A stretch of 64,000 nucleotides of DNA from Streptomyces sp. ISL-11. Its GTDB lineage: Bacteria > Actinomycetota > Actinomycetes > Streptomycetales > Streptomycetaceae. Location of the stretch: NCBI RefSeq assembly GCF_018614525.1, contig NZ_JAGGOL010000047.1, positions 1-64,000 on the forward strand, written 5' to 3'. Below the pieces are notes generated by a model that saw nothing but the letters and a program-made list of their open reading frames with translations, was not told the DNA's origin and did not search any database. Shown here piece after piece: positions 1-64,000 of this stretch. Made by a program: the position numbers and the translations under genes. Each line of letters starts with the position of its first letter. The first letter of the stretch is position 1.

Positions 1-1546
1 CACGCACGCGGTCGCCGCCGCGACGGCCGGTGGCCCCGGGGCGACCGGAGCCCCCGCGAGCCTGCCCGACGCCCTCGCCGACCGGCTGACCGCCGACGGC
101 GTCGCCCTGCACCGCCCGGACCTGGGCGTGCTCGTCGCCGCCGTGCCCGACGACGCCGAGGCCCGCGCCAAGACCCGGGCCGAGGTCGAGGCCGTCGACG
201 ACGAGGCCGTACGGCTGCGCACCGCCGTGAAGTCCCGCGACGGGTTCTTCACCACCTTCTGCATCAGCCCGTACTCCCGCTACCTCGCCCGCTGGTGCGC
301 CCGCCGCGGCCTCACCCCCAACCAGGTGACCACCGCCTCGCTGCTCACCGCGCTGATCGCGGCCGGCTGCGCGGCCACCGGCACCCGGCCCGGGTTCGTC
401 GCGGCCGGCGCGCTGCTGCTGTTCTCCTTCGTCCTGGACTGCACCGACGGCCAGCTCGCCCGCTACTCCCTGCAGTACTCCACGCTCGGCGCCTGGCTCG
501 ACGCGACCTTCGACCGCGCCAAGGAGTACGCCTACTACGCGGGCCTCGCCATCGGCGCGGCCCACGGCGGCGGCCACGACGACGTCTGGGCGCCGGCCCT
601 CGGCGCGATGGTCCTGCAGACCTGCCGGCACGTCGTCGACTTCTCGTTCAACGAGGCCAACCACGACGCCGCCGCCAATACGAGCCCCACGGCCGCCCTC
701 TCCGACCGGCTCGACAGCGTCGGCTGGACCGTCTGGGTGCGCCGCATGATCGTGCTGCCCATCGGCGAGCGCTGGGCGATGATCGCCGTCCTCACCGCGC
801 TCACCACGCCCCGCGTCGTCTTCTACGCGCTGCTCGTCGGCTGCGCGCTGGCCGCCTGCTACACCACCGCTGGCCGCGTGCTGCGGTCCCTGACGCGCAA
901 GGCCCGGCGCACCGACCGCGCCGCCCGGGCGCTGGCCGACCTCGCCGATTCCGGGCCCCTCGCGGAGGCCGTGAGCGGCAGCGTCGGGCGGAGGGTGCCC
1001 GCGAGCTCCTACAGCGCGCCCTTCTGGGCCGCGCTGGCCGCGGCCTCGCTCCTCGTGGGACCCCTCTTCGCGGACAACGGCGGCACGTGGTGGGCCGTCC
1101 TCCAGGCCGCCGGCTACGCCGTCTTCGCCGGTCTGGCCGTCGCACAGCCCCTCAAGGGCCCCCTGGACTGGCTCGTGCCCCCGGTCTTCCGGGCGGCGGA
1201 GTACGGGATCATCCTCGTCCTCGCGGCGCGGTCCGGTGCCCCCGGCGCCCTTCCTGCGGCTTTCGGCCTCGTGGCCGCGGTCGCCTACCATCACTACGAC
1301 ACGGTGTACCGCATCCGCGGCGGCACCGGCGCCCCCCCGCACTGGCTGGTGCGGGCGATCGGCGGGCACGAGGGACGGGTCCTGGCGGTCACGACCGCCG
1401 CCGCCCTGTGGCATGACCAAGGTTTCACCATCGCGCTGACGGTCCTCGCGGCCGCCCTCGCGATCGCGGTGCTCATCGAGAGCATCCGCTTCTGGGTGTC
1501 CTCCGGGGCGCCCGCAGTACACGACGAAACAGGAGAACCCGCATGA
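1..1546 (+). CDS. CDP-alcohol phosphatidyltransferase-family membrane protein (5' end outside window)
   Basis: The frame is open from base 2, so the true start lies left of the window. A GTG at 128 is only the first start codon inside it. The visible part carries the family signature D-x2-D-G-x2-A-R followed by G-x3-D-x3-D (segments DCTDGQLAR and GAWLDATFD, near bases 437-515), with all four catalytic acidic residues present. Such enzymes transfer a phosphoalcohol from a CDP-alcohol to a second alcohol at the membrane. Several hydrophobic segments flank the motif, and a long membrane-rich C-terminal half follows; I recall Streptomyces relatives carrying a DUF5941 region there. The stop overlaps the next start (ATGA), so the gene is coupled to a cytidylyltransferase-like gene that could supply its CDP-activated substrate. 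The substrate cannot be read from sequence. Confidence 0.85.
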   Translation, partial: THAVAAATAGGPGATGAPASLPDALADRLTADGVALHRPDLGVLVAAVPDDAEARAKTRAEVEAVDDEAVRLRTAVKSRDGFFTTFCISPYSRYLARWCARRGLTPNQVTTASLLTALIAAGCAATGTRPGFVAAGALLLFSFVLDCTDGQLARYSLQYSTLGAWLDATFDRAKEYAYYAGLAIGAAHGGGHDDVWAPALGAMVLQTCRHVVDFSFNEANHDAAANTSPTAALSDRLDSVGWTVWVRRMIVLPIGERWAMIAVLTALTTPRVVFYALLVGCALAACYTTAGRVLRSLTRKARRTDRAARALADLADSGPLAEAVSGSVGRRVPASSYSAPFWAALAAASLLVGPLFADNGGTWWAVLQAAGYAVFAGLAVAQPLKGPLDWLVPPVFRAAEYGIILVLAARSGAPGALPAAFGLVAAVAYHHYDTVYRIRGGTGAPPHWLVRAIGGHEGRVLAVTTAAALWHDQGFTIALTVLAAALAIAVLIESIRFWVSSGAPAVHDETGEPA

Positions 1547-2280
1547 TCGGCCTCGTGCTGGCCGCCGGCGCCGGACGGCGTCTGCGTCCCTACACCGACA
1601 CTCTGCCCAAGGCCTTGGTGCCGGTGGACGGTGACACCACCATCCTCGACCTCACCCTGGCCAACTTCGCCGAGATCGGTCTGACCGAGGTCGCGATCAT
1701 CGTGGGCTACCGCAAGGAAGCCGTGTACGCGCGCAAGGAGGCCCTGGAGGCCAAGTACGGCCTCAGCCTCACCCTGATCGACAACGACAAGGCCGAGGAG
1801 TGGAACAACGCCTACTCCCTGTGGTGCGGCCGTGACGCCCTCAAGCACGACGTGATCCTCGCCAACGGCGACACCGTGCACCCGGTCTCCGTCGAGAAGA
1901 CCCTGCTCGCCGCCCGCGGCAACGGCCGGAAGATCATCCTCGCTCTCGACACGGTGAAGCAGCTCGCCGACGAGGAGATGAAGGTCGTCGTGGACCCCGA
2001 CAAGGGCGTCCAGCGCATCACCAAGCTGATGGACCCCGCCGAGGCCACGGGCGAGTACATCGGTGTCACCCTGATCGAGGGCGAGGCCGCCGCCGACCTG
2101 GCGGACGCCCTCAAGGTCACCTTCGAGCGCGACCCCGACCTCTACTACGAGGACGGCTACCAGGAGCTGGTAAACCGCGGCTTTACGATCGACGTGGCCC
2201 CCATCGGCGATGTGAAGTGGGTCGAGATCGACAACCACGACGACCTCGCCAAGGGCCGGGGGATCGCGTGCCAGTACTGA
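1543..2280 (+). CDS. Sugar/alcohol-phosphate nucleotidyltransferase (CTP:inositol-1-P or phosphocholine cytidylyltransferase-like)
   Basis: This 245-aa protein begins with the nucleotidyltransferase signature LAAGAGRRLRPYT followed by PKALVPV, the nucleotide-binding loop and lysine of the NTP_transferase fold. The segment ANGDTVHP at about residues 105-112 matches the metal-binding region, and a late WVEID segment matches the second metal site. Family members activate a phosphorylated sugar, inositol or choline with CTP or UTP. Placement between two CDP-alcohol phosphatidyltransferase-type genes makes a cytidylyltransferase the best guess, resembling inositol-1-phosphate or LicC-like phosphocholine enzymes. 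The ATG overlaps the upstream stop by 4 bp, and the 3' end overlaps the next gene, so the operon is translationally coupled. The substrate is inferred from context only. Confidence 0.8.
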   Translation: MIGLVLAAGAGRRLRPYTDTLPKALVPVDGDTTILDLTLANFAEIGLTEVAIIVGYRKEAVYARKEALEAKYGLSLTLIDNDKAEEWNNAYSLWCGRDALKHDVILANGDTVHPVSVEKTLLAARGNGRKIILALDTVKQLADEEMKVVVDPDKGVQRITKLMDPAEATGEYIGVTLIEGEAAADLADALKVTFERDPDLYYEDGYQELVNRGFTIDVAPIGDVKWVEIDNHDDLAKGRGIACQY

Positions 2281-3329
2281 CGAGGCTCATCCCCTCGCCG
2301 GTCGTCGTCGACATCCGGGCCGGAGCGCTGGACGATCTGGCGAAGATCCTCGCCGATCAGCGGATCTCCAGCTCCGGCAAGCTGGCCATCGCCATCAGCG
2401 GCGGCTCCGGGGCGGTGCTGCGCGAGCGGCTCGCCCCGGCGCTGCCCGGCGCCTCCTGGTACGAGGTCGGCGGCGGCACCCTCGACGACGCCATCCAGCT
2501 CGGCGACGCCATGAAGAAGGGGCACTACGACGCGGTCGTGGGCCTCGGCGGCGGCAAGATCATCGACTGTGCGAAGTACGCCGCCGCACGGGTCGGCCTG
2601 CCGCTCGTGGCGGTCGCGACGAACCTGTCGCACGACGGCCTGTGCTCGCCGGTCGCCACGCTCGACAACGACGCGGGCCGCGGCTCGTACGGGGTGCCCA
2701 ACCCGATCGCCGTGGTCATCGACCTCGACGTCATCCGCGAGGCACCCGTCCGTTTCGTCCGCTCCGGCATCGGCGACGCGATCTCCAACATCTCCTCCGT
2801 CGCGGACTGGGAGCTCTCCCACCGCGAGACGGGCGAGTCGATCGACGGCCTGGCCGCCGCCATGGCCCGCCAGGCCGGCGAGGCCGTGCTGCGCCACCCC
2901 GGCGGCGTCGGCGACGACAGCTTCCTCCAGGTGCTGGCCGAGGGCCTGGTCCTCACCGGCATCTCGATGTCGGTGGCCGGCGACAGCCGCCCCGCCTCCG
3001 GCGCCTGCCACGAGATCAACCACGCCTTCGACCTTCTCTACCCCAAGCGCGCGGCCAGCCATGGCGAGCAGTGCGGCCTCGGCGCCGCCTTCGCGATGCA
3101 CCTGCGCGGGGCCTGCGAGGAGTCCGCGCTGATGGTCGAGGTGCTGCGGCGCCACGGCCTGCCGGTGCTGCCGCAGGAGATCGGCTTCAGCGCCGAGGAA
3201 TTCGTCAAGGCGGTCGAGTACGCCCCGCGGACCCGCCCCGGGCGCTACACGATCCTGGAGCACCTCGACCTCTCCATCGACCAGATCAGGGACGCTTACG
3301 CCGACTATGCCAAAACCGTCACTAGCTGA
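2268..3329 (+). CDS. Iron/zinc alcohol dehydrogenase family, sn-glycerol-1-phosphate dehydrogenase-like (EgsA/AraM type)
   Basis: The 353-aa protein uses GTG at 2268, 13 bp inside the preceding gene; an open frame continues upstream but would overlap further. It has the nucleotide-binding glycine motif GLGGGKIIDCAKYAA (about residues 92-106), the segment ATNLSHDGLCSP, a GIGDAISN segment, and metal-ligand histidines in ACHEINHAFD and SHGEQCG. This is the Asp/His/His arrangement of glycerol-1-phosphate dehydrogenases and their dehydroquinate-synthase-fold relatives. Such enzymes reduce dihydroxyacetone phosphate to sn-glycerol-1-phosphate using NAD(P)H. In this operon it could provide an unusual phosphorylated polyol for CDP activation or transfer. 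Another polyol or cyclitol substrate is possible. Confidence 0.75.
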   Translation: MPVLTRLIPSPVVVDIRAGALDDLAKILADQRISSSGKLAIAISGGSGAVLRERLAPALPGASWYEVGGGTLDDAIQLGDAMKKGHYDAVVGLGGGKIIDCAKYAAARVGLPLVAVATNLSHDGLCSPVATLDNDAGRGSYGVPNPIAVVIDLDVIREAPVRFVRSGIGDAISNISSVADWELSHRETGESIDGLAAAMARQAGEAVLRHPGGVGDDSFLQVLAEGLVLTGISMSVAGDSRPASGACHEINHAFDLLYPKRAASHGEQCGLGAAFAMHLRGACEESALMVEVLRRHGLPVLPQEIGFSAEEFVKAVEYAPRTRPGRYTILEHLDLSIDQIRDAYADYAKTVTS

Positions 3330-4092
3330 ACTCCGCCCGGTCGTTCACCCCGGCGGTCTCAAGGACCGGCGCAGCGGTGAGCACTGGGCCGGGCGCATCT
3401 ACATGCGGGAGATCTCGCTGCGGTGCACCCGGGTCCTGGTCAACACCAGGCTCTCGCCCAACGGATACACCGGCCTGATGATCCTCGCCGGCATCGCGGC
3501 GGGCGCGGCACTGCTGGTGCCGGGCCTGACCGGAGCGATCCTCGGGGCGCTGCTCATCCAGCTGTACCTGCTGCTGGACTGTGTGGACGGCGAGCTCGCC
3601 CGCTGGCGCAAGGTCACCTCGACCACCGGTGTCTACCTCGACCGGGTCGGCCACTACCTCTCCGAGGCCGCCCTCCTGGTGGGCTTCGGCATCCGCGCGG
3701 CGGACGTCTTCCACCGCGACGGTTCCGCCACGCAGTGGCAGTGGGCGCTCCTGGGCACGGTGGCCGCCCTCGGCGCCATCCTGATCAAGGCCGAGACGGA
3801 CCTGGTCGACGTGGCCCGCGCCCGCAGCGGCATGGCCGCGGTCGAGGACTCCGCGGCCACCCCCCGCTCCTCGGGCATGGCCCTGGCGCGGAAGGCCGCA
3901 GCCGCCCTGAAGTTCCACCGGCTGGTCGGCGGCGTCGAGGCGTCGCTGGTGATCCTGGCCGCCGGGATCGCCGACGCGGTCCACGGCGACCTGCTGTTCA
4001 CCCGGATCGCCGTGGTCGCTCTGGCCGCCATCGCGGTACTGCAGACTGTGCTGCATCTCGTGTCCATCCTCGCTTCGAGCAGGCTCAAATGA
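3307..4092 (+). CDS. CDP-alcohol phosphatidyltransferase-family membrane protein with altered fourth motif residue
   Basis: This 261-aa membrane protein carries the family motif at residues 91-99 (DCVDGELAR: Asp91, Asp94, Gly95, Ala98, Arg99) and GVYLD ending in Asp112. The position expected to hold the fourth conserved Asp, four residues later, is His116. The rest is rich in hydrophobic helices, consistent with the six-helix fold. It overlaps the end of the dehydrogenase gene by 23 bp and the start of the glycosyltransferase by 4 bp (ATGA). It is the second member of the family in one operon, so the pathway may need two phosphoalcohol transfers, or this copy may have a specialised or reduced activity. 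The fold call is firm; the activity is not. Confidence 0.8.
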   Translation: MPKPSLAELRPVVHPGGLKDRRSGEHWAGRIYMREISLRCTRVLVNTRLSPNGYTGLMILAGIAAGAALLVPGLTGAILGALLIQLYLLLDCVDGELARWRKVTSTTGVYLDRVGHYLSEAALLVGFGIRAADVFHRDGSATQWQWALLGTVAALGAILIKAETDLVDVARARSGMAAVEDSAATPRSSGMALARKAAAALKFHRLVGGVEASLVILAAGIADAVHGDLLFTRIAVVALAAIAVLQTVLHLVSILASSRLK

Positions 4093-4985
4093 GTGCTTCC
4101 TCCCTGCGGCTCGGCGCGGTTGTCCTCACCATGGGCAACCGCTCCGCGGAGCTGCGCGCACTGCTGGAGTCGGTCGCCAAGCAGGACGGTGACCCGATCG
4201 AGGTCGTCGTCGTCGGCAACGGCTCCCCGCTGCCCCCGCTGGCCGTCCCGGGCCTGACCGTACGGACCGTCGAGCTGTCGGAGAACGTCGGCATCCCGGC
4301 CGGCCGCAACGTCGGCATCGAGGCGTTCGGCCCCGCCGGGCGCGACGTCGACGCCCTGCTCTTCCTCGACGACGACGGGCTGCTGCCGGGCCAGGACACC
4401 GCCGAGCTGTGCCGGCGGGCGTTCGCCGACGACCCGAAGCTGGGCATCATCAGCTTCCGGATCGCCGACCCCGACACCGGGGTCACCCAGCGCCGCCACG
4501 TCCCCCGGCTGCGCGCCTCGGACCCGATGCGCTCCTCGCGGGTGACCACCTTCCTCGGCGGCGCCAACGCCGCCCGTACGAGGGTCTTCGCCGAGGTCGG
4601 CGGCCTGCCCGACGACTTCTTCTACGCGCACGAGGAGACCGACCTGGCCTGGCGGGCCCTCGACGCCGGCTGGCTGATCGACTACCGGTCGGACATGGTG
4701 CTGCACCACCCGACCACCGCGCCCAGCCGCCACGCGGTCTACCACCGCATGGTGGCCCGCAACCGCGTCTGGCTGGCCCGCCGCAACCTCCCGGCCCCCC
4801 TGGTCCCCGTCTACCTCGGGGTCTGGCTGCTGCTGACCCTGGCCCGGCGGCCGTCGCCGGCCGCGCTGCGGGCCTGGCTCGGCGGTTTCAAGGAGGGCTG
4901 GGCGACTCCCTGTGGTCCACGGCGCCCCATGAAGTGGCGTACCGTTTGGCGCCTGACCCGACTGGGTCGGCCTCCCGTGATCTGA
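4089..4985 (+). CDS. Family 2 glycosyltransferase
   Basis: The 298-aa protein starts at ATG 4089, overlapping the upstream stop (ATGA). It has the GT-A layout: an N-terminal beta-strand segment VVLTMGNRSAEL, the metal/nucleotide motif FLDDDG at about residue 95, the acceptor-region GGANAARTRVF, and the catalytic-base motif YAHEETDLAWRA at about residue 180. The C-terminus has a short hydrophobic stretch (VPVYLGVWLLLTL) followed by a basic tail, suggesting membrane association. Its position between the CDP-alcohol genes and an ABC exporter suggests it adds a sugar to a lipid- or phosphodiester-linked intermediate. Donor and acceptor are unknown. Confidence 0.85.
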   Translation: MSASSLRLGAVVLTMGNRSAELRALLESVAKQDGDPIEVVVVGNGSPLPPLAVPGLTVRTVELSENVGIPAGRNVGIEAFGPAGRDVDALLFLDDDGLLPGQDTAELCRRAFADDPKLGIISFRIADPDTGVTQRRHVPRLRASDPMRSSRVTTFLGGANAARTRVFAEVGGLPDDFFYAHEETDLAWRALDAGWLIDYRSDMVLHHPTTAPSRHAVYHRMVARNRVWLARRNLPAPLVPVYLGVWLLLTLARRPSPAALRAWLGGFKEGWATPCGPRRPMKWRTVWRLTRLGRPPVI

Positions 4986-5054
4986 CAAGCTCGTGTCTGA
5001 GAGCATCGGGCGCGAACCGGGGCCACACCCCGGCAGCGCACCTTGAGGACGAAA

Positions 5055-5999
5055 GTGTCAACTGTGAGCGAGACAACGCACGACAGTGCGGTCGCCATGA
5101 GTGCCCCGCCATCACCCGACGACGGACTCCCCGCCGGCGAGCTGGCCAGGAAGTACGGCCTCGCGGTGAGCGGTGCCCGGCCCCCGCTGGGGGAGTACGC
5201 CCAGCAGCTGTGGGCGCGGCGGCACTTCATCCTCGCGTTCTCCCGGGCGAAGCTGACCGCGCAGTACAGCAAGGCGAAGCTCGGCCAGGTCTGGCAGGTG
5301 GCCACGCCGCTGCTGAACGCGTCGGTGTACTTCCTCATCTTCGGCGTGCTCATGCAGCAGAGCAAGGGCCTGGGGATCAGGACGTACATCCCCTTCCTGG
5401 TGACGGGCGTCTTCGTCTTCACCTTCACCCAGAGCTCGGCGATGGCGGGCGTGCGCGCCATCTCGGGCAACCTGGGGCTGGTGCGGGCGCTGCACTTCCC
5501 CCGGGCGGCGCTGCCGATCTCCTTCGCCCTGCAGCAGCTCCAGCAGCTGCTGTACTCGATGGTGGTGCTCTTCCTCTTCCTGCTCGGCTTCGGTCACCTC
5601 CCGAAGCTGACCTGGCTTTTGATCGTCCCGGTGCTGGTGCTGCAGTTCTGCTTCAACACCGGCCTCGCGATGATCCTGGCCCGTGCGGGCAGCAAGACCC
5701 CGGACCTCGCGCAGCTGCTGCCGTTCATCACCCGTACCTGGATGTACGCGTCCGGCGTGATGTACAGCCTGACCGACGCGCTGCAGAAGGCGAAGGCCCC
5801 CGCGTGGGTGGTCGACGTGCTCAGCGCCAACCCCGCCGCGGTCTACATCGACCTGATGCGCTGGTCGCTGATCGAGAACCACAGCAAGATCCACCTGCCG
5901 CCGCACGTGTGGGCCCTGGCCGTCGGCTGGGCGCTGCTCTTCGGCGTCGGAGGCTTCGTGTACTTCTGGAAGGCTGAGGAGCAGTACGGCCGTGGCTGA
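5055..5999 (+). CDS. ABC-2 type polysaccharide/teichoic-acid export permease (Wzm/TagG-like)
   Basis: I place the start at GTG 5055 because GAGGA lies 5 bases upstream; TTG 5043 and GTG 5064 are alternatives. The roughly 314-aa protein has an N-terminal soluble segment with an amphipathic YAQQLWARRHFI region, then about six hydrophobic helices. It has the family-typical early segment SKAKLGQVWQVATPLLNA, which resembles the conserved LGxLWxxLxP motif of ABC-2 exporters. The 3' end overlaps the ATPase gene by 8 bp, so both halves of the transporter are co-translated. Homologues flip or export undecaprenyl-linked glycans, teichoic acids or O-antigens. Here it presumably exports the product of the upstream enzymes. 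Confidence 0.85.
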   Translation: MSTVSETTHDSAVAMSAPPSPDDGLPAGELARKYGLAVSGARPPLGEYAQQLWARRHFILAFSRAKLTAQYSKAKLGQVWQVATPLLNASVYFLIFGVLMQQSKGLGIRTYIPFLVTGVFVFTFTQSSAMAGVRAISGNLGLVRALHFPRAALPISFALQQLQQLLYSMVVLFLFLLGFGHLPKLTWLLIVPVLVLQFCFNTGLAMILARAGSKTPDLAQLLPFITRTWMYASGVMYSLTDALQKAKAPAWVVDVLSANPAAVYIDLMRWSLIENHSKIHLPPHVWALAVGWALLFGVGGFVYFWKAEEQYGRG

Positions 6000-6783
6000 A
6001 CAGAACCCCACCGGGGCCCCCGCCCCCCGTATCCCCACCGTGATCGCGGACGACGTCCACATCGTCTACCGCGTCTACGGCGGCAACACCGGCCGCGGCA
6101 GCGCGACCGCCGCGCTCAACCGGCTGGTCCGCCGGACGCCGGGGGCCGGCGTCCGGGAGGTGCACGCGGTCAAGGGCGTCAGCTTCACCGCCTACCGCGG
6201 CGAGGCCATCGGCCTGATCGGCTCCAACGGCTCCGGCAAGTCGACCCTGCTCAAGGCCATCGCCGGGCTGCTGCCCGCCGAGCGCGGCAAGGTCTACACC
6301 GACGGCCAGCCGTCGCTGCTGGGCGTCAACGCGGCCATGATGAACGACCTCACCGGCGAGAAGAACGTGATGCTCGGCGGCCTGGCCATGGGCATGAGCC
6401 GCGAGCAGATCAAGGCGCGCTACCAGGGGATCGTCGACTTCTCGGGCATCAACGAGAAGGGCGACTTCATCACCCTGCCGATGCGCACGTACTCCTCCGG
6501 CATGGCGGCCCGCCTGCGGTTCTCCATCGCGGCGGCCAAGGACCACGACGTGCTGATGATCGACGAGGCGCTGGCCACCGGCGACCGGTCGTTCCAGAAG
6601 CGCTCCGAGGCCCGCATCCGCGAGCTGCGCAAGGAGGCCGGCACCGTCTTCCTCGTCAGCCACAACAACCGGTCCATCCGTGACACCTGCGACCGGGTGC
6701 TGTGGCTGGAGCACGGCCGGCTGCTGATGGACGGACCGACCGAGGAGGTCGTGCGGGCCTACGAGAAGGAGACGGCCCGCTAG
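5992..6783 (+). CDS. ABC exporter ATPase (Wzt/TagH-like)
   Basis: The 263-aa protein begins at GTG 5992 inside the permease gene. It shows Walker A (GSNGSGKST), an atypical ABC signature RTYSSGMAARLRF, Walker B (DVLMIDEALATGD) and the H-loop VSHNN. The YSSGM signature and the ALATGD segment are characteristic of the polysaccharide/teichoic-acid exporter ATPases rather than nutrient importers. It lacks the extra C-terminal glycan-binding domain of long Wzt proteins, so substrate recognition may rest on the permease. It is the last gene of the operon, followed by a strong stem-loop. Confidence 0.9.
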   Translation: MAEQNPTGAPAPRIPTVIADDVHIVYRVYGGNTGRGSATAALNRLVRRTPGAGVREVHAVKGVSFTAYRGEAIGLIGSNGSGKSTLLKAIAGLLPAERGKVYTDGQPSLLGVNAAMMNDLTGEKNVMLGGLAMGMSREQIKARYQGIVDFSGINEKGDFITLPMRTYSSGMAARLRFSIAAAKDHDVLMIDEALATGDRSFQKRSEARIRELRKEAGTVFLVSHNNRSIRDTCDRVLWLEHGRLLMDGPTEEVVRAYEKETAR

Positions 6784-6805
6784 GGGCTGTCCGGCCGGCC
6801 GCCCG

Positions 6806-6835
6806 GGCCCCCGCCGCCCCGCGCGGCCGGGGGCC
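6806..6835 (+). terminator. GC-rich stem-loop after the exporter operon
   Basis: GGCCCCCGCCGC at 6806-6817 pairs with GCGGCCGGGGGCC at 6823-6835 across a 5-base loop, with one bulged base. No T-run follows, as is common for Streptomyces terminators. It sits 22 bases after the ATPase stop and separates that operon from the hopanoid operon. Confidence 0.6.
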
Positions 6836-7129
6836 TTGACCTATCCGTAACGATCAACTCGCTTATTGTCAGGGCCGATTCGCCCCTCGCGTGGCATTGT
6901 ATGGATCAAGCACCTACCCGGTGGCGCGGCGCACAGCTGTACGGCGTACGCTGTACCGTGCTGATTTGCGCAGAAGCGGGGCGATACCGGTGTATCCCGC
7001 CGGGATAAACCCCGGCGAAGAGGCGGCAGGCGCCCAGGGGGCGCAGGGCGGCCGTGGGGCGCCCGCCCTGCGGCGTGTCCGAAATAGGATGTTCTGGGTC
7101 GGCAGTGTAGAACGGGAGATGTGACGGCA
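6836..7129 (+). promoter_or_regulatory. Upstream region of the hopanoid operon with a 15-bp palindrome
   Basis: This gene-free stretch, less GC-rich than its surroundings, precedes the hopanoid operon and must hold its promoter if the operon is independently transcribed. I cannot pick a -35/-10 pair with confidence; TTGACC at 6837-6842 is one possible -35. A perfect palindrome, TATCCCG-C-CGGGATA, lies at 6993-7007 and is a plausible operator. The short frames here lack coding character. Confidence 0.4.
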
Positions 7130-7207
7130 ATGGCTACGGGAACTCTCCAGCTCCGAGGCGCTCACGCCGTCGCCGACCGTGTGACGTGCCCGGGCAGTCC
7201 GCGGTGA
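7130..7207 (+). CDS. Possible 25-codon leader peptide coupled to hpnC
   Basis: ATG 7130 follows GGGAG (7114-7118) and reads 25 codons to TGA at 7205-7207. That stop overlaps a GTG at 7204 which is in frame with hpnC (GTGA overlap), the same coupling style used by the rest of the operon. The peptide begins MATGTLQLRGAH and has no recognisable domain. It could be a real leader controlling hpnC translation or a chance frame. A slightly longer version would begin at GTG 7121. Confidence 0.3.
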   Translation: MATGTLQLRGAHAVADRVTCPGSPR

Positions 7208-8103
7208 CGGCGGGGACGGCCGCGCACGAGCGCGCCGTACTCGACAAGGCCGCGCACGAGAACTTCCCCGTGGCCCCCTTCTTCCTGCCGCGCGCCTGGC
7301 GCGACGATCTCATGGCCGTCTACGGCTACGCCCGCCTCGTCGACGACATCGGCGACGGAGACCTGGCCCCCGGCGGCCGCGACGCCGAGCTGCTGGGCCT
7401 GGACCGCGACCGGACCGACGACCGCCCGGCCATGCTCGACGCCTTCGAGGCCGACCTGAAGCGCGTCTTCGACCGCTCCGGCACCGGCCCCCGCCACCCC
7501 CTGCTGCTGCGCCTGCGCCCGACCGTCCGCCGGTGCGGTCTGACCCCCGAGCCGTTCCTCGGGCTGATCGAGGCCAATCGCCAGGACCAGCGGGTGCGCC
7601 GCTACGCCACCTACGAGGACCTGCTCGCCTACTGCGAGCTGTCCGCCAACCCCGTCGGCCGCCTCGTCCTGGGCATCACCGGCACCGCCAGCCCCGAGCG
7701 GATCCGCCGCTCGGACGCGGTCTGCACCGCTCTGCAGATCGTCGAACACCTGCAGGACGTCGCCGAGGACCTCGGGCGCGACCGCGTCTATCTCCCGGCC
7801 GAGGACATGAAGCGCTTCCATGTCGGCGAGGCCGATCTGGCCCGTCCGACCAGCGGCGCGTCGTTGCGCGCCCTGGTCGCGTACGAGGCGGAACGCGCCG
7901 GGGAACTGCTGAATGAAGGCACCCCCCTGGTGGGTAGCGTCCACGGCAGGTTGAAGCTGTTGCTCGCGGGGTTCGTGGGCGGGGGGAGGGCCGCGCTCCG
8001 CGCGGTCGCCGCCGCGGGACACGACGTACTGCCCGGACCGCCCAAGCCCACCAAGCTCAGCCTGCTGCGCGAGGTGGGAGCGACACTGCGAAGAGAGGGG
8101 TGA
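7204..8103 (+). CDS. hpnC: Hydroxysqualene synthase HpnC (squalene/phytoene synthase family)
   Basis: The roughly 299-aa protein belongs to the trans-isoprenyl diphosphate synthase fold. It has the first Asp-rich motif in YARLVDDIGDGD (about residue 40) and the second in QDVAEDLGRDRVYLP (about residue 185). In the bacterial three-enzyme route HpnC converts presqualene diphosphate to hydroxysqualene, while HpnD makes presqualene diphosphate and HpnE reduces the product. The assignment as HpnC rather than HpnD rests on gene order, as the first of two adjacent paralogues ahead of hpnE. I prefer GTG 7204 because it overlaps a short upstream frame; GTG 7186 is the alternative. The stop overlaps hpnD (GTGA). 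Confidence 0.85.
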   Translation: MTAGTAAHERAVLDKAAHENFPVAPFFLPRAWRDDLMAVYGYARLVDDIGDGDLAPGGRDAELLGLDRDRTDDRPAMLDAFEADLKRVFDRSGTGPRHPLLLRLRPTVRRCGLTPEPFLGLIEANRQDQRVRRYATYEDLLAYCELSANPVGRLVLGITGTASPERIRRSDAVCTALQIVEHLQDVAEDLGRDRVYLPAEDMKRFHVGEADLARPTSGASLRALVAYEAERAGELLNEGTPLVGSVHGRLKLLLAGFVGGGRAALRAVAAAGHDVLPGPPKPTKLSLLREVGATLRREG

Positions 8104-9050
8104 GCGGGACCGTGAACGGATCGCCAGACGCGTCCGGGCCGGTGCTCGCCGCGTACAGCTACTGCGAGGCGGTCACCGGCCACCAGGCCGGTAACTTCAG
8201 CTACGGCATCAGACTGCTGCCGACCGCCAAGCGGCGCGCCATGTCCGCGCTGTACGCCTTCTCGCGGCGGGTCGACGACATCGGTGACGGCCCGCTGGAC
8301 GCGGCCGCCAAACAGCTGCGGCTGGAGGAGACGCGCGCGCTGCTCGCCCGGATCCGGGAGGGCAGGATCGAGGAGGACGACACCGACCCGGTGGCCGTCG
8401 CGCTCAGTCATGCCGCGCGCCGCTTCCCGATCCCGCTCGGCGGGCTCGACGAACTGATCGACGGCGTTCAGATGGATGTGCGGGGGGAGACCTACGAGAC
8501 GTGGGACGACCTCGCCGTGTACTGCCGCTGTGTCGCGGGCGCCATCGGGCGGCTCTCGCTCGGAGTGTTCGGCACCGTGCCCGGCGCGCGTGACGCCGCG
8601 CGCGCCTCGGAGTACGCCGATACGCTCGGACTCGCGCTCCAGCTCACCAACATCCTGCGTGACGTCCGCGAGGACGCGGCCAACGGCCGCACCTACCTCC
8701 CCTCCGACGACCTCGCCAAGTTCGGCTGCTCGGACGGTTTCCACTCCACCCGGCCCCCGGCCGGAGCCGACTTCACCGGCCTGATGCACTTCGAAATCCG
8801 GCGTGCCCGGGCCCTGTTCGCCGAGGGCACCAAGCTGCTGCCCATGCTCGACCGGCGCAGCGGCGCCTGCGTCGCCGCCATGTCCGGCATCTACCGCAGG
8901 CTACTGGATCGTATCGCCGAGGACCCCGAGGCCGTCCTGCGCGGCCGTGTCTCGCTCCCCGGCCGCGAGAAGATCTACGTCGCCGTGCGCGGCCTGTCCG
9001 GATTCGACGCCCGCAGCGTCCACCGGCGGACCGCCGGGGGGCGCGCTTGA
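8100..9050 (+). CDS. hpnD: Presqualene diphosphate synthase HpnD
   Basis: The 316-aa protein is a second squalene/phytoene synthase paralogue. It has FSRRVDDIGDGP as the first Asp-rich motif and LTNILRDVREDAANGRTYLP as the second, closer to the classical phytoene/squalene synthase consensus than HpnC. It should condense two farnesyl diphosphates to presqualene diphosphate. GTG 8100 overlaps the hpnC stop by 4 bases; GTG 8112 is an alternative. A 91-bp gap to hpnE follows. Confidence 0.87.
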   Translation: MSGTVNGSPDASGPVLAAYSYCEAVTGHQAGNFSYGIRLLPTAKRRAMSALYAFSRRVDDIGDGPLDAAAKQLRLEETRALLARIREGRIEEDDTDPVAVALSHAARRFPIPLGGLDELIDGVQMDVRGETYETWDDLAVYCRCVAGAIGRLSLGVFGTVPGARDAARASEYADTLGLALQLTNILRDVREDAANGRTYLPSDDLAKFGCSDGFHSTRPPAGADFTGLMHFEIRRARALFAEGTKLLPMLDRRSGACVAAMSGIYRRLLDRIAEDPEAVLRGRVSLPGREKIYVAVRGLSGFDARSVHRRTAGGRA

Positions 9051-9141
9051 TCCCCCGGACGCCCCGTACCCGGACGGGCAAGCGGTGTGCAACCCTCCGC
9101 CGATGGCACACGTCACTGACAGCAGCCGAGGGGAAGGGCGC

Positions 9142-10608
9142 ATGACGACACCAGGCACGACGACGCGGCCCGAGCGGCAGCGCGCGGCCGCGGCGGACCG
9201 CCCGTCCGGCGCGGCCGCGGTGGTCGTCGGCGGCGGGCTCGCCGGCATCACGGCCGCCCTCCAGCTCGCCGACGCCGGGCTGCGCGTCACCCTGATCGAG
9301 GCCCGGCCCCGGCTGGGCGGGCTCGTCTTCTCCTTCCGCCGCGGCGACCTCACCATCGACAACGGCCAGCACGTCTATCTGCGCTGCTGCACCGCCTACC
9401 AGTGGTTCCTCGACCGCGTCGACGCCGCCGAACTCGCCCCGCTGCAGAGCCGCCTGGACGTCCCCGTCCTCGACATCGGCCACCCCTCGGGCAAGCCGCG
9501 CCTGGGTCGGCTGCGCCGCACCGCCCTGCCCGTGCCGCTGCACCTGGCGGCGAGCCTCGCCACCTACCCGCACCTCTCGCTCGCCGAACGCGCCAAGGTC
9601 GGCCGCGCCGCGCTCGCCCTGCGCGGCCTCGACCTGGACGACCCCGCCCTGGACGACGAGGACTTCGCGAGCTGGCTGCGCCGCCACGGCCAGTCCGACC
9701 GCACCGTCGAGGCGCTCTGGGACCTCGTCGGCATCGCCACCCTCAACGCCACCGCCGACCGCTCCTCGCTGGGCCTGGCCGCCATGGTCTTCAAGACCGG
9801 GCTGCTCTCCGAGCCCGGCGCCGCCGACATCGGCTGGGCGCGCGTACCGCTGGGAGAGCTGCACGACACCCGCGCCCGCGCCGCCCTCGACAAGGCCGGC
9901 GTACGGACCGAGCTGCGCACCCGCGCCACCGCGGTCACCCGCGACGCGACCGGCTGGCACGTCGACACCGAGGCCGGGCCCGGCGGCGGCGAGCGGCTCG
10001 ACGCGGACACCGTCGTGCTCGCCCTGCCCCAGCGCGAGACCTGCGCGCTGCTGCCCGACGGCGCGCTCGACGAACCCGACCGGCTCCTGGACATCGACAC
10101 CGCGCCGATCATCAACCTCCACGTCGTATACGACCGCAAAGTCCTGCGTCAGCCGTTCTTCGCGGCGCTGGGCTCGCCCGTGCAGTGGGTCTTCGACCGC
10201 ACCGACTCCTCCGGCCTCGCCGACGGGGGCGGGGAGAAGGCGGACTGGCAGTATCTGGCCGTCTCCCAGTCGGCCGCCCACGACGACATCGACCGGCCCG
10301 TCGCCGAGCTGCGCGAGCGCTATCTTCCCGAGCTGGAGCGGCTGCTGCCCGCCGCGCGCGGCGCCGGCGTACGGGACTTCTTCGTGACCCGGGAGCGGAC
10401 AGCGACGTTCGCCCCCACCCCGGGCGTCGGCCGGCTCCGGCCGGGCGCCCCCACGAACACGCCCGGCCTGTTCCTGGCCGGCGCGTGGACCGCCACCGGC
10501 TGGCCCGCGACCATGGAGGGCGCGGTGCGCAGCGGTGTCCACGCCGCCGGCGCGGCACTCTCCGAGCTCGGCCGACCGCATCACGACCCCTTGCGGGAGC
10601 CGGTATGA
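9142..10608 (+). CDS. hpnE: Hydroxysqualene reductase HpnE (FAD-dependent, phytoene-desaturase-like)
   Basis: The 488-aa protein starts at ATG 9142 after a GGGAAGGG stretch; the frame is open well upstream, but that part overlaps hpnD. An N-terminal dinucleotide-binding motif, VVVGGGLAGITAALQLADAG, ends in the acidic residue of LIEARPRLGG, followed by IDNGQHVYL, typical of amine-oxidase/phytoene-desaturase flavoproteins. The C-terminal FAD-contact segment GLFLAGAWTATGWPATMEGAVRSG is intact. In the hopanoid route it converts hydroxysqualene to squalene using a reduced flavin. The stop overlaps an ATG for the next gene by 4 bases. Confidence 0.88.
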   Translation: MTTPGTTTRPERQRAAAADRPSGAAAVVVGGGLAGITAALQLADAGLRVTLIEARPRLGGLVFSFRRGDLTIDNGQHVYLRCCTAYQWFLDRVDAAELAPLQSRLDVPVLDIGHPSGKPRLGRLRRTALPVPLHLAASLATYPHLSLAERAKVGRAALALRGLDLDDPALDDEDFASWLRRHGQSDRTVEALWDLVGIATLNATADRSSLGLAAMVFKTGLLSEPGAADIGWARVPLGELHDTRARAALDKAGVRTELRTRATAVTRDATGWHVDTEAGPGGGERLDADTVVLALPQRETCALLPDGALDEPDRLLDIDTAPIINLHVVYDRKVLRQPFFAALGSPVQWVFDRTDSSGLADGGGEKADWQYLAVSQSAAHDDIDRPVAELRERYLPELERLLPAARGAGVRDFFVTRERTATFAPTPGVGRLRPGAPTNTPGLFLAGAWTATGWPATMEGAVRSGVHAAGAALSELGRPHHDPLREPV

Positions 10609-10679
10609 CCGAGGCGAGCCATCAAGCGTCGCGTTCCCGCAACGGGGCGCGTACGAGCACGACCACCAGAGGAGAGACC

Positions 10680-11744
10680 GTGACTTCGGCGATCCCAGCT
10701 GTCGACACCGCAGGCGTCAACGCCCTGCTGGAGCGCGGACGGACGCTTGCCACGCCGGTGATGCGTGCCGCCGTGGACCGGCTCGCGCCGCCCATGGACA
10801 CCGTCGCCGCCTACCACTTCGGCTGGATCGACGCGGAGGGCCGGCCCACGCACGGCGACGGCGGCAAGGCCGTCCGGCCCGCCCTCGCCCTGCTCTCGGC
10901 CGAGGCCGCCGGCGCGGCGCCCGAGGTGGGCATTCCCGGCGCCGTCGCCGTGGAGCTCGTGCACAACTTCTCGCTCCTCCACGACGACCTCATGGACGGC
11001 GACGAGCAGCGCCGCCACCGCGACACGGTGTGGAAGGTCTACGGTCCCGAGCAGGCCATCCTCGTCGGCGACGCGCTCTTCGCGCTCGCGAACGAGATCC
11101 TGCTGGAGCTCGGCACGGTCGAGGCCGGCCGCGCCACCCGCCGGCTGACCACCGCCACCCGCAAGCTGATCGACGGCCAGGCCCAGGACATCTCCTACGA
11201 GCACCGCGAGCGGGTCACCGTCGAGGAGTGCCTGGAGATGGAGGGCAACAAGACCGGCGCGCTGCTCGCCTGCGCCGTGTCCATCGGCGCGGTCCTCGGC
11301 GGCGCCGACGACCGGACGGCGGACCAGCTGGAGGCGTACGGCTACCACCTCGGCCTCGCCTTCCAGGCCGTCGACGACCTGCTCGGCATCTGGGGCGACC
11401 CGGAGGCCACCGGCAAGCAGACCTGGAGCGACCTGCGCCAGCGCAAGAAGTCCCTCCCGGTCGTCGCCGCCCTCGCCGCGGGCGGCCCCGCCTCCACGCG
11501 ACTCGCCGACATCCTCGCCGCCGACGCCAAGCTCGGCGACGCGCAGTCCGCCGACTTCGACGAGGAAGAATTCGCCAGCCGCGCGGCGTTGATCGAGGAG
11601 GCGGGCGGCCGGGAGTGGACCTCCCAGGAAGCCCGCCGCCAGCACGCCACCGCCATCGAAGCGCTCGACGGCGTCGACATGCCCGCGGAGGTCCGCGCCC
11701 AGCTCGTCGCGCTCGCCGACTTCGTCGTCGTACGAAAGAGATGA
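10680..11744 (+). CDS. Polyprenyl (farnesyl-type) diphosphate synthase
   Basis: The 354-aa protein is chosen to start at GTG 10680, which has AGGAG five bases upstream; ATG 10605, overlapping hpnE, would add 25 low-complexity residues. The first Asp-rich motif is LLHDDLMDGDEQRR and the second region is QAVDDLLGIWGDP, the form usual in actinomycete polyprenyl synthases. GGKAVRPALALL is the diphosphate-binding segment. It should make the C15 farnesyl diphosphate used by HpnD, although chain length cannot be fixed by eye. Its presence in the operon, with ispG and dxs, makes the cluster largely self-sufficient in precursor. Confidence 0.85.
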   Translation: MTSAIPAVDTAGVNALLERGRTLATPVMRAAVDRLAPPMDTVAAYHFGWIDAEGRPTHGDGGKAVRPALALLSAEAAGAAPEVGIPGAVAVELVHNFSLLHDDLMDGDEQRRHRDTVWKVYGPEQAILVGDALFALANEILLELGTVEAGRATRRLTTATRKLIDGQAQDISYEHRERVTVEECLEMEGNKTGALLACAVSIGAVLGGADDRTADQLEAYGYHLGLAFQAVDDLLGIWGDPEATGKQTWSDLRQRKKSLPVVAALAAGGPASTRLADILAADAKLGDAQSADFDEEEFASRAALIEEAGGREWTSQEARRQHATAIEALDGVDMPAEVRAQLVALADFVVVRKR

Positions 11745-11861
11745 TTCCCATTCACCCGATCTGAGTAGATCGCAGTCGCCGGCCGACGCCCTGACGGGAG
11801 CGTCGGCCGACGGAACCCCCAGCACGGCAGAGAAGAAAGATCACTGCAAAAAGGGGAAACC

Positions 11862-13886
11862 ATGACAGCGACGACCGACGGAAGCACCGGGGCCCTGCCG
11901 CCCCGCGCAGCCGCGGCCAAGGACAGCACCACCGTTACCGACAGCACCACCCTCACGCCCCCGCCCGCCGCCGACGGGCCGGAATCGCCCCGGGCGGCCG
12001 CCGAGCGGGCCACCGCCCGGGCGGTCGAGCACCTCCTGTCCCGGCAGGACGCCGAGGGGTGGTGGAAGGGCGACCTGGAGACCAACGTCACCATGGACGC
12101 CGAGGACCTGATGCTCCGCCAGTTCCTGGGCATCTCCGACGAGCGGACCACCCGGGCGGCCGCCCTCTTCATCCGCTCCGAGCAGCGCGCCGACGGCACC
12201 TGGGCCGGCTTCCGGGGCGGCCCCCCGGAACTCTCCACGACCGTCGAGGCCTACGTCGCCCTCCGGCTCGCCGGCGACGCGCCCGACGCCCCGCACATGG
12301 CCGCCGCCTCCGCGTGGGTGCGCGAGCAGGGCGGCATCGCCGCCGCCCGCGTCTTCACCCGGATCTGGCTCGCGCTCTTCGGCTGGTGGAAGTGGGACGA
12401 TCTCCCCGAACTGCCGCCCGAGATCATGTACCTGCCGAAGTGGTTCCCGCTGAACATCTACGACTTCGGCAGCTGGGCGCGGCAGACCATCGTGCCGCTC
12501 ACCGTCGTGTCGGCCAAGCGGCCCGTACGCCCGGCCCCCTTCGCCCTCGACGAGCTGCACACCGACCCGCGCAGGCCCAACCCGCCGCGGCCCCTGGCCT
12601 CTGCCGCCAGCTGGGACGGCGTCTTCCAGCGCCTGGACAAGGCGCTCCACCAATACCGGAAGTTTCCGCTCAAGGCGGTGCGCCGGGCCGCGCTCAACGC
12701 GGCGGCCCGCTGGATCATCGAACGCCAGGAAAATGACGGCTGCTGGGGCGGCATCCAGCCACCCGCCGTCTACTCCGTCATCGCCCTGCACCTGCTGGGC
12801 TACGACCTCGGCCATCCCGTGCTGCGAGCGGGCCTTGAGTCGCTGGACCGGTTCGCCGTCTGGCGCGAGGACGGCTCCCGGATGATCGAGGCGTGCCAGT
12901 CCCCGGTGTGGGACACCTGTCTCGCCACCATCGCGCTCGCCGACGCGGGCGTACGGCCCGACCACCCGGCGCTCGTCAAGGCCGTCGACTGGATGCTGGA
13001 CGAGCAGATCCTGCGGCCCGGCGACTGGACCGTACGGCGGCCCGAACTCCCTCCGGGCGGGTGGGCGTTCGAATTCCACAACGACAACTACCCCGACATC
13101 GACGACACCGCCGAGGTCGTCCTCGCGCTCAAGCGCGTCGGGCACCCCGACCCCACCCGGGTCGAGGCGGCCGTCCAGCGCGCGGCACGCTGGACCCTCG
13201 GCATGCAGTCGAGCGACGGCGCCTGGGCCGCCTTCGATGCCGACAACACCAGCTCCCTGCCCAACCGGCTGCCGTTCTGCGACTTCGGCGAGGTCATCGA
13301 CCCGCCGTCCGCGGACGTCACCGCGCACGTCGTCGAGATGCTGGCGGTCCTCGGCAAGCAGCACGACCCGCGTACCCGGCGCGGCATCGAGTGGCTGCTC
13401 GCCGAACAGGAGGAGAACGGCGGCTGGTTCGGCCGCTGGGGCGTCAACTACGTCTACGGCACCGGGTCGGTGATCCCCGCCCTCGTCGCCGCCGGCCTCC
13501 CCGCCTCCCACCCGGCGATCCGCCGGGCCGTGCGCTGGCTGGAGAGCGTCCAGAACGACGACGGCGGCTGGGGCGAGGACCTGCGCTCCTACCGCGACCC
13601 CGAGTGGATCGGCCGCGGCACCTCCACCGCCTCGCAGACCGCCTGGGCCCTGATGGCCCTGCTCGCGGCGGGCGAGGGGGAGGGCAAGGCCGTCGAACGC
13701 GGGGTGGCGTGGCTGGTGGAGCGCCAGGCCCAGGACGGCTCCTGGGACGAACCGGAGTTCACCGGCACCGGCTTCCCGTGGGACTTCTCCATCAACTACC
13801 ACCTCTACCGCCAGGTCTTCCCGGTCACGGCCCTCGGCCGCTACGTCCACGGCGATCCCCTCGCCGCCGAGCGCCGGGAGGCGTGA
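11862..13886 (+). CDS. shc: Squalene-hopene cyclase
   Basis: The 674-aa protein has the length of bacterial squalene-hopene cyclases. It carries the catalytic DxDDTA motif (YPDIDDTAEV, about residue 413), which protonates squalene, and multiple QW repeats such as QSSDGAW, QEENGGW and QNDDGGWG, plus an N-terminal QDAEGWW copy. It is a monotopic membrane enzyme that cyclises squalene to hopene/hopanol in one step. The N-terminal 40 residues are Thr/Pro/Ala-rich and probably disordered. The start ATG 11862 follows GGGGAAA. The gap after the polyprenyl synthase (117 bp) is the largest before this point inside the operon. The stop overlaps hpnG. Confidence 0.97.
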   Translation: MTATTDGSTGALPPRAAAAKDSTTVTDSTTLTPPPAADGPESPRAAAERATARAVEHLLSRQDAEGWWKGDLETNVTMDAEDLMLRQFLGISDERTTRAAALFIRSEQRADGTWAGFRGGPPELSTTVEAYVALRLAGDAPDAPHMAAASAWVREQGGIAAARVFTRIWLALFGWWKWDDLPELPPEIMYLPKWFPLNIYDFGSWARQTIVPLTVVSAKRPVRPAPFALDELHTDPRRPNPPRPLASAASWDGVFQRLDKALHQYRKFPLKAVRRAALNAAARWIIERQENDGCWGGIQPPAVYSVIALHLLGYDLGHPVLRAGLESLDRFAVWREDGSRMIEACQSPVWDTCLATIALADAGVRPDHPALVKAVDWMLDEQILRPGDWTVRRPELPPGGWAFEFHNDNYPDIDDTAEVVLALKRVGHPDPTRVEAAVQRAARWTLGMQSSDGAWAAFDADNTSSLPNRLPFCDFGEVIDPPSADVTAHVVEMLAVLGKQHDPRTRRGIEWLLAEQEENGGWFGRWGVNYVYGTGSVIPALVAAGLPASHPAIRRAVRWLESVQNDDGGWGEDLRSYRDPEWIGRGTSTASQTAWALMALLAAGEGEGKAVERGVAWLVERQAQDGSWDEPEFTGTGFPWDFSINYHLYRQVFPVTALGRYVHGDPLAAERREA

Positions 13887-14542
13887 TGACCCACGGCACG
13901 GGGAACCCCGGTCCCGTACCGCCGCTGCTGATCGCCTGCGCGCTCGGCATCGAGCGCCTCGCCCTGCGCGGCGGCGGTCTCGGCGGTGCGGCCGGCCCCG
14001 TGACCGTACTGCGCACCGGCATGGGACCGCACGCCGCGGATCAGGCCGTCACGCGCGCGCTCGCCGACGACGCGGCCATGCGGGACGCGGCCGTGATCGC
14101 CACCGGTTTCTGCGCCGGCCTGGCCCCGGGGATGCACCCCGGGGACCTGGTCGTCGCCGACGAGACCCGCGATCCGCGGGGCCGCACGGAGTGCGTCGGG
14201 GTGGAGCTGCTCGCCAAGGAGCTCGCGCGGGCGCTGCCCCGGCGCGTCATCCACACCGGTCCGCTGGTCGGCTCGGACCACGTCGTACGCGGCGCGGAGC
14301 GGGCGGCCCTGCACGCCGCGGGAGCGCTCGCGGTCGACATGGAGTCCGCCGCCACGCTCCGAAGCGCCGTCCGTGCGGGCTCACGCCCCGTTGCGGCCGT
14401 CCGAGTGGTCGTGGACGCTCCGGAACATGAACTCGTACGAATCGGGACGTTGCGGGGTGGAATATCAGCCTTCCGGGTGCTCCGCACCGTCCTTCCGGCT
14501 TTTATCGAATGGCACCGATCTTTACTGCTCCCCAGGAGGTGA
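13886..14542 (+). CDS. hpnG: Adenosylhopane nucleosidase HpnG (nucleoside phosphorylase fold)
   Basis: The 218-aa protein starts at an ATG overlapping the shc stop (TGATG). It has the MTA/SAH nucleosidase-phosphorylase fold, with GMGPHAADQAV near the N-terminus and the ribose-binding motif VDMESAA at about residue 152. In hopanoid pathways HpnG removes adenine from adenosylhopane, giving ribosylhopane (or its phosphate). Gene order directly between shc and the radical SAM gene hpnH fixes the role. A perfect AGGAGG ribosome-binding site for hpnH overlaps its last codons. Confidence 0.9.
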   Translation: MTHGTGNPGPVPPLLIACALGIERLALRGGGLGGAAGPVTVLRTGMGPHAADQAVTRALADDAAMRDAAVIATGFCAGLAPGMHPGDLVVADETRDPRGRTECVGVELLAKELARALPRRVIHTGPLVGSDHVVRGAERAALHAAGALAVDMESAATLRSAVRAGSRPVAAVRVVVDAPEHELVRIGTLRGGISAFRVLRTVLPAFIEWHRSLLLPRR

Positions 14543-14547
14543 GCCAG

Positions 14548-15570
14548 ATGGCCATGCCGCTCCGTCAGTCCATCCGGGTGGGAACCTACCTTTTTGAACA
14601 GAAGGTCCGGAAGCGGGAGAAGTTCCCTCTGATCGTCGAGCTGGAACCGCTCTTCGCCTGCAATCTCAAGTGCGAGGGCTGCGGGAAGATCCAGCACCCG
14701 GCCGGTGTGCTCAAGCAGCGCATGCCCGTCGCCCAGGCCGTGGGCGCCGTGCTGGAGTCCGGCGCGCCGATGGTGTCCATCGCCGGTGGCGAGCCCCTGA
14801 TGCACCCGCAGATCGACGAGATCGTGCGGCAGTTGGTTGCCAAGCGCAAATACGTCTTCCTCTGCACCAACGCGTTGTTGATGCGCAAGAAGATGGAGAA
14901 ATTCACCCCCTCACCCTATTTCGCGTTCGCGGTGCACATCGACGGGCTGCGGGAGCGGCACGACGAATCCGTTGCGAAGGAAGGCGTCTTCGACGAGGCC
15001 GTGGAGGCGATCAAGGAGGCGAAGCGGCGCGGCTTCCGGGTCACCACCAACTCGACCTTCTTCAACACCGACACCCCGCAGACCATCGTCGAGGTCCTCA
15101 ACTTCCTCAACGACGATCTCAAGGTCGACGAGATGATGATCTCGCCCGCCTACGCCTACGAGAAGGCTCCCGACCAGGACCACTTCCTGGGCGTCGAGCA
15201 GACCCGCGAGCTGTTCAAGAAGGCGTTCTCCGGCGGCAACCGGAGCCGCTGGCGGCTCAACCACAGCCCGCTCTTCCTGGACTTCCTGGAGGGCAAGGTC
15301 GACTTCCCGTGCACGGCGTGGGCCATCCCCAACTACTCCCTCTTCGGCTGGCAGCGCCCCTGCTATCTGATGAGCGACGGCTATGTGCCGACCTACCGGG
15401 AGCTGATCGAGGAGACCGACTGGGACAAGTACGGCCGCGGCAAGGACCCGCGCTGCGACAACTGCATGGCCCACTGCGGCTACGAACCCACGGCCGTCCT
15501 CGCCACCATGGGCTCGCTCAAGGAGTCCCTGCGCGCGGTGCGCGAGAGCGTCGCCGGGAACCGGAGCTGA
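14548..15570 (+). CDS. hpnH: Adenosylhopane synthase HpnH (radical SAM)
   Basis: The 340-aa protein uses ATG 14548, preceded by AGGAGGTGA (14534-14542). It has the radical SAM cluster motif C-x3-C-x2-C in CNLKCEGC (about residues 38-45), the GGEP motif ([11 protein letters not shown]), and extra cysteines near the C-terminus ([11 protein letters not shown]) that may bind a second cluster or zinc. HpnH adds the 5'-deoxyadenosyl group to diploptene, starting the C35 side chain. Length and order match the family. Codon use is slightly less GC-biased than in the flanking genes. Confidence 0.95.
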
Positions 15571-15575
15571 CCGCC

Positions 15576-16742
15576 GTGGGCTCCGCGCAGCCGGTCCCCC
15601 TCGGGCTCCCCGGCGTACCGGCCCGGCCACTGGCGGAGCGCCGCGCCTCGCGACGCATCCAGGTGGGTTCGGTGGCGGTGGGTGGTGGTGCGCCGGTGTC
15701 GGTGCAGTCGATGACGACGACGGTGACGGCGGATGTCGGTGCGACGCTTCAGCAGATCGCGGAGCTGACGGCGTCGGGCTGTCAGATCGTGCGGGTCGCC
15801 TGTCCGTCGCAGGACGACGCGGAGGCGCTGCCGGTCATCGCGAAGAAGTCGCAGATCCCGGTGATCGCCGATATTCACTTCCAGCCGAAGTACGTCTTCG
15901 CCGCGATCGACGCGGGTTGTGCGGCGGTGCGGGTGAATCCGGGCAACATCCGGCAGTTCGACGACAAGGTCCGCGAGATCGCGAAGGCGGCCGCGGACGC
16001 GGGCACGCCGATCCGGATCGGTGTCAACGCCGGCTCGCTGGACCGGCGGCTGCTGGAGAAGTACGGCAGGGCCACGCCGGAGGCTCTGGTGGAGTCGGCT
16101 TTGTGGGAGGCGTCGCTCTTCGAGGAGCACGGCTTCCGGGACATCAAGATCTCGGTCAAGCACAACGACCCGGTCGTGATGGTCAACGCCTACCGCCTGC
16201 TCGCGGCCCAGTGCGACTATCCGCTGCACCTCGGTGTCACGGAGGCGGGTCCGGCGTTCCAGGGCACGATCAAGTCCGCCGTCGCCTTCGGCGCGCTGCT
16301 CTCCGAGGGCATCGGTGACACCATCCGGGTCTCCCTGTCGGCCCCGCCGGCCGAGGAGATCAAGGTCGGCATGCAGATCCTGGAGTCCCTGGGCCTGCGC
16401 GAACGCCGTCTGGAGATCGTCTCCTGCCCGTCGTGCGGCCGCGCCCAGGTCGATGTCTACAAGCTCGCCGACCAGGTGACCGCCGGCCTGGAGGGCATGG
16501 AGGTCCCGCTGCGCGTGGCCGTCATGGGCTGTGTCGTCAACGGTCCCGGCGAGGCACGTGAGGCCGACCTGGGAGTCGCCTCCGGCAACGGCAAGGGCCA
16601 GATCTTCGTCAAGGGCGAGGTCATCAAGACCGTCCCCGAATCGAAGATCGTCGAGACCCTCATCGAGGAAGCACTGAAGATCGCCGAATCCATGGCGGCG
16701 GCGGGAGTCGCCTCCGGCCCGCCCGATGTCACCGTGAGCTGA
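15576..16742 (+). CDS. ispG: 4-Hydroxy-3-methylbut-2-enyl diphosphate synthase IspG (hopanoid-cluster copy)
   Basis: The 388-aa protein (GTG 15576, 5 bases after hpnH) catalyses the penultimate MEP-pathway step with a [4Fe-4S] cluster. Visible signatures are [17 protein letters not shown], the cluster cysteines in CPSCGRAQ and the closing [15 protein letters not shown]. Length matches actinomycete IspG. Streptomycetes normally have a housekeeping ispG elsewhere, so this is probably a second copy dedicated to hopanoid supply. The codon pattern is mosaic: bases about 15660-16100 use many G- and T-ended codons (GGT, GTG, GCG, ACG), while the rest returns to the C-ended pattern of the neighbours. 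That could reflect recombination with the other copy. Confidence 0.95.
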
Positions 16743-16847
16743 CACCGGACGAGCCCGCCGGACCCGGGCCGCGGGGGCCGCCACGGACCCCGGCCGAGGG
16801 CCCGGCAGACGCCGACAGATGACGCCGAGAGACGAGGAGGGGCCCGC

Positions 16848-18809
16848 GTGTCACTGCTGGAGAACATCCGCGGTCCGCACGACCTGAAGGCACTGGACGC
16901 AGAGGACCTGACCGAACTGGCCGAGGAGATCCGCCACTTCCTGGTGCACGCCGTCGCCAGGACCGGCGGACACCTTGGGCCGAACCTCGGTGTGGTGGAG
17001 CTCTCCATCGCCCTGCACCGCGCCTTCGACTCACCGGCCGACCGCATCCTGTGGGACACCGGCCACCAGTCGTACGTACACAAACTGCTCACCGGCCGCC
17101 AGGACTTCTCCAAGCTGCGCGGCAAGGGCGGCCTGTCCGGCTATCCCTCGCGGGAGGAGTCGGAGCACGACGTCATCGAGAACAGCCACGCCTCCACGGT
17201 CCTGGGCTGGGCCGACGGACTCGCCAAGGCCAACCAGGTCCTCGGCCGCTGGAACCGCCATGTCGTCGCCGTCATCGGTGACGGTGCCCTCACCGGCGGC
17301 ATGGCCTGGGAGGCCCTGAACAACATAGCCGCCGCCAAGGACCGGCCGCTGATCATCGTCGTCAACGACAACGAACGCAGCTACGCCCCCACCATCGGCG
17401 GCCTCGCCGACCACCTGGCCACCCTGCGCACCACCGACGGCTACGAGCGCTTCCTGTCCTGGGGCAAGGAGGCGCTCCAGGGCCTCCCCATGCTCGGCAA
17501 GCCGCTCTACGAGTCCTTGCACGGCGCGAAGAAGGGCTTCAAGGACGCCTTCGCCCCGCAGGGCATGTTCGAGGACCTGGGGCTGAAGTACCTCGGCCCG
17601 ATAGACGGCCACGACATCGCCGCCGTCGAGTCGGCCCTGCGCCGGGCCAAGCGCTTCCACGGCCCCGTCCTCGTCCACTGCCGCACCCAGAAGGGCCGCG
17701 GCTACGCGCCGGCCCTGGAGGACGAGGCGGACCGCTTCCACACCGTGGGCGTGATGAACCCGCTCACCTGCGAGCCGCTGGCGCCCCCGGCCGGCCGGTC
17801 GTGGACCTCGGTGTTCGGCGACGAGATGTTCCGGATCGGCGCCGAGCGGCCGGACGTGGTGGCGATCACCGCCGCGATGCTGCACCCCGTGGGCCTGACG
17901 CGGTTCGCCGAGGCGTACCCCGACCGGGTCTGGGACGTCGGCATCGCCGAACAGCACGGCGCCACCTCGGCCGCCGGCCTGGCCACCGGCGGCCTGCACC
18001 CGGTCTTCGCGGTGTACGCCACCTTCCTCAACCGCGCCTTCGACCAGGTGCTCATGGACGTGGCCCTGCACAAGTGCGGCGTCACCTTCGTCCTCGACCG
18101 GGCCGGCGTCACCGGCACCGACGGGCCCAGCCACAACGGCATGTGGGACATGTCGATCCTCCAGGTCGTCCCCGGCCTGCGCATCGCCGCCCCGCGCGAC
18201 GCCGACCAGCTCCGTGCCCAGCTGCGCGAGGCCGTCGACGTCGACGACGCCCCGACCGTCATCCGTTTCCCCAAGGAGACCGTGGGCGACGCCATCCCGG
18301 CCCTGGGCCGGATCGGCGGCATGGACGTGCTCGGCGCACCGGAGGACGAGGATCCGCAGGTGCTGCTGGTCGCCGTCGGCGCGATGGCCGGCGTCTGCCT
18401 GGAGGCCGCCGATCTCCTCGCCGCGCGCGGCACCCCCTGCACCGTCGTCGACCCCCGCTGGGTCAAGCCCGTCGACGAGGCCCTGCCCGCGCTCGCCGAC
18501 CGGCACCGCGTCGTCGCGATCGTCGAGGACAACAGCCGTACCGGCGGCGTCGGCTGGGCCGTCGCGCAGGCCCTGCGCGACGCCGGCAGCGACGTGCCCG
18601 TACGCACCTTCGGCATCCCCGAGCAGTTCCTGCCGCACGCCAAGCGCGGCGAGGTGCTCGCGGACCTGGGACTCACCCCGGCCGAGATCGCGGGCCGGAT
18701 CAGCGCGGCCCTGGCCCGTAAGGAGGTGCGCGAGGAGGCCGCGTCCCCGGCGACGACCCCGGCCGCGGCCGGCACGCCACGAAAGGCCCGTAAGGAGAAC
18801 GACGCATGA
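16848..18809 (+). CDS. dxs: 1-Deoxy-D-xylulose-5-phosphate synthase (hopanoid-cluster copy)
   Basis: The 653-aa protein starts at GTG 16848 with AGGAGG (16835-16840) seven bases upstream. It is a thiamine-diphosphate enzyme that condenses pyruvate and glyceraldehyde-3-phosphate, the first MEP-pathway step. Signatures are the N-terminal HLGPNLG segment, [15 protein letters not shown], the ThDP motif [16 protein letters not shown], and the transketolase pyrimidine-domain segment DVGIAEQHG followed by [16 protein letters not shown] basic, Ala/Lys-rich C-terminal tail is probably disordered. The stop overlaps the aminotransferase ATG. It is probably a paralogue of a housekeeping dxs, raising isoprenoid flux for hopanoids. 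Confidence 0.96.
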
Positions 18810-20215
18810 CACCCCCGGAAGACGCCGGCACCGGCCGAGCGGGATTCGACCTCGCCCGGCTCCTCGCCGAGCGCGGCGGCGAGCGCTACGACCTGCACGC
18901 CCGCCACCTCAACCACCAGCTGCCGCGCATGCTGCACACCATCGGCTTCGACAAGGTCTACGAACGGGCCGAGGGCGCGTACTTCTGGGACGCGGACGGG
19001 CAGGACTACCTCGACATGCTCGCCGGCTTCGGCGTGATGGGCCTCGGCCGGCACCACCCCGTCGTCCGCAAGGCGCTGCACGACGTCCTCGACGCCTCGC
19101 TCGCCGACCTCACCCGCTTCGACTGCCAGCCGCTGCCCGGGCTGCTCGCCGAGAAGCTGCTCTCCTCCACACCGCACCTGGACCGGGTGTTCTTCGGCAA
19201 CAGCGGCACCGAGGCCGTGGAGACCGCCCTGAAGTTCGCCCGCTACGCCACCGGCAGCCCGCGCGTCCTGTACTGCGCGCACGCCTTCCACGGCCTGACC
19301 ACCGGTTCCCTGTCCGTCAACGGCGAGGACGGCTTCCGCGACGGTTTCGCCCCGCTGCTGCCGGACACGGCGGTCCCGCTCGGCGACCTCGACGCGCTGG
19401 AACGAGAGCTGCGCCGCGGCGACGTCGCGGCCTTCGTGATCGAGCCCATCCAGGGCAAGGGCGTGCACGAGCCCCCGCCGGGCTATCTGCGCGCCGCCCA
19501 GGACCTGCTGCGCCGGCACAAGGCGCTCCTGATCGCCGACGAGGTGCAGACCGGCCTCGGGCGGACCGGGGACTTCTTCGCCTACCAGCACGAGGACGGC
19601 GTCGAGCCGGACCTGGTGTGCGTGGCCAAGGCGCTCTCGGGCGGCTATGTGCCGGTGGGCGCGACCCTCGGCAAGGACTGGATCTTCAAGAAGGTGTACT
19701 CCTCCATGGACCGGGTGCTGGTCCACTCCGCGAGCTTCGGCTCCAACGCCCAGGCGATGGCGGCCGGGCTCGCGGTGCTCTCGGTGATGGAGGACGAGGA
19801 GATCGTCGCCAACGCCCGGCACACCGGAGAGCTGCTGCGGACCCGGCTGGCGGCCCTGGTGGACAGGTACGAGCTGCTGCACGAGGTGCGCGGCCGCGGG
19901 CTGATGATCGGCATCGAGTTCGGCAAGCCGAAGTCACTGGGACTGCGCAGCCGCTGGGCGATGCTGCAGGCGACCCGCAAGGGCCTGTTCGCGCAGATGG
20001 TCGTGGTGCCGCTGCTGCAGAAGCACCGCATCCTCACCCAGGTCTCCGGCGACCACCTGGAGGTCATCAAGCTGATCCCGCCGCTGACCATCGGCGAACG
20101 CGAGGTCGACCGCTTCGTGGACGCCTTCACGGCCGTCATGGACGACGCCCACGAGGGCGGCGGGCTGATGTGGGAATTCGGCAGGACGCTGATGAAGCAA
20201 GCTCTGCGAACGTAA
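18806..20215 (+). CDS. hpnO: Class III aminotransferase, HpnO-like (aminobacteriohopanetriol formation)
   Basis: The 469-aa PLP enzyme starts at ATG 18806 in an ATGA overlap with dxs. The class III fold is shown by [16 protein letters not shown], the HAFHG segment, the PLP-ring Asp in [15 protein letters not shown] and the Schiff-base lysine in [14 protein letters not shown] (about residue 277). In hopanoid clusters such an enzyme aminates the C35 end of ribosylhopane to give aminobacteriohopanetriol. It is the last gene of the operon; no simple terminator follows directly, only the long repeat-bearing region. The substrate is inferred from position. Confidence 0.85.
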
Positions 20216-20469
20216 CCACACTGCTCACCATGACCTTCCCACCACCTTCACGCAGTCAGGCGGGGAAGCCGCGGTGTTCGCGGCGTCGAGGCTGCTGCGT
20301 ATCGGCGCTGCTCGGAGCGGGTGTCCCCGGTCGGAGTGGGGTCGCCGCGCGACCCTTCTGCGCTCGAGGTCGAGTACCTGTCCGCCTGACGCCCGGAAAT
20401 CTATGTCGGCTGGAGTAGACATTGGGCAGCGGTGTGGCTATGGTTTCTCTCGTAGCCGAGATCGAGCAA

Positions 20470-20494
20470 GCCCGGCAGAGATGAACTGCCGGGC
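20470..20494 (+). promoter_or_regulatory. Hairpin in the long leader upstream of the MerR-like gene
   Basis: GCCCGGCAG (20470-20478) and CTGCCGGGC (20486-20494) are perfect inverted arms around a 7-base loop. A second weaker stem (GGCTATG...CGTAGCC, about 20436-20457) lies just before it. Together they suggest that this part of the 903-bp gap after the hopanoid operon is transcribed as a structured RNA. No protein-coding frame is convincing here. Confidence 0.45.
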
Positions 20495-20504
20495 AGCAGT
20501 ACAG

Positions 20505-20827
20505 GCAGTTCGCAGGACGGTGCGGTGGTGGAGTTCCGAAGCCAGGGTTGTTGCAGGACGGCGACGGGACTGACGATCGGACCGGGTGGCCCGCAGTGAT
20601 CAGGGGCCGCCGTGAGCAGTACCGCAGTAGCAGTTCAGTAGGTGCAGTTCGCAGTACCAGCAGTGCGGTTGTCGGTGGTTCCTCGGTAAAGGCGTCGGCT
20701 GCGGGCGCGCGTGCCGGGAGGTTCGGCAGTGGGGTTCCAAGCCAGAGCTGATGCAGGACGGGCGACGGGGCTGGCTGCCGAAGAGTGGCGCTGTTCGAGG
20801 CCACCAGCAGTTCGCAGTACCAGCAGT
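20505..20827 (+). repeat. Imperfect tandem repeat units in the gap after hpnO
   Basis: An identical 21-bp word beginning GCAGTTCGCAG and ending CCAGCAGT occurs at 20644-20664 and 20807-20827. Its 11-bp core is also present at 20505-20515. Between the cores a second block recurs (TTCCxAAGCCAG... then GCAGGACG... and GACGGG...CTG, at about 20532-20573 and 20735-20773), so the unit length is about 140-160 bp. The region 20216-21118 holds no credible gene. The repeats, hairpins and position favour a long 5' leader or a non-coding RNA for the downstream regulator. Confidence 0.65.
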
Positions 20828-21061
20828 ACGCAGTTCCCGATTGGTAAGTAGTTCATCCAGAGGGAAAGAACGGAGGAGTTGAGCGCCATCAGGATCGCCC
20901 GGGCGGAAGTCTTGAGCCCGGGTACCGCAGGACATCGATAGGCAGGTGGTCTCCGGTCAAGCAACTGCGATCCCCGCACCCCCGACAGCATCTCGGTCGG
21001 GTCTGCGGAAACAGAAGGCCGACGCAGTACCAGGGTCGGCAGATGGTGTAGCAGTTCCTTC

Positions 21062-21093
21062 GGGGCCCTGGTGCCACATGGCACCAGGGCCCC
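21062..21093 (+). promoter_or_regulatory. Perfect 14-bp hairpin just before the MerR-like gene
   Basis: GGGGCCCTGGTGCC (21062-21075), loop ACAT, and GGCACCAGGGCCCC (21080-21093) form a perfect stem ending 25 bases before the ATG at 21119. It could terminate transcription of the leader (attenuation), cap a processed leader RNA, or control translation by temperature. There is no U-tract after it. Confidence 0.6.
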
Positions 21094-21118
21094 TCCACGC
21101 GTTCCACAGAGAGGTGCA

Positions 21119-21454
21119 ATGACAGCAGACGACTCGTTCGGACGTCTCGATGACGACGACTACCCCGCCTACACCATGGGCCGGGCCGCCGAGATGCTCG
21201 GCACCACCCAGGGCTTCCTCCGAGCCATCGGCGAAGCCCGCCTCATCACCCCGCTCCGCTCCGCGGGCGGCCACCGACGCTACTCCCGCTACCAACTGCG
21301 CATCGCCGCCCGCGCGCGCGAGCTCGTCGACCAAGGCACCCCCATCGAGGCCGCCTGCCGCATCGTCATCCTCGAAGACCAGCTCGAAGAAGCCCAGCGC
21401 ATCAACGCCGAATACCGCCGCGCCGCCGGATCGTCCGGTCCGCCCGTGGCCTGA
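21119..21454 (+). CDS. MerR-type winged-helix DNA-binding regulator
   Basis: The 111-aa protein starts at ATG 21119 after GAGAGG. It has a MerR-like N-terminal domain (YTMGRAAEMLGTTQGFLRAIGEARLITPLRSAGGHRRYSR split over about residues 17-56; the GGHRRY wing motif is diagnostic), then a short helical region ending in a coiled-coil-like EDQLEEAQRINAEYRR. It lacks an effector domain, as in the small BldC-like regulators. It precedes the cold-shock protein gene by 381 bases and follows a long structured leader. It is likely a regulator of this locus, but the target is unknown. Confidence 0.8.
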   Translation: MTADDSFGRLDDDDYPAYTMGRAAEMLGTTQGFLRAIGEARLITPLRSAGGHRRYSRYQLRIAARARELVDQGTPIEAACRIVILEDQLEEAQRINAEYRRAAGSSGPPVA

Positions 21455-21835
21455 GGCAGTGCGCTCGCCGGGTACCGGCGGGTCCCCGCACACGCATGTC
21501 GGGTGTGACGCGTGGTTCTTTTCCTATGGTGAGACGCTGCGCTCCGGATGGGTCAATATCTATGACCGCGAGGTGAGGGTTTAACGCGCCACGCGGGGAG
21601 TGTTTTTACCGCAACTAACAGAGCGGAATTATTTACCGTACGCGGGCCGCTACCTCATGCTACTGTCGCTCTCAGTTGCAGTTGTGGTTCCCAAAACTTC
21701 AAGCGCCTTCGCCGGTATTTTCAGCCACGGGAAGCGTTTTCGTATCGCCGGTCATTTTCCGGACGGGGCATCATCGCGGCGACCCGGTCTCCGCGCATCG
21801 CGGGTCCCGGCGTACTGCCCTAAAGGAGATATGAC
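21455..21835 (+). promoter_or_regulatory. Less GC-rich 5' region of the cold-shock gene
   Basis: This 381-bp gene-free stretch contains T-rich and A-rich patches unusual for the window (GTTTTTACC, GGAATTATTTACC, CCCAAAACTTC, GTATTTTCAG). Low stability and length are typical of cold-shock 5' untranslated regions, which change fold with temperature. A clear AAAGGAG (21822-21828) lies 7 bases before the GTG. I cannot name promoter boxes confidently. Confidence 0.5.
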
Positions 21836-22039
21836 GTGGCGACAGGCACTGTGAAGTGGTTCAACGCAGCCAAGGGTTTTGGCTTCATCGAGCAGGACGG
21901 TGGCGGCCCGGACGTGTTCGCCCACTTCTCGAACATCGCCGCCCAGGGCTTCCGCGAGCTGCTCGAAGGCCAGAAGGTCGCCTTCGACATCGCGCCGGGC
22001 CAGAAGGGCCCGACCGCCGAGAACATCGTTCTCGCCTGA
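21836..22039 (+). CDS. Cold-shock protein (CspA family)
   Basis: The 67-aa protein is a single OB-fold cold-shock domain with both RNA-binding motifs: RNP1 KGFGFIEQD (about residues 13-21) and RNP2 DVFAHFS (about residues 26-32), preceded by [10 protein letters not shown]. It binds single-stranded RNA or DNA and acts as an RNA chaperone. GTG 21836 has a good ribosome-binding site. An exceptionally strong stem-loop follows the stop, and a DEAD-box helicase lies downstream. Confidence 0.97.
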
Positions 22040-22052
22040 CGCCGACGCGCAC

Positions 22053-22100
22053 TTTGCAGCTGGGGCCCGCATCCCTCGGGGTGCGGGCCCCAGCTGCAAA
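22053..22100 (+). terminator. 19-bp perfect stem-loop after the cold-shock gene
   Basis: TTTGCAGCTGGGGCCCGCA (22053-22071) pairs exactly with 22082-22100 across a 10-base loop. It starts 13 bases after the stop codon. The A/T-flanked GC stem is terminator-like; partial readthrough could feed the helicase gene 263 bases downstream. Confidence 0.85.
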
Positions 22101-22329
22101 CATTTCCCGCACTGGTGCCACCTGTGGGACAACACCGCCCGCAGCCCTTCCCCAGGGACGCGCGCCTCTTCGGAGCTGCACCGGTCGACGTCCGGGATTT
22201 CCGTCCACATGACGTCACCCATTTCATCGCCCGCAGCCCGCACCAGATTCACTGCAAGCCAGATGCGCTTTCGCATTCCAATCGGCCCGTTCTTGTGATT
22301 CCCCGCGCGGCTCTTCCGCTGCGGAAATT

Positions 22330-22352
22330 CCTTGATACGTGCCGTATCAAGG
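22330..22352 (+). promoter_or_regulatory. Hairpin overlapping the helicase ribosome-binding site
   Basis: CCTTGATACG (22330-22339), loop TGC, and CGTATCAAGG (22343-22352) form a perfect 10-bp stem. The right arm ends in AAGG, the first half of the AAGGAAGG Shine-Dalgarno stretch that sits 7 bases before ATG 22363. Opening or closing this stem would change access to the start, so a translational switch is plausible. The rest of 22101-22362 shows no gene. Confidence 0.5.
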
Positions 22353-22362
22353 AAGGTTCTCA

Positions 22363-23874
22363 ATGAACCCCACACGTACGAACGGCCGCTCCTCCCGCCC
22401 CCGCCGGACCGACGGCCCCGCTTTCAGCTCCAGCGCCGGTTCGAGGCAGGGCGGCCGCTTCGGCTCGCCCGCCCCGAGCCGTTCAGGGGGGCCGAGCCGC
22501 TCGGGCGGCCACGGCCGGCGGCCCGCAGCGGTCCAGGGCGAGTTCGCCCTGCCGGAGACGATCATTCCCGCGCTGCCCGCGGTCGAGGCGTTCGCCGACC
22601 TCGACATGCCCAAGCAGCTGCTGGCCGCGCTGACCGCGCAAGGCGTGAGCGTCCCGTTCCCGATCCAGGGCGCGACCCTGCCCAACACCCTCGCGGGCCG
22701 CGACGCCCTGGGACGCGGGCGCACCGGCTCCGGCAAGACCCTCGCCTTCGGCCTGGCCCTGCTGGCCCGCACCGCCGGACAGCGCGCCGAACCCCGCCAG
22801 CCGCTGGCCCTGATCCTCGTGCCGACGCGTGAGCTGGCCCAGCAAGTGACCGACGCACTCACCCCCTACGCCCGCTCGGTGAAGCTGCGCCTGGCCACCG
22901 TCGTCGGCGGAATGCCGATCGGCAGGCAGGCCAATGTGCTGCGCGGTGGCGCCGAGGTCGTCGTCGCGACGCCGGGCCGCCTCAAGGACCTCATCGACCG
23001 CGGTGACTGCCGACTGAACCAGGTCGCGATCACCGTCCTGGACGAGGCCGACCAGATGGCCGACATGGGCTTCATGCCCCAGGTCACCGCCCTCCTGGAC
23101 CAGGTCCGCCCCGAAGGCCAGCGGATGCTGTTCTCCGCCACCCTCGACCGCAACGTCGACCGCCTGGTCCGTCGCTACCTCACCGACCCGGTCGTCCACT
23201 CCGTCGACCCGTCCGCAGGGGCGGTCACCACGATGGAGCATCACGTGCTGCACGTCCACGGCGCCGACAAGCACCGGACGACGACGCAGATCGCGGCGCG
23301 CGAGGGCCGGGTGATCATGTTCCTGGACACCAAGCACGCCGTCGACCGGTTGACGCAGGATCTGCTGGACAGCGGTGTCCGGGCCGCCGCCCTGCACGGC
23401 GGCAAGTCGCAGCCGCAGCGCACCCGGACCCTGGCCCAGTTCAAGACCGGGCACGTCACCGTGCTCGTGGCCACGAACGTCGCCGCCCGCGGCATCCACG
23501 TCGACAACCTCGACCTCGTCGTCAACGTCGACCCGCCGACCGACCACAAGGACTACCTGCACCGCGGCGGCCGTACCGCGCGCGCCGGCGAGTCCGGCAG
23601 CGTCGTCACCCTGGTCACCCCCAACCAGCGCCGCGACATGACCCGCCTCATGACCGCCGCCGGCATAGTGCCCCAGAGCACGCAGGTCCGCTCCGGCGAA
23701 GAGGCACTCAGCCGGATCACCGGCGCCCGGACCCCCTCCGGCATCCCCGTGACGATCACCGCGCCGGTGGCCGAGCGGCGTAAGCGCAGCGCGGCCTCAC
23801 GCGGCCGACGCAGCCCCGCTTCGGCTGCCCGGCGCGTGACCGTGCGGCAGTCCTCCTTCGATGCGGCGGCCTAG
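22363..23874 (+). CDS. DEAD-box RNA helicase
   Basis: The 503-aa protein contains the helicase motifs in order: an upstream Q-motif region (FPIQGATLP), motif I RTGSGKT, Ia PTRELAQQ, Ib TPGRL, II DEAD (VLDEADQMADMGF), III SAT, V ARGIHV and VI HRGGRTARAG. The first 50 residues and the last 50 are basic, Arg/Gly/Ser-rich tails suited to RNA binding. Cold-induced DEAD-box helicases unwind structured mRNA and assist ribosome assembly. Placement after a cold-shock protein gene, with an RBS-occluding hairpin upstream, supports a cold-response role. ATG 22363 is preferred over a GTG 8 codons upstream. Confidence 0.95.
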   Translation: MNPTRTNGRSSRPRRTDGPAFSSSAGSRQGGRFGSPAPSRSGGPSRSGGHGRRPAAVQGEFALPETIIPALPAVEAFADLDMPKQLLAALTAQGVSVPFPIQGATLPNTLAGRDALGRGRTGSGKTLAFGLALLARTAGQRAEPRQPLALILVPTRELAQQVTDALTPYARSVKLRLATVVGGMPIGRQANVLRGGAEVVVATPGRLKDLIDRGDCRLNQVAITVLDEADQMADMGFMPQVTALLDQVRPEGQRMLFSATLDRNVDRLVRRYLTDPVVHSVDPSAGAVTTMEHHVLHVHGADKHRTTTQIAAREGRVIMFLDTKHAVDRLTQDLLDSGVRAAALHGGKSQPQRTRTLAQFKTGHVTVLVATNVAARGIHVDNLDLVVNVDPPTDHKDYLHRGGRTARAGESGSVVTLVTPNQRRDMTRLMTAAGIVPQSTQVRSGEEALSRITGARTPSGIPVTITAPVAERRKRSAASRGRRSPASAARRVTVRQSSFDAAA

Positions 23875-23919
23875 AGACTTCGTGATCAGGAAGTTGACCC
23901 ACTCTGCAGGAGGCACATT

Positions 23920-24324
23920 TTGACGTTGGTTCAGATGCAGCCCCGCTCGACGAGCGCCACCCCCGTGCACAGGACGGTGGCCGACGCCATGGACACAGGC
24001 GGACCGCAGGTCTGGGGCGACATGACCATCGAGGTCGCCCTGTCCGTCATGACAAGCGCCCGCACCGGACACCTGCTCGTCTGCGACGACAGCGGCCTGT
24101 GCACCGGACTGGTCACCCAGGCCCAGCTCACCGCAGTCCGCGACAGCTCCGCGTACACGGACCGGGTCCAGCTGCGGGACATCCTCGGCGATCGAGGGCC
24201 GTTCACCTCTCCCGTGACCACCATGGCCGAAGCCGAGCACGCGATGCGCTACCGCCGGCTCGATGCCCTGCCCGTGGTCGACGAACAAGGCAGCGCCTTG
24301 GGCGTCCTCGCCCTTGCCCGCTGA
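23920..24324 (+). CDS. CBS-domain protein
   Basis: The 134-aa protein starts at TTG 23920, chosen because GGAGG (23909-23913) lies 6 bases upstream. It consists of two CBS motifs (TVADAMDTGG... and SPVTTMAEAEHAMRYRRLDALPVVD) forming one Bateman module, with no catalytic domain. Such modules bind adenosine nucleotides or SAM and sense energy state. It is co-oriented with the helicase, 45 bases downstream, and with the next small gene, so they probably share a transcript. Its partner is unknown. Confidence 0.85.
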   Translation: MTLVQMQPRSTSATPVHRTVADAMDTGGPQVWGDMTIEVALSVMTSARTGHLLVCDDSGLCTGLVTQAQLTAVRDSSAYTDRVQLRDILGDRGPFTSPVTTMAEAEHAMRYRRLDALPVVDEQGSALGVLALAR

Positions 24325-24378
24325 ACCGCCTCAACCGTGGCGGAACCATCCCCCTCGTTCTTCTCCCTGTGAGGCATC

Positions 24379-24690
24379 ATGCGCTGTGTCATCGCCCGCT
24401 TCCCGTTCGACCTCACCAAGAGCGGCGTCCTGGAATCGATGAAGGGCGTCAAGCCTGAGGAAGTCTTCGGGGCGTCCGTGATCGTCGGCCGCCGCACCTA
24501 CCCCGTCAAGCAGGTCGGGCAGGTCGTCACACGCCAGGACCGCCGCGATTTCAGCGCCGCCGAAGTCCTCCGGGCCATGACCCAGCTCGGCTTCACCTGC
24601 CGCGGCCTTCCCCAGGCCGCCGCGCCCAAGCGCGTTCTCACCCCGTTCCAACAGGCTTCCGCGATGCTCGGCGCCCCGGCGGCCGTCTGA
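24379..24690 (+). CDS. Small conserved actinomycete protein (SCO5918-like), function unknown
   Basis: This 103-aa protein (ATG 24379 after TGAGG) begins MRCVIARFPFDL and continues with a basic, Gly/Lys-containing central part (GVKPEEVFGASVIVGRRTYPVKQVGQVVTRQDRRDF shown in pieces) and a C-terminal helical region. It has no transmembrane segment and no known catalytic motif. I associate it from memory with a Streptomyces family found next to cold-shock and DEAD-box genes (SCO5918 family). The context here fits that association. The basic character would suit RNA or ribosome binding, but that is a guess. Confidence 0.6.
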   Translation: MRCVIARFPFDLTKSGVLESMKGVKPEEVFGASVIVGRRTYPVKQVGQVVTRQDRRDFSAAEVLRAMTQLGFTCRGLPQAAAPKRVLTPFQQASAMLGAPAAV

Positions 24691-24722
24691 CCGACGGGCA
24701 GGCGCGAGCCGCCATCACAGCA

Positions 24723-24766
24723 GCGGTGAGGGTCCGACCGGAATGCGCCGGTCGGACCCTCACCGC
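24723..24766. terminator. 19-bp perfect bidirectional stem-loop
   Basis: GCGGTGAGGGTCCGACCGG (24723-24741) and its exact reverse complement (24748-24766) flank a 6-base loop. It lies between two convergent genes (stops at 24690 and 24797), so it can end transcription from both sides and closes the cold-response locus. Confidence 0.85.
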
Positions 24767-24796
24767 GTACCGATGTTTTCTCGGCGCGACAGTGGG

Positions 24797-25156
24797 TCAG
24801 TGGTCGGAGTAGCTGAAGTCGCCCATGGTCCAGGCGCTGACGTCCTCGATCGCCACGCGGTACATCCCGCCCGTCTCCGGGATCCCCACCGCACCCTGCA
24901 GAATCCGCGCCACATGGAAATGCAGATGCGTGGGCGGCCTCTCCTCGCGCGTCGCAGCGGTGAACACGGCAGAGAATTCGCTCAGGCGGGCCGAGTCCGC
25001 CAGAACCTCCGACACCCGCTGCCTCCAGACGGTTTCGGGAGCCAGTCGACCCGTGATGACGGCGCCACCGGCGACCACGGTCAGGGACATCTGATTGCTG
25101 TGCCCGGACTCCACCAGGGCGGCGACGGCAACAAGCAGTTCGTCAGGCTTAGACAT
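24797..25156 (-). CDS. Small conserved protein, weak resemblance to gas-vesicle accessory GvpU
   Basis: The 119-aa protein has an amphipathic N-terminus (DELLVAVAALVESGH) followed by a beta-rich segment LTVVAGGAVITGRLAPETVW and a C-terminal THLHFHVARILQG...YRVAIEDVSAW. The pattern of a short hydrophobic strand followed by xxITGRL and a later HLxxA resembles small proteins annotated as GvpU-like in actinomycetes. There are no other gas-vesicle genes in view, so the name may be uninformative. It is monocistronic: a stem-loop lies beyond its 3' end and its promoter lies in the 97 bases before the phosphatase gene's 3' end. Confidence 0.5.
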   Translation of the reverse strand: MSKPDELLVAVAALVESGHSNQMSLTVVAGGAVITGRLAPETVWRQRVSEVLADSARLSEFSAVFTAATREERPPTHLHFHVARILQGAVGIPETGGMYRVAIEDVSAWTMGDFSYSDH

Positions 25157-25253
25157 GAGAGACGATTTTAGTCGGCTGAGATCCCGACGCGGACGGGCTG
25201 CATGGCAGCCCGCCCGGCGTTCGAGGGGGTTACGGGAGGGGGAAGGGGGAAAG

Positions 25254-26057
25254 TCAGTCCGTGAGCAGCCGCTCCCGCAGCCGCTCCCGCGTGGCAGAGC
25301 CCAGCCCCAGCCCCTCGGAGAGATACCGCTCCGCGGCCCCCCACCGCTCCTCGATCGCGGCGAACGCGGCGCCGAGATACTCCGCCCGCGCCTCGAACAT
25401 CGGCGACAGCAGCTCCGCGACCTCCCGCGACCCCGTCCCCTCCTCCGCCTCGCGCCGCATCCGGTACCGGCGGTGCGGAGCGTTGGACTCCAGGTAGTCC
25501 GCCTCGATGACCTCCCGCGGCACGCCGACCGCGAGCAGGGTGACCGCGATCGACAGGCCCGCCCGGTCCTTGCCCGCCGCGCAGTGCATCAGCGCGGGAA
25601 CGCCGTCCTCGGCGAGGGTGTGCAGGACGCGGCTGTGCTCGGCGGTGCGGGTGAGGACCACCTCGCGGTAGCTCTCGGCCATCCGCTCGGCGCCCCGGTC
25701 GCCGGCCAGCACCGTTCTCAGCTGGGTGAGGTCACGGGCGCGCACCATCTTCCAGAACTCGGCGCCGTCGGCGGGGTCGTTGAGGGGGACGTTCAGGTGG
25801 CGCACGCCGTCGAGCGCGATGTCCTCGCCGTCGAGCTCGATGTCGGCGGCGTTGCGGAAGTCGAAGACCGTGTGCAGGCCGAGCGAGGAGAGGAAGCGGG
25901 CGTCCTCCTCGGTGGCGTGCGCGAGGTGGCCGCTGCGGAACAGTACGCCGGACCGCACGCGTCGCCCGTCGGCGGCCGGAAGGCCGCCCAGGTCACGGAA
26001 GTTGCGGACCCCCGCCAGCTCGGGTTCGGTGGACGGGACATGCGGCGTCTGTGTCAC
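25254..26057 (-). CDS. Tyrosine/serine protein phosphatase (Y_phosphatase3 family)
   Basis: The 267-aa protein has the phosphatase loop HCAAGKDRAG (C-x5-R, about residues 161-170) and the N-terminal NFRDLGGLPAADGRRVR segment typical of this bacterial family, with LFRSGHLAHAT following. The catalytic Cys and Arg are both present, with Lys and Asp inside the loop as in actinomycete PtpB-like enzymes. It probably dephosphorylates proteins or phosphoinositides in the cytoplasm; there is no signal peptide. It stands alone between convergent and divergent neighbours. Confidence 0.9.
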   Translation of the reverse strand: MTQTPHVPSTEPELAGVRNFRDLGGLPAADGRRVRSGVLFRSGHLAHATEEDARFLSSLGLHTVFDFRNAADIELDGEDIALDGVRHLNVPLNDPADGAEFWKMVRARDLTQLRTVLAGDRGAERMAESYREVVLTRTAEHSRVLHTLAEDGVPALMHCAAGKDRAGLSIAVTLLAVGVPREVIEADYLESNAPHRRYRMRREAEEGTGSREVAELLSPMFEARAEYLGAAFAAIEERWGAAERYLSEGLGLGSATRERLRERLLTD

Positions 26058-26268
26058 GGGCGCTCCCTGGACTCTGCTGTCGACGCTGCTCGTCGACGAA
26101 GCGGCTGACTGACTTTACGCCACCGGCGCACGGTGCGACCGGCGTCCGCCGGCGCCCGCGTCGGCGTATTCCGCAGGAGTCGACTTTGCCGGGGTGGGAT
26201 ACATCACGGCACGTCAACCCCTGGTTACGGTGGCGTAGGTCACTCCCGAAGGTGAAAGATGTGCTGAC

Positions 26269-27060
26269 GTGGCAGACGATTCGAATTCATTCAGCAAGGG
26301 CGCGATCGGGTCGTACGCAGCCGTCGGGGACAGCTTCACCGAAGGCGTCGGCGACCCGGGTCCGGACGACACCTTCATCGGCTGGGCCGACCGACTGGCC
26401 GTACTCCTCTCCGATCAGCAGGCGGAGCACACCTTCCGGTACGCCAACCTCGCCGTGCGCGGCCGTCTCCTCGACCAGATCGTGGAGGAGCAGGTACCCC
26501 GGGCCAAGGAGCTCGGCCCGGACCTGGTGACGTTCTGCGCCGGCGGCAATGACATCCTCCGGCCGGGCAGCGACCCCGACGACGTGGCCGAGCGCTACGA
26601 GGCCGCGGTCGTCGACCTCGCCGGTTCGGTCGGCACGGTGCTGCTGTGCACCGGCTTCGACACCCGTGGCGTCCCGGTCCTGCGCCACCTGCGGGGGAAG
26701 ATCGCGACCTACACCGCGCACGTCCGGTCCATCGCCGACCGGCACGGCTGCCCGGTCCTCGACCTGTGGTCGCTGCGCTCGGTGCAGGACCGGCGGGCCT
26801 GGAGCGACGACCGGCTCCACCTCTCGCCCGACGGGCACACCCGCGTCGCCCTGCGCGCCGCCCAGGTGCTCGGCCTCCAGGTGCCGGCCGACCCGGACCA
26901 GGCGTGGCCGGCCGAGGGCGTGCGATCGCCCGCCGAGGTGCGCCGGGACAACATCCACTGGGCACGGGAGCATCTGGTGCCGTGGATCGGCCGCCGGCTG
27001 CGCGGCGAGTCCTCGGGTGACCACGTGGAGCCGAAGCGGCCGGATCTGCTGCCGCTGTAG
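26269..27060 (+). CDS. SGNH/GDSL-family hydrolase
   Basis: The 263-aa protein has block I with the nucleophilic serine (AVGDSFTEG, about residue 18), the oxyanion Gly/Asn in CAGGNDILRPG (about residue 90) and the C-terminal catalytic Asp/His in DDRLHLSPDGH (about residues 180-190). There is no signal peptide, so it is a cytoplasmic esterase or lipase. GTG 26269 is the first start in the frame after a stop; no strong ribosome-binding site is visible. The substrate cannot be predicted. The 211 bases upstream include its promoter region, shared divergently with the phosphatase gene. Confidence 0.88.
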   Translation: MADDSNSFSKGAIGSYAAVGDSFTEGVGDPGPDDTFIGWADRLAVLLSDQQAEHTFRYANLAVRGRLLDQIVEEQVPRAKELGPDLVTFCAGGNDILRPGSDPDDVAERYEAAVVDLAGSVGTVLLCTGFDTRGVPVLRHLRGKIATYTAHVRSIADRHGCPVLDLWSLRSVQDRRAWSDDRLHLSPDGHTRVALRAAQVLGLQVPADPDQAWPAEGVRSPAEVRRDNIHWAREHLVPWIGRRLRGESSGDHVEPKRPDLLPL

Positions 27061-27124
27061 CCGACCGGGCGTCAGGCGGGGGAGTACGGCCCGGAGCGCG
27101 GGTGCCGCGACCGGGTGGCCCGGT

Positions 27125-27619
27125 TCACCGGGGGAGCCGCCCGTGCGGCAGATCGGCCCAGACGACACGGCCACGGCCGCTGTCGTCGGGCCGGACCCCC
27201 CACGCCTTCGACAGGGCGCCCACCAGCAGCAGTCCGCGCCCGCTCTCCTCGTCCGCGCCGCTGCACCGCGCGCGGGGCTCCGTCGAGGTGTGCCCCTGGT
27301 CGGTCACCTCGATCCGCAGGTGTGCGCCGCTCAGGCGCAGTTGACAGCCGACCTTGTCGCTGTCGGTGTGCCGTACCGCGTTGGTGAACAGCTCCGACAC
27401 CACCAATTGGGCGTCGTCGCACGCCCCTTCGTCGATTCCCCACTCCCGCAGCTGCGCGAGAACTCTTCTGCGCGCCTCCGCCACCGAGGTGTTGAGAGCC
27501 GGGAAGTGGAAGGCGTCCTGAAGACGCGCGGCTATGGAGCAGCCGTAGCGTCCGAGCGAAGGTGCGTCATGGGAGGGGACCACTCCGCAACTATGTGCGA
27601 TGCGGGTCAGGTGTGGCAA
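27125..27619 (-). CDS. ATP-binding regulatory protein (HATPase_c_2, RsbW/SpoIIAB-like)
   Basis: The 164-aa protein has a GHKL ATPase domain: N-box ELFTNAVRHT (about residues 80-89), G1-box DQGH and G2-box GRGLLLV. It lacks a sensor or receiver domain. Members act as anti-sigma kinases or partners of Streptomyces XRE/DUF397 regulators. The divergent neighbour is exactly such an XRE-DUF397 pair, giving the three-gene arrangement common in Streptomyces development loci (abaA/whiJ-like). A 15-bp palindrome lies 7 bases upstream of its start. Confidence 0.85.
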   Translation of the reverse strand: MPHLTRIAHSCGVVPSHDAPSLGRYGCSIAARLQDAFHFPALNTSVAEARRRVLAQLREWGIDEGACDDAQLVVSELFTNAVRHTDSDKVGCQLRLSGAHLRIEVTDQGHTSTEPRARCSGADEESGRGLLLVGALSKAWGVRPDDSGRGRVVWADLPHGRLPR

Positions 27620-27626
27620 GGTTCAA

Positions 27627-27641
27627 TCTGTAAATTACAGA
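27627..27641. promoter_or_regulatory. 15-bp palindrome between divergent regulator genes
   Basis: TCTGTAA-A-TTACAGA is a perfect palindrome in an AT-rich patch, just upstream of the HATPase gene start and 133 bases before the XRE gene. It is a good candidate operator for the XRE-family protein encoded to its right. Confidence 0.5.
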
Positions 27642-27773
27642 ATCGTCAGTGCAGTCTGTTGGCTCCGGTGAGCCGCGTGACACACTGCGGGTCACCTGGC
27701 GGGCATATGCCAGGCGTTGGGGCCGGGGACCGGGGAAACCCCGGGGACCGGGAAAATGGGGAAGGGGAGAAGA

Positions 27774-28640
27774 GTGGCGGACGCACGGCCGGCAGGTGCC
27801 CCTACGGTCCTGAGGGTCGTCCTCGGCAAACGGCTGCACGACCTCCGGGAGAAGGCCGGGCTCTCCTACGAGCAGGCGGGCCGCGCCCTCGACGTCACGC
27901 ACGCCACCGTCCGCAGGATGGAGAAGGCCGAGGTCGGCCTCAAGCTTCCCTACGTCGAGAAGCTGCTGCGCGTCTACGGCGTCGTCGACCCCAAGGAGGT
28001 CGAGGGCTTCGTCTCCCTGGCCCGGGAGGCCAACCGCCCCGGCTGGTGGCACCGCTTCCGGGACGTCCTGCCCGAGTGGTTCAGCGCGTTCGTCAGCCTC
28101 GAGGGAGAGGCCAACCTCATCCGCGCCTACGAGCCGCACTACGTCCCCGGACTGCTCCAGACCGAGGGCTACGCGCGCGCCGTGCTCCGCGCCGGCATGC
28201 CGCACGCCTCCGACGCCGACATCGACCGCGCGGTCACCGTCCGCCGCGAGCGCCAGTCGCTGCTCACCCGGGACGGCGCCCCGCTGCTGTGGGTGGTCAT
28301 CGACGAGACCGTGCTGCGCCGGCCCATCGGCGGGCCGGGCGTCATGCGCGAGCAGATCACCCACCTCATGGCGGCCACCGCGCTGCCGAACGTAAGGCTC
28401 CAGATCATGCCGTTCGCCGCCGGGCCGCACCCGGCGATGTACGGACCGTTCCATATCTTCCGGTTCCCGCTCCCCGAACTGCCGGACATCGCGTACGCCG
28501 AGAACCTGGTCGGAGCCTCGTACTTCGACCAGCGCGACGATGTCTCGGCCTTCCTGGAGGCGCTGGACCGGATGTGCGCGCAGGCCGCGCCGGCACACAC
28601 CACCGAGGCACTCCTGGGTGGCATTCGTAAGGAGATCTGA
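27774..28640 (+). CDS. XRE-family helix-turn-helix regulator with DUF5753 domain
   Basis: The roughly 288-aa protein has an N-terminal HTH_31-type domain (KRLHDLREKAGLSYEQAG followed by THATVRRMEKAE, about residues 18-55). A DUF5753 domain follows, recognisable from EPHYVPGLLQTEGYARAVL and a late LPDIAYAENLVGASYFD. I place the start at GTG 27774 with GGGGAG upstream; ATG 27756 is an alternative. Such proteins work with a small DUF397 partner, encoded 3 bases downstream, to control development or antibiotic genes. No effector is known. Confidence 0.88.
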   Translation: MADARPAGAPTVLRVVLGKRLHDLREKAGLSYEQAGRALDVTHATVRRMEKAEVGLKLPYVEKLLRVYGVVDPKEVEGFVSLAREANRPGWWHRFRDVLPEWFSAFVSLEGEANLIRAYEPHYVPGLLQTEGYARAVLRAGMPHASDADIDRAVTVRRERQSLLTRDGAPLLWVVIDETVLRRPIGGPGVMREQITHLMAATALPNVRLQIMPFAAGPHPAMYGPFHIFRFPLPELPDIAYAENLVGASYFDQRDDVSAFLEALDRMCAQAAPAHTTEALLGGIRKEI

Positions 28641-28643
28641 ACC

Positions 28644-28916
28644 ATGGATCCGACCACCATGGATCGCGTATACAACGGCATGCCCGCCACCGACCTCGGG
28701 ACCGAGGGCTGGAGCAAGCCGTGGAGCGGCGGCAACGGGGGAAGTTGCGTCGAGGCCATGCGCCTGCGGGACGGCCGGGTCGCGCTGCGCCAGTCCACCG
28801 ATCCGGACGGCCCCGCGCTGATCTACACGCATCACGAAATCGAGAGCTTCATCAAGGGCGCGAAGGCCGGCGAAGCCGACTTCCTTCTCGCGGGAACGAG
28901 TGTGAGCTGCGAATGA
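28644..28916 (+). CDS. DUF397 protein (partner of the XRE/DUF5753 regulator)
   Basis: The 90-aa protein has the DUF397 pattern: an aromatic WSKPWSGGNGGSCVEA segment, then VALRQSTDPDGPALIYTHHEIESFI. It begins 3 bases after the XRE gene and overlaps the methyltransferase gene by 4 bases (ATGA), so all three are co-translated. DUF397 proteins pair with XRE/DUF5753 repressors and can behave like antitoxin-like anti-repressors. It has slightly unusual N-terminal residues but is full length. Confidence 0.85.
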   Translation: MDPTTMDRVYNGMPATDLGTEGWSKPWSGGNGGSCVEAMRLRDGRVALRQSTDPDGPALIYTHHEIESFIKGAKAGEADFLLAGTSVSCE

Positions 28917-29761
28917 AAGGGCACGGCGTGAGCGAGCAGGGCTTCGCGGCCGAGGAGATCGACACCAGCCGGCCGCACCCGGCCCGGATGTACGACTACT
29001 ACCTCGGCGGCTGGGACAACTACGAGGTCGACCGGCAGGCGGCCGAGCACGTCATCGAGGCGCACCCGCAGGTACGGCTGTCCGCCCGCGCCAACCGCGC
29101 CTTCATGGCACGCGCGGTCCGGGACGTGGTGCGCGGTGGCGTCCGGCAGATCATCGACATCGGTACGGGCATACCCACCTCCCCGAACACCCATGAGGTG
29201 GCCCGGGAGACCGACCCCGACGTCCGCGTCGCGTACGTCGACAACGACCCGATCGTGGCCACCCACGCGGGGGCCAAGCTGACGAACGCCGGCCACGCCG
29301 CGTTCGTCCTCGGCGATGTGCGCGAGCCCCGGGCGATCCTGGACCACCCCGTGGTCCGCGACCTGATCGACTTCTCCGAGCCGGTGGCCCTGCTGCTGGT
29401 CGCCGTCCTGCACTTCGTCAAGGACGAGGAGGACCCGGCCGGCATCGTCGCCGCCCTGGGCGAGGCCCTGCCCGCCGGCAGCTGTCTCGTGCTCTCCCAC
29501 GCCACGGCCGAACCGTACGAGGGGTACGTGGACGGCTACACCGACGTCAAGGCCCGCGACAGCGTCCTGGGCGCGTACAAGAACGCCACCGCCGCGCTCA
29601 ACCTGCGCGGCCGCACGGCGATCGAGCCGCTCTTCGGCGACTTCGCGCTCCAGGACCCGGGCCTGGTCCGCGTGCCGCTGTGGCGCCCGGACGGCCCGGT
29701 GCCGGGCGCCGAGGAGCTCAACGACACGATCTTCTACGGGGGAGTGGGCAGAAAGGGCTAG
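28913..29761 (+). CDS. SAM-dependent methyltransferase (DUF574 family)
   Basis: The 282-aa protein starts with the family's near-invariant RPHPARMYDYYLGGWDNYEVDR region (pieces at about residues 17-38). SAM-binding motif I is IIDIGTGIPTSPNTHEVA, and VAYVDNDPIVATHA supplies the acidic ribose ligand. Streptomyces genomes encode many paralogues, frequently beside XRE/DUF397 genes as here. The methyl acceptor is unknown. The ATG overlaps the DUF397 stop; GTG 28928 is a possible alternative start. Confidence 0.88.
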   Translation: MKGHGVSEQGFAAEEIDTSRPHPARMYDYYLGGWDNYEVDRQAAEHVIEAHPQVRLSARANRAFMARAVRDVVRGGVRQIIDIGTGIPTSPNTHEVARETDPDVRVAYVDNDPIVATHAGAKLTNAGHAAFVLGDVREPRAILDHPVVRDLIDFSEPVALLLVAVLHFVKDEEDPAGIVAALGEALPAGSCLVLSHATAEPYEGYVDGYTDVKARDSVLGAYKNATAALNLRGRTAIEPLFGDFALQDPGLVRVPLWRPDGPVPGAEELNDTIFYGGVGRKG

Positions 29762-29834
29762 CGCGATGCCCCCATCGCCGGGCGGGCTCGAACAAGCCCA
29801 GCCGAATCCAGCCCGTCCGGCGTCGGAGCCCCGG

Positions 29835-30401
29835 TCACCGACCGGCAGTCACCCCACTCGGCACCTCGCAACTGTCCTTGAACCCCTGGCTCGTCAGGCC
29901 GAGCGCCGCGTTCGTGCGGGACCGGAGGTTCTCCACCGCCACCATCGCCGTCAGCTCGACGAACGCGGCATCGCCCAGGCTCGTCCGCAACCGCTCGGCC
30001 AGGTCGTCCCCGACCGTGGGCGGCGTCGCGGTCATCGCCTCGGCGTACTCCATGACGTCCCGCTCCAGCGGGGTGTACGCGTCGCTCTCGCGCCACACCG
30101 GCACATCGAGCAGCTTCTCGTGCGGCACCCCGTGCTTGCGGCTCGCCCAGTAGCCGAAGTCCACGCACCAGGAGCAGCCGATGGACACGGACGACGCCAT
30201 CTCCGCCAGCGACTTGAGCTGAGGATCGAGCTTCTTCCACCGGGCGAGCGCCATCTCGAACCGGGACGACGCGAGCAGCACCCGCGGGTTGTGGGCGAAC
30301 GCCATGACCGGGTCGAGGGTCCTGCCGTAGGCGCGCTTGCAGTACCACTCCACCAGGCGGATCAGCGGGGTGGGCTTCGGGTCGAGCGGGATACGGGCCA
30401 T
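29835..30401 (-). CDS. Carboxymuconolactone decarboxylase / AhpD-like protein
   Basis: The 188-aa protein begins at ATG 30401 because GGAGG stands 8 bases upstream; an ATG five codons earlier would use no such site. The CMD-fold signature is the redox pair C-x2-C in SIGCSWCVDFG (about residue 75) with a conserved His-containing helix (ASRKHGVP). AhpD-like proteins are thiol peroxidase-linked reductants or act on gamma-carboxymuconolactone. The Cys pair supports the redox type. It is monocistronic and divergent from alkB, with a 150-bp shared upstream region. A fragment of the dispersed repeat lies just beyond its 3' end. Confidence 0.85.
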   Translation of the reverse strand: MARIPLDPKPTPLIRLVEWYCKRAYGRTLDPVMAFAHNPRVLLASSRFEMALARWKKLDPQLKSLAEMASSVSIGCSWCVDFGYWASRKHGVPHEKLLDVPVWRESDAYTPLERDVMEYAEAMTATPPTVGDDLAERLRTSLGDAAFVELTAMVAVENLRSRTNAALGLTSQGFKDSCEVPSGVTAGR

Positions 30402-30551
30402 GGCCGGTGCCTCCATCGGGGACGTGTGGTCGCTTCCGCCCGTACGACGGACGCGCCCCGCGGCTTTGTGACATCCGCCCGCCGCGTCCGGGTGAGACCG
30501 TGGTCACAGTGCCGCACCGGCGGTGTCACAGCCCCGATCTACGCTGGCGGC

Positions 30552-31208
30552 ATGGACGACGAGCTCTTCCCGCGGCCCGCGGCCGAGATCGCCCCGGGGG
30601 CCGTGCACGTCCCCGGCTGGCTGGACCTGCCCGCCCAGGCCCGCCTGCTCGCCGCCTGCCGTGCCTGGGCCGCCCCACCCGCCGGCCTGCGCACCGTGCG
30701 GATGCCCAGCGGCGGCGAGATGTCGGTGCGCACCGTCTGCCTCGGGTGGCACTGGTTCCCCTACGGTTACGCCCGCACCGTCGTCGACGGCGACGGTGCG
30801 CCGGTCAAGCCCTTCCCGGCCCGGCTGGACGCGCTGGCCCGGGACGCCGTCGCGGCGGCCTACGGCACCGAGGCGGCCCCGGATCCGTACGACGTGGCGC
30901 TGGTCAACTTCTACGGCCACGACGCCCGCATGGGCATGCACCAGGACCGGGACGAGCGCTCGGACGCGCCCGTCGTCTCCCTCAGCCTCGGTGACACCTG
31001 CGTCTTCCGGTTCGGCAACACGAGCGGCCGCAGCCGCCCTTGGACCGATGTCGAGCTGCGCAGCGGTGACCTCTTCGTCTTCGGCGGACCGTCCCGCCGG
31101 GCCTACCACGGTGTGCCGCGCACCCGTCCGGGCACCGCGCCGCCCGCTCTCGGGCTCACCGGGCGACTGAACGTCACCCTCCGCGCCAGCGGTCTCCCCA
31201 ATCCCTGA
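30552..31208 (+). CDS. alkB: Alpha-ketoglutarate-dependent DNA/RNA dealkylase AlkB
   Basis: The 218-aa protein starts at ATG 30552. The Fe(II) site is visible as H-x-D (MHQDRDE, about residue 137) with the distal His in AYHGVP, and the 2-oxoglutarate/substrate arginines lie in the terminal RLNVTLR motif. NFYGHDARMGMHQD is typical of AlkB. It oxidatively removes methyl groups from 1-methyladenine and 3-methylcytosine. Two strong inverted repeats follow the gene. Confidence 0.94.
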   Translation: MDDELFPRPAAEIAPGAVHVPGWLDLPAQARLLAACRAWAAPPAGLRTVRMPSGGEMSVRTVCLGWHWFPYGYARTVVDGDGAPVKPFPARLDALARDAVAAAYGTEAAPDPYDVALVNFYGHDARMGMHQDRDERSDAPVVSLSLGDTCVFRFGNTSGRSRPWTDVELRSGDLFVFGGPSRRAYHGVPRTRPGTAPPALGLTGRLNVTLRASGLPNP

Positions 31209-31218
31209 GCGCGTGCGC

Positions 31219-31242
31219 ATGCACGTGAAAATTCACGTGCAT
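31219..31242. promoter_or_regulatory. 24-bp near-perfect palindrome after alkB
   Basis: ATGCACGTGAA and TTCACGTGCAT flank two A residues. It lies 10 bases after the alkB stop and about 230 bases before the next gene. The AT-containing centre and lack of a T-tract make it look more like a protein-binding site than a terminator, but an RNA stem is also possible. Confidence 0.45.
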
Positions 31243-31284
31243 CCGGGCGCCCGACCCTGCACAGTAGAGGGCGGGGTAACACCC

Positions 31285-31329
31285 GCCGTCGGCCGGGCTC
31301 GTATCACGGGGGCGAGCCCGGCCGACGGC
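31285..31329 (+). terminator. 17-bp perfect stem-loop downstream of alkB
   Basis: GCCGTCGGCCGGGCTCG (31285-31301) pairs exactly with CGAGCCCGGCCGACGGC (31313-31329) over an 11-base loop. It is the likely transcription end for alkB. The rest of 31209-31470 shows no gene. Confidence 0.75.
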
Positions 31330-31470
31330 ACCCGGTGTTCGCCCGTGCGCTTACGGCCCGTAGGACGGGGGCCATCGGGCGGCTCCGGGGCAGGGGCAGA
31401 TAATGGCGGGACCCGAGCTCCCCCACGGCCTCAGCCGCACGGGGTCGCCCCCCTCGCCCCTGGAGGTGCC

Positions 31471-32646
31471 GTGACCGGCTTCCGCCCGAAAAGCTTCCCG
31501 CTCGACGCCCTGCGCCCGGCCGCCTTCGGAGCGGACCCGTCGGGGGAGCGGATGGCGCGCATCCGGCGGTCGCCGCACTACGCCGACGGTGTCTTCACCA
31601 ACCCCGTGGGGGTCGACCGCACGCCCTCCGGAGCGATGCTGAAGTTCCTGCCCACGTATTTCCGCAAGGAGGAGCGCGCCCGCCGCGCGCCCGCCGGAGC
31701 CGTGCCCGTCCACCCCACCACCATCGCCGACCTCGCCGCCCCCGCGGTCTCCGGACTGCGGCTGACGTGGATGGGCCACTCCAGCGTGCTCGCCGAGATC
31801 GACGGCCACCGGGTGCTCTTCGACCCGGTGTGGTCCGAGCGCTGCTCGCCCTTCGCCTTCGCGGGCCCCAGGCGCCTGCACCCGGTGCCGGTGCCGCTGG
31901 CCGAGGTGGGGACCGTGGACGCCGTCGTCATCTCCCACGACCACTACGACCACCTCGACATGCCGACGGTCAGAGCGCTGGCCCGTACCGGCACCCGGTT
32001 CGTCGTACCGCTGGGCGTCGGTGCCCACCTGGAGCACTGGGGCATTCCGGCGGACCGGATCGCCGAGCTCGACTGGCACGAGTCCACGGCCGTCGGCGGC
32101 CTCACCCTCACCGCCACTCCCGCCCGCCACTTCTGTGGCAGAGCGCTGCGCAACACCCAGCACACCCTCTGGGCCTCCTGGGTGGTCGCCGGCCCCGACC
32201 ACCGCATCTTCCACAGCGGCGACACCGGCTACTTCCCCGGCTTCGCGGACATCGGCGCCCAGTACGGGCCGTTCGACGCCACGATGGTGCAGATCGGTGC
32301 CTACAGCGAATTCTGGCCCGATATCCACATGACGCCCGAGGAGGGCATGCGGGCTCATTCCGACCTCCAGGGCGACCCGGCCCGCGGCGTCATGCTGCCG
32401 ATCCACTGGGGCACCTTCAACCTCGCTCCCCATCCCTGGGAGGAGCCGGTCGAGGGAACCGTCGCCGCAGCTCGGCGCGCTGGTGCGCACATCGCCGCGC
32501 CCCGCCCGGGGCAGCCCTTCGAGCCGGCCGCCGGGCTGCCGCTCGACCTGTGGTGGCAGGCGATCACGGGCCGGCCGGCGGGCGGCCGGCCCGAGCCGGT
32601 GGCGGACCTGCCGAGCCGCGCCGGGGCCGCCACCGTCCGCGTGTAG
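31471..32646 (+). CDS. MBL-fold metal-dependent hydrolase (NAPE-PLD/UlaG-like)
   Basis: The 391-aa protein is placed at GTG 31471 (GGAGG at 31462-31466); an in-frame extension to 31213 runs through two stem-loops and is rejected. The metallo-beta-lactamase motif H-x-H-x-D-H is present in ISHDHYDHLD (about residue 154), with further ligands in HSGDTGYF and PIHWGTF. The WMGHSSVLAEIDG segment is typical of the NAPE-hydrolysing phospholipase D / lactonase branch. The enzyme is cytoplasmic, has no signal peptide, and may cleave a phosphodiester or lactone. Confidence 0.87.
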   Translation: MTGFRPKSFPLDALRPAAFGADPSGERMARIRRSPHYADGVFTNPVGVDRTPSGAMLKFLPTYFRKEERARRAPAGAVPVHPTTIADLAAPAVSGLRLTWMGHSSVLAEIDGHRVLFDPVWSERCSPFAFAGPRRLHPVPVPLAEVGTVDAVVISHDHYDHLDMPTVRALARTGTRFVVPLGVGAHLEHWGIPADRIAELDWHESTAVGGLTLTATPARHFCGRALRNTQHTLWASWVVAGPDHRIFHSGDTGYFPGFADIGAQYGPFDATMVQIGAYSEFWPDIHMTPEEGMRAHSDLQGDPARGVMLPIHWGTFNLAPHPWEEPVEGTVAAARRAGAHIAAPRPGQPFEPAAGLPLDLWWQAITGRPAGGRPEPVADLPSRAGAATVRV

Positions 32647-32689
32647 GCCATCTCCGGCGGCCGGCGCGGTGGTGTCCTCAAGCGCCGGA

Positions 32690-32895
32690 CGGGCTGCTGT
32701 GCTGTGTCCTCAATCTCCCCCAGCTACCGCTGGGGGTCCCCCAACAGGCTGAAGGCGGCTGAGCCCAGCCGAATCAAGCCTGTCCGGCGCTTGAGGACGC
32801 GCCCGCAGGGCGCTCGCCGCCGCAGGCGGCAAAGCCGGCCCGCCCCGCCGCAGGCGGCCAGGCGGCAAAGCCGGCCCGCAGCCGAAGCCTCGCCG
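32690..32895 (+). repeat. Dispersed intergenic repeat, copy 1 (with internal tandem duplication)
   Basis: This gap contains a hairpin CCCCCAGC-TACC-GCTGGGGG (32717-32736). It is followed by the words AACAGGCTGAA, GCTGAGCCCAGCCGAATCAA, GCTTGAGGACGCGCCCGCAG and CGCCGCAGGCGGCAAAG. The same ordered words occur in reverse orientation at about 56410-56580, and a shorter piece occurs near 29790-29820. Within this copy a GCAGGCGGC...AAAGCCGGCCCGC block is duplicated (about 32830-32880). There is no coding frame. It looks like a non-autonomous repeat family of the genome. Confidence 0.7.
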
Positions 32896-33020
32896 GGCAC
32901 GGCCTGGTCCGGGGTTCGGCGGCCGCCCCGTGGCGATGGCGTGATCTCGCGCCGCCGCGTAAATGAGTCGCCCGCACCTCTTGTGGCGGAAGCGGCGGGA
33001 CCGCTTCAATGCCGTTCATG

Positions 33021-33039
33021 GTTAGGAAAGCTTCCTAAC
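33021..33039. promoter_or_regulatory. Palindromic operator of the chitosanase gene
   Basis: GTTAGGAA-AGC-TTCCTAAC is a perfect palindrome about 97 bases upstream of the chitosanase ATG. It matches the AGGAAASCTT-type palindrome known in promoters of streptomycete chitosanase genes, which is bound by the ROK-family repressor CsnR in S. lividans. A partial half-site, GAGCTTCCTGAC, follows directly (33041-33052). The remainder of 32896-33135 holds the promoter and leader. Confidence 0.8.
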
Positions 33040-33135
33040 AGAGCTTCCTGACCGCCGATGCTCCATGCGAACCGCCATCGGGTGCCCTCGGCGATCCACC
33101 GAGGGCCCTCGGTAACCATCGGGAACGGAGACCAC

Positions 33136-34023
33136 ATGCTCACGCGCACCTCGAAGAAGACCCCCCGCATCGCCCTCATGGGACTGGCCGTCGCCCTCCC
33201 CGCCCTCGCCTTCGCCGGATCGGGCGGGGCCACCGCGGCCACCGCCGCCCCGGACACCCACGTCGCCACCGCCCCGGCCACCGAGCGAATACAGCGGGTG
33301 GCCACGGCGGCGGCCGGGCTGGACGACCCGCACAAGAAGGACATCGCCATGCGGCTGGTGTCGAGCGCGGAGAACTCCTCGCTCGACTGGCGCGCCCAGT
33401 TCGCGTACATCGAGGACATCAAGGACGGCCGCGGCTACACCGCCGGCATCATCGGCTTCTGTTCCGGCACCGGCGACATGCTCGACCTCGTCGAGCGCTA
33501 CACCCGGCAGAAGCCCGGCAACCCGCTGGCCAAGTACCTCCCCGCCCTGCGCAAGGTCAACGGCAGCGACTCCCACGCCGGCCTCGGCAAGCCCTTCGAG
33601 GACGCCTGGAAGAAGGCCGCCCAGGACAAGGACTTCCAGAAGGCCCAGGAGTCCGAGCGCGACCGCGTCTACTTCAACCCCGCCGTCAAGCAGGGCAAGG
33701 ACGACGGCCTGCGCGCGCTGGGCCAGTTCGCCTACTACGACGCGATCGTCATGCACGGCCCCGGCACCGGCAAGGACAGCTTCGGCGGCATCCGCAAGGC
33801 CGCCATGGCGAAGGCCCGGACCCCCGCGCAGGGCGGTGACGAGAAGAGCTATCTGAACGCCTTCCTGGACGCCCGCAAGAAGGCCATGCAGAACGAGGAG
33901 GCGCACAGCGACACCAGCCGCGTCGACACCGCGCAGCGCGTCTTCCTCGACAACGGCAACTTCGACCTCCAGCCGCCGCTGAAGTGGAAGGTCTACGGCG
34001 ACTCGTACCAGATCAACGAGTAG
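33136..34023 (+). CDS. csn: Secreted chitosanase, glycoside hydrolase family 46
   Basis: The 295-aa precursor starts at ATG 33136 and has a signal peptide: basic KKTPR, hydrophobic IALMGLAVALPALAFA and an Ala-rich cleavage region near residue 40. The mature part has the GH46 catalytic acid Glu79 in SSAENSS and the catalytic base Asp97 in KDGRGYT, spaced by 18 as in the N174 enzyme. IIGFCSGTGDML and RALGQFAYYDAIVMHGPG are near-diagnostic. It hydrolyses chitosan outside the cell. A palindromic operator upstream indicates induction by chitosan oligomers. Confidence 0.96.
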   Translation: MLTRTSKKTPRIALMGLAVALPALAFAGSGGATAATAAPDTHVATAPATERIQRVATAAAGLDDPHKKDIAMRLVSSAENSSLDWRAQFAYIEDIKDGRGYTAGIIGFCSGTGDMLDLVERYTRQKPGNPLAKYLPALRKVNGSDSHAGLGKPFEDAWKKAAQDKDFQKAQESERDRVYFNPAVKQGKDDGLRALGQFAYYDAIVMHGPGTGKDSFGGIRKAAMAKARTPAQGGDEKSYLNAFLDARKKAMQNEEAHSDTSRVDTAQRVFLDNGNFDLQPPLKWKVYGDSYQINE

Positions 34024-34035
34024 CCGTTCGCGCCC

Positions 34036-34075
34036 GCGGCCGCCCTCGCTCCCCCGACCGGGGGCGAGGGCGGCC
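34036..34075. terminator. Bidirectional stem-loop between convergent genes
   Basis: GCGGCCGCCCTCG (from 34036) pairs with CGAGGGCGGCCGC (to 34075), extended by CCCCC/GGGGG nearer the loop with one bulge. It lies between the chitosanase stop (34023) and the stop of the convergent gene (34083). Confidence 0.75.
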
Positions 34076-34082
34076 GCCGGTG

Positions 34083-37000
34083 TCAGTGCGAGAGCTCCAT
34101 GTCGCAGCAGGAGTCCCGGCGCAACTGCCGCCCGACCTCCAGCCACTGGCCGAGCGAACGCTCCGGGTGTCCGGCCGCGCCCTGGTCGCCCTCGTACGCG
34201 CCGACCAGCTCCGCCTGCTCGTACGGCACCCCGCCGCGCAGCACCGACACCGTCCGCACCAGCTGGTCGAAGTCCGTGAACGGATCGCCGTCCACCACCG
34301 TCACATCGGCCAGCTTCCCGGGCTCCAGCGTGCCCAGGTCCCGCTCCGCGCCGAACGCCCGCGCCGCCAGGACGGTCGCGGTGCGCAGCGCCTGCGCCGC
34401 CGAGAGCCCGTAACGGTGCAGCGCGCGCAGCCCCATGTGCAGCGAGAGCCCCACGGGCACCAGCGGTGCGTCCGTGCCGAGCGCGACGATCCCGCCGCGG
34501 GCCAGCACCCGGCGGTAGACGTCGACCTCGCGCTCCAGCGTGGCCAGCTGGTCCGCGGTCGGCCGGCTGCCGGCCGTCTGCCGTACGAGCGCCTCGTCCC
34601 ACGGCGGCATCAGCGCCGTCACCCGCGGGTCCCGGGCGAGCGCGGGCGCGTCGCCCAGCAGCGGCACCGACGTGAAGAGGGTCGCGATCAGATGGAAGTC
34701 CGTACCGGTGTAGATCTCCACCAGGTCCTGGTACGCACGTCCCGACGCCGACGTGGCGTGCCCGAACTCCAGCCGCTGCGTGGCCTGGAGGTGGGTCGTC
34801 AGGTCCTGGCCCAGCTGCACACCGGGCGAGCACAGGTGGCTGCCGGTGCGCACGCCGAGCCGCTCGTGCGCGAAGTGCGCCGCGTCCCGCATCACCCACC
34901 CCGGCGCGCGGACGTACGTCTTCACGAAGTCCCAGTCCAGCGCCGCCGCCCGGGTCAGCGACCTGCGCAGCCCCTCCCGGGTGCGGTGCGCGCGGCCCAT
35001 GCTGTAGGCGACGCGCGCGCCGTCCAGCAGCTCCCCGCTGGTGAGCATCCGTGGCCCGGCCAGGGCGCCCGCGGCCACCGCCTCACGGATGCGGGCCTGC
35101 TCGTAGGCGAATCCGCCGAGCGAGACGGCCGTCGTGATCCCGTAGGCCAGCTGCAGCGCCGTCTGCCGGCCGCCGTAGGTGTTCTGGTACGGGTGCGTAT
35201 GGGCGTCCCAGAGCCCCGGGATCACCGTGCGGTGCGACGCGTCGATCCTGCGGAGCGAGGCGCGCCGTGTCCGGTGCGGCTCGACGGCCGCGATCCGCCC
35301 GCCGCGCACCACGAGGTCGACGTCCTCCCGTACGGTCTCGCCGGTGCCGTCCCAGAACCTTCCGGCGTGCACGACGGTGTCGGCGGGCGTCGGGCGCCGG
35401 TAGTCGAGGGTGACGGGGACCGTACGGGCCGAGCCGTCCGCCACGTCCAGGAGCCGCAGCCGCCCTGCCGACAGGTAGAGGATCGTGCGGGAGTCCGCCG
35501 ACCAGGAGGGGTGGTCGGCGGCCTCGTCCGTCAGCCGGCGCGGCTCTCCCTCGGGCGTCCCGTCGGCCCGTACGGGCAGCAGCCACAGCGCGGACTCGCT
35601 GATCACCGCCATGTGGCGGCCGTCGGGCGACCAGACGGGCCCCGAGTCGTACCGGTCCGAGAGCGAGGTGTGCGGGGCGATGGCGTGCAGCCGCGCGGTG
35701 CCGGTGGCGGCGTCGACGACCCGGATGAGGTTGTAGCCCTCGCGGAACCGCTGGTTGAGACGGTTGCGGTCGCAGAGGGCGACGAAGCGCCCGTCCGGCG
35801 ACCAGCTCGGTCTGCCGGGCAGGCCACCGCCGCCGAGCGGGGCGGCGAGGACGCGGTCGGTGCGGGAGGCGAGGTCGCGCACGAGGAGATTCCCGGTCAT
35901 GTCCAGGCACGCCAGGTTCTTCCCGTCCGGCGAGAGGGCCGGATAGACCCGGCCGCCGTCGGCCAGCACGGTCTCCTCGCCGGAGGCGAGGTCCCGGCGG
36001 CGCACGGCGAGCAGGCCGTCACGGTCGCCCGCGTAGATCAGGGCGCGCCCGTCGCGGGTCCAGGTGGGGCCGAGCAGATAGCGGGTGGGGCCGGCGTCGA
36101 CGACGCGGCGCGGGCGGCCGCCGGCCACATCGCAGACCCAGAGGGAATTGAGCGCGGCGAACGCCACCCGCCGGCCGTCGGGCGAGAGCGCGGGCAGGTG
36201 CAGGGCGCGGGCCGTATGGGTGCCGCCGCCGTCGAGGTCGTACCGCTTGACGCGGTAGCGGGGCCGGTCGAGGGGCAGCGCGGCGGTGAAGGGGATGGGC
36301 GTGGCCTTCGGGGCTTTCCCTTGAGCCCCGTCCGTGCGGAGCAGCCGAAACTGCCCGCTCACGGTCAGCAGCAACTCCTCCCGCGACACCCAGCGCGGCG
36401 GTACGGGCTCCACGTCGCCGTCGACCGCCACCGCCGCCCCGTCGACGACGAGGGTGCAGGAGGCGGTGGGGGAGGCGGTGGTCCGCAGATAGGCGAGCCG
36501 CCCGGCCGGGGAGACGGCCGGGGTCATCACCTGCGCGGCGGCGCTCTCGGTGTGCTCGGCCCGTACCGCCCCCTGCCCGTCGGACGCCACGGAGGCGACC
36601 GTACGGGCCTCCAGCGCGGCCCCGGCGACGCGCGCCCGGACGAACAGCAGCCGGGTGCCGTCCGGTGACCAGGCGGGGTCGAAGTCCTCCCAGGCCCCGT
36701 CCTGCGCCGGCCCCTCCTGTCCGGGCACTCCCGTGATCCGCGTCAGGGCGCCGGTGCGGACGTCCACCACCCACACGCGGTACGGGCTGCCGGCCACCGG
36801 ATCACCGCCGCGCTCGGAGGCGAAGGCGATCCGCGTCCCGTCCGGCGACCACGCCGGCCCGCGGTCGTCCCACGGCCCGTCGGTGAGCTGCCGCAGCCCC
36901 GAACCGTCGGGCCGCAGCGTCCAGAGGTGGAACCCGCCCCCGCGGTACGCGCAGACGGCGAGCTGCCTGCCGTCGGGGGAGTGGACGGGACGGGTGGGCT

Positions 37001-37313
37001 CAAGATCCGCGGGCGTGATCGCGACGGCCTCCCCGCCCGCGCGGGGAACGGACCACAGCACGTTCTGCACCTCGGCGACGAGCCGGTCACCGGCGGGGGA
37101 GAGGCTGGCGGAGCCGTTGGTGGCGGCGGTGAAGGAGAGCGTGGAGCCGGCGGTCCGCGGACTCGCGGCGACCGCGACGTCCCCCGGCAGAGCGCCGGTG
37201 ACGCCGGCCACAACGGCGGTCCCGGCGGCCGCCTGAAGAAACCTGCGCCGGGAGAGGGGAGAGGGAGGGGAAGTAGGGGGGAGGTCCGCGCCGATGTGAC
37301 CAGGGGTGTCCAA
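34083..37313 (-). CDS. Tat-exported TolB-like beta-propeller / amidohydrolase fusion protein
   Basis: I place the start at TTG 37313 because AGGAGG precedes it by 4 bases; an ATG at 37379 is possible, and the frame is open further upstream through a tRNA, which is not coding. The roughly 1076-aa protein begins with a twin-arginine signal (SRRRFLQAAAG, about residues 20-30). Residues about 50-690 contain repeated WD40-like TolB segments (PAWSPDGTRIAF and similar). The C-terminal amidohydrolase domain has the metal HxH in WDAHTHPY, a lysine in FVKTYVRAPG, histidines in GSHLCSPG and FGHAT, and the Asp in LGTDAPL. Such fusions act as extracytoplasmic hydrolases or peptidases; the substrate is unknown. 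Confidence 0.88.
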   Translation of the reverse strand: MDTPGHIGADLPPTSPPSPLSRRRFLQAAAGTAVVAGVTGALPGDVAVAASPRTAGSTLSFTAATNGSASLSPAGDRLVAEVQNVLWSVPRAGGEAVAITPADLEPTRPVHSPDGRQLAVCAYRGGGFHLWTLRPDGSGLRQLTDGPWDDRGPAWSPDGTRIAFASERGGDPVAGSPYRVWVVDVRTGALTRITGVPGQEGPAQDGAWEDFDPAWSPDGTRLLFVRARVAGAALEARTVASVASDGQGAVRAEHTESAAAQVMTPAVSPAGRLAYLRTTASPTASCTLVVDGAAVAVDGDVEPVPPRWVSREELLLTVSGQFRLLRTDGAQGKAPKATPIPFTAALPLDRPRYRVKRYDLDGGGTHTARALHLPALSPDGRRVAFAALNSLWVCDVAGGRPRRVVDAGPTRYLLGPTWTRDGRALIYAGDRDGLLAVRRRDLASGEETVLADGGRVYPALSPDGKNLACLDMTGNLLVRDLASRTDRVLAAPLGGGGLPGRPSWSPDGRFVALCDRNRLNQRFREGYNLIRVVDAATGTARLHAIAPHTSLSDRYDSGPVWSPDGRHMAVISESALWLLPVRADGTPEGEPRRLTDEAADHPSWSADSRTILYLSAGRLRLLDVADGSARTVPVTLDYRRPTPADTVVHAGRFWDGTGETVREDVDLVVRGGRIAAVEPHRTRRASLRRIDASHRTVIPGLWDAHTHPYQNTYGGRQTALQLAYGITTAVSLGGFAYEQARIREAVAAGALAGPRMLTSGELLDGARVAYSMGRAHRTREGLRRSLTRAAALDWDFVKTYVRAPGWVMRDAAHFAHERLGVRTGSHLCSPGVQLGQDLTTHLQATQRLEFGHATSASGRAYQDLVEIYTGTDFHLIATLFTSVPLLGDAPALARDPRVTALMPPWDEALVRQTAGSRPTADQLATLEREVDVYRRVLARGGIVALGTDAPLVPVGLSLHMGLRALHRYGLSAAQALRTATVLAARAFGAERDLGTLEPGKLADVTVVDGDPFTDFDQLVRTVSVLRGGVPYEQAELVGAYEGDQGAAGHPERSLGQWLEVGRQLRRDSCCDMELSH

Positions 37314-37614
37314 CTGTCCTCCTGCTGCGGGGGAGTTGTGCGGGTCTGGAGCCGAGATCGGGACGCCTGATGGTCGCATGGAACGCGGGAGGGGGGTCAA
37401 CACCGCGCTGGGTGGGGAGGGTGTGCGGGGGTGGGCAGGTGCGACGCACGCCAAGGAATGCGATGAATCAGGGTGAATGGGGCATTTACCCTCGGCGCGA
37501 GGGTCGCCCGCCCTGGGATCGACCCCGCTCAAAGCCGTGCGCGGCCACCCGGTGAAGTGCGGTATTGTTCTCATGCGCGGTCGGCCAGGGCAGAAGCCCG
37601 AGCCGGACAAGCAC
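37314..37614. other. Gene-free stretch between the fusion gene and tRNA-Pro
   Basis: This roughly 300-bp gap should hold the promoters of the leftward fusion gene and of the rightward tRNA. A patch less rich in GC at about 37450-37495 (GGAATGCGATGAATCAG) and GGTATTGTTCTCATGC just before the tRNA could belong to promoters, but I cannot assign boxes. No credible gene is present. Confidence 0.4.
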
Positions 37615-37691
<77 letters not shown>

Positions 37692-37705
37692 GCGATTTTC
37701 GCAGG

Positions 37706-37985
37706 TCAGAGGCCGTTTCCTCGTAATGAGGGAACGGCCTTTCTCGTGTTGTGTCGGCTTGTGGTGGCAAGGTGGTCGCAGTGCTGGGGACGCCGTGACG
37801 CGGCCGAGATCCGCCGCTCGGCCGCAGCCGGCCGGGGCGTGATCGTCGGCCGGGCGGGACTGCGGTCCAGCCGGTCGCGGCGGACGGCCTCGCCGAGCGT
37901 GCTGGAGAGGGTGGCGAGGATCCGGCGAACGGTTACTGGACCGCGGTCGCGCGCGAACTGTGTCCGTATGGCGTGGAACCAGGAC
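37706..37985 (-). pseudogene. Remnant of a tyrosine-recombinase (phage/ICE-type) integrase
   Basis: Reading leftward from about 37985, the frame contains VTVRRILATLSSTLGEAVRRDRLDRSPA (in pieces). This matches the core-binding (SAM-like) domain of actinomycete integrases, where a RIxATLxSALxxAVRxxxxxRNPA pattern is typical. The frame then becomes non-homologous before a stop at 37706. The N-terminal domain, the catalytic domain with R-H-R-Y, and an excisionase are missing. Position directly beside a tRNA 3' end is the classical site for such genes. I read it as the scar of an integrated element. Confidence 0.6.
37710..37745 (+). terminator. Rho-independent terminator after tRNA-Pro
   Basis: AGGCCGTT-CCTC (37710-37722) pairs with GAGG-AACGGCCT (37728-37740) with one mismatch, over a GTAAT loop, and is followed by a T-rich stretch (TTTCTCGTGTT). 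It ends 50 bases past the tRNA. Confidence 0.85.
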
Positions 37986-38007
37986 GTCGGACCTGATGCA
38001 CCATGAC

Positions 38008-39432
38008 TCACACCAGTTCGGGTTGCGGTTCCGGTTGCCGCGCCGGTGTGGCCTTCGGTGTCTTCGGTTCCCACCGTTCGGTGGTCCGTACGAAGCCGTA
38101 GACCACTGAGGCCATCGCCAGAATGAGGAGTGGTCCGAACACCCACGGATGCTGGGCCATCTCCATCGGCAGATAGCGATATGACACCAAGAGGGCGGCG
38201 AAGACCGTGGTGCCGTAAGCGACCAGCTGGATTCCTTGCCGGTCCCAACCACGGTCGAACGAGCGCACAGCTGCCTCGATCGTGAGCGCGAACACCACGC
38301 CGGCAACGAGATCCACGCCGTAGTGGTAGCCGAATCCCAGCGTTGCGCTCAGCGTGGCGATCAGCCAGAACGCGCCCGCGAATCGCAGAATGCGTGGGCC
38401 CTTGCGGGAATGGATGAAGATTGCGGTGGCCCATGCTGTGTGCAGGCTGGGCATGCAGTTGCGTGGGGTGATCGCGTCGTACGGCACCGGATGCGGGGTA
38501 TGGATCGGTGGAGGCGTGTGCGGCCACAGGTTGGCCACCGCCCACTGCACGCCGCCGGTGCCGGAGGTGCCCGGGCCGTAGGCGAAGATCGGTCCGACCA
38601 CCGGGAAGATCATGTAGATGGCCGGCCCGAGGAGGCCGATCACCAGGAAGGTGCGCACCAGATGATGGCGCGGGAAGCGGCGCTCGGCCGCCACGTTACG
38701 CAGCTGGTACAGCGCGACGACGACCGCGGCCACCGCGAGCTGCGCGTAGACCACGTCGAGAAGTGTGGCGATCGGGCCGCTGGCCCTGAGAATCCGGCCT
38801 GCCAGCCACGACGGGTTGCCCAGCGCGTGATCGGCGGTTGCCAGGTACGGGTCCAGCACCGCCGGGCGGGTCTTCGACGTGATGAGCAGCCAGGTGTCGC
38901 CGATCTTGCGGCCGGCCACCAGCAGCAGGCCCAGCCCGACGCCCTTCAGCAGCAGGACACGTTCCCGGCCGGTGCGGCGCGTGATGGCGATGACCGCACA
39001 GCCCAACAACACCCACAACGCGCCGTTGCCGAAGAAATGGCCCTCGGGCGCCTTGGCGCCGACCGCCCACCGCACCAGCACGAAGACGACGTCGATGCCG
39101 ATCGCGGCACCCGCCGCGATGAACCGTTGCCGCCAGGTGAGCACCACCATCATCAACGCCATGCCGGCGTACAGCGGCCCTGGTTTGGGAGCGAATATCA
39201 CCTCTCGCACCTGGTTGGTCATCGGCCCCGGCACACCGCCGTAGCGACGCGCGACGATCTCCAGCATGATGAGGAACCCGAGGGCCACCGCACCCGCCGT
39301 GGCCCACAGGATCGCTCGTGGTTGACGCCACGCGGCGAACGTAATTCTGCAGTTTATTCGCGAAAACACCCTCGCGATACTATAGGTATCAATTGTTTGA
39401 CCGATTTGCTGGATGTCGGTTAAAGAGGCCAC
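38008..39432 (-). CDS. PAP2-superfamily membrane phosphatase/transferase (inositolphosphotransferase-like)
   Basis: The up to 474-aa protein has about ten hydrophobic helices and the PAP2 motifs CMPSLHTAW and GFGYHYGVDLVAG, including the catalytic histidines. The order and the PSLH variant resemble the PAP2_3 branch (AUR1/inositolphosphoryl-ceramide-synthase-like). It could dephosphorylate or transphosphorylate a lipid phosphate. The start is uncertain: GTG 39432 gives a leader with a TTA codon at position 4, and the first 40 residues are less GC-rich and not hydrophobic. The real start may be nearer GTG at about 39367 or the ATG at about 39268. It sits in the scarred region beside transposase fragments. 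Confidence 0.75.
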   Translation of the reverse strand: MASLTDIQQIGQTIDTYSIARVFSRINCRITFAAWRQPRAILWATAGAVALGFLIMLEIVARRYGGVPGPMTNQVREVIFAPKPGPLYAGMALMMVVLTWRQRFIAAGAAIGIDVVFVLVRWAVGAKAPEGHFFGNGALWVLLGCAVIAITRRTGRERVLLLKGVGLGLLLVAGRKIGDTWLLITSKTRPAVLDPYLATADHALGNPSWLAGRILRASGPIATLLDVVYAQLAVAAVVVALYQLRNVAAERRFPRHHLVRTFLVIGLLGPAIYMIFPVVGPIFAYGPGTSGTGGVQWAVANLWPHTPPPIHTPHPVPYDAITPRNCMPSLHTAWATAIFIHSRKGPRILRFAGAFWLIATLSATLGFGYHYGVDLVAGVVFALTIEAAVRSFDRGWDRQGIQLVAYGTTVFAALLVSYRYLPMEMAQHPWVFGPLLILAMASVVYGFVRTTERWEPKTPKATPARQPEPQPELV

Positions 39433-39474
39433 TCTTCGTGCCGGACGGCGTGGCGAGACGCTGGACCATCGAGC

Positions 39475-39900
39475 GCAGCACCCTTCGTCCTGGCGAAGGC
39501 GTGCTCGACGCGGGCACGGGCCCTGCGGTGCTCGGCGTTGTCCTCTTCCTCGCCCTTCAGCAGGGGCCGGCCGGGGCGTTTACGGTGGAGGACCACGAGC
39601 CCGGTGTTGATGTAGGCCCCGTCACCGAGCACGGTGACGCCCTCGCAGCGCTCGGCCAGGCCGGAAGCCCGCCAGGCCTGCGCATCGGCAGTGGTGCCGG
39701 GCACCGGCTGAATCGCACCCTACCGACGGCTGACCGGTGCCGGCGCGAGCAGCGGGCCCAGTCGCTGGATCACCCGGCACACCGTCACCGGCGAGACGCC
39801 GAAGGGCGGGGCGAGCTGTCGCATGGTGAGATTCGTGCGGTAGTGCACGGCTGCCAGCAGCACCCGGTCAGCCGGCGGCAAGCACCACGGCCATACAGGG
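39475..39900 (-). pseudogene. IS5-family-like DDE transposase fragment
   Basis: Reading leftward, 39900-39720 encodes TNLTMRQLAPPFGVSPVTVCRVIQRL, the helix-turn-helix of IS5-type transposases, and runs into a stop. After a gap, 39704-39475 encodes GTTADAQAWRASGLAERC, VTVLGDGAYINTGLV and ARVEHAFARTK, the second Asp and Glu parts of the DDE domain. The first catalytic Asp segment is deleted and the C-terminus ends in unrelated sequence, so it is non-functional. No clear terminal inverted repeats were found. Confidence 0.8.
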
Positions 39901-39944
39901 CAGATGCACCCGGGTGCGGGCTGTCCACGGCGAGGGCGGCCGGG

Positions 39945-40236
39945 GCCCTGAACCCGTTCCATCCGGGCCGACCTTGGCACTGACGCTGGAGGACCAGGTC
40001 ATGCTGGTAGCGATGTGCGGCCGCATCAACCTCACCATGAGCCAGCTCGCCCCGCTCTTCGGAATCTCCCGGCAGCCGTCGGTCGGATCAACAGCCGGCA
40101 CGGACCCCTGCTCGGTCGGCCTGGCCCCGGGCAAGCGCGAGCCTGACGGCACCACGTCTTCATCGTGGACGGCACGCTGCTGCCCACGAGGGACCGCACC
40201 GTGTCCGCCTCGTCGAATGGTGGTGGCCGCATCGCC
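39945..40236 (+). pseudogene. Second IS5-family-like transposase fragment, opposite orientation
   Basis: On the + strand, LALTLEDQVMLVAMCGRINLTMSQLAPLFGIS (shown as two adjoining pieces, about 39970-40070) is a transposase N-terminal/HTH segment. About 90 bases later, in another frame, VDGTLLPTRDRTVSASS (about 40163-40215) is the first catalytic-Asp segment. The frameshift and missing remainder make it a pseudogene. It faces away from the fragment on its left, so two different insertions or an inverted pair have decayed here. Confidence 0.7.
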
Positions 40237-40248
40237 GGGGCCGGCGGT

Positions 40249-41016
40249 TCAGGAATGGAATCTGACTCTGATCACGAAAGCGTCGTTGTCGAGGGAGCGC
40301 AGGTATGCGTCGGCGTACCGAAAATACGCGTCGCCTCGTGGCAGGCCAGGATGGTGGACGGGGTCGAGGGTCCCGTCGATCCACGTTCCGTCGAGGGTCA
40401 GAAGCACGTTCGTCGGGATGGCCCGGCAGACCTCCTGCTGGACGAAGCCGTCACGGTCAGTGCCGAAACAGGCGATCGCGTCCCCGACGCGCGGGAGGAA
40501 TCCGGCGCCCTCGGGCGCGTGCAGAACCGCCTGCGCGAGCGGCTGGCTCAGATAGTCCTGCCGGGCCTTTTCGAAGGGGTATCCCAGGGGGTCGTCCTGA
40601 AACCGCCGGTGGAAGTCGTCCAGCGGCCGAGCGGGCGGATACGGCGAGGCGAACCGGCTCCATCCGTCCCACTTCGCTGTTGCCTCGGCCGCCCTGGCCG
40701 ACCGGTCCGTGTCGAAGTCCAGCAGTCCTCGGGCACCGCCGTCGCAGCGCGCCGTCCTCCGGGCCCGGGGGCGTCCGTTGGAGAACACCGGATGGTGAAT
40801 GATGCGCGGGTCGTCCTCATGACCGGCGAGAACCGGAAGTCCTGTGTCACCGTCTCCGCCGTAGACGTGATACCAGTCCCACTCGCCCTGCGGCTCTTCC
40901 CCGCCGGCTGGTTCCGGTTGATTCATGTCGAACGGGGCCATAGCGGCCTTCAGTGCTTCTTCCCATTCCTCGATCGGAACCGAAGGAAGGCAGACCGTCA
41001 CTATCTCCTTGGCCAC
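40249..41016 (-). CDS. Conserved Streptomyces protein of unknown function
   Basis: The roughly 255-aa protein is placed at GTG 41016 (AAGGGA about 8 bases upstream); the frame is open 35 codons further. It begins AKEIVTVCLPSVPIEEWEEAL and contains acidic and aromatic patches (WDWYHVYGG, LLDFDTDR, WDGWSRFASPYPPARPLDDF) and a C-terminal LLTLDGTWIDGTLDP. There is no transmembrane segment or signal peptide, and I see no catalytic motif. It lies between a transposase scar and an Rhs scar on the same strand, so it could be cargo of a lost element or an immunity-type protein, but that is conjecture. Confidence 0.6.
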   Translation of the reverse strand: MAKEIVTVCLPSVPIEEWEEALKAAMAPFDMNQPEPAGGEEPQGEWDWYHVYGGDGDTGLPVLAGHEDDPRIIHHPVFSNGRPRARRTARCDGGARGLLDFDTDRSARAAEATAKWDGWSRFASPYPPARPLDDFHRRFQDDPLGYPFEKARQDYLSQPLAQAVLHAPEGAGFLPRVGDAIACFGTDRDGFVQQEVCRAIPTNVLLTLDGTWIDGTLDPVHHPGLPRGDAYFRYADAYLRSLDNDAFVIRVRFHS

Positions 41017-41117
41017 GTTCCATCCCTTTCCGGGGGCCCTGATCCTAGCCTCAAGCGAGGGCCGCGCCGGCCCGCGCCTTCCGAGGAGAACGCAGGTCGA
41101 CGCGGCCTCAATCTCAA

Positions 41118-41416
41118 TCACTCAGGCTGCCCGGGCGTGCGGGGCGGCGTTGCGGTGTTGCCTGTCTCGTCGTAGGCATACGTCTCGGCGGTCTTGACCG
41201 CGCCGGGCCCCTCGGGGCTGACGGCCGTCAGCGCGTGCGGCTGAGCCGTTCCCGGCGCGGGATAGCCGTACGACCGCTTGGTGTCGCCGGCCGTGCCGCC
41301 GGACAGGGTGGCGCCCGTGAGGTCGACGTGGGCCCGTACCGTTTCCGCGAGATCCTCGGGGAAGTCGATCGAGTACTTCTTGCTACGGCTCGTGTTCCCG
41401 AAGCTACCGATGGTGG
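41118..41416 (-). pseudogene. Chimeric scar: antitoxin-like segment fused to Rhs/YD-repeat fragment
   Basis: Reading leftward from about 41416, the frame first shows SKKYSIDFPEDLAETVRAHV, like the N-terminus of ribbon-helix-helix antitoxins (KKYSISLPEDLAE pattern). It then shows YGYPAPGTAQPHALTAV and TYAYDETGNTATPPR, which match Rhs/YD repeats, and ends at a stop at 41118. Neither part has a start codon or a full domain. It records loss of at least an Rhs-type polymorphic-toxin gene and possibly a toxin-antitoxin locus. Confidence 0.55.
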
Positions 41417-41558
41417 CGACGGCAGCCGCTCCTGGGGAGTCGTGAGGACATTCCGGACTCACCGGAGGAGCATCTATTGCTGTGAGGCGTGTACGGCAGT
41501 GCTGCGCCGCCGGTGGGCGACGGGCGGCGCACGTCGGCTGGACGCGAGGAGGAAGGCC

Positions 41559-42617
41559 ATGATCGTCGACTGCGCTCACTACCGCGACGGGCGTCGGCAG
41601 CACGAAGGTGCGATGCCGTTGGAGCAGGCCGCCGCGCGCTGTACGCAGGGCGGCTTCGTCTGGCTGGGTATGTTCGAACCGGGGCCCGATGAGCTTGCCC
41701 GGGTGCGCGAGTGCTTCGGGCTGCATGAGCTCGCCGTCGAGGACGCCCGGGCCTTTCACCTGCGGCCGAAGGCCGAGCAATACGAGGACGGCACCGAGCT
41801 GATCATCCTGCGCACCGCGCGCTACGACGACGAGCGCGAGGAGATCGACACCGGTGAGATCAGCATCTTCCTCGCCGAACACTTCGTGATCACCGTTCGC
41901 CAGGGCATCGCCAGCGAGCTGCGCGGTGCGCGCAGCCGGCTCGAACGCCGCCACGAACTGCTGCGCACCGGGAGCGCCTCGACGCTGTGGGCCATCCTCG
42001 ACCAGGTCGTCGACAGCTACGCGCCGGTCGTCGCGGAACTCGAACACGACATCGAGCAGATCGAGGCCATGGTGTTCTCCGGGGCGGTCGCCCCGACCGA
42101 ACGGATCTACTCCCTGCGCCGTGAGGCCACCGACTTCTACCGTGCCGTGCACCCACTCCTCGCCGTGCTCGGCCGACGGCTGCAGCCCGGCAAGTCACAG
42201 GCCGAACTCCTGCCCTACTTCCGCGATGTGCACGACCATCTGCTGCTGGTCAACGAGGAGGTCGCCGCCCAACGTGACCTGTTGGCCACCGTCCTCGAAG
42301 CGAACATCGCGGTGATCTCCGTCGAGCAAAACAAGATCAATCTTCGGCAGAGCGCCACGATGGAACGGCTCACGGTCCTCGCGACCGTGTTTCTTCCGCT
42401 GTCCTTCGTCGTCGGCTTCTTCGGGCAGAACTTCGACTGGCTGGTCAGGCACATCAGCGGCTTCACGGCGTTCCTCGCCCTCAGCGTCGTCGGACTGCTG
42501 CTGCCGTGCCTGCTGCTGTACGTCTGGCTGCGCCGGCGACGTCGCCTCCCCACACCGCCCGTGCCCGAGATGGGCAACGCCGCCCCGACGCACGCCCGGG
42601 CAGCCTCCGAGGAGTGA
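41559..42617 (+). CDS. CorA-family divalent cation transporter with a GQN signature
   Basis: The 352-aa protein starts at ATG 41559 with AGGAGG six bases upstream. A long soluble N-terminal domain with coiled-coil helices is followed by two C-terminal transmembrane helices (LATVFLPLSFVVGFFG and FTAFLALSVVGLLLPCLLLYV), the CorA layout. The pore-loop signature, normally GMN, is GQN here (Gly289-Gln290-Asn291), which may alter ion selectivity. The C-terminus is basic. It is monocistronic and lies at the edge of the PKS-ole region. Confidence 0.9.
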   Translation: MIVDCAHYRDGRRQHEGAMPLEQAAARCTQGGFVWLGMFEPGPDELARVRECFGLHELAVEDARAFHLRPKAEQYEDGTELIILRTARYDDEREEIDTGEISIFLAEHFVITVRQGIASELRGARSRLERRHELLRTGSASTLWAILDQVVDSYAPVVAELEHDIEQIEAMVFSGAVAPTERIYSLRREATDFYRAVHPLLAVLGRRLQPGKSQAELLPYFRDVHDHLLLVNEEVAAQRDLLATVLEANIAVISVEQNKINLRQSATMERLTVLATVFLPLSFVVGFFGQNFDWLVRHISGFTAFLALSVVGLLLPCLLLYVWLRRRRRLPTPPVPEMGNAAPTHARAASEE

Positions 42618-42670
42618 GGACGGCGCCGACGAGCACGCTCCACCGTGGACGACGACCGGCGGCGGCGTTG

Positions 42671-43612
42671 TCACCCCCTCTGCCCACGGTCCGTCACGGC
42701 GAGGAAATCCCGTATGTCCTCGACAAGTTGCCACGCCATGTCCTCAAGGACGTAGTGCCCGGCATACGGATAGAGGTGGAGTGACGCCCGGGGCAGGCGG
42801 CGTGTCCATTCGGCGAGGACGAGATCGTCGTAGAGGGGGTCGCGCATGCCCCAGCCGATGAAGACGGGCAGTTGGGTGAAGGTGACGAGGGCCTCGCCGA
42901 GCCGCTGGGCGTGGGGCCATCCGGCATCGGCCGGGCCGAGGGGGATGTCCTGTGCCCAGCGCACGAGCGCGGGCCGGTCCCGCTGCCGCCGGTAGGGGGC
43001 CAGGTAGGCGTCGCGGACGGCCTGTGGCAGCGGGCGGCGCGGGCCCTGCCGCAGGGCCATGTGCGCCACGGCGTTCGAGGCGTGCGCGAACCGGCCCACC
43101 CCCCGCCGCCTCAGGGCGTGGGTTCCCCACGGAAGCCGGTATCCGGGGGGCATGGGGAACGCGGCGGTGTTGAGCACGACGAGGCGGTCGACGACGCCGG
43201 GGTGGAGGTGTGACCACCACATGCCGACGGGCCCGCCCCAGTCGTGCACGACCAGCGTCCAGCCGCGCGTCGGTGCGCCCCGTTCGGCGATGAGGTGGTC
43301 CACGAGGCGCCCCAGATCCCGGGCGCGGATCTCGGCGAGGAGTTGTCCGTCCCTGTCGCGCGCCCGGTCGGACAGCCCCATTCCCCTCAGGTCGGGGGCG
43401 ATGCAGCGGTAGCGTCCCCGCAGCCCGAGGACGAGGTGGCGCCACATGTAGCTCCATGTGGGGTTGCCGTGGACCATGAGGACGGGTGCGCCCCGGCCCT
43501 CGTCCAGGTAGTGCTGGTGCCATGCGCCATGGCCGAACCAGTGCCCTTGGAAGGGGTAGTCCGGCAGGCGGCGTGCCTGCTCGGCGGAGAGGGGCGGTCC
43601 GTGATGGGTCAT
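42671..43612 (-). CDS. oleB: Alpha/beta hydrolase, OleB / haloalkane-dehalogenase-like (paralogue 1)
   Basis: The 313-aa protein has the Asp-nucleophile hydrolase set: MVHGNPTWSYMWRHLV (oxyanion/halide region), nucleophile Asp124 in VVHDWGGPVG, and the late His in AGHYVLED. A carboxylate may sit in GWGMRDPLYDD. OleB enzymes of olefin clusters have this architecture and decarboxylate beta-lactones to cis-alkenes. The start codon overlaps the oleD stop (ATGA) and it is the last gene of the leftward oleB2-oleD-oleB1 unit. The paralogue encoded two genes upstream has the same nucleophile position. The assignment as OleB comes from family plus the OleA/C/D neighbours. Confidence 0.8.
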   Translation of the reverse strand: MTHHGPPLSAEQARRLPDYPFQGHWFGHGAWHQHYLDEGRGAPVLMVHGNPTWSYMWRHLVLGLRGRYRCIAPDLRGMGLSDRARDRDGQLLAEIRARDLGRLVDHLIAERGAPTRGWTLVVHDWGGPVGMWWSHLHPGVVDRLVVLNTAAFPMPPGYRLPWGTHALRRRGVGRFAHASNAVAHMALRQGPRRPLPQAVRDAYLAPYRRQRDRPALVRWAQDIPLGPADAGWPHAQRLGEALVTFTQLPVFIGWGMRDPLYDDLVLAEWTRRLPRASLHLYPYAGHYVLEDMAWQLVEDIRDFLAVTDRGQRG

Positions 43613-44589
43613 GACGTCTGTCGCAGACGTCGAAGTCCTTCACGGGTGCTGACCAGAGGCGTGTAACCCAGACGGGTGCGGGCGGCGGAGATGTCGAACC
43701 AGTTCGCGTACACCGCTCCCGCCACCGTGCAGCGGTCGAGCGGGGGTTCTCCGGGGAGGCGCAGCAGGCGCCATCCGCCCTCGCACAGCATGCCGGCCGT
43801 ACGGGCGAGGGAGTCGGGGACGCTCTGCAGGCGCGGGCTGCGGCCCAGGGCACGGAAGAAGGCGGTCAGTGTCCGGGCGAAGGTGCAGGGCCTGCCCTGG
43901 GAGATGAAGTACGGGCGGCCCGCGGCCGGCGTACCGGGGCGGACGCGATCGAGGGCCAGGAGGTGGGCGTGGGCGGCGTTGTCCACGTAGACGGTGTCGA
44001 CGCGCTTGCGGCCGCCGCCGGGCAGCGGGAGGACGCCGAAGCGGGCGGCGCGCAGGAGCCGGGGCGCGAAGTGCGGATCACCGGGGCCCCAGATGCAGTG
44101 GGGGCGCAGGGCGGCTGTGGCCAGGTTGGGCCCGTTGGCTGCCAGGACCAGGCGTTCGGCGGTGGCCTTGGAGCCCGGGTAGGGGCCCAGGGGCCTACGG
44201 GCGTAGGGCAGGGCTTCGTCGCCGCCGTCGATGTCGGTGTTGTCGAAGACCACGCTGGGGCTGGAGGTGTAGATGAGTGTGCCGATGCGGTGGTGCAGGC
44301 AGGCGTCCACGACATGGCGGGTGCCGGTGACATTGGTCGCGAAGAAGGAGGCGGGGTCGCCCGCGAGGCCCACGCGGGCGGCGGTGTGCAGGACCGCGTC
44401 GCAGCCGGCGGCCGCGTGACGGACGGTGCCGGAGTCGCGGATGTCGCCCAGGCGCTGGTCGGTGCCGAGTGTCGCGAGAGGCCGGCTGAAGCGACGGTGC
44501 AGTGACCTGACCTCGTGCCCGGCGGCGGTCAGCTGTTGACACAGTGCGTGACCGAGGAAGCCGCTGCCTCCGGTGACCAGGACCCTCAT
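43609..44589 (-). CDS. oleD: NAD(P)-dependent 2-alkyl-3-oxoalkanoate reductase, OleD-like (extended SDR)
   Basis: The 326-aa protein has the extended-SDR nucleotide motif VTGGSGFLGHALC at its N-terminus and the catalytic Y-x3-K (YPGSK, Tyr137 and Lys141), with Ser/Thr in YTSSPSVVF. It resembles 3-beta-hydroxysteroid dehydrogenase/epimerase proteins, the family of OleD and lipstatin LstD. It would reduce the beta-keto acid made by OleA to a beta-hydroxy acid. It overlaps both neighbours by 4 bases, so the three genes form one translationally coupled unit. The frame is open far upstream, but the ATG at 44589 fits the family start. Confidence 0.85.
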   Translation of the reverse strand: MRVLVTGGSGFLGHALCQQLTAAGHEVRSLHRRFSRPLATLGTDQRLGDIRDSGTVRHAAAGCDAVLHTAARVGLAGDPASFFATNVTGTRHVVDACLHHRIGTLIYTSSPSVVFDNTDIDGGDEALPYARRPLGPYPGSKATAERLVLAANGPNLATAALRPHCIWGPGDPHFAPRLLRAARFGVLPLPGGGRKRVDTVYVDNAAHAHLLALDRVRPGTPAAGRPYFISQGRPCTFARTLTAFFRALGRSPRLQSVPDSLARTAGMLCEGGWRLLRLPGEPPLDRCTVAGAVYANWFDISAARTRLGYTPLVSTREGLRRLRQTS

Positions 44590-45581
44590 CGGCGCTCTCC
44601 GCGGCCGTCCTGGGGTCGTACGGGCGCGGGGGCGTCGAGGACGTTCGCGCGCCGTCCGGCGGTGTCGAGGAAGTGCCGGATCTCCGGGACGAGTTCGGCG
44701 CGCGCGTCCTCCAGCACGTAGTGGCCCGCCTCCGGGTAGCGGAGCACCCGGGCGTGCGGGAAGCGCCGTTGCCACTCGTCGGCCAGTGGCGGTCGCAGGA
44801 CCGGGTCGCGCATGCCCCAGCCGACCAGCAGTGGTATCTGTCGCAGGGCGGGCAGCATCTGTTCCACGACGGCCAGCAGCGACCAGCCCGGATCGGCGCG
44901 GGTGAGGGGGACGTCCTGGATGAAACGGGAGAGGGCGGCGCGGTGCCGGCGACGGCGGTAGGGCGCGGTGAAGGCGCGGCGGACCTCGGCGGGCATCGGT
45001 GTGGTCACGCCCAGCCGCGCTGCCCCGTACGCCCAGCCCGGCGTGCTGTGGGCCGCCAGGGCGCTGACGGGGCGCAGCCGCAGCAGGCGGAACCACCGAG
45101 GAGGAAGGCCGTGCTCGGGAAAGCGGAACACGGTGGTGTTCAGCACGACGACCCGGTCCACCCGCTCCGCGTTCAGGCAGGCCCAGGCCAGCGCGATGGG
45201 TCCGCCCCAGTCGTGGGCCGCCACCGTCCAGCCGCGGTCCGGTGCCCCGTGCTCGTCGACCAGGTGACGGACCAGGTCGTCGAGCGCGGCGATCTGGTAA
45301 CCCGCCAGGAGCGCGGGCAGCGGCGCGGCCAGGCGCTCGGACAGGCCCATGCCCAGCAGGTCCGGTACGACGCACCGGTAGGCGTCGCGCAGCCCTGTCA
45401 CCAGATGGCGCCAGGCGTAACTCCAGGCGGGGTTGCCGTGCACCATCAGCACCGGGGGGCCGGTGCCCTCGTCCAGATAGTGCTGCCGGCCATCGGCGTG
45501 CTCGAACCACCGTGAGGTGAACGGGTAGTCCGGCAGGCCGGAGCCTTCGGTCGCTGCGCACACGGAACGGCCCTTCGTCAT
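44586..45581 (-). CDS. oleB: Alpha/beta hydrolase, OleB / haloalkane-dehalogenase-like (paralogue 2)
   Basis: The 331-aa protein is placed at ATG 45581 with GAAGGG upstream; an ATG 9 codons earlier has no ribosome-binding site. It shows MVHGNPAWSYAWRHLV, nucleophile Asp124 in AAHDWGGPIA, GWGMRDPVLRPP and the catalytic His in AGHYVLED. It is clearly homologous to the hydrolase encoded two genes downstream but diverged across the cap domain. Two OleB-type enzymes in one cluster is unusual; one may have changed from beta-lactone decarboxylation to hydrolysis or another release step. It is first in its operon, divergent from the OleC-like gene. Confidence 0.78.
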   Translation of the reverse strand: MTKGRSVCAATEGSGLPDYPFTSRWFEHADGRQHYLDEGTGPPVLMVHGNPAWSYAWRHLVTGLRDAYRCVVPDLLGMGLSERLAAPLPALLAGYQIAALDDLVRHLVDEHGAPDRGWTVAAHDWGGPIALAWACLNAERVDRVVVLNTTVFRFPEHGLPPRWFRLLRLRPVSALAAHSTPGWAYGAARLGVTTPMPAEVRRAFTAPYRRRRHRAALSRFIQDVPLTRADPGWSLLAVVEQMLPALRQIPLLVGWGMRDPVLRPPLADEWQRRFPHARVLRYPEAGHYVLEDARAELVPEIRHFLDTAGRRANVLDAPAPVRPQDGRGERR

Positions 45582-45909
45582 ACGGCCCTTCGGTGGTCGT
45601 CCCTTCATAGGGTGCCGTCAACTGCGAGGATCTGGCGAAGAGTTCATGCCCCGGAGTGGACCGTTCCGCGCCAGGGCGTGCCTGATTCACTCGTGTAGGT
45701 GATGCCCGAGGACGGCGCCACCCGCATGCTGGTAAGGCAGGACCGTCCTGGCCGTGACCCGCCGGCCCGCCCCCCCCGAGCCGGACCGGGACCGTGCGGC
45801 ATTCCCGGGCAGCCGCCCCCTGCCCGTCCATCGCTGGGGCCGGGCGCGGTGCCGGTGTGGTGCCCGCCCGCTCACCACCGTCGACCACACCGCACCGGAG
45901 GTGTCCGCC
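45582..45909. promoter_or_regulatory. Divergent promoter region between oleB2 and oleC
   Basis: This 328-bp interval separates the leftward oleB2-oleD-oleB1 unit from the rightward ligase gene and must serve both. An in-frame extension of the ligase to GTG 45754 exists, but its 52 residues look non-conserved and Arg/Pro-rich. I see no convincing operator palindrome. Confidence 0.5.
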
Positions 45910-47523
45910 GTGGCCCCGCTGGCCCGTACCGTCCTGTCCGCCCTGCGGGACGCGCCCGAGGGCGTGTGCCTGTACTACCCGAAGGGCCGGCGGGGTTTCA
46001 CGGCGCTCAGCAACGCCGACGCCGCCGCGAGGAGCCTGTCGACCGCCGCGGCCCTGGCCCGTGCCGGGATCCGGCCCGGGCACCGCGTGGCCGTACTGAC
46101 CCGCGACCCGGTGGAGCTGGGGACCTGCGTGCTGACCCTCACCGGCATGGGCGCCGTCCCCGTCCTCGTCGACGGCTCCCTGCCACTGCCCATGATGCGG
46201 CGGTGCCTGGCGGCCGCGGCGCCGGACGCCCTGCTGGCCGAGCCGCTCGCCCACGTCGCGGCCCGCCTCCTGGGCTGGGGCGGGGGCACCGTCCGCCACC
46301 GCGTGGTGGCCGGTCCGCCGGCCTGGCCCGGCCGGACCCTGGACCGGCTGCGCCGCGCCGTGCCTCCCTGGCAGGTCATGACCGACTCCCGCGACGACGC
46401 CCCGGCGATGGTCGTCTTCACCTCCGGTGCGACGGGGCCACCCAGGGGAGTTCTCTACCGGCACGGCACCGTACGGGCGCAGGTCCAGGCGCTCCCGCGG
46501 AGCCTGGACCTGGCCGGGCGGACGGTGGTCGCCGCGTTCGTACCGGCCGCGGTCCTGGGACCGCTGCTCGGTGCCACCACGGTGATCCCCCGCCTCGACC
46601 TGACCCGGCCCACCCGCGTCCGCGCCCGCGCCCTGGCGGATGCCGTGAACCGCACGGGCGCCGACACGCTGCTCGGTTCGCCCGCGCTCCTGGACCGCCT
46701 GGCCCGGCACTGCGTCCGCACGCTCACACCCCTGCCCACCCTGCGGGATGTCTTCTCCTTCGGCGCCTCCTTGCCCTACGCGGTCCTCGACCGGCTGCGG
46801 GTGTGCCTGACCGCCGCCGCGACCGTCCACAGCGTCTACGGAGCCACCGAGGCCCTGCCGGTCAGCACGATCGACCACCGGGAGCTGCTCCCGCTGCGCT
46901 CCGCCACCGCCCGGGGGCACGGGGTGTGCCTGGGCCGGCCCGTACCGGGTGTCACCGTCCGCGTCCTGCCGCTGGATCCGCTGTCCCCGGAGCGGGACAC
47001 CGAAGGGCTGCCGTGCGGTGTGGCCGGTGAACTCGCCGTCGCGGGTGCGAACGTCAGCCCGGCCTACCTGGATCCGGCGGACACCCGGGCGGCGAAGGCG
47101 TACGGGGCGTACGGCGGCGTCGTCCACCGCATGGGCGACGTCGGCTCGCTGGACGCACAGGGCCGCGTCTGGTTCTACGGCCGCCTCGCGCACCGGCTGC
47201 GCACCGCGGAAGGAGACGTGTTCACCGAGCGGGTCGAACCGGCCCTCGACGCCCTGCCCGGCGTGCGCCGCACCGCGCTGGTCGGCGTCGGCGCGGCCAC
47301 CGCGCAGCGCCCGGTGGTGATCGTCGAGCCGGAGCCGGGGGCACCGCGCGCGGCTCGCGCGATGGTGCGCCGCGCGATCCAGGAGGCGCTGGAAGGTCTG
47401 GAGCGGCCGGTGACCGGTGCGGTGCCGGTGCTGTTCCATCGGTCACTGCCGGTGGACCACCGGCACGGCGCCAAGATCGACCGTGCGCGGCTGGCCCGGT
47501 GGGCCGCCGCCCGGCTCACGTGA
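45910..47523 (+). CDS. oleC: AMP-forming acyl ligase, OleC-like beta-lactone synthetase
   Basis: The roughly 537-aa protein is placed at GTG 45910 (GGAGG at 45897-45901); GTG 45754 would extend it. It has the ANL-superfamily P-loop VFTSGATGPPRGVLYRHG (normally TSGTTGxPKG; the lysine is Arg here), the YGATEALPVS motif and the hinge region RMGDVGSLDAQGRVWFYGRLAHR. The C-terminal VDHRHGAKIDRARLARWA matches the ending typical of OleC (VDxRHNAKIxREKLAxWA). OleC uses ATP to close a beta-hydroxy acid to a beta-lactone. It converges on the first PKS gene, 66 bases apart. Confidence 0.85.
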   Translation: MAPLARTVLSALRDAPEGVCLYYPKGRRGFTALSNADAAARSLSTAAALARAGIRPGHRVAVLTRDPVELGTCVLTLTGMGAVPVLVDGSLPLPMMRRCLAAAAPDALLAEPLAHVAARLLGWGGGTVRHRVVAGPPAWPGRTLDRLRRAVPPWQVMTDSRDDAPAMVVFTSGATGPPRGVLYRHGTVRAQVQALPRSLDLAGRTVVAAFVPAAVLGPLLGATTVIPRLDLTRPTRVRARALADAVNRTGADTLLGSPALLDRLARHCVRTLTPLPTLRDVFSFGASLPYAVLDRLRVCLTAAATVHSVYGATEALPVSTIDHRELLPLRSATARGHGVCLGRPVPGVTVRVLPLDPLSPERDTEGLPCGVAGELAVAGANVSPAYLDPADTRAAKAYGAYGGVVHRMGDVGSLDAQGRVWFYGRLAHRLRTAEGDVFTERVEPALDALPGVRRTALVGVGAATAQRPVVIVEPEPGAPRAARAMVRRAIQEALEGLERPVTGAVPVLFHRSLPVDHRHGAKIDRARLARWAAARLT

Positions 47524-47589
47524 CGAGGCCGTCGGCTGTTCGGCCCGTGGCTATGGACCCTGGCACCCATCCCAACCCATGAGCCCCCC

Positions 47590-50500
47590 TCACGGCACCG
47601 GCGGCGCGATGGCATCCCGCCGTTGGTCGGACGCGTGGATGCCCAGGCGATCGTGGATCAGGCGGGCGAAGTGGGTCAGGGTCCGTCCGCTGGCCATGAG
47701 TTCGCTGGGCGGGATGTGGACGTCGAAGAACTCGCGGGCCTTGAGGATGAATTCGGCACCCATGAGGGAGTCCAGGCCGAGGTCGTCCAGGCGACGGTCC
47801 GGGTCCAGTTCGGACGGGTCGGTGTGCAGGACGGTGGCGAGGTGGCGGGCCAGCATGTCGGTGATGGCGCGCACGGCGTCCTCGGGAGTCATCGCGGCCA
47901 GGGCGCGCAGCAGCTCCTCGCGGGTCTCGTCCGTGTCCGCGGCACCGCTGGGGACGAGGTTGGCGAAGCGGGGGGTGGCGAGGGAGGGCAGGAGGCGGCG
48001 GGCGCGGGCCCAGCGGTAGCGGCCGACGCCGGCGACGTCGGTGTCCGCGGTGAGGAGGTGGTCCGCGGCGGTGAACGCGTCGGTGGGGGAGACGGGATCG
48101 AAGCCGAGGCCGGTCATGGTGGCCGCGAGGTTGTTGCGGGCGACGTATCCGGTGTCGGCGATGGGGCCCCAGGCGATCGCCGTGGCGGTGCGCCCGGCGT
48201 GGCGGCGGGCACGCGCGAGAGCCTCCAGATAGGCGTTTCCGGCGACGTACGGTGCCTGTGCGAGGTTGCCGGTGGCCGCGGTGACCGATGAGTACAGCAG
48301 GAAGAGGTCGAGGTCGCGGTCGGCGGTGAGCCGGTCGAGGACGTCCGCGCCGGCGGCTTTGGGGGCGAGGACGGCGGCGAAGCGGTCGTCGGTGAGGTCG
48401 GCCAGCGGGGCATCGTCGAGGTGCATGGCGCAGTGGACCACGCCGCGCAGGGGATGCCCGGTGGCATCCACGGCGGCGATCACCCGGCGTACGGCCGCCT
48501 CGTCGGTGACGTCGGCGGCGTACGGGGTGGCCCGTACCCCGCGCCGGGCGAGCCGGTCGAGGACGTCGGCCGCCTCCGGCGCGTCGGCTCCCCGGCGGCC
48601 GAGCAGGGCCAGGTGCCGGGCTCCCCGGTCGGCCAGCCAGTCGGCGGTGGCGGCGCCGAAGCCGCCGAGCCCGCCGGTGACCAGGTACGTCCCCGCCGGG
48701 TTCAACGCCGGTACGGAAAGGGCGGGTTCGGTGGGAACGGGCTCGTCCAGCGGGTCGAAGGCGATCACGACCTTGCCGGTGTGGCGGGAGTGCTGGAGCA
48801 GCCTGAACGCCTCGTCGACGCGGGCGGCCGGGTAGACGGAGTGCGGGAGCGGACGGTACTCGCCGGAGGCCATCCGCGTGAGGGTGTCGAACATCAGACG
48901 AGGGCCGCGTACGGGGTCGAACACGAGGCTGTCGAGATTGAAGCCGAGAAAGGTGATGCTGCGGTGGAAGGGGCGCAACAGGAGCGGGTTGTTGAAGAAG
49001 ATGTCGCGCTTGCCGAGCTCGATGAAGCGGCCCATGGGGCGCAGCAGGTCGAGGCTCTGGGCGATGGCCTCGCCGCTGAGGGAATTGACGACGATGTCGA
49101 CGCCCTTCCCGCCGGTCAGTTCGCGTACCCGGGGTGCGAAGTCGAGGGTGCGGGAGTCCAGGGCGTGCTCGACGCCGAGGGTGCGCAGCAGATCGCGTTT
49201 GGTCTCGGTGCCCGCTGTGGCGATGACGCGCAGGCCCAGGGACCGGGCGCACTGGATGACGGCCAGGCCGACGGCTCCGGCTCCGCCGTGCACCAGCACC
49301 GTCTCGCCGGGGAGCGGCCGGGCCTCGTCGACGAGGGTGTGGTGGACGGTGAAGAAGACCACCGGGAAGGTCGCCGCCTCGGCGAAGCTCATGCCGTCGA
49401 GGATGGGCGAGGCGGCCGCGGCGGGCATGACGGAGTGGGAGGCGAGCGCCGCGGGCATCAGCCCGGCGACCCGGTCGCCCACCGCGTACGCGGTGACCCC
49501 GGCACCGACGGCCCTCACGATGCCCGCCCCGTCGGTGCCCAGTCCGCGGCTGAGCGCGGTGCCCTCGACGGCCTCGGGTGGCAGCAGCCCGTTGGCGCGC
49601 ATCGGATCGCGGTAGTTCAGTGCGACGGCCCGCATTTCCACCAGGATCTCGCCGGGCCCCGGGTAAAGCGGTTCGATCCGGCGCCACACGAGCCGGCGGG
49701 AGAACCCGGGGTTGCGTACTTCCAGGACGAACGGTGAACCGGAGGGGACGGCGGTGGGCTGATCGGCCGGGCGCTGGACCTGGCGGGGTACGAACCGGCC
49801 GCCCGGGGTGAGCACGATCTCGTCCTCGTCGGTGGGCGCCCGCAGTTCGTCGGCCAGGCGGCGGGCGTCGACGGCCGGGTCGCCGGTGCGGTCGAGGGAG
49901 ATCCGGCGCATCCGCAGGCCGGGCTGTTCGTTGGCCAGGGTGCGGGCGGCGCCCCAGATCGCCGCGTCGGCGGGGTGGGCGGGGCGCTCCGGGGCGGGGA
50001 ACAGGCCGCTGGGACGGGCGACCAGCCACACCTCGGGGTGGGTTCCGCCCTCCCGCCCGGCGCAGGCGGCGGCCAGGGCCCGCAGGACGGCGGCGCGGCG
50101 CGTCGTGCCGGCGACCGGCCCTCGCGGGTCGTCCGGGCTGTCCGGGTGCTCGCCCAGGAGCAGGACGACGCCGGTGGCGTCGGCGGGCAGCGCTGTGGCC
50201 CAGGCGGCGGAGTCGTCGGTGGCGGCGGTGATGCCGGCGCCGCCCAGCAGGCCGGACAGCGCCTGGGCGGTGGGTGTCTCGCCGGGCGTCTCGGGGGAGA
50301 TGACCCAGGCGGCGCCCGGTGCCGGCGCGGGCGGGGCGGGTTCGGCGGCCGGGAGATGTCCGGCGGCGGCCAGGAGGACGGAGCGGTCGTCGGTGCCCGT
50401 CCGTACGGTGCCGGTGAAACCGCACTCCCTGAGGAGCGGCACCCACTGGTCCCGGGCCGGCAGCACCGTTTCCGGGCGCAGCGTACGGTCGCGGCGCTGC

Positions 50501-53500
50501 CAGAACGCCTCGGTGCCGCCGCGGAGAAGGGCCGGCCGCCGCGCATCGTGCGACTCCGCGGCGAGCAGATGCCCGCCAGGGGCGAGCAGGGTGTGGACGC
50601 GGCGCAGCCCTTCGGCCAGGTCGGCGACGGCGTGCAGGGCGTCGTCGGCGACGACCAGGTCGAATCCGCCGCCGTCGAAGCCCTGGACGGCCGGGTCGGT
50701 GTCCAGGTCGAGGGTCCGGTATTCGACGAAGTCGTACGCGGCGAAGCGGTGGCCGGCACCGGCGAAGCCCGCCGACGAACGGTCGGTGCAGGTGTAGCGG
50801 GTGCGGTCCGCCGGAAGCAGGGGGAGCAGGGCCGCGGTGAGACCGTGGGTCCTGGCGCCGAGTTCCAATACGCGCAGCGGGCGGTCGCCGGGCCACCGGC
50901 GGACGATCTCGCCGAGCAGGGCCTGGGCGACGCGGTGGGTGAAGCGGCGGGCGGGTGCGACGGCGTACAGCTGCTCGTACGCGCTGTCACCGGCCTGGAG
51001 GAGTTCCTGTGCCTCCGGGGCATCGCGCAGCACCGCGGGCAGGCGCCGCAGGTGCGCGTTGAGGTGGGTGGTCTCCGTGATGAAGGCCGGATGATCCTCC
51101 ACCAGGGCCCGCAGCAGCCCCTCGTGGCGGGGCTCGGCGCCGGTCAGCCGCCATCGGCCGTCGCCGGCGGGCCGGGCCAGTGCGTGCCGGGTCATGAGCG
51201 GGAGCATCAGCAGCACCAGCCGCCGGTGCCGGGGCTGGAGTCCGCCGGCCATGAGGTCGGACAGGCCGAACGCGGCGGCCGGGTCGGTGAGCAGGCCGGC
51301 CACGGCCGAGGCCCAGCAATGGGCGGCCGTCTCGTCGACGGCCGCCGTGAAGCGGTCGTGACCGGTCTCCCGCAGGGCGTCCCGCAGTCCGGTGATCCGG
51401 TCCTGGACGGCGGCCGCCAGGTCCGCCGGCGGGGGCAGCGGCGAAGGGCCGGCCGGGGCCGCCGGGTGCGGTGCGGCACGCAGGACCGTCCGCTGGACGG
51501 TCAGCGGGGTGTGCTGGGTGTTGTACGCGCGCCGGGTGCGGAACCCGTCGATCTCGGCGGTGACGGTGCCGTCCTCGTCGGCATAGACGACGTCCCAGCG
51601 GAACTCCGTCTCGGTGTGGCTGCGCCGGCGCAGGTGGATGACGCCGGTGGGTGCCGGGGTGCGCCACACCCTCACCGAGTCGAACGTGGACGGCAGATAC
51701 GCCTCGCCGCCGCGCATGAGCCGCTCCACCAGCGCGACGGTGGCCTGGAAGGGGCCGTCCAGCAGGACCGGGTGCACCGTGTACGCGTCGCTCGGGTCCT
51801 CGTGCCGGTAGGAGGCCAGCAACTCGTCCTCGCCGACGCGCAGTTCGCGCAGCAGCTGGAAGGCCGGGCCGACGTCGAGACCGACACTGTGGCACGTACG
51901 GTAGAAATCCGGGCCGCTGACCGTGCGGGGGCAGCGTGCGCGAACCGCCGTGGGGTCGAGCGGAGCGGAAGCCGTGCCGAGCAGGGTGCGGACCTGGGCG
52001 CGTACGACCGTATGGCTCTCGGTTCCGCGGCCTTCGCTGTTGCTGATGGTCAGCGCGCCGTCCTCGGGCGTCACGGAGGTCTGCATCCGGGCCGTACCGG
52101 GGTCGGGCCAGGCGATGGGGAGCGGACTGATGATGCCCAGGTGACGCACCTCCACCGGCCGGTCCAGCGCCCGCCGTCCCGCGGACAGCGCCATCTCGAC
52201 GTACGCGGCGGCGGGCATCAGCACCGATCCGGCGATCCTGTGGTCGCCCATCCAGGGCACCAGCTGGGGCTCGATGGCGCCTTCCCACACCGGGTGGGGA
52301 GCCGGGAGGCGCTCGCCGAGCAGCGGGTGGTCGAGCCGGCCGGTGCCGCTGGTGCGGATGACCAGGTCCTGCGGGGTGCCCAGCCAGTGCCGTTCGCGCT
52401 GCCAGGGGTAGGCCGGGAGGTCGGTCACCCGGCCCGGGCGGGGGAAGTGGGTCCGCCAGTCGACGTGGGCACCGGCCGCGAGCAGGGCAGCGACGGCCGC
52501 GGCCGTCTCGCGGGGGCCGTCGCCGTCGCGGTGCAGGGTGGAAACGTACGTGGCGTCGGTGCGCCGCAGGTAGGGGCGCAGCACCGGGTGCGGTCCGATC
52601 TCCACGAGCATGTCGGCGTGATCGGCGAGGACGCGGGTGACGGCTTCGTGGAAGCGGACCGGCTCGCGGACGTTGCGCCACCAGTAGCCGGCGGTGAGCT
52701 CTTTGCCGGCCAGCGCCGTGCCGGTGACGGTGGAGACGAAGGGGATACGGGTGGTGGCGGGCTCCAGTCCGGCCAGCGCGGTCCGCAGCGGGTCCGCGAT
52801 GGGGTCCATGGCGCGGCTGTGGAACGCGTGGTCGAGGCCGAGGTCCTGGAAGAAGACGTCCCGGGCCGTCAGTTCCGCGCTGAGGGCGGCCAGGGCCTCC
52901 GGGTCCCCGGCGACGGTGACGCTCCGGTCGTCGTTGATGCCGGCGATCTCCAAGGCGGGCGCGTACGCGGACAGTTCCTGCCGGGCCGCCTGCTCGGGCA
53001 GTCCGACGGCGGCCATCCGGCCGGTGCCCGCGGTGACGCCCTGGGCGCGGCTGCGTTCGGCGATCACCCGGGCGGCCTGCTCCAGGGTCAGCGCCCCGGC
53101 GGCATGGGCCGCGGCCACTTCGCCGACGCTGTGCCCGACGACGGCCGCCGGACGCAGTCCGCTCGCTGCCAGCAGGGCGACCAGCCCCACCTGCACGGCG
53201 AACAGGGCGGGCTGGGCGATCTCGGTACGCTGCCAGCGGGACGCGAGGGGCTCGGCCAGCTCCGCCGTCACCGACCAGCCCAGGTGCGGGGCGAGCGCGG
53301 CATCGGCCTGTTCGACGGCGGTGCGGAAGACCGGCGCGCCGTCCAGGAGGTCGGCGGCCATGCCGGGCCACTGGGAGGCGTTGCCCGAGAAGACGAACGC
53401 CACCGTGCCCCGCTCGGCCTTCCGGACCTTGGCCCCGTGGGCGGGTGTGTCCGCGAAGAGCCGGTCCAGCCGGTCCGCGGCTTCGTCCGGTCCGCAGGCC

Positions 53501-54984
53501 AGGACGGCGGCGCGGTGCAGGTGGGTGCTGCGGCGCAGGGTGCTGGTGTGCGCCAGGTCGTAGAACTCCTCGGGCGCCGCCTCCCGAAGCCGCGCCGCGA
53601 CGCGCGCGGCCAGTTCCCGCAGCGCCTTGGCCGAACGGGCGGAGATCACGACGGGAAGCGTGCCGCCGTCGCGGTCGTCCCCGGGCGGCGGAGCCGGTGG
53701 AGCGGTGAGGACGACGTGGGCGTTGGCTCCGCCGAAGCCGAAGGAGTTCACGCCCACCGCCGCCCGGGCCGGGCGGGGGAGTTCGACCGGCTCGACCGTG
53801 GGGGCAAGGCCGAGTCCGGCGAAGTCGATGTCCGGGTTGAGCGGCCGGGCGTGCAGGGTCACCGGGGCCACGCCGTGCCGCAGGACGAGCAGGGCCTTGA
53901 ACAGGCTCGCCATGCCGGAGGCCGGTTCCAGGTGCCCCAGGTTGGACTTGACCGAGCCGACCGGCAGCGGCCCCACGGTCCGGCGCCGGCCCAGGGCCTG
54001 CCCGATCGCCCGGGCCTCGGCCGGGTCCCCGGCGGGGGTGCCGGTGCCGTGGGCCTCGAAGTACACCAGATCGTCCGGGTCCACCCCCGCCTGCTCGTAC
54101 ACGGTGCGCAGCAGGGCTTCCTGCGCCTGGAAGCTGGGCAGGGCCAGGCCGTGGGTGCGGCCGTCGCAATTGGTGCCGGTGCCGGCGATGACCGCGTGGA
54201 TCCGGTCGCCGTCGGCCAGCGCGTCGGCCAGCCGTTTGAGGACGACCACGCCCCCGCCCTCCGCCCGGACGAAACCGTCGGCCTCGGCGGAGAAGGCCGC
54301 GCACCGGCCGCGCGGTGACAGCATGCCCGCGTGCGAGAAGCCCGCGAAGGAGAAGGGGCTGCCCAGCACGTTGATGCCGCCGGCGAGCGCGGTGCGGCTG
54401 GTGCCGTCCAGCACGGTGCGGCAGGCGCGGTCGAGTGCCACCAGCGCGGAGGAGCAGGCGGTGTCGATCGCCATGCTCGGGCCGCGCAGGTCGAAGCAGT
54501 ACGAGAGACGGTTCGCCGCGATCGACAGCGTGGACCCGCTCATCATGTACGGATTGGCGTACTGTTCGATGGTCCCCTGGACCGTCCCGTAGGACGGGTC
54601 GGAAATCCCGACGAAGACACAGGTGTCCGACCCGGCCAGCGATTCGGCGGCGATGCCGGCGTCGTCCAGGGCCTCCGCGGCCAGCTCCAGCAGGATCCGC
54701 TGCTGCGGGTCCATGGCCGCGGCCTCCTTCGGAGCGATGCCGAAATAGGCCGCGTCGAACCCGGCGACATCGTCGAGGAAGCCCCCGGCCGCGGTGTAGC
54801 TCCGGCAGGGGCGGAGAGCGCCGGGGTCCACGAAACGGGTCTTGTCGAACCGGTCCGCCGGGATCTCGCCGACCGCGTCCCTGCCCTCGCGCAGGGCCGC
54901 CCACAGCCCGCCCAGGTCCGAGATCCCTCCAGGCAGTCGGCAGCCGGCGCCCACGACGGCCAGCGCACGGTCGTTGACGTCCAT
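47590..54984 (-). CDS. Single-module highly reducing type I polyketide synthase, KS-AT-DH-(MT)-ER-KR-ACP
   Basis: The roughly 2464-aa protein starts at ATG 54984; a GTG 8 codons upstream is possible. Domains in order are as follows. KS has Cys in DTACSSAL at about residue 171, EAHGTGT at 308 and KSNLGH at 343. AT has GHSVGE at about 616 and HAFHSR at about 716, pointing to malonyl-CoA. DH has HRIAGSVLMP at about 913 and LDGPFQ at about 1071. The MT-like region is at about 1350-1480 with a degenerate motif I (LELGARTHG). ER spans about 1765-2050 with HGGAGAVGL at 1898. KR has VTGGLGGFG at about 2100, an LDD motif and a YVAGN segment. The C-terminal ACP has LGLDSLMG at about 2405. There is no thioesterase, so release needs another enzyme. 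Confidence 0.95.
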   Translation of the reverse strand: MDVNDRALAVVGAGCRLPGGISDLGGLWAALREGRDAVGEIPADRFDKTRFVDPGALRPCRSYTAAGGFLDDVAGFDAAYFGIAPKEAAAMDPQQRILLELAAEALDDAGIAAESLAGSDTCVFVGISDPSYGTVQGTIEQYANPYMMSGSTLSIAANRLSYCFDLRGPSMAIDTACSSALVALDRACRTVLDGTSRTALAGGINVLGSPFSFAGFSHAGMLSPRGRCAAFSAEADGFVRAEGGGVVVLKRLADALADGDRIHAVIAGTGTNCDGRTHGLALPSFQAQEALLRTVYEQAGVDPDDLVYFEAHGTGTPAGDPAEARAIGQALGRRRTVGPLPVGSVKSNLGHLEPASGMASLFKALLVLRHGVAPVTLHARPLNPDIDFAGLGLAPTVEPVELPRPARAAVGVNSFGFGGANAHVVLTAPPAPPPGDDRDGGTLPVVISARSAKALRELAARVAARLREAAPEEFYDLAHTSTLRRSTHLHRAAVLACGPDEAADRLDRLFADTPAHGAKVRKAERGTVAFVFSGNASQWPGMAADLLDGAPVFRTAVEQADAALAPHLGWSVTAELAEPLASRWQRTEIAQPALFAVQVGLVALLAASGLRPAAVVGHSVGEVAAAHAAGALTLEQAARVIAERSRAQGVTAGTGRMAAVGLPEQAARQELSAYAPALEIAGINDDRSVTVAGDPEALAALSAELTARDVFFQDLGLDHAFHSRAMDPIADPLRTALAGLEPATTRIPFVSTVTGTALAGKELTAGYWWRNVREPVRFHEAVTRVLADHADMLVEIGPHPVLRPYLRRTDATYVSTLHRDGDGPRETAAAVAALLAAGAHVDWRTHFPRPGRVTDLPAYPWQRERHWLGTPQDLVIRTSGTGRLDHPLLGERLPAPHPVWEGAIEPQLVPWMGDHRIAGSVLMPAAAYVEMALSAGRRALDRPVEVRHLGIISPLPIAWPDPGTARMQTSVTPEDGALTISNSEGRGTESHTVVRAQVRTLLGTASAPLDPTAVRARCPRTVSGPDFYRTCHSVGLDVGPAFQLLRELRVGEDELLASYRHEDPSDAYTVHPVLLDGPFQATVALVERLMRGGEAYLPSTFDSVRVWRTPAPTGVIHLRRRSHTETEFRWDVVYADEDGTVTAEIDGFRTRRAYNTQHTPLTVQRTVLRAAPHPAAPAGPSPLPPPADLAAAVQDRITGLRDALRETGHDRFTAAVDETAAHCWASAVAGLLTDPAAAFGLSDLMAGGLQPRHRRLVLLMLPLMTRHALARPAGDGRWRLTGAEPRHEGLLRALVEDHPAFITETTHLNAHLRRLPAVLRDAPEAQELLQAGDSAYEQLYAVAPARRFTHRVAQALLGEIVRRWPGDRPLRVLELGARTHGLTAALLPLLPADRTRYTCTDRSSAGFAGAGHRFAAYDFVEYRTLDLDTDPAVQGFDGGGFDLVVADDALHAVADLAEGLRRVHTLLAPGGHLLAAESHDARRPALLRGGTEAFWQRRDRTLRPETVLPARDQWVPLLRECGFTGTVRTGTDDRSVLLAAAGHLPAAEPAPPAPAPGAAWVISPETPGETPTAQALSGLLGGAGITAATDDSAAWATALPADATGVVLLLGEHPDSPDDPRGPVAGTTRRAAVLRALAAACAGREGGTHPEVWLVARPSGLFPAPERPAHPADAAIWGAARTLANEQPGLRMRRISLDRTGDPAVDARRLADELRAPTDEDEIVLTPGGRFVPRQVQRPADQPTAVPSGSPFVLEVRNPGFSRRLVWRRIEPLYPGPGEILVEMRAVALNYRDPMRANGLLPPEAVEGTALSRGLGTDGAGIVRAVGAGVTAYAVGDRVAGLMPAALASHSVMPAAAASPILDGMSFAEAATFPVVFFTVHHTLVDEARPLPGETVLVHGGAGAVGLAVIQCARSLGLRVIATAGTETKRDLLRTLGVEHALDSRTLDFAPRVRELTGGKGVDIVVNSLSGEAIAQSLDLLRPMGRFIELGKRDIFFNNPLLLRPFHRSITFLGFNLDSLVFDPVRGPRLMFDTLTRMASGEYRPLPHSVYPAARVDEAFRLLQHSRHTGKVVIAFDPLDEPVPTEPALSVPALNPAGTYLVTGGLGGFGAATADWLADRGARHLALLGRRGADAPEAADVLDRLARRGVRATPYAADVTDEAAVRRVIAAVDATGHPLRGVVHCAMHLDDAPLADLTDDRFAAVLAPKAAGADVLDRLTADRDLDLFLLYSSVTAATGNLAQAPYVAGNAYLEALARARRHAGRTATAIAWGPIADTGYVARNNLAATMTGLGFDPVSPTDAFTAADHLLTADTDVAGVGRYRWARARRLLPSLATPRFANLVPSGAADTDETREELLRALAAMTPEDAVRAITDMLARHLATVLHTDPSELDPDRRLDDLGLDSLMGAEFILKAREFFDVHIPPSELMASGRTLTHFARLIHDRLGIHASDQRRDAIAPPVP

Positions 54985-55251
54985 CCTCAGCCCCCGTCCG
55001 GTTCCCACATATGGCCGGTTCCGTATACCTACCCGGCCCCGAATCGGTCATGCGACCATTGACTCGTGTCAGGTAAGTCATCGAAAAATCAGGGCAGTTC
55101 ACCTTCCATCCCCATTGAGGCAACGTGACCCTGTCGGCTCAGGCGCCCCGCCCGGCCGGGGTGGGGGCGCAGCACGATCGGTGGGATCGGCCGAAGTGCC
55201 CATGAGACGCTGCGTATGTGATGCTCACATCGGAAAGGTCTGGTCCCGCCC

Positions 55252-56304
55252 ATGCCGCTGCCGAACCGTGATCCGGTGCCACCTCCCCGCCGTGCCCGCC
55301 TGGTGTCGACCGCTGTGCACCTGCCACCCCAGTACCGGACCATGGAGCAGGCCCGGGCGGCCATCGCCGCGGCGAAGAGCCCTTTCGTGCCTCCGCCCGG
55401 CCTGCTGGAGGACATCACGGGCGTCCGAGGCGTTCACGTGAAGTCCGGTGACGAGCAGGCGTCCGACCTCGCGGTCGCGGCGGCCGCCAAGGCGCTGGAC
55501 ATGGCGGGAGCGGGCGTCGGCGAGCTCGACCTGCTGCTGTTCGCCTCCAGTGGCCAGGACCTTGTCGAACCCGCCACCGCCCACATCGTGGCCGCCAAAC
55601 TCGGGGCCTTCTGCCCGGTGTTCGACGTGAAGAACGCCTGCAACAGCGTGCTCAACGCCCTGGAGACGGCCGCGGCCTTCATCGAGACCGGCCGGCACCG
55701 CACTGTCCTGATCGCCTGTGGCGAGACGGCGACGCTCACCGCCCGCTGGCACGTGCCCGACTACGAGACGTTCATGCGTCACCTGCCCGGCTACACCGTC
55801 TCCGATGCCGGTGCCGCCCTTCTCCTGACCGCGGGCCCGGCGGGACCGGACGACCCCGGAGTGCTCCACACGGTCTTCGCCGCGGACTCCTCCGCCTGGG
55901 AGGCGTGCACGGTCGCGGCCGGTGGCTCGATGCACCCGCGTTCCACGCACGACGACCACGTGTGCCTCCGGCTCAACGAGGACCAGTTGTCCGAGGCCGG
56001 CCGCCACATGGCCTCCTTCGTGGTGGAGTACGCCACGGACGAGATGGCGCTGGTGCGCCGGAGCGCGTTCGTCGCCGTCCACCAGATCTCCATGCCACAG
56101 TTCCACGAGGCCCGCGCCCTGCTCGGACTGCCGGAGAGCCGCTTCCTGGCCACGGTGGACAGGTACGGCAACGCGGCCTCCGCGTCCCTCCCGCTGCAAC
56201 TGGCCCTGGCCCAGCAGGCCGATCGCGTCATGCCCGGAGACCTCGTCGCGCTCGTCGGGCTGGCCAGCGGGTTCAGCATCGGGCTGGCGTTGATCCGGCT
56301 CTGA
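55252..56304 (+). CDS. oleA: KAS III-like thiolase-fold enzyme, OleA-like head-to-head condensing enzyme
   Basis: The 350-aa protein (ATG 55252) has the FabH/OleA catalytic triad: Cys130 in FDVKNACNS, His277 in AVHQISMPQ and Asn307 in DRYGNAASAS. Features closer to OleA than FabH are GVHVKSGDEQASDLA, LVEPATAHIVAAKLG, the CGETA segment and the ending LVALVGLASGFSIG, where FabH has a different C-terminal signature. OleA performs a non-decarboxylative Claisen condensation of two acyl thioesters. It is divergent from the first PKS gene, across 267 bases. I infer that it accepts chains from the PKSs, which lack thioesterases. Confidence 0.8.
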   Translation: MPLPNRDPVPPPRRARLVSTAVHLPPQYRTMEQARAAIAAAKSPFVPPPGLLEDITGVRGVHVKSGDEQASDLAVAAAAKALDMAGAGVGELDLLLFASSGQDLVEPATAHIVAAKLGAFCPVFDVKNACNSVLNALETAAAFIETGRHRTVLIACGETATLTARWHVPDYETFMRHLPGYTVSDAGAALLLTAGPAGPDDPGVLHTVFAADSSAWEACTVAAGGSMHPRSTHDDHVCLRLNEDQLSEAGRHMASFVVEYATDEMALVRRSAFVAVHQISMPQFHEARALLGLPESRFLATVDRYGNAASASLPLQLALAQQADRVMPGDLVALVGLASGFSIGLALIRL

Positions 56305-56636
56305 GGGGGCGGCTCGGTCCCGGCGGATGCCGGCGGTGACCGGCGTCGGCCGGTCCGGCACGGAAGGTGCGGGCGAGGGGCGGGGGAGGCGGCCGTCCAG
56401 GCCGTGGCCGGCGGGTCTTCGGCTGCGGGTCGTCTTTGCCGCCTGCGGCGGCGAGTGCCCTGCGGGCGCGTCCTCAAGCTCCCCCGGCTACCGCTGGGAG
56501 GTGCCCCCAGACGGGCTTGATTCGGCTGGGCTCAGCCGCTTTCAGCCTGTTGGGGCACCCCCAGCGGTAGCTGGGGGAGGGCGCCACCGCGCAGCGGCCC
56601 CGCAGCCGCCCGCTCACGTGATCCGCCGGACACGGC
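56305..56636 (-). repeat. Dispersed intergenic repeat, copy 2, with long hairpin
   Basis: The gap after oleA contains the reverse complement of the ordered words seen at about 32690-32895 (for example TTGATTCGGCTGGGCTCAGC and TTTGCCGCCTGCGGCGGCGAG as overlapping pieces). Here the element folds into a long stem: CTCCCCC-GCTACCGCTGGG...TGCCCC (56479-56507) against GGGGCA...CCAGCGGTAGC-GGGGGAG (56552-56579), with a 44-base loop. It probably also terminates oleA and the convergent phosphatase gene. There is no gene in the stretch. Confidence 0.7.
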
Positions 56637-57764
56637 CTAGACGGGCTGGGCCCGCTGCTCGTCGAGCGGGTCCGGCTTTTCGCGCAAGCGCACGGCGAGG
56701 GCGGCGATGTCGTCGTCGAGGCCGCCTCCGCTGTAGCGGAGGAGGTCACGGTGGAGACCGTCGAGCAGCTCGCGAGGCCGTACCGGGGTGCGCTGCCGCA
56801 TCCAGTCCGCCAGGGGGAAGAACTCGCCGTCGCGGTCGCGGGCCTCGGTGACGCCGTCGGTGTAGAGGAGCAACTGGTCGCCACGAGCGAGGCCGAAGGT
56901 GTCGATGGTGTAGTGATCGCCGATCAGGTCCGCGAGGTTGAGAAGCGGTGAAGGGGAGGTGGGACTCAGGATGCGGAGCCCCTCCCGGGTCAGGAGCAGT
57001 GGTGGCGGATGCCCGCAGTTGAGGATCCGGATGAGGCCGTCCTCGTACGGGATCTCGACGAGCACGGCGGTGGTGAAGCGCTCCATCAGGTCCTCGGGGG
57101 GAAAAGCGGCGCTGTAACGGGTGCTGCTGGCCTCCAGGCGGCGTGCGATGCCGCCCAGATCGGGCTCGTCGTAGGCCGCCTCCCGGAACGAATTGACCAC
57201 CGTCGCGGCCGCGCCCACCGCCGGCAGCCCCTTGCCCCGCACATCGCCGATGAGCAACCGGACACCGAACCGCGTGTCGGCCACCTCGTAGAAGTCGCCA
57301 CCGATGCGGGCCTCCGCGGCGGCCGCGAGATACAGCGACTCGATCTCCATGCCTCCGAAGCAGCGCGGCATCGGGCTCAGGACCACCTGCTGCGCCGCGT
57401 CGGCGACGAGCCGGACCTGGAACAGGGACTTCTCCCGCTGGAGCCGGACATGACTTCCGTACGCGGCCGCCACGGTGACCGCGACGATGCCCGCCACCGT
57501 GTACCAGGCCCCGAGGCCGGGGAAGACGAGGCTGAGACCGATCATGAGCAGAAAGCAGACCGTCCCCAGCGCCACGGTGGGAAGCACGGGCCACATGGCG
57601 GCCGCGAGGGCGGGGGCCGCGGGCAGGATGCGGCTGAAGGCCATGTCCGGGGGCGTGGCGTAGGCGAGGCCGGCGATGACCGCGGTCAGGATCACTGGGG
57701 ACAGGAGAACGAGAGACCACCGGCCGTGGGGACGGCGGAGACGCGGCTGCCCACGCTTGACCAT
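56637..57764 (-). CDS. SpoIIE/PP2C-type serine phosphatase with N-terminal membrane segments
   Basis: The roughly 375-aa protein is placed at ATG 57764; the frame is open 37 codons further. It has about three transmembrane helices at residues 15-100 (LVLLSPVILTAVIAGLAYA and two more) and then a SpoIIE domain. Metal-binding segments are RIGGDFYEVADT, LIGDVRGKGLPA, NCGHPPPLLL and LLLYTDGVTEARD. Such membrane-anchored phosphatases act on anti-anti-sigma factors. It lies between oleA and a tetR gene inside the PKS-ole region, but may simply be an older neighbour. No partner anti-sigma gene is adjacent. Confidence 0.9.
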   Translation of the reverse strand: MVKRGQPRLRRPHGRWSLVLLSPVILTAVIAGLAYATPPDMAFSRILPAAPALAAAMWPVLPTVALGTVCFLLMIGLSLVFPGLGAWYTVAGIVAVTVAAAYGSHVRLQREKSLFQVRLVADAAQQVVLSPMPRCFGGMEIESLYLAAAAEARIGGDFYEVADTRFGVRLLIGDVRGKGLPAVGAAATVVNSFREAAYDEPDLGGIARRLEASSTRYSAAFPPEDLMERFTTAVLVEIPYEDGLIRILNCGHPPPLLLTREGLRILSPTSPSPLLNLADLIGDHYTIDTFGLARGDQLLLYTDGVTEARDRDGEFFPLADWMRQRTPVRPRELLDGLHRDLLRYSGGGLDDDIAALAVRLREKPDPLDEQRAQPV

Positions 57765-57871
57765 GATCCATATGATATCGGGAATGGCGGCATATGGCTC
57801 TTTTTGGCAATCTGCGGCCATGGGAACACGTTCCGCGATGGAGGTCGGTGCCGTCCCGCTGAGCAGGAGGG

Positions 57872-58465
57872 TCATTCATGCGGGACGCGGACGGGATGGG
57901 GGGTGAGGATCCGGCGGAGGACGGCTTCGATGTCGGCGCGGGCGGGTGGCCGGCTGGCGGCGAGGCCGCGCAGGGTGAGGCCGTTCATGGCGGCGGCGGC
58001 GGCCGCGGTGGCGGTGACGGGGTCGGTGTAGTGCGCGAGGGTCTGGATGCTGAGCTCGGTGTACTGGTCGGCGATCGGCCGGAGGGCGGGGCGGCGCAGG
58101 GCGGCGAGGTAGAGCTCGAACTCCATGACCTGCTGTCCGCGCTGGGGTCCGAGGCAACTGAGCAGGACGTCGGTGAGCAGGACCGCGAGCTGGTCGGCGG
58201 TGAGTCCGGGGCGCTGGGCGCACCAGTCGTCGAGGTAGGCCGCGTAGCGGTCGACGGACCGCTTGAGGGCAGCGGTGATGAGGTCGTCCTTGGTGGCGAA
58301 GTGGTAGGTGGTCGCCCCCAGGGGCACGCCGGCCTCTTCGGCGACGGCGCGATGGGTAAGGCCCTCGATGCCGCGCTCCGCGATGACCTTCTCGGTGGCC
58401 GCGGCGATCTCTTCGATCCGCCGCTGAGGATCACGGCGACGGCGTGCGGGTTTCTCGGCGGCCAT
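57872..58465 (-). CDS. TetR-family transcriptional regulator
   Basis: The 197-aa protein has the TetR helix-turn-helix at residues about 15-60 (EKVIAERGIEGLTHRAVAEEAG then GATTYHFATKDDLI, in pieces) and a helical ligand-binding half with YHF-DDLI spacing typical of the family. It is the only DNA-binding regulator inside the PKS-ole region and is the best candidate for its control. A GTAC-GTGA-GTAC sequence at about 58503-58514, some 40 bases upstream of its start, may be an operator. The effector is unknown. Confidence 0.88.
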   Translation of the reverse strand: MAAEKPARRRRDPQRRIEEIAAATEKVIAERGIEGLTHRAVAEEAGVPLGATTYHFATKDDLITAALKRSVDRYAAYLDDWCAQRPGLTADQLAVLLTDVLLSCLGPQRGQQVMEFELYLAALRRPALRPIADQYTELSIQTLAHYTDPVTATAAAAAAMNGLTLRGLAASRPPARADIEAVLRRILTPHPVRVPHE

Positions 58466-58650
58466 GGGAGGGCCCTCGTTCGGGGGTATGGGGAGCGATG
58501 TGGTACGTGAGTACTGTAGCTCGATGGCCCAGGTTTACTTAGTTAAAGCACCCTCCATAAGAAAACCTTCTGGAGCGTCTTGGGTTTCCTTGAATTGCTT
58601 TGAGTGTTGGGTCCTGCAAAATCTGCACATCGTCAACGGAAGGGGTGACG

Positions 58651-59096
58651 ATGAAAATAATCGGGCTGATAGGGGGATGAGTTGGGAATCGACGGCAGAG
58701 TACTACCGACTGCTCAACGAGTTGTCGGTGGATTTCGCAGAGATCGAGCAGCTGCAGGTGCAGGTGCAGGGGCGTTGGGAGGAAGCCGGGGAAATTCTGG
58801 CCGCCGCCGTCCGTTCTCTGGAAAAGGCCGGCGCCGACATGGTGCTGATCTGCACCAACACGATGCACAAGGTCGCGGGTCAGGTGGAGGCGGCAGTGGG
58901 GGTTCCGTTGCTGCACCTTGCCGATGCCACAGCGGATGCGGTGCGGGCTGCGGGGATACGTAAGGTCGGCCTGCTCGGGACCGCGTTCACCATGGAGCAG
59001 GATTGGGGCCGCAGGACAGCTCTGTGCCGGTCTTCTACACGGCTGCACGCGGAGGCGGCCATTGACGCGGCCCTGGTTGGGGTATCGCCGAGGTGA
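58651..59096 (+). pseudogene. Broken aspartate/glutamate racemase-family gene
   Basis: ATG 58651 begins MKIIGLIGG, the racemase N-terminus, then a 1-base frameshift precedes the expected MSWESTAEYYRLLNE. Downstream the frame shows VDFAEIEQLQ, GADMVLICTNTMHKVAG with the first catalytic Cys, and VGLLGTAFTMEQD. A large internal deletion then joins it to RLHAEAAIDAAL from the C-terminus, losing the second catalytic Cys segment. It is therefore non-functional. The surrounding 58520-58680 is notably less GC-rich than the rest of the window. Confidence 0.8.
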
Positions 59097-59210
59097 GCCC
59101 AAAAAGGGGCCATGGGGTGATCTTGGAGCCCTGAAGGAGGCCGTGCCGGGTCGAGACCGACCTGCCGACTCTACCGAGGCCCTGCCGGTCAGCACAGGAC
59201 CGTGACGACA

Positions 59211-62200
59211 TCACGGCGCCGGCTGTGCGTCGGCCGGCTGCGGCCCGTCGGGCGAGTGGATGCCCAGACGTCCGTGGATCAGCCGGGCGAAGTGATTCAG
59301 GCTGCCGCTGGCGCCGATGAGTTCGCTGGGGGGAATGTGGATGTCGAAGTATTCGCGGACATGGAGGATGAACTCGGCTCCCATGAGGGAGTCCAGGCCG
59401 AACTCCTCCACACGCCGCTCCCGGTCCAGTTCGGCCGCTTCTGTGTGCAGCACGGTGGCGAGGTGGCGGGCCAGGACGTCGGCGATGGTGCGTACGGCCT
59501 CCTCAGGAGTCAGCGACGCCAGGGAACGCAGCAGTTCCTCGCGGCTGTCGTCCATGTCCGCGACGTCGGTGGGGACGAGCCCGGAGTAGCGAGGGGTCGC
59601 GAGGGCCGGCAGGAGGCGGCGGGCACGGGCCCAGCGGTAGCGGCCGATGCCCGCGACGTCGGTGTCCGAGGTGAGGAGGCCGTCGGCGGCGGTGAACGCC
59701 TCGGCCGGGGCGAGCGGGTCGAAGCCGAGGCCGGTCATGGTGGCCCCCAGGTCGTTGCGGGCGACGTATCCGGTTTCGGCGATCGGGCCCCAGGCGATCG
59801 CCGTGGCGGTACGCCCTGCGTGACGGCGGGCCCGTGCCAGGGCTTCCAGGTAGGCGTTGCCGGCCACGTACGGTGCCTGTGCGAGGTTGCCGGTGGCCGC
59901 GGTGACCGACGAGTACAGGAGGAAGAGGTCGAGGTCACGGTCGGCGGTGAGCCGGTCGAGGACGGTGGCGCCGGCGGCCTTGGGGGCGAGGACGGCGGCG
60001 AATCGGTCGTCGGTGAGGTCGGCCAGCGGCGCGTCGTCCAGGTGCATGGCGCAGTGAACCACTCCGCGCAGCCGGTGTCCGGTGGCGTCGACAGCGGCGA
60101 TCACGCGGCGTACGGCCGCTTCGTCGGTGACGTCGGCGGCGTAGGCCGTGGCCTGTACTCCGCGGCGGGTGAGTCGCTCACGTACGGCGGCTCCTTCGGG
60201 GGCCTCGCTGCCGCGGCGGCTGAGCAGGGCCAGGTGGCGGGCGCCGCGGTCCGCGAGCCAGTCGGCGGTGGCTGCCCCGAAGCCGCCCAGTCCACCTGTG
60301 ATCAGGTAGGTGCCTTCCGCGTCGAGCACCGGTACGCCGAGGGCCGGCTCGACGGGCACCGGCTCGTCCAGCTGGTCGAGGGACACGACGACCTTGCCCG
60401 TGTGACGCGAATGCTGGAGCAGCCGGAAGGCCTCCTCGACATGAGCGGCCGGATAGACGATGTGCGGCAACGGACGGTACTGGCCGTCGGCCACCCGCTC
60501 CGCGATCTCCTGCGACAGACGGGGGCCTCGGACCGAGTCGAGCACGACGTTGTCGAGGTTGAACCCCAGGAAGGTGAGGCTGCGCTGGAAGGGGCGCAGC
60601 AGCAGGGGGTTGTTGAGGAAGATGTCCCGCTTGCCGAGTTCGATGAAGCGGCCGTTGGGGCGCAGGAGGTCGAGGCTCTGGCCGATGGCCTCGCCGCGGA
60701 GGGAGTTGACGACGATGTCGACGCCCTTGCCCTCGGTCAGCTCGCGAACGCGTGGGGCGAAGTCGAGGGTGCGGGAGTTCAGGACGTGCTCGGCGCCCAG
60801 GGTGAGCAGCAGGTCGCGTTTGGCCTCGGTGCCCGCTGTGGCGATGACGCGCAGGCCCAGGTGCCGGGCGCACTGGACGACGGCGAGGCCGACGGCTCCG
60901 GCGCCCCCGTGCACCAGCACGGTCTCGCCGGGGAACGGCCGGGCTTCCTGGACAAGGGTGTGATGAGCGGTCAGGAAGGCCACCGGGAAGGTCGCCGCCT
61001 CCGCACAGGTCATGCCGTCGGGGACGGGGCAGGCGGCGTAGGCGAGCATGAGGGCATGGGAGGCGAGCGCCGCGGCCATCAGCCCGGCCACCCGGTCGCC
61101 GACCGCGAAGCCCGTGACCCCGGGGCCGACGGCGCTGACGATGCCCGCCCCGTCCGTGCCCAGCCCACGGCTGAGCGGTGTGCCCTCGACGGACTCGGGT
61201 GGCAGCAGTCCGTTGGCGCGCATGGGATCGCGATAGTTCAGCGCGACCGCTCGCAGCTCGACCAGGAGCTCGCCGGGGCCGGGACGGAGCGGCTCGGTCT
61301 CCCGCCAAACGAGCCGCCGGGAGAAGCCGGGCGACCTGACGTCGAGGGCGAAGGACGAACGGGAGGGCACGGGAGTGGACTCCTCGGCCAGGTGCTGGGT
61401 CTGGCGCGGGACGAACCGGCCGGCCTTGGTGAGCACGACCTCGTCCTCGTCGGTGGCCACCAGCAGTTCGCGGGCCAGGTGGCGGGCGTCGGTCACCGGA
61501 TCACCGGTGCGCTCCAGGGAGATCCGTCGCATGTGCAGCTCGGGTTGTTCGTTGGCCAGGGTGCGGGCGGCGCCCCAGACCGCCGCGTCGGCGGGGTGGG
61601 TGGGGCGCTCGGGTGCCGGGAAGAGGCCGCTGGGGCGGGTGACCAGCCACAGCCGGGGGCCGCTGTCCTGCGACCGCTCGGCGTGGGTGGCGGCCAGGGC
61701 CCGGAGGACGGCGGCGGTGCGTGTCGTCCGGGAGACCACTGCTGCCGGATCGTCCGGACTGTCGGGCTCACCCAGCAGCAGGACGACCGCGGTGGCCCCG
61801 TCGGGCAACGCGGTGGCCCACGCGGCGGGGTCGTCGGTGGCGGCCATCGTGGAGGCGCCGCCCAGCAGGCCGGAGAGCGCATGCGCGGTCGGGGTCTCGC
61901 CCGGGGTCTCCGTGGCGATGACCCAGGCGGCGTCCGGGGCCGGTACGGGTGGGTCGGGTTCGGGCGACGCGTCGTCCGGGAGACGGTCCGCGGCGGTCAG
62001 AAGGACGCAGTGGTCGTCCGTGTCCGTCTGTACGGTGCCGCTGAATCCGCATTCCTGCAGGAGCGGCGCCCACCGGTCCCGGGGCAGCAGCACGGTGTCC
62101 GGGCGCCGGGCATGGTCGCGGCGCTGCCAGAACGCCTCCGTGCCACCGTGAAGGAGCCCCAGCCGCCGCGCGTGGTGCGATTCGACGGCGAGCAGGTGGC

Positions 62201-64000
62201 CTCCCGGGGCGAGCAGGGTGTGGACGCGGCGCAGGGCCTCGGCCAGGTCGGCGGCACTGTGCAGGGCGTCGTCGGCGACGATCAGATCGAACGTACCCCG
62301 GAGGAAGCCCTGGTCGACGGGATCGGTGTCCAGGTCGAGGGCGCGGTGCTCGACGAAGTCGTAGGCGGCAAGGCGTGGTCCGCCCCCGGTGGTGGTGGTC
62401 TCCTCGGTGTCGGTGCGGGTGTAGCGGGTACGGTCCGCCGGCAGGAGCGGGAGCAGGGCCACGGTCAGGGCCTGGGTCCTCGCGCCGAGTTGCAGCACCC
62501 GCAGGGGGCGGTCCCCGGGCCAGTGGCGGACGAGCTCGCCGACCAGGGTCTGCGCGACGCGGTGGGCGAAGCGACGCGCCGGCGCGGCTTCGTAGAGCTG
62601 CTCGGCGGAGGTGTCTCCCGCCTCGAGGGGTTCCGGCGCGTGCGCGGCGTCGCGCAGCAGGGCCGGCAGGCGCCGTAGATGGGTGTTGAGGAGTGTCGTC
62701 TCGGCGACGAACGCCGGATGGTCTTCCACGAGGCTCCTCAGCAGCTCCTCGTGGCGTGGTCCGCCGCCGGTCAGCTGCCATCGGTCCGCACCGGCCGGGC
62801 GGGCCAGCCCGTGGCGGGCCACCAGCGGGAGCATGAGCCGCACCAGCCTTCGGTGCCGGGGCTGGAGTCCGCCGACCATCAGGTCGGGCAGGCCGAAGGA
62901 GGCGCTCGGGTCGGCGAGGAGGCCGGCCAGGGACCGGGCCCAGCAGTGAGCGGCCGCCTCGTCGAGGGCTGCGGTGAAGCGGTCGTATCCGGTCTCCTCC
63001 AGCGCGTCGCGCAGCCGGCTGATCCGCTCGTGGACGGCACCGAGCAGCTCGGCGGGCGGGGGTAGCGGCGAGGGCGCGGCCGCCAGGGCCGGGTCCGGGG
63101 CGGCGCGCAGGACCGTGTGCTGAACGGTGAGTGGAGTGTGGTTGGTGTTGTAGCGCCGGGTCCGGATGCCGTCGATCTCCACGGTGACGGTGCCGTCCTC
63201 GTCGGCATAGGTGACGTCCCAGCACAGCTCGGTCTCGGTGCGGCTGCGCTGGCGCAGGTGCATGATGCCGGTGGCCGAGGGGCTGCTCCATACCTTCACC
63301 GAGTCGAACACGGACGGCAGGTAGGCCTGGCCGGCGCGAATGTAGTGCTCCACCAGCGCGACGGTGGCCTGGAAGGGGCCGTCCAGCAGGACGGGGTGGA
63401 CCGTGTACTGCTCGGCCGGGTTCTCATGCCGGTAGAAGGCGAACAATTCACCGTCCCCGACACGCAAATCGCGCACCAGCTGGAAGGTGGGGCCGACGCG
63501 GAGGCCGAGGCTGTGGCACATCTCGTAGAAGTCGGAACGGCTGATCGTGCGGGGGCACCGCGCCCGGACCGCTTCGGCGTCGATCGGTGCGGAGGCCGTC
63601 CCGAGCAGGGTGCGGACCTGCGCGCGCACGATCGGCTGGCACGGGGTCCCACGGCCTTCGCTGCTGCCGATGGTCAGCGTGCCGTCCTCCCGCGTGACGG
63701 CCGTCTGCAGGCGGAGGGTACCGGGATCGGGCCAGCCGATCGGCAGCGGACGGGAGATGCCCAGATACCGCACCTCCACCGGACGGTTCAGCGCCAGCCG
63801 CCCGGCGGACACGGCCATCTCGACGTACGCGGCGGCGGGCATCAGCACCGAACCGCCGAGCTTGTGATCGCCCAGCCAGGGCACCAGCTGGGGTTCGACG
63901 GCGCCCTCCCACAGCGCGTGGGGGCCCGGGAGCCGTTCGCCCAGCAGGGGGTGTTCGAGGTGACCGGTGCCGCTGGTGCGCAGGTGGAGGTCCTGCGGAG
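59211..64000 (-). CDS. Second highly reducing type I polyketide synthase (N-terminal KS-AT beyond window)
   Basis: The reading frame is open to the right edge, so only the last 1595 residues are visible. They start in the AT-DH linker and align throughout with the first PKS of this cluster. Domains are DH (HKLGGSVLMP; LDGPFQ), an MT-like region with a degenerate motif I (LQLGARTQA), ER (HGGAGAVGL), KR (ITGGLGGFG, LDD, YVAGN) and ACP (FGLDSLMG). There is no thioesterase after the ACP. Over the KR the two proteins are nearly identical for more than 100 residues, while flanks are more diverged, pointing to duplication with later gene conversion. An ATG at 63884 is internal, not the start. Confidence 0.93.
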   Translation of the reverse strand, partial: PQDLHLRTSGTGHLEHPLLGERLPGPHALWEGAVEPQLVPWLGDHKLGGSVLMPAAAYVEMAVSAGRLALNRPVEVRYLGISRPLPIGWPDPGTLRLQTAVTREDGTLTIGSSEGRGTPCQPIVRAQVRTLLGTASAPIDAEAVRARCPRTISRSDFYEMCHSLGLRVGPTFQLVRDLRVGDGELFAFYRHENPAEQYTVHPVLLDGPFQATVALVEHYIRAGQAYLPSVFDSVKVWSSPSATGIMHLRQRSRTETELCWDVTYADEDGTVTVEIDGIRTRRYNTNHTPLTVQHTVLRAAPDPALAAAPSPLPPPAELLGAVHERISRLRDALEETGYDRFTAALDEAAAHCWARSLAGLLADPSASFGLPDLMVGGLQPRHRRLVRLMLPLVARHGLARPAGADRWQLTGGGPRHEELLRSLVEDHPAFVAETTLLNTHLRRLPALLRDAAHAPEPLEAGDTSAEQLYEAAPARRFAHRVAQTLVGELVRHWPGDRPLRVLQLGARTQALTVALLPLLPADRTRYTRTDTEETTTTGGGPRLAAYDFVEHRALDLDTDPVDQGFLRGTFDLIVADDALHSAADLAEALRRVHTLLAPGGHLLAVESHHARRLGLLHGGTEAFWQRRDHARRPDTVLLPRDRWAPLLQECGFSGTVQTDTDDHCVLLTAADRLPDDASPEPDPPVPAPDAAWVIATETPGETPTAHALSGLLGGASTMAATDDPAAWATALPDGATAVVLLLGEPDSPDDPAAVVSRTTRTAAVLRALAATHAERSQDSGPRLWLVTRPSGLFPAPERPTHPADAAVWGAARTLANEQPELHMRRISLERTGDPVTDARHLARELLVATDEDEVVLTKAGRFVPRQTQHLAEESTPVPSRSSFALDVRSPGFSRRLVWRETEPLRPGPGELLVELRAVALNYRDPMRANGLLPPESVEGTPLSRGLGTDGAGIVSAVGPGVTGFAVGDRVAGLMAAALASHALMLAYAACPVPDGMTCAEAATFPVAFLTAHHTLVQEARPFPGETVLVHGGAGAVGLAVVQCARHLGLRVIATAGTEAKRDLLLTLGAEHVLNSRTLDFAPRVRELTEGKGVDIVVNSLRGEAIGQSLDLLRPNGRFIELGKRDIFLNNPLLLRPFQRSLTFLGFNLDNVVLDSVRGPRLSQEIAERVADGQYRPLPHIVYPAAHVEEAFRLLQHSRHTGKVVVSLDQLDEPVPVEPALGVPVLDAEGTYLITGGLGGFGAATADWLADRGARHLALLSRRGSEAPEGAAVRERLTRRGVQATAYAADVTDEAAVRRVIAAVDATGHRLRGVVHCAMHLDDAPLADLTDDRFAAVLAPKAAGATVLDRLTADRDLDLFLLYSSVTAATGNLAQAPYVAGNAYLEALARARRHAGRTATAIAWGPIAETGYVARNDLGATMTGLGFDPLAPAEAFTAADGLLTSDTDVAGIGRYRWARARRLLPALATPRYSGLVPTDVADMDDSREELLRSLASLTPEEAVRTIADVLARHLATVLHTEAAELDRERRVEEFGLDSLMGAEFILHVREYFDIHIPPSELIGASGSLNHFARLIHGRLGIHSPDGPQPADAQPAP

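Follow-up and report, generated by a model that had tools for sequence, protein, structure and literature searches.

The oleB1-oleD-oleB2 operon and its surroundings

In the 64,000-nucleotide stretch of Streptomyces sp. ISL-11 DNA analysed here (the window; contig NZ_JAGGOL010000047.1, positions 1 to 64,000), three genes on the minus strand form a compact unit with the transcription order oleB1, oleD, oleB2, i.e. the reverse of their order in the window. The first gene, oleB1 (44586..45581), encodes an OleB/HLD-III-type alpha/beta hydrolase of 331 aa with D124-D259-H287, N50 and W125; oleD (43609..44589) encodes a 2-alkyl-3-oxoalkanoate reductase-like SDR protein of 326 aa with YPGSK at residue 137; and oleB2 (42671..43612) encodes a second OleB/HLD-III-type hydrolase, of 313 aa, with D124-D258-H286, N50 and W125. 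An alternative start of oleB1 lies at 45608. The oleB1/oleD and oleD/oleB2 junctions each consist of a 4-base ATGA overlap, as had been stated in the preliminary description of the locus, which also correctly placed the Asp nucleophile (the Asp of HDWGG) at residue 124 of both hydrolases and noted GHYVLED in both, where it begins at residue 285 in OleB2 and 286 in OleB1. We rejected the ATGA overlaps as special evidence, because 4-base overlaps are common in the window (exactly 4 bases in 6 of the 22 adjacent same-strand pairs, the two ole junctions included, with genes taken from a simple GC3 script). The match of OleD (326 aa) to the NF042422 equivalog model spans residues 1-325 and scores 354 bits, which is below the curated cut-off of 580. 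An Rfam scan gave one tRNA.

Divergently from oleB1, oleC (45754..47523, plus strand) encodes a beta-lactone synthetase-like AMP-forming enzyme of 589 aa. It matches NF045786, the model of the Xanthomonas beta-lactone synthetase, near full length with 405 bits, while the curated cut-off is 900; by this cut-off rule, the product is classed as a relative of the Xanthomonas enzyme and not as the NF045786 equivalog. The genome to which the window belongs has one match of this level, with the next best for the same profile at 104.9 bits. Beyond oleC follows HR-PKS1 (47590..55008, minus strand) with the domain order KS-AT(HAFH)-DH-MT-ER-KR-ACP, in which a Pfam scan detected no thioesterase domain. 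Because the MT motif is degenerate in our reading, methylation by this domain is doubtful. An oleA-like gene (55252..56304, plus strand) encodes a condensing enzyme of 350 aa with EPATA from residue 106, DVKNACN, HQIS and GNAAS. The PDB structures that match it best, 3fk5, 3row and others, carry the title 3-oxoacyl synthase III, and we take them to be Xanthomonas OleA. Compared with the OleA pattern EPxx[AS]x(14,18)DxxNACL, as given in the accessible text of its source (PMC7158056), every position fits except the last, with NACN in place of NACL, so that the full pattern is not matched.

Further along lie a gene for a SpoIIE-type phosphatase (56637..57875, minus strand), a possible regulator, and a TetR-family regulator gene (57872..58465, minus strand), which overlap by 4 bases. 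HR-PKS2 (59211..64000, minus strand) leaves the window and starts near contig position 66617; it is 78% identical to HR-PKS1, and 94% and 97% identical to two pieces of the PKS of another genome with an ole cluster, G258. Upstream of HR-PKS2, a truncated oleA covering residues 6-45 is present at contig positions 66764-66883. The cluster has a single whole oleA flanked by two HR-PKS genes. Altogether, the window carries a whole ole set with PKS genes, which would probably make a beta-lactone and then an alkene from two polyketide chains. To our knowledge, no product of this cluster is known. Among the titles and first abstract lines listed in searches of the open literature, we found no description of a two-OleB unit or of an HR-PKS/ole cluster in Streptomyces.

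Family, predicted fold and divergence of the two hydrolases

OleB1 and OleB2 are Abhydrolase_1 proteins, and the three best NCBIfam models for them are haloalkane dehalogenases, all under cut-off. By sequence, the closest solved structures are 8ckp and 8ooh, entries titled HLD-III enzyme DhmeA, an archaeal protein of Haloferax for which we know of no ole cluster. The OleB of X. campestris has been placed in the same subfamily as DhmeA, and the catalytic pentad of HLD-III enzymes comprises the nucleophile Asp, the acid Asp, the His and the halide-stabilising Asn and Trp (accessible text of PMC10503415). This pentad, which DhmeA has as well, is complete in both hydrolases of the window. AlphaFold models, which drew on alignments of 35 of the 38 OleB-like rows (without L014, L026 and L060) and have a mean pLDDT of 87.9 for OleB1 and 91.3 for OleB2, both show the alpha/beta hydrolase fold with an HLD-like helical cap. 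In Foldseek searches, DhmeA is the best PDB match of both models, at 30-32% identity in the fold alignments, and HLD-II enzymes (DhaA/HaloTag) are close behind. By pentad and predicted fold, OleB1 and OleB2 are OleB/HLD-III-type hydrolases.

The pentad Asn is kept in 35 of 38 OleB-like rows. Asn50 is retained in all four OleB1 proteins and is Ser in two of the four OleB2 orthologues, i.e. those of S. griseocarneus (L009) and S. morookaense (L010); in the distant row L025, the Asn is Ala.

Over 310 residues, OleB1 and OleB2 are 49% identical. With region limits that we set ourselves, identity is lowest in the cap (31/79, 39%) compared to the N-terminal core (80/134, 60%) and the C-terminal core (36/78, 46%), in agreement with the earlier remark that the two hydrolases differ in this region. 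Among orthologues, cap identity is 70-71% in two OleB2 pairs and 85-89% in two OleB1 pairs. Measured against 28 other OleBs (L025 and L026 left out), the mean identity of the cap is 36% for OleB1 and 43% for OleB2, and that of the C-terminal core 51% and 45%, respectively. For instance, R159 is present in 25 of these 28 proteins and kept in all four OleB2 proteins, while it is Leu in all four OleB1 proteins; F182 is found in 27 of the 28, with Trp in OleB1 and Val in OleB2. Because the OleB1 cap is the less typical of the two, OleB2 could have retained the older substrate range.

Distribution and evolution of oleB1 and oleB2

Among 392 Streptomyces genomes, 22 have a match to OleB2 at E up to 1e-45, of which 20 have one match and two have two matches, namely the window's genome and G219, which we infer to be S. 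morookaense; in this search, five candidates were scored per genome, so that a second, distant copy may have gone undetected. Similarly, a match was found in six of 150 relatives, a set that overlaps with the 392 genomes, and two matches only in the window's genome. Thus, the expectation that ole clusters normally have one OleB holds in the genomes searched. A scan of contigs with OleB2 identified 18 loci, of which 12 are from Streptomyces; six of the latter (L014-L018, L021) contain a single OleB gene, with the cluster arranged as PKS, oleA, oleB, oleC, oleD. An OleC match lies within the 3.7-4.0 kb locus in 18 of the 20 single-match genomes. Of the remaining two loci, L048 has OleA without OleC in 3.5 kb and an OleB frame interrupted by a stop, and L049 lies at a contig end.

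In a 38-row OleB tree (without L049, which has 230 aa, without hits to fewer than 200 residues of the query, and with each gene entered once), the four OleB1 proteins form one group and the four OleB2 proteins another, each with 100/100 support. These two deep groups and the identity of 49% led us to reject OleB2 as a recent tandem duplicate of OleB1. The two groups join with 82/82 support only, and a common in-cluster origin of OleB1 and OleB2 is not shown by this sister support. With our own script for the Nei-Gojobori method, six pairwise comparisons per gene gave dN/dS values of 0.16-0.29 for oleB2 and 0.25-0.43 for oleB1, and both genes are under purifying selection. With dN/dS in this range and an intact gene in four genomes, we also rejected OleB2 as a pseudogene or a case of redundant decay. 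In an rpoB tree of ten genomes, the six genomes with OleB1 or OleB2 form one clade (100/99), and OleB2 holders are present in both of its branches; an ancestral OleB2 with loss in the genomes G241 and G258 is possible.

OleB1 is present in four genomes (those of the window, S. morookaense, G241 and G258), and oleC and oleD are present in all four, while oleA lies on a separate contig in S. morookaense and at a distance of ~50 kb in G258. In S. morookaense, the gene order oleB1, oleD, oleB2 recurs, with a GTGA overlap at the oleB1/oleD junction and an ATGA overlap at the oleD/oleB2 junction, and downstream of oleB2 come first a PCMT and next a PIG-L gene. Because the order recurs in this genome and both genes have a low dN/dS, the arrangement is more than chance. 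In the stretches of S. morookaense that were looked at (16 kb and 9.8 kb), we saw one HR-PKS, split between two contig pieces; a second one may be hidden in a collapsed repeat or lie farther away. G241 and G258 carry oleA, oleB1, oleC and oleD, and a search with OleB2 (five candidates scored per genome) gave one match in each, which is OleB1, i.e. OleB2 was not found. As read from translations only, the gene after oleD would encode a xylulokinase in G241 and a PIG-L-like protein in G258. The oleD stop region of G241 retains an ATGA, in a gene with ~5% A at third positions; as a trace of a lost oleB2, this is only a hint. In G258, the situation is the reverse of that in the window: fragments of an oleA and of a PKS end adjoin oleB1-oleD-oleC, and a PKS, in two reading frames, and a whole oleA lie ~42-50 kb away. 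With its PKS split over two frames, this cluster may be decaying, which makes G258 weaker evidence than G241 for clusters with OleB1 only.

OleB2 is likewise present in four genomes. It is encoded third in the operon in the window and in S. morookaense, while the copies of S. griseocarneus and S. olivoreticuli are solitary genes. The full set of oleA, oleC and oleD accompanies it in the first two genomes and was not found in the other two. The lone orthologues are 83% (S. griseocarneus) and 81% (S. olivoreticuli) identical to OleB2 over the alignment, and DNA similarity above 100 bits between the window and these two genomes is confined to the OleB genes. The best OleC-profile match in the two genomes, with scores for 75 of 84 and 75 of 104 candidates, has 113 bits, compared to 351-403 bits in three ole-cluster genomes. 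A search with the OleC of the window, in which every candidate was scored, found nothing at E up to 1e-20. An OleD orthologue was not found in either genome. S. griseocarneus, for which the assembly is a draft, has three OleA-like genes (62%, 47% and 42% identity) and an HR-PKS/oleA pair that oleBCD do not adjoin, while an OleA search in S. olivoreticuli gave three matches of 31-32% identity and up to 68 bits.

The lone oleB2 of S. griseocarneus (L009) has genes for an MPAB/Lcp oxygenase and a FadD8-like ligase as neighbours. That of S. olivoreticuli (L011, L099) stands in a co-oriented row comprising an ADC-family gene, oleB2, a P450 gene, a PfaA-like synthase gene and the gene of a PfaC-like synthase with KS and FabA repeats, the last two resembling PUFA synthase genes. 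The PfaA-like reading frame scores 1190.7 bits by hmmscan (cut-off 1010.1); in the genome search, its best single stretch has 829 bits, which is below the cut-off. In the window's genome, the same search reached no more than 358 bits, with 16 of 97 candidates scored, and we do not claim that OleB2 is tied to PUFA synthases in general. As a point against the model favoured below, the lone oleB2 genes may be what remains of ole clusters that have disappeared.

Possible roles of OleB1 and OleB2

In the established Ole chemistry, two chains are condensed head to head by OleA, and the product is then reduced by OleD, closed to a lactone by OleC and decarboxylated by OleB (accessible text of PMC7064751 and PMC7158056). 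Based on the data reported above, we lean towards a model in which OleB1 is the beta-lactone decarboxylase of the pathway, while OleB2 is an accessory hydrolase of the OleB/HLD-III type that works in parallel and does not catalyse an obligatory second step. In this model, the HR-PKS, which is thought to be iterative, would build reduced acyl chains on its ACP. OleA would take acyl chains, probably from the ACP, and join two of them head to head to give a 2-alkyl-3-oxo acid, which OleD would reduce and OleC would close to the beta-lactone. OleB1 would then decarboxylate the beta-lactone to the alkene via Asp124. OleB2 would be an old, separately conserved OleB/HLD-III paralogue that is kept as the accessory third gene and would most likely act in parallel to OleB1 by opening, through hydrolysis or decarboxylation, those lactones or esters of long-chain PKS products on which OleB1 works poorly. 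We infer the feeding of this OleA by an HR-PKS, the parallel action of OleB2, and all reactions and substrates.

The pathway step is given to OleB1 because two clusters with oleA, oleC and oleD yielded no OleB other than this one. The solitary oleB2 genes, the two well-supported groups, the dN/dS values, the Ser at position 50 in half of the OleB2 proteins and the greater divergence of their caps likewise count in favour of the model. This assignment is not certain, since the OleB1 cap is the one least like those of other OleBs, which speaks against an ordinary decarboxylase. OleB2 does not look obligatory, because it was not found in G241 and G258 with five candidates scored per genome. Nevertheless, the position of oleB2 as third gene of the operon with an overlapping start in two rpoB branches argues for a role in the pathway there.

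More tentatively, OleB2 might found an OleB-fold family outside the beta-lactone pathway, acting on PKS or PUFA-synthase chains without OleC and tolerating loss of the Asn, and would here have joined the ole operon for a second, non-olefin product; we regard this idea as rather doubtful. It also seems unlikely that both OleBs perform the same beta-lactone decarboxylation on different lactones, e.g. stereoisomers or chain combinations from two HR-PKSs. The full pentad in both window copies, the constraint on both genes and the two HR-PKS genes around one whole oleA are consistent with such a division of labour; however, S. morookaense has both OleBs with one HR-PKS seen in the stretches examined, and OleB2 persists where OleC was not found. 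The latter genomes, in which OleB2 is conserved although a pathway beta-lactone is not expected, also bear on the idea that OleB2 serves in self-protection or clearance by hydrolysing leaked reactive beta-lactone, and make it quite improbable, even if OleB2 is optional, is encoded at the operon end, is a hydrolase by family and has a less conserved cap that would suit broad substrates. Finally, two successive obligatory reactions, with one OleB decarboxylating or opening the lactone and the other acting on its product, had been proposed in the preliminary description and would fit the overlapping starts and different caps, but are very improbable and not borne out, as G241 and G258 have oleA, oleB1, oleC and oleD without oleB2 and as OleB2 occurs where the pathway was not found. 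What is supported of that description is the retention of two OleBs, both intact, constrained and with different caps, in a unit that normally has one; its further suggestion of two products, or of one decarboxylase and one hydrolase, may apply.

Our favoured model, i.e. OleB1 as decarboxylase and OleB2 as accessory hydrolase, can be related to known systems. The OleB of the X. campestris OleABCD system shares the pentad, the HLD fold and the oleA, oleC and oleD neighbours with the OleBs of the window, while the window differs in having two OleBs with overlapping starts, a divergent oleC and HR-PKS genes. Beta-lactones can also be the end point of such clusters, and nocardiolactone is the name for the case of Nocardia brasiliensis. 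This cluster and the lipstatin cluster of Streptomyces toxytricini are oleACD beta-lactone clusters without oleB (accessible text of PMC7064751). They share the OleA, OleC and OleD logic with the window; however, without OleB they keep the lactone, while in the window OleB is doubled. In Shewanella/Photobacterium, a Pfa synthase and OleABCD give a 31:9 polyunsaturated hydrocarbon, and direct acyl transfer from the Pfa synthase ACP to OleA has been proposed from experiments (accessible text of PMC6463001). There, OleA is supplied by a PKS-type synthase, from the ACP according to the proposed model, as would be the case in the window. However, the Pfa/OleABCD system uses a PUFA synthase, while the window has single-module HR-PKSs, in an actinomycete, and two OleBs.

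The two-OleB operon is real, conserved and unusual, yet lies inside a known enzyme family and pathway. OleB is known for decarboxylation of beta-lactones, which gives cis-alkenes, and HLD-III enzymes are poorly understood. A constrained pair of OleBs, one of which also lives in genomes where OleC was not found, represents a natural pair for learning which features of this fold set decarboxylation apart from hydrolysis and would be useful for finding the substrates of HLD-III enzymes. Moreover, ole clusters with PKS genes could give new alkenes or beta-lactones.

Two highly reducing PKS genes of different history

A second highly reducing PKS (HR-PKS) gene occupies window positions 59211-64000 and runs out of the window; with the truncated oleA upstream of it, the pair extends on contig C163 to 66883 (loci L102 and L027). 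In G258, a relative with oleA, oleC, oleD and oleB1, the PKS is in two pieces, which share 94% and 97% identity with this second HR-PKS; the identity of the second HR-PKS to PKS1, the first HR-PKS of the window, is far lower at 78%. Judged by these sequence identities, the two PKS genes of the window therefore have different histories.

Methyltransferase domain of PKS1

PKS1 (window 47590-55008) has a degenerate methyltransferase motif, GARTHG, as do the PKSs of the relative G241 (GARTHA) and S. morookaense (GTAPHA), suggesting that the domain is inactive in these three proteins. The S. griseocarneus copy reads GAGTLA, which we take to be nearer to the usual methyltransferase motif than the degenerate versions.

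OleB-like genes and ole clusters in other Streptomyces

In S. olivoreticuli, the lone oleB2 is part of a co-oriented row of genes (L011 8809-20235; L099 14115-20000) that also includes a member of the acetoacetate decarboxylase family, a P450 and PUFA-synthase-like PKSs. In S. alanosinicus, an OleB-like gene lies beside an HR-PKS, a P450, a terpene synthase and a methyltransferase (L022 4421-20934); no match to oleA, oleC or oleD was found in this 20.9 kb locus, and the single OleC of the genome is encoded outside it. Another type of Streptomyces ole cluster comprises oleA, oleB, oleC and oleD (L012 and L013, 20.9 kb each; also L031-L033, 3.9 kb each). Neither L012 nor L013 contains a close HR-PKS match within its 20.9 kb, and in L013 OleA is adjoined by a separate ketosynthase ORF.

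Further OleA-like genes

The genome of the window encodes a second OleA-like gene, 51% identical, on contig C140 (L083 9275-10573); a neighbouring segment aligns with the ketosynthase of PKS1 at 34%. S. griseocarneus has an HR-PKS/OleA-like pair (L082 9779-18268), 73% and 62% identical to the respective window counterparts, with no oleBCD match beside it in the 20 kb searched. The product of this pair may be a ketone or some other head-to-head compound.
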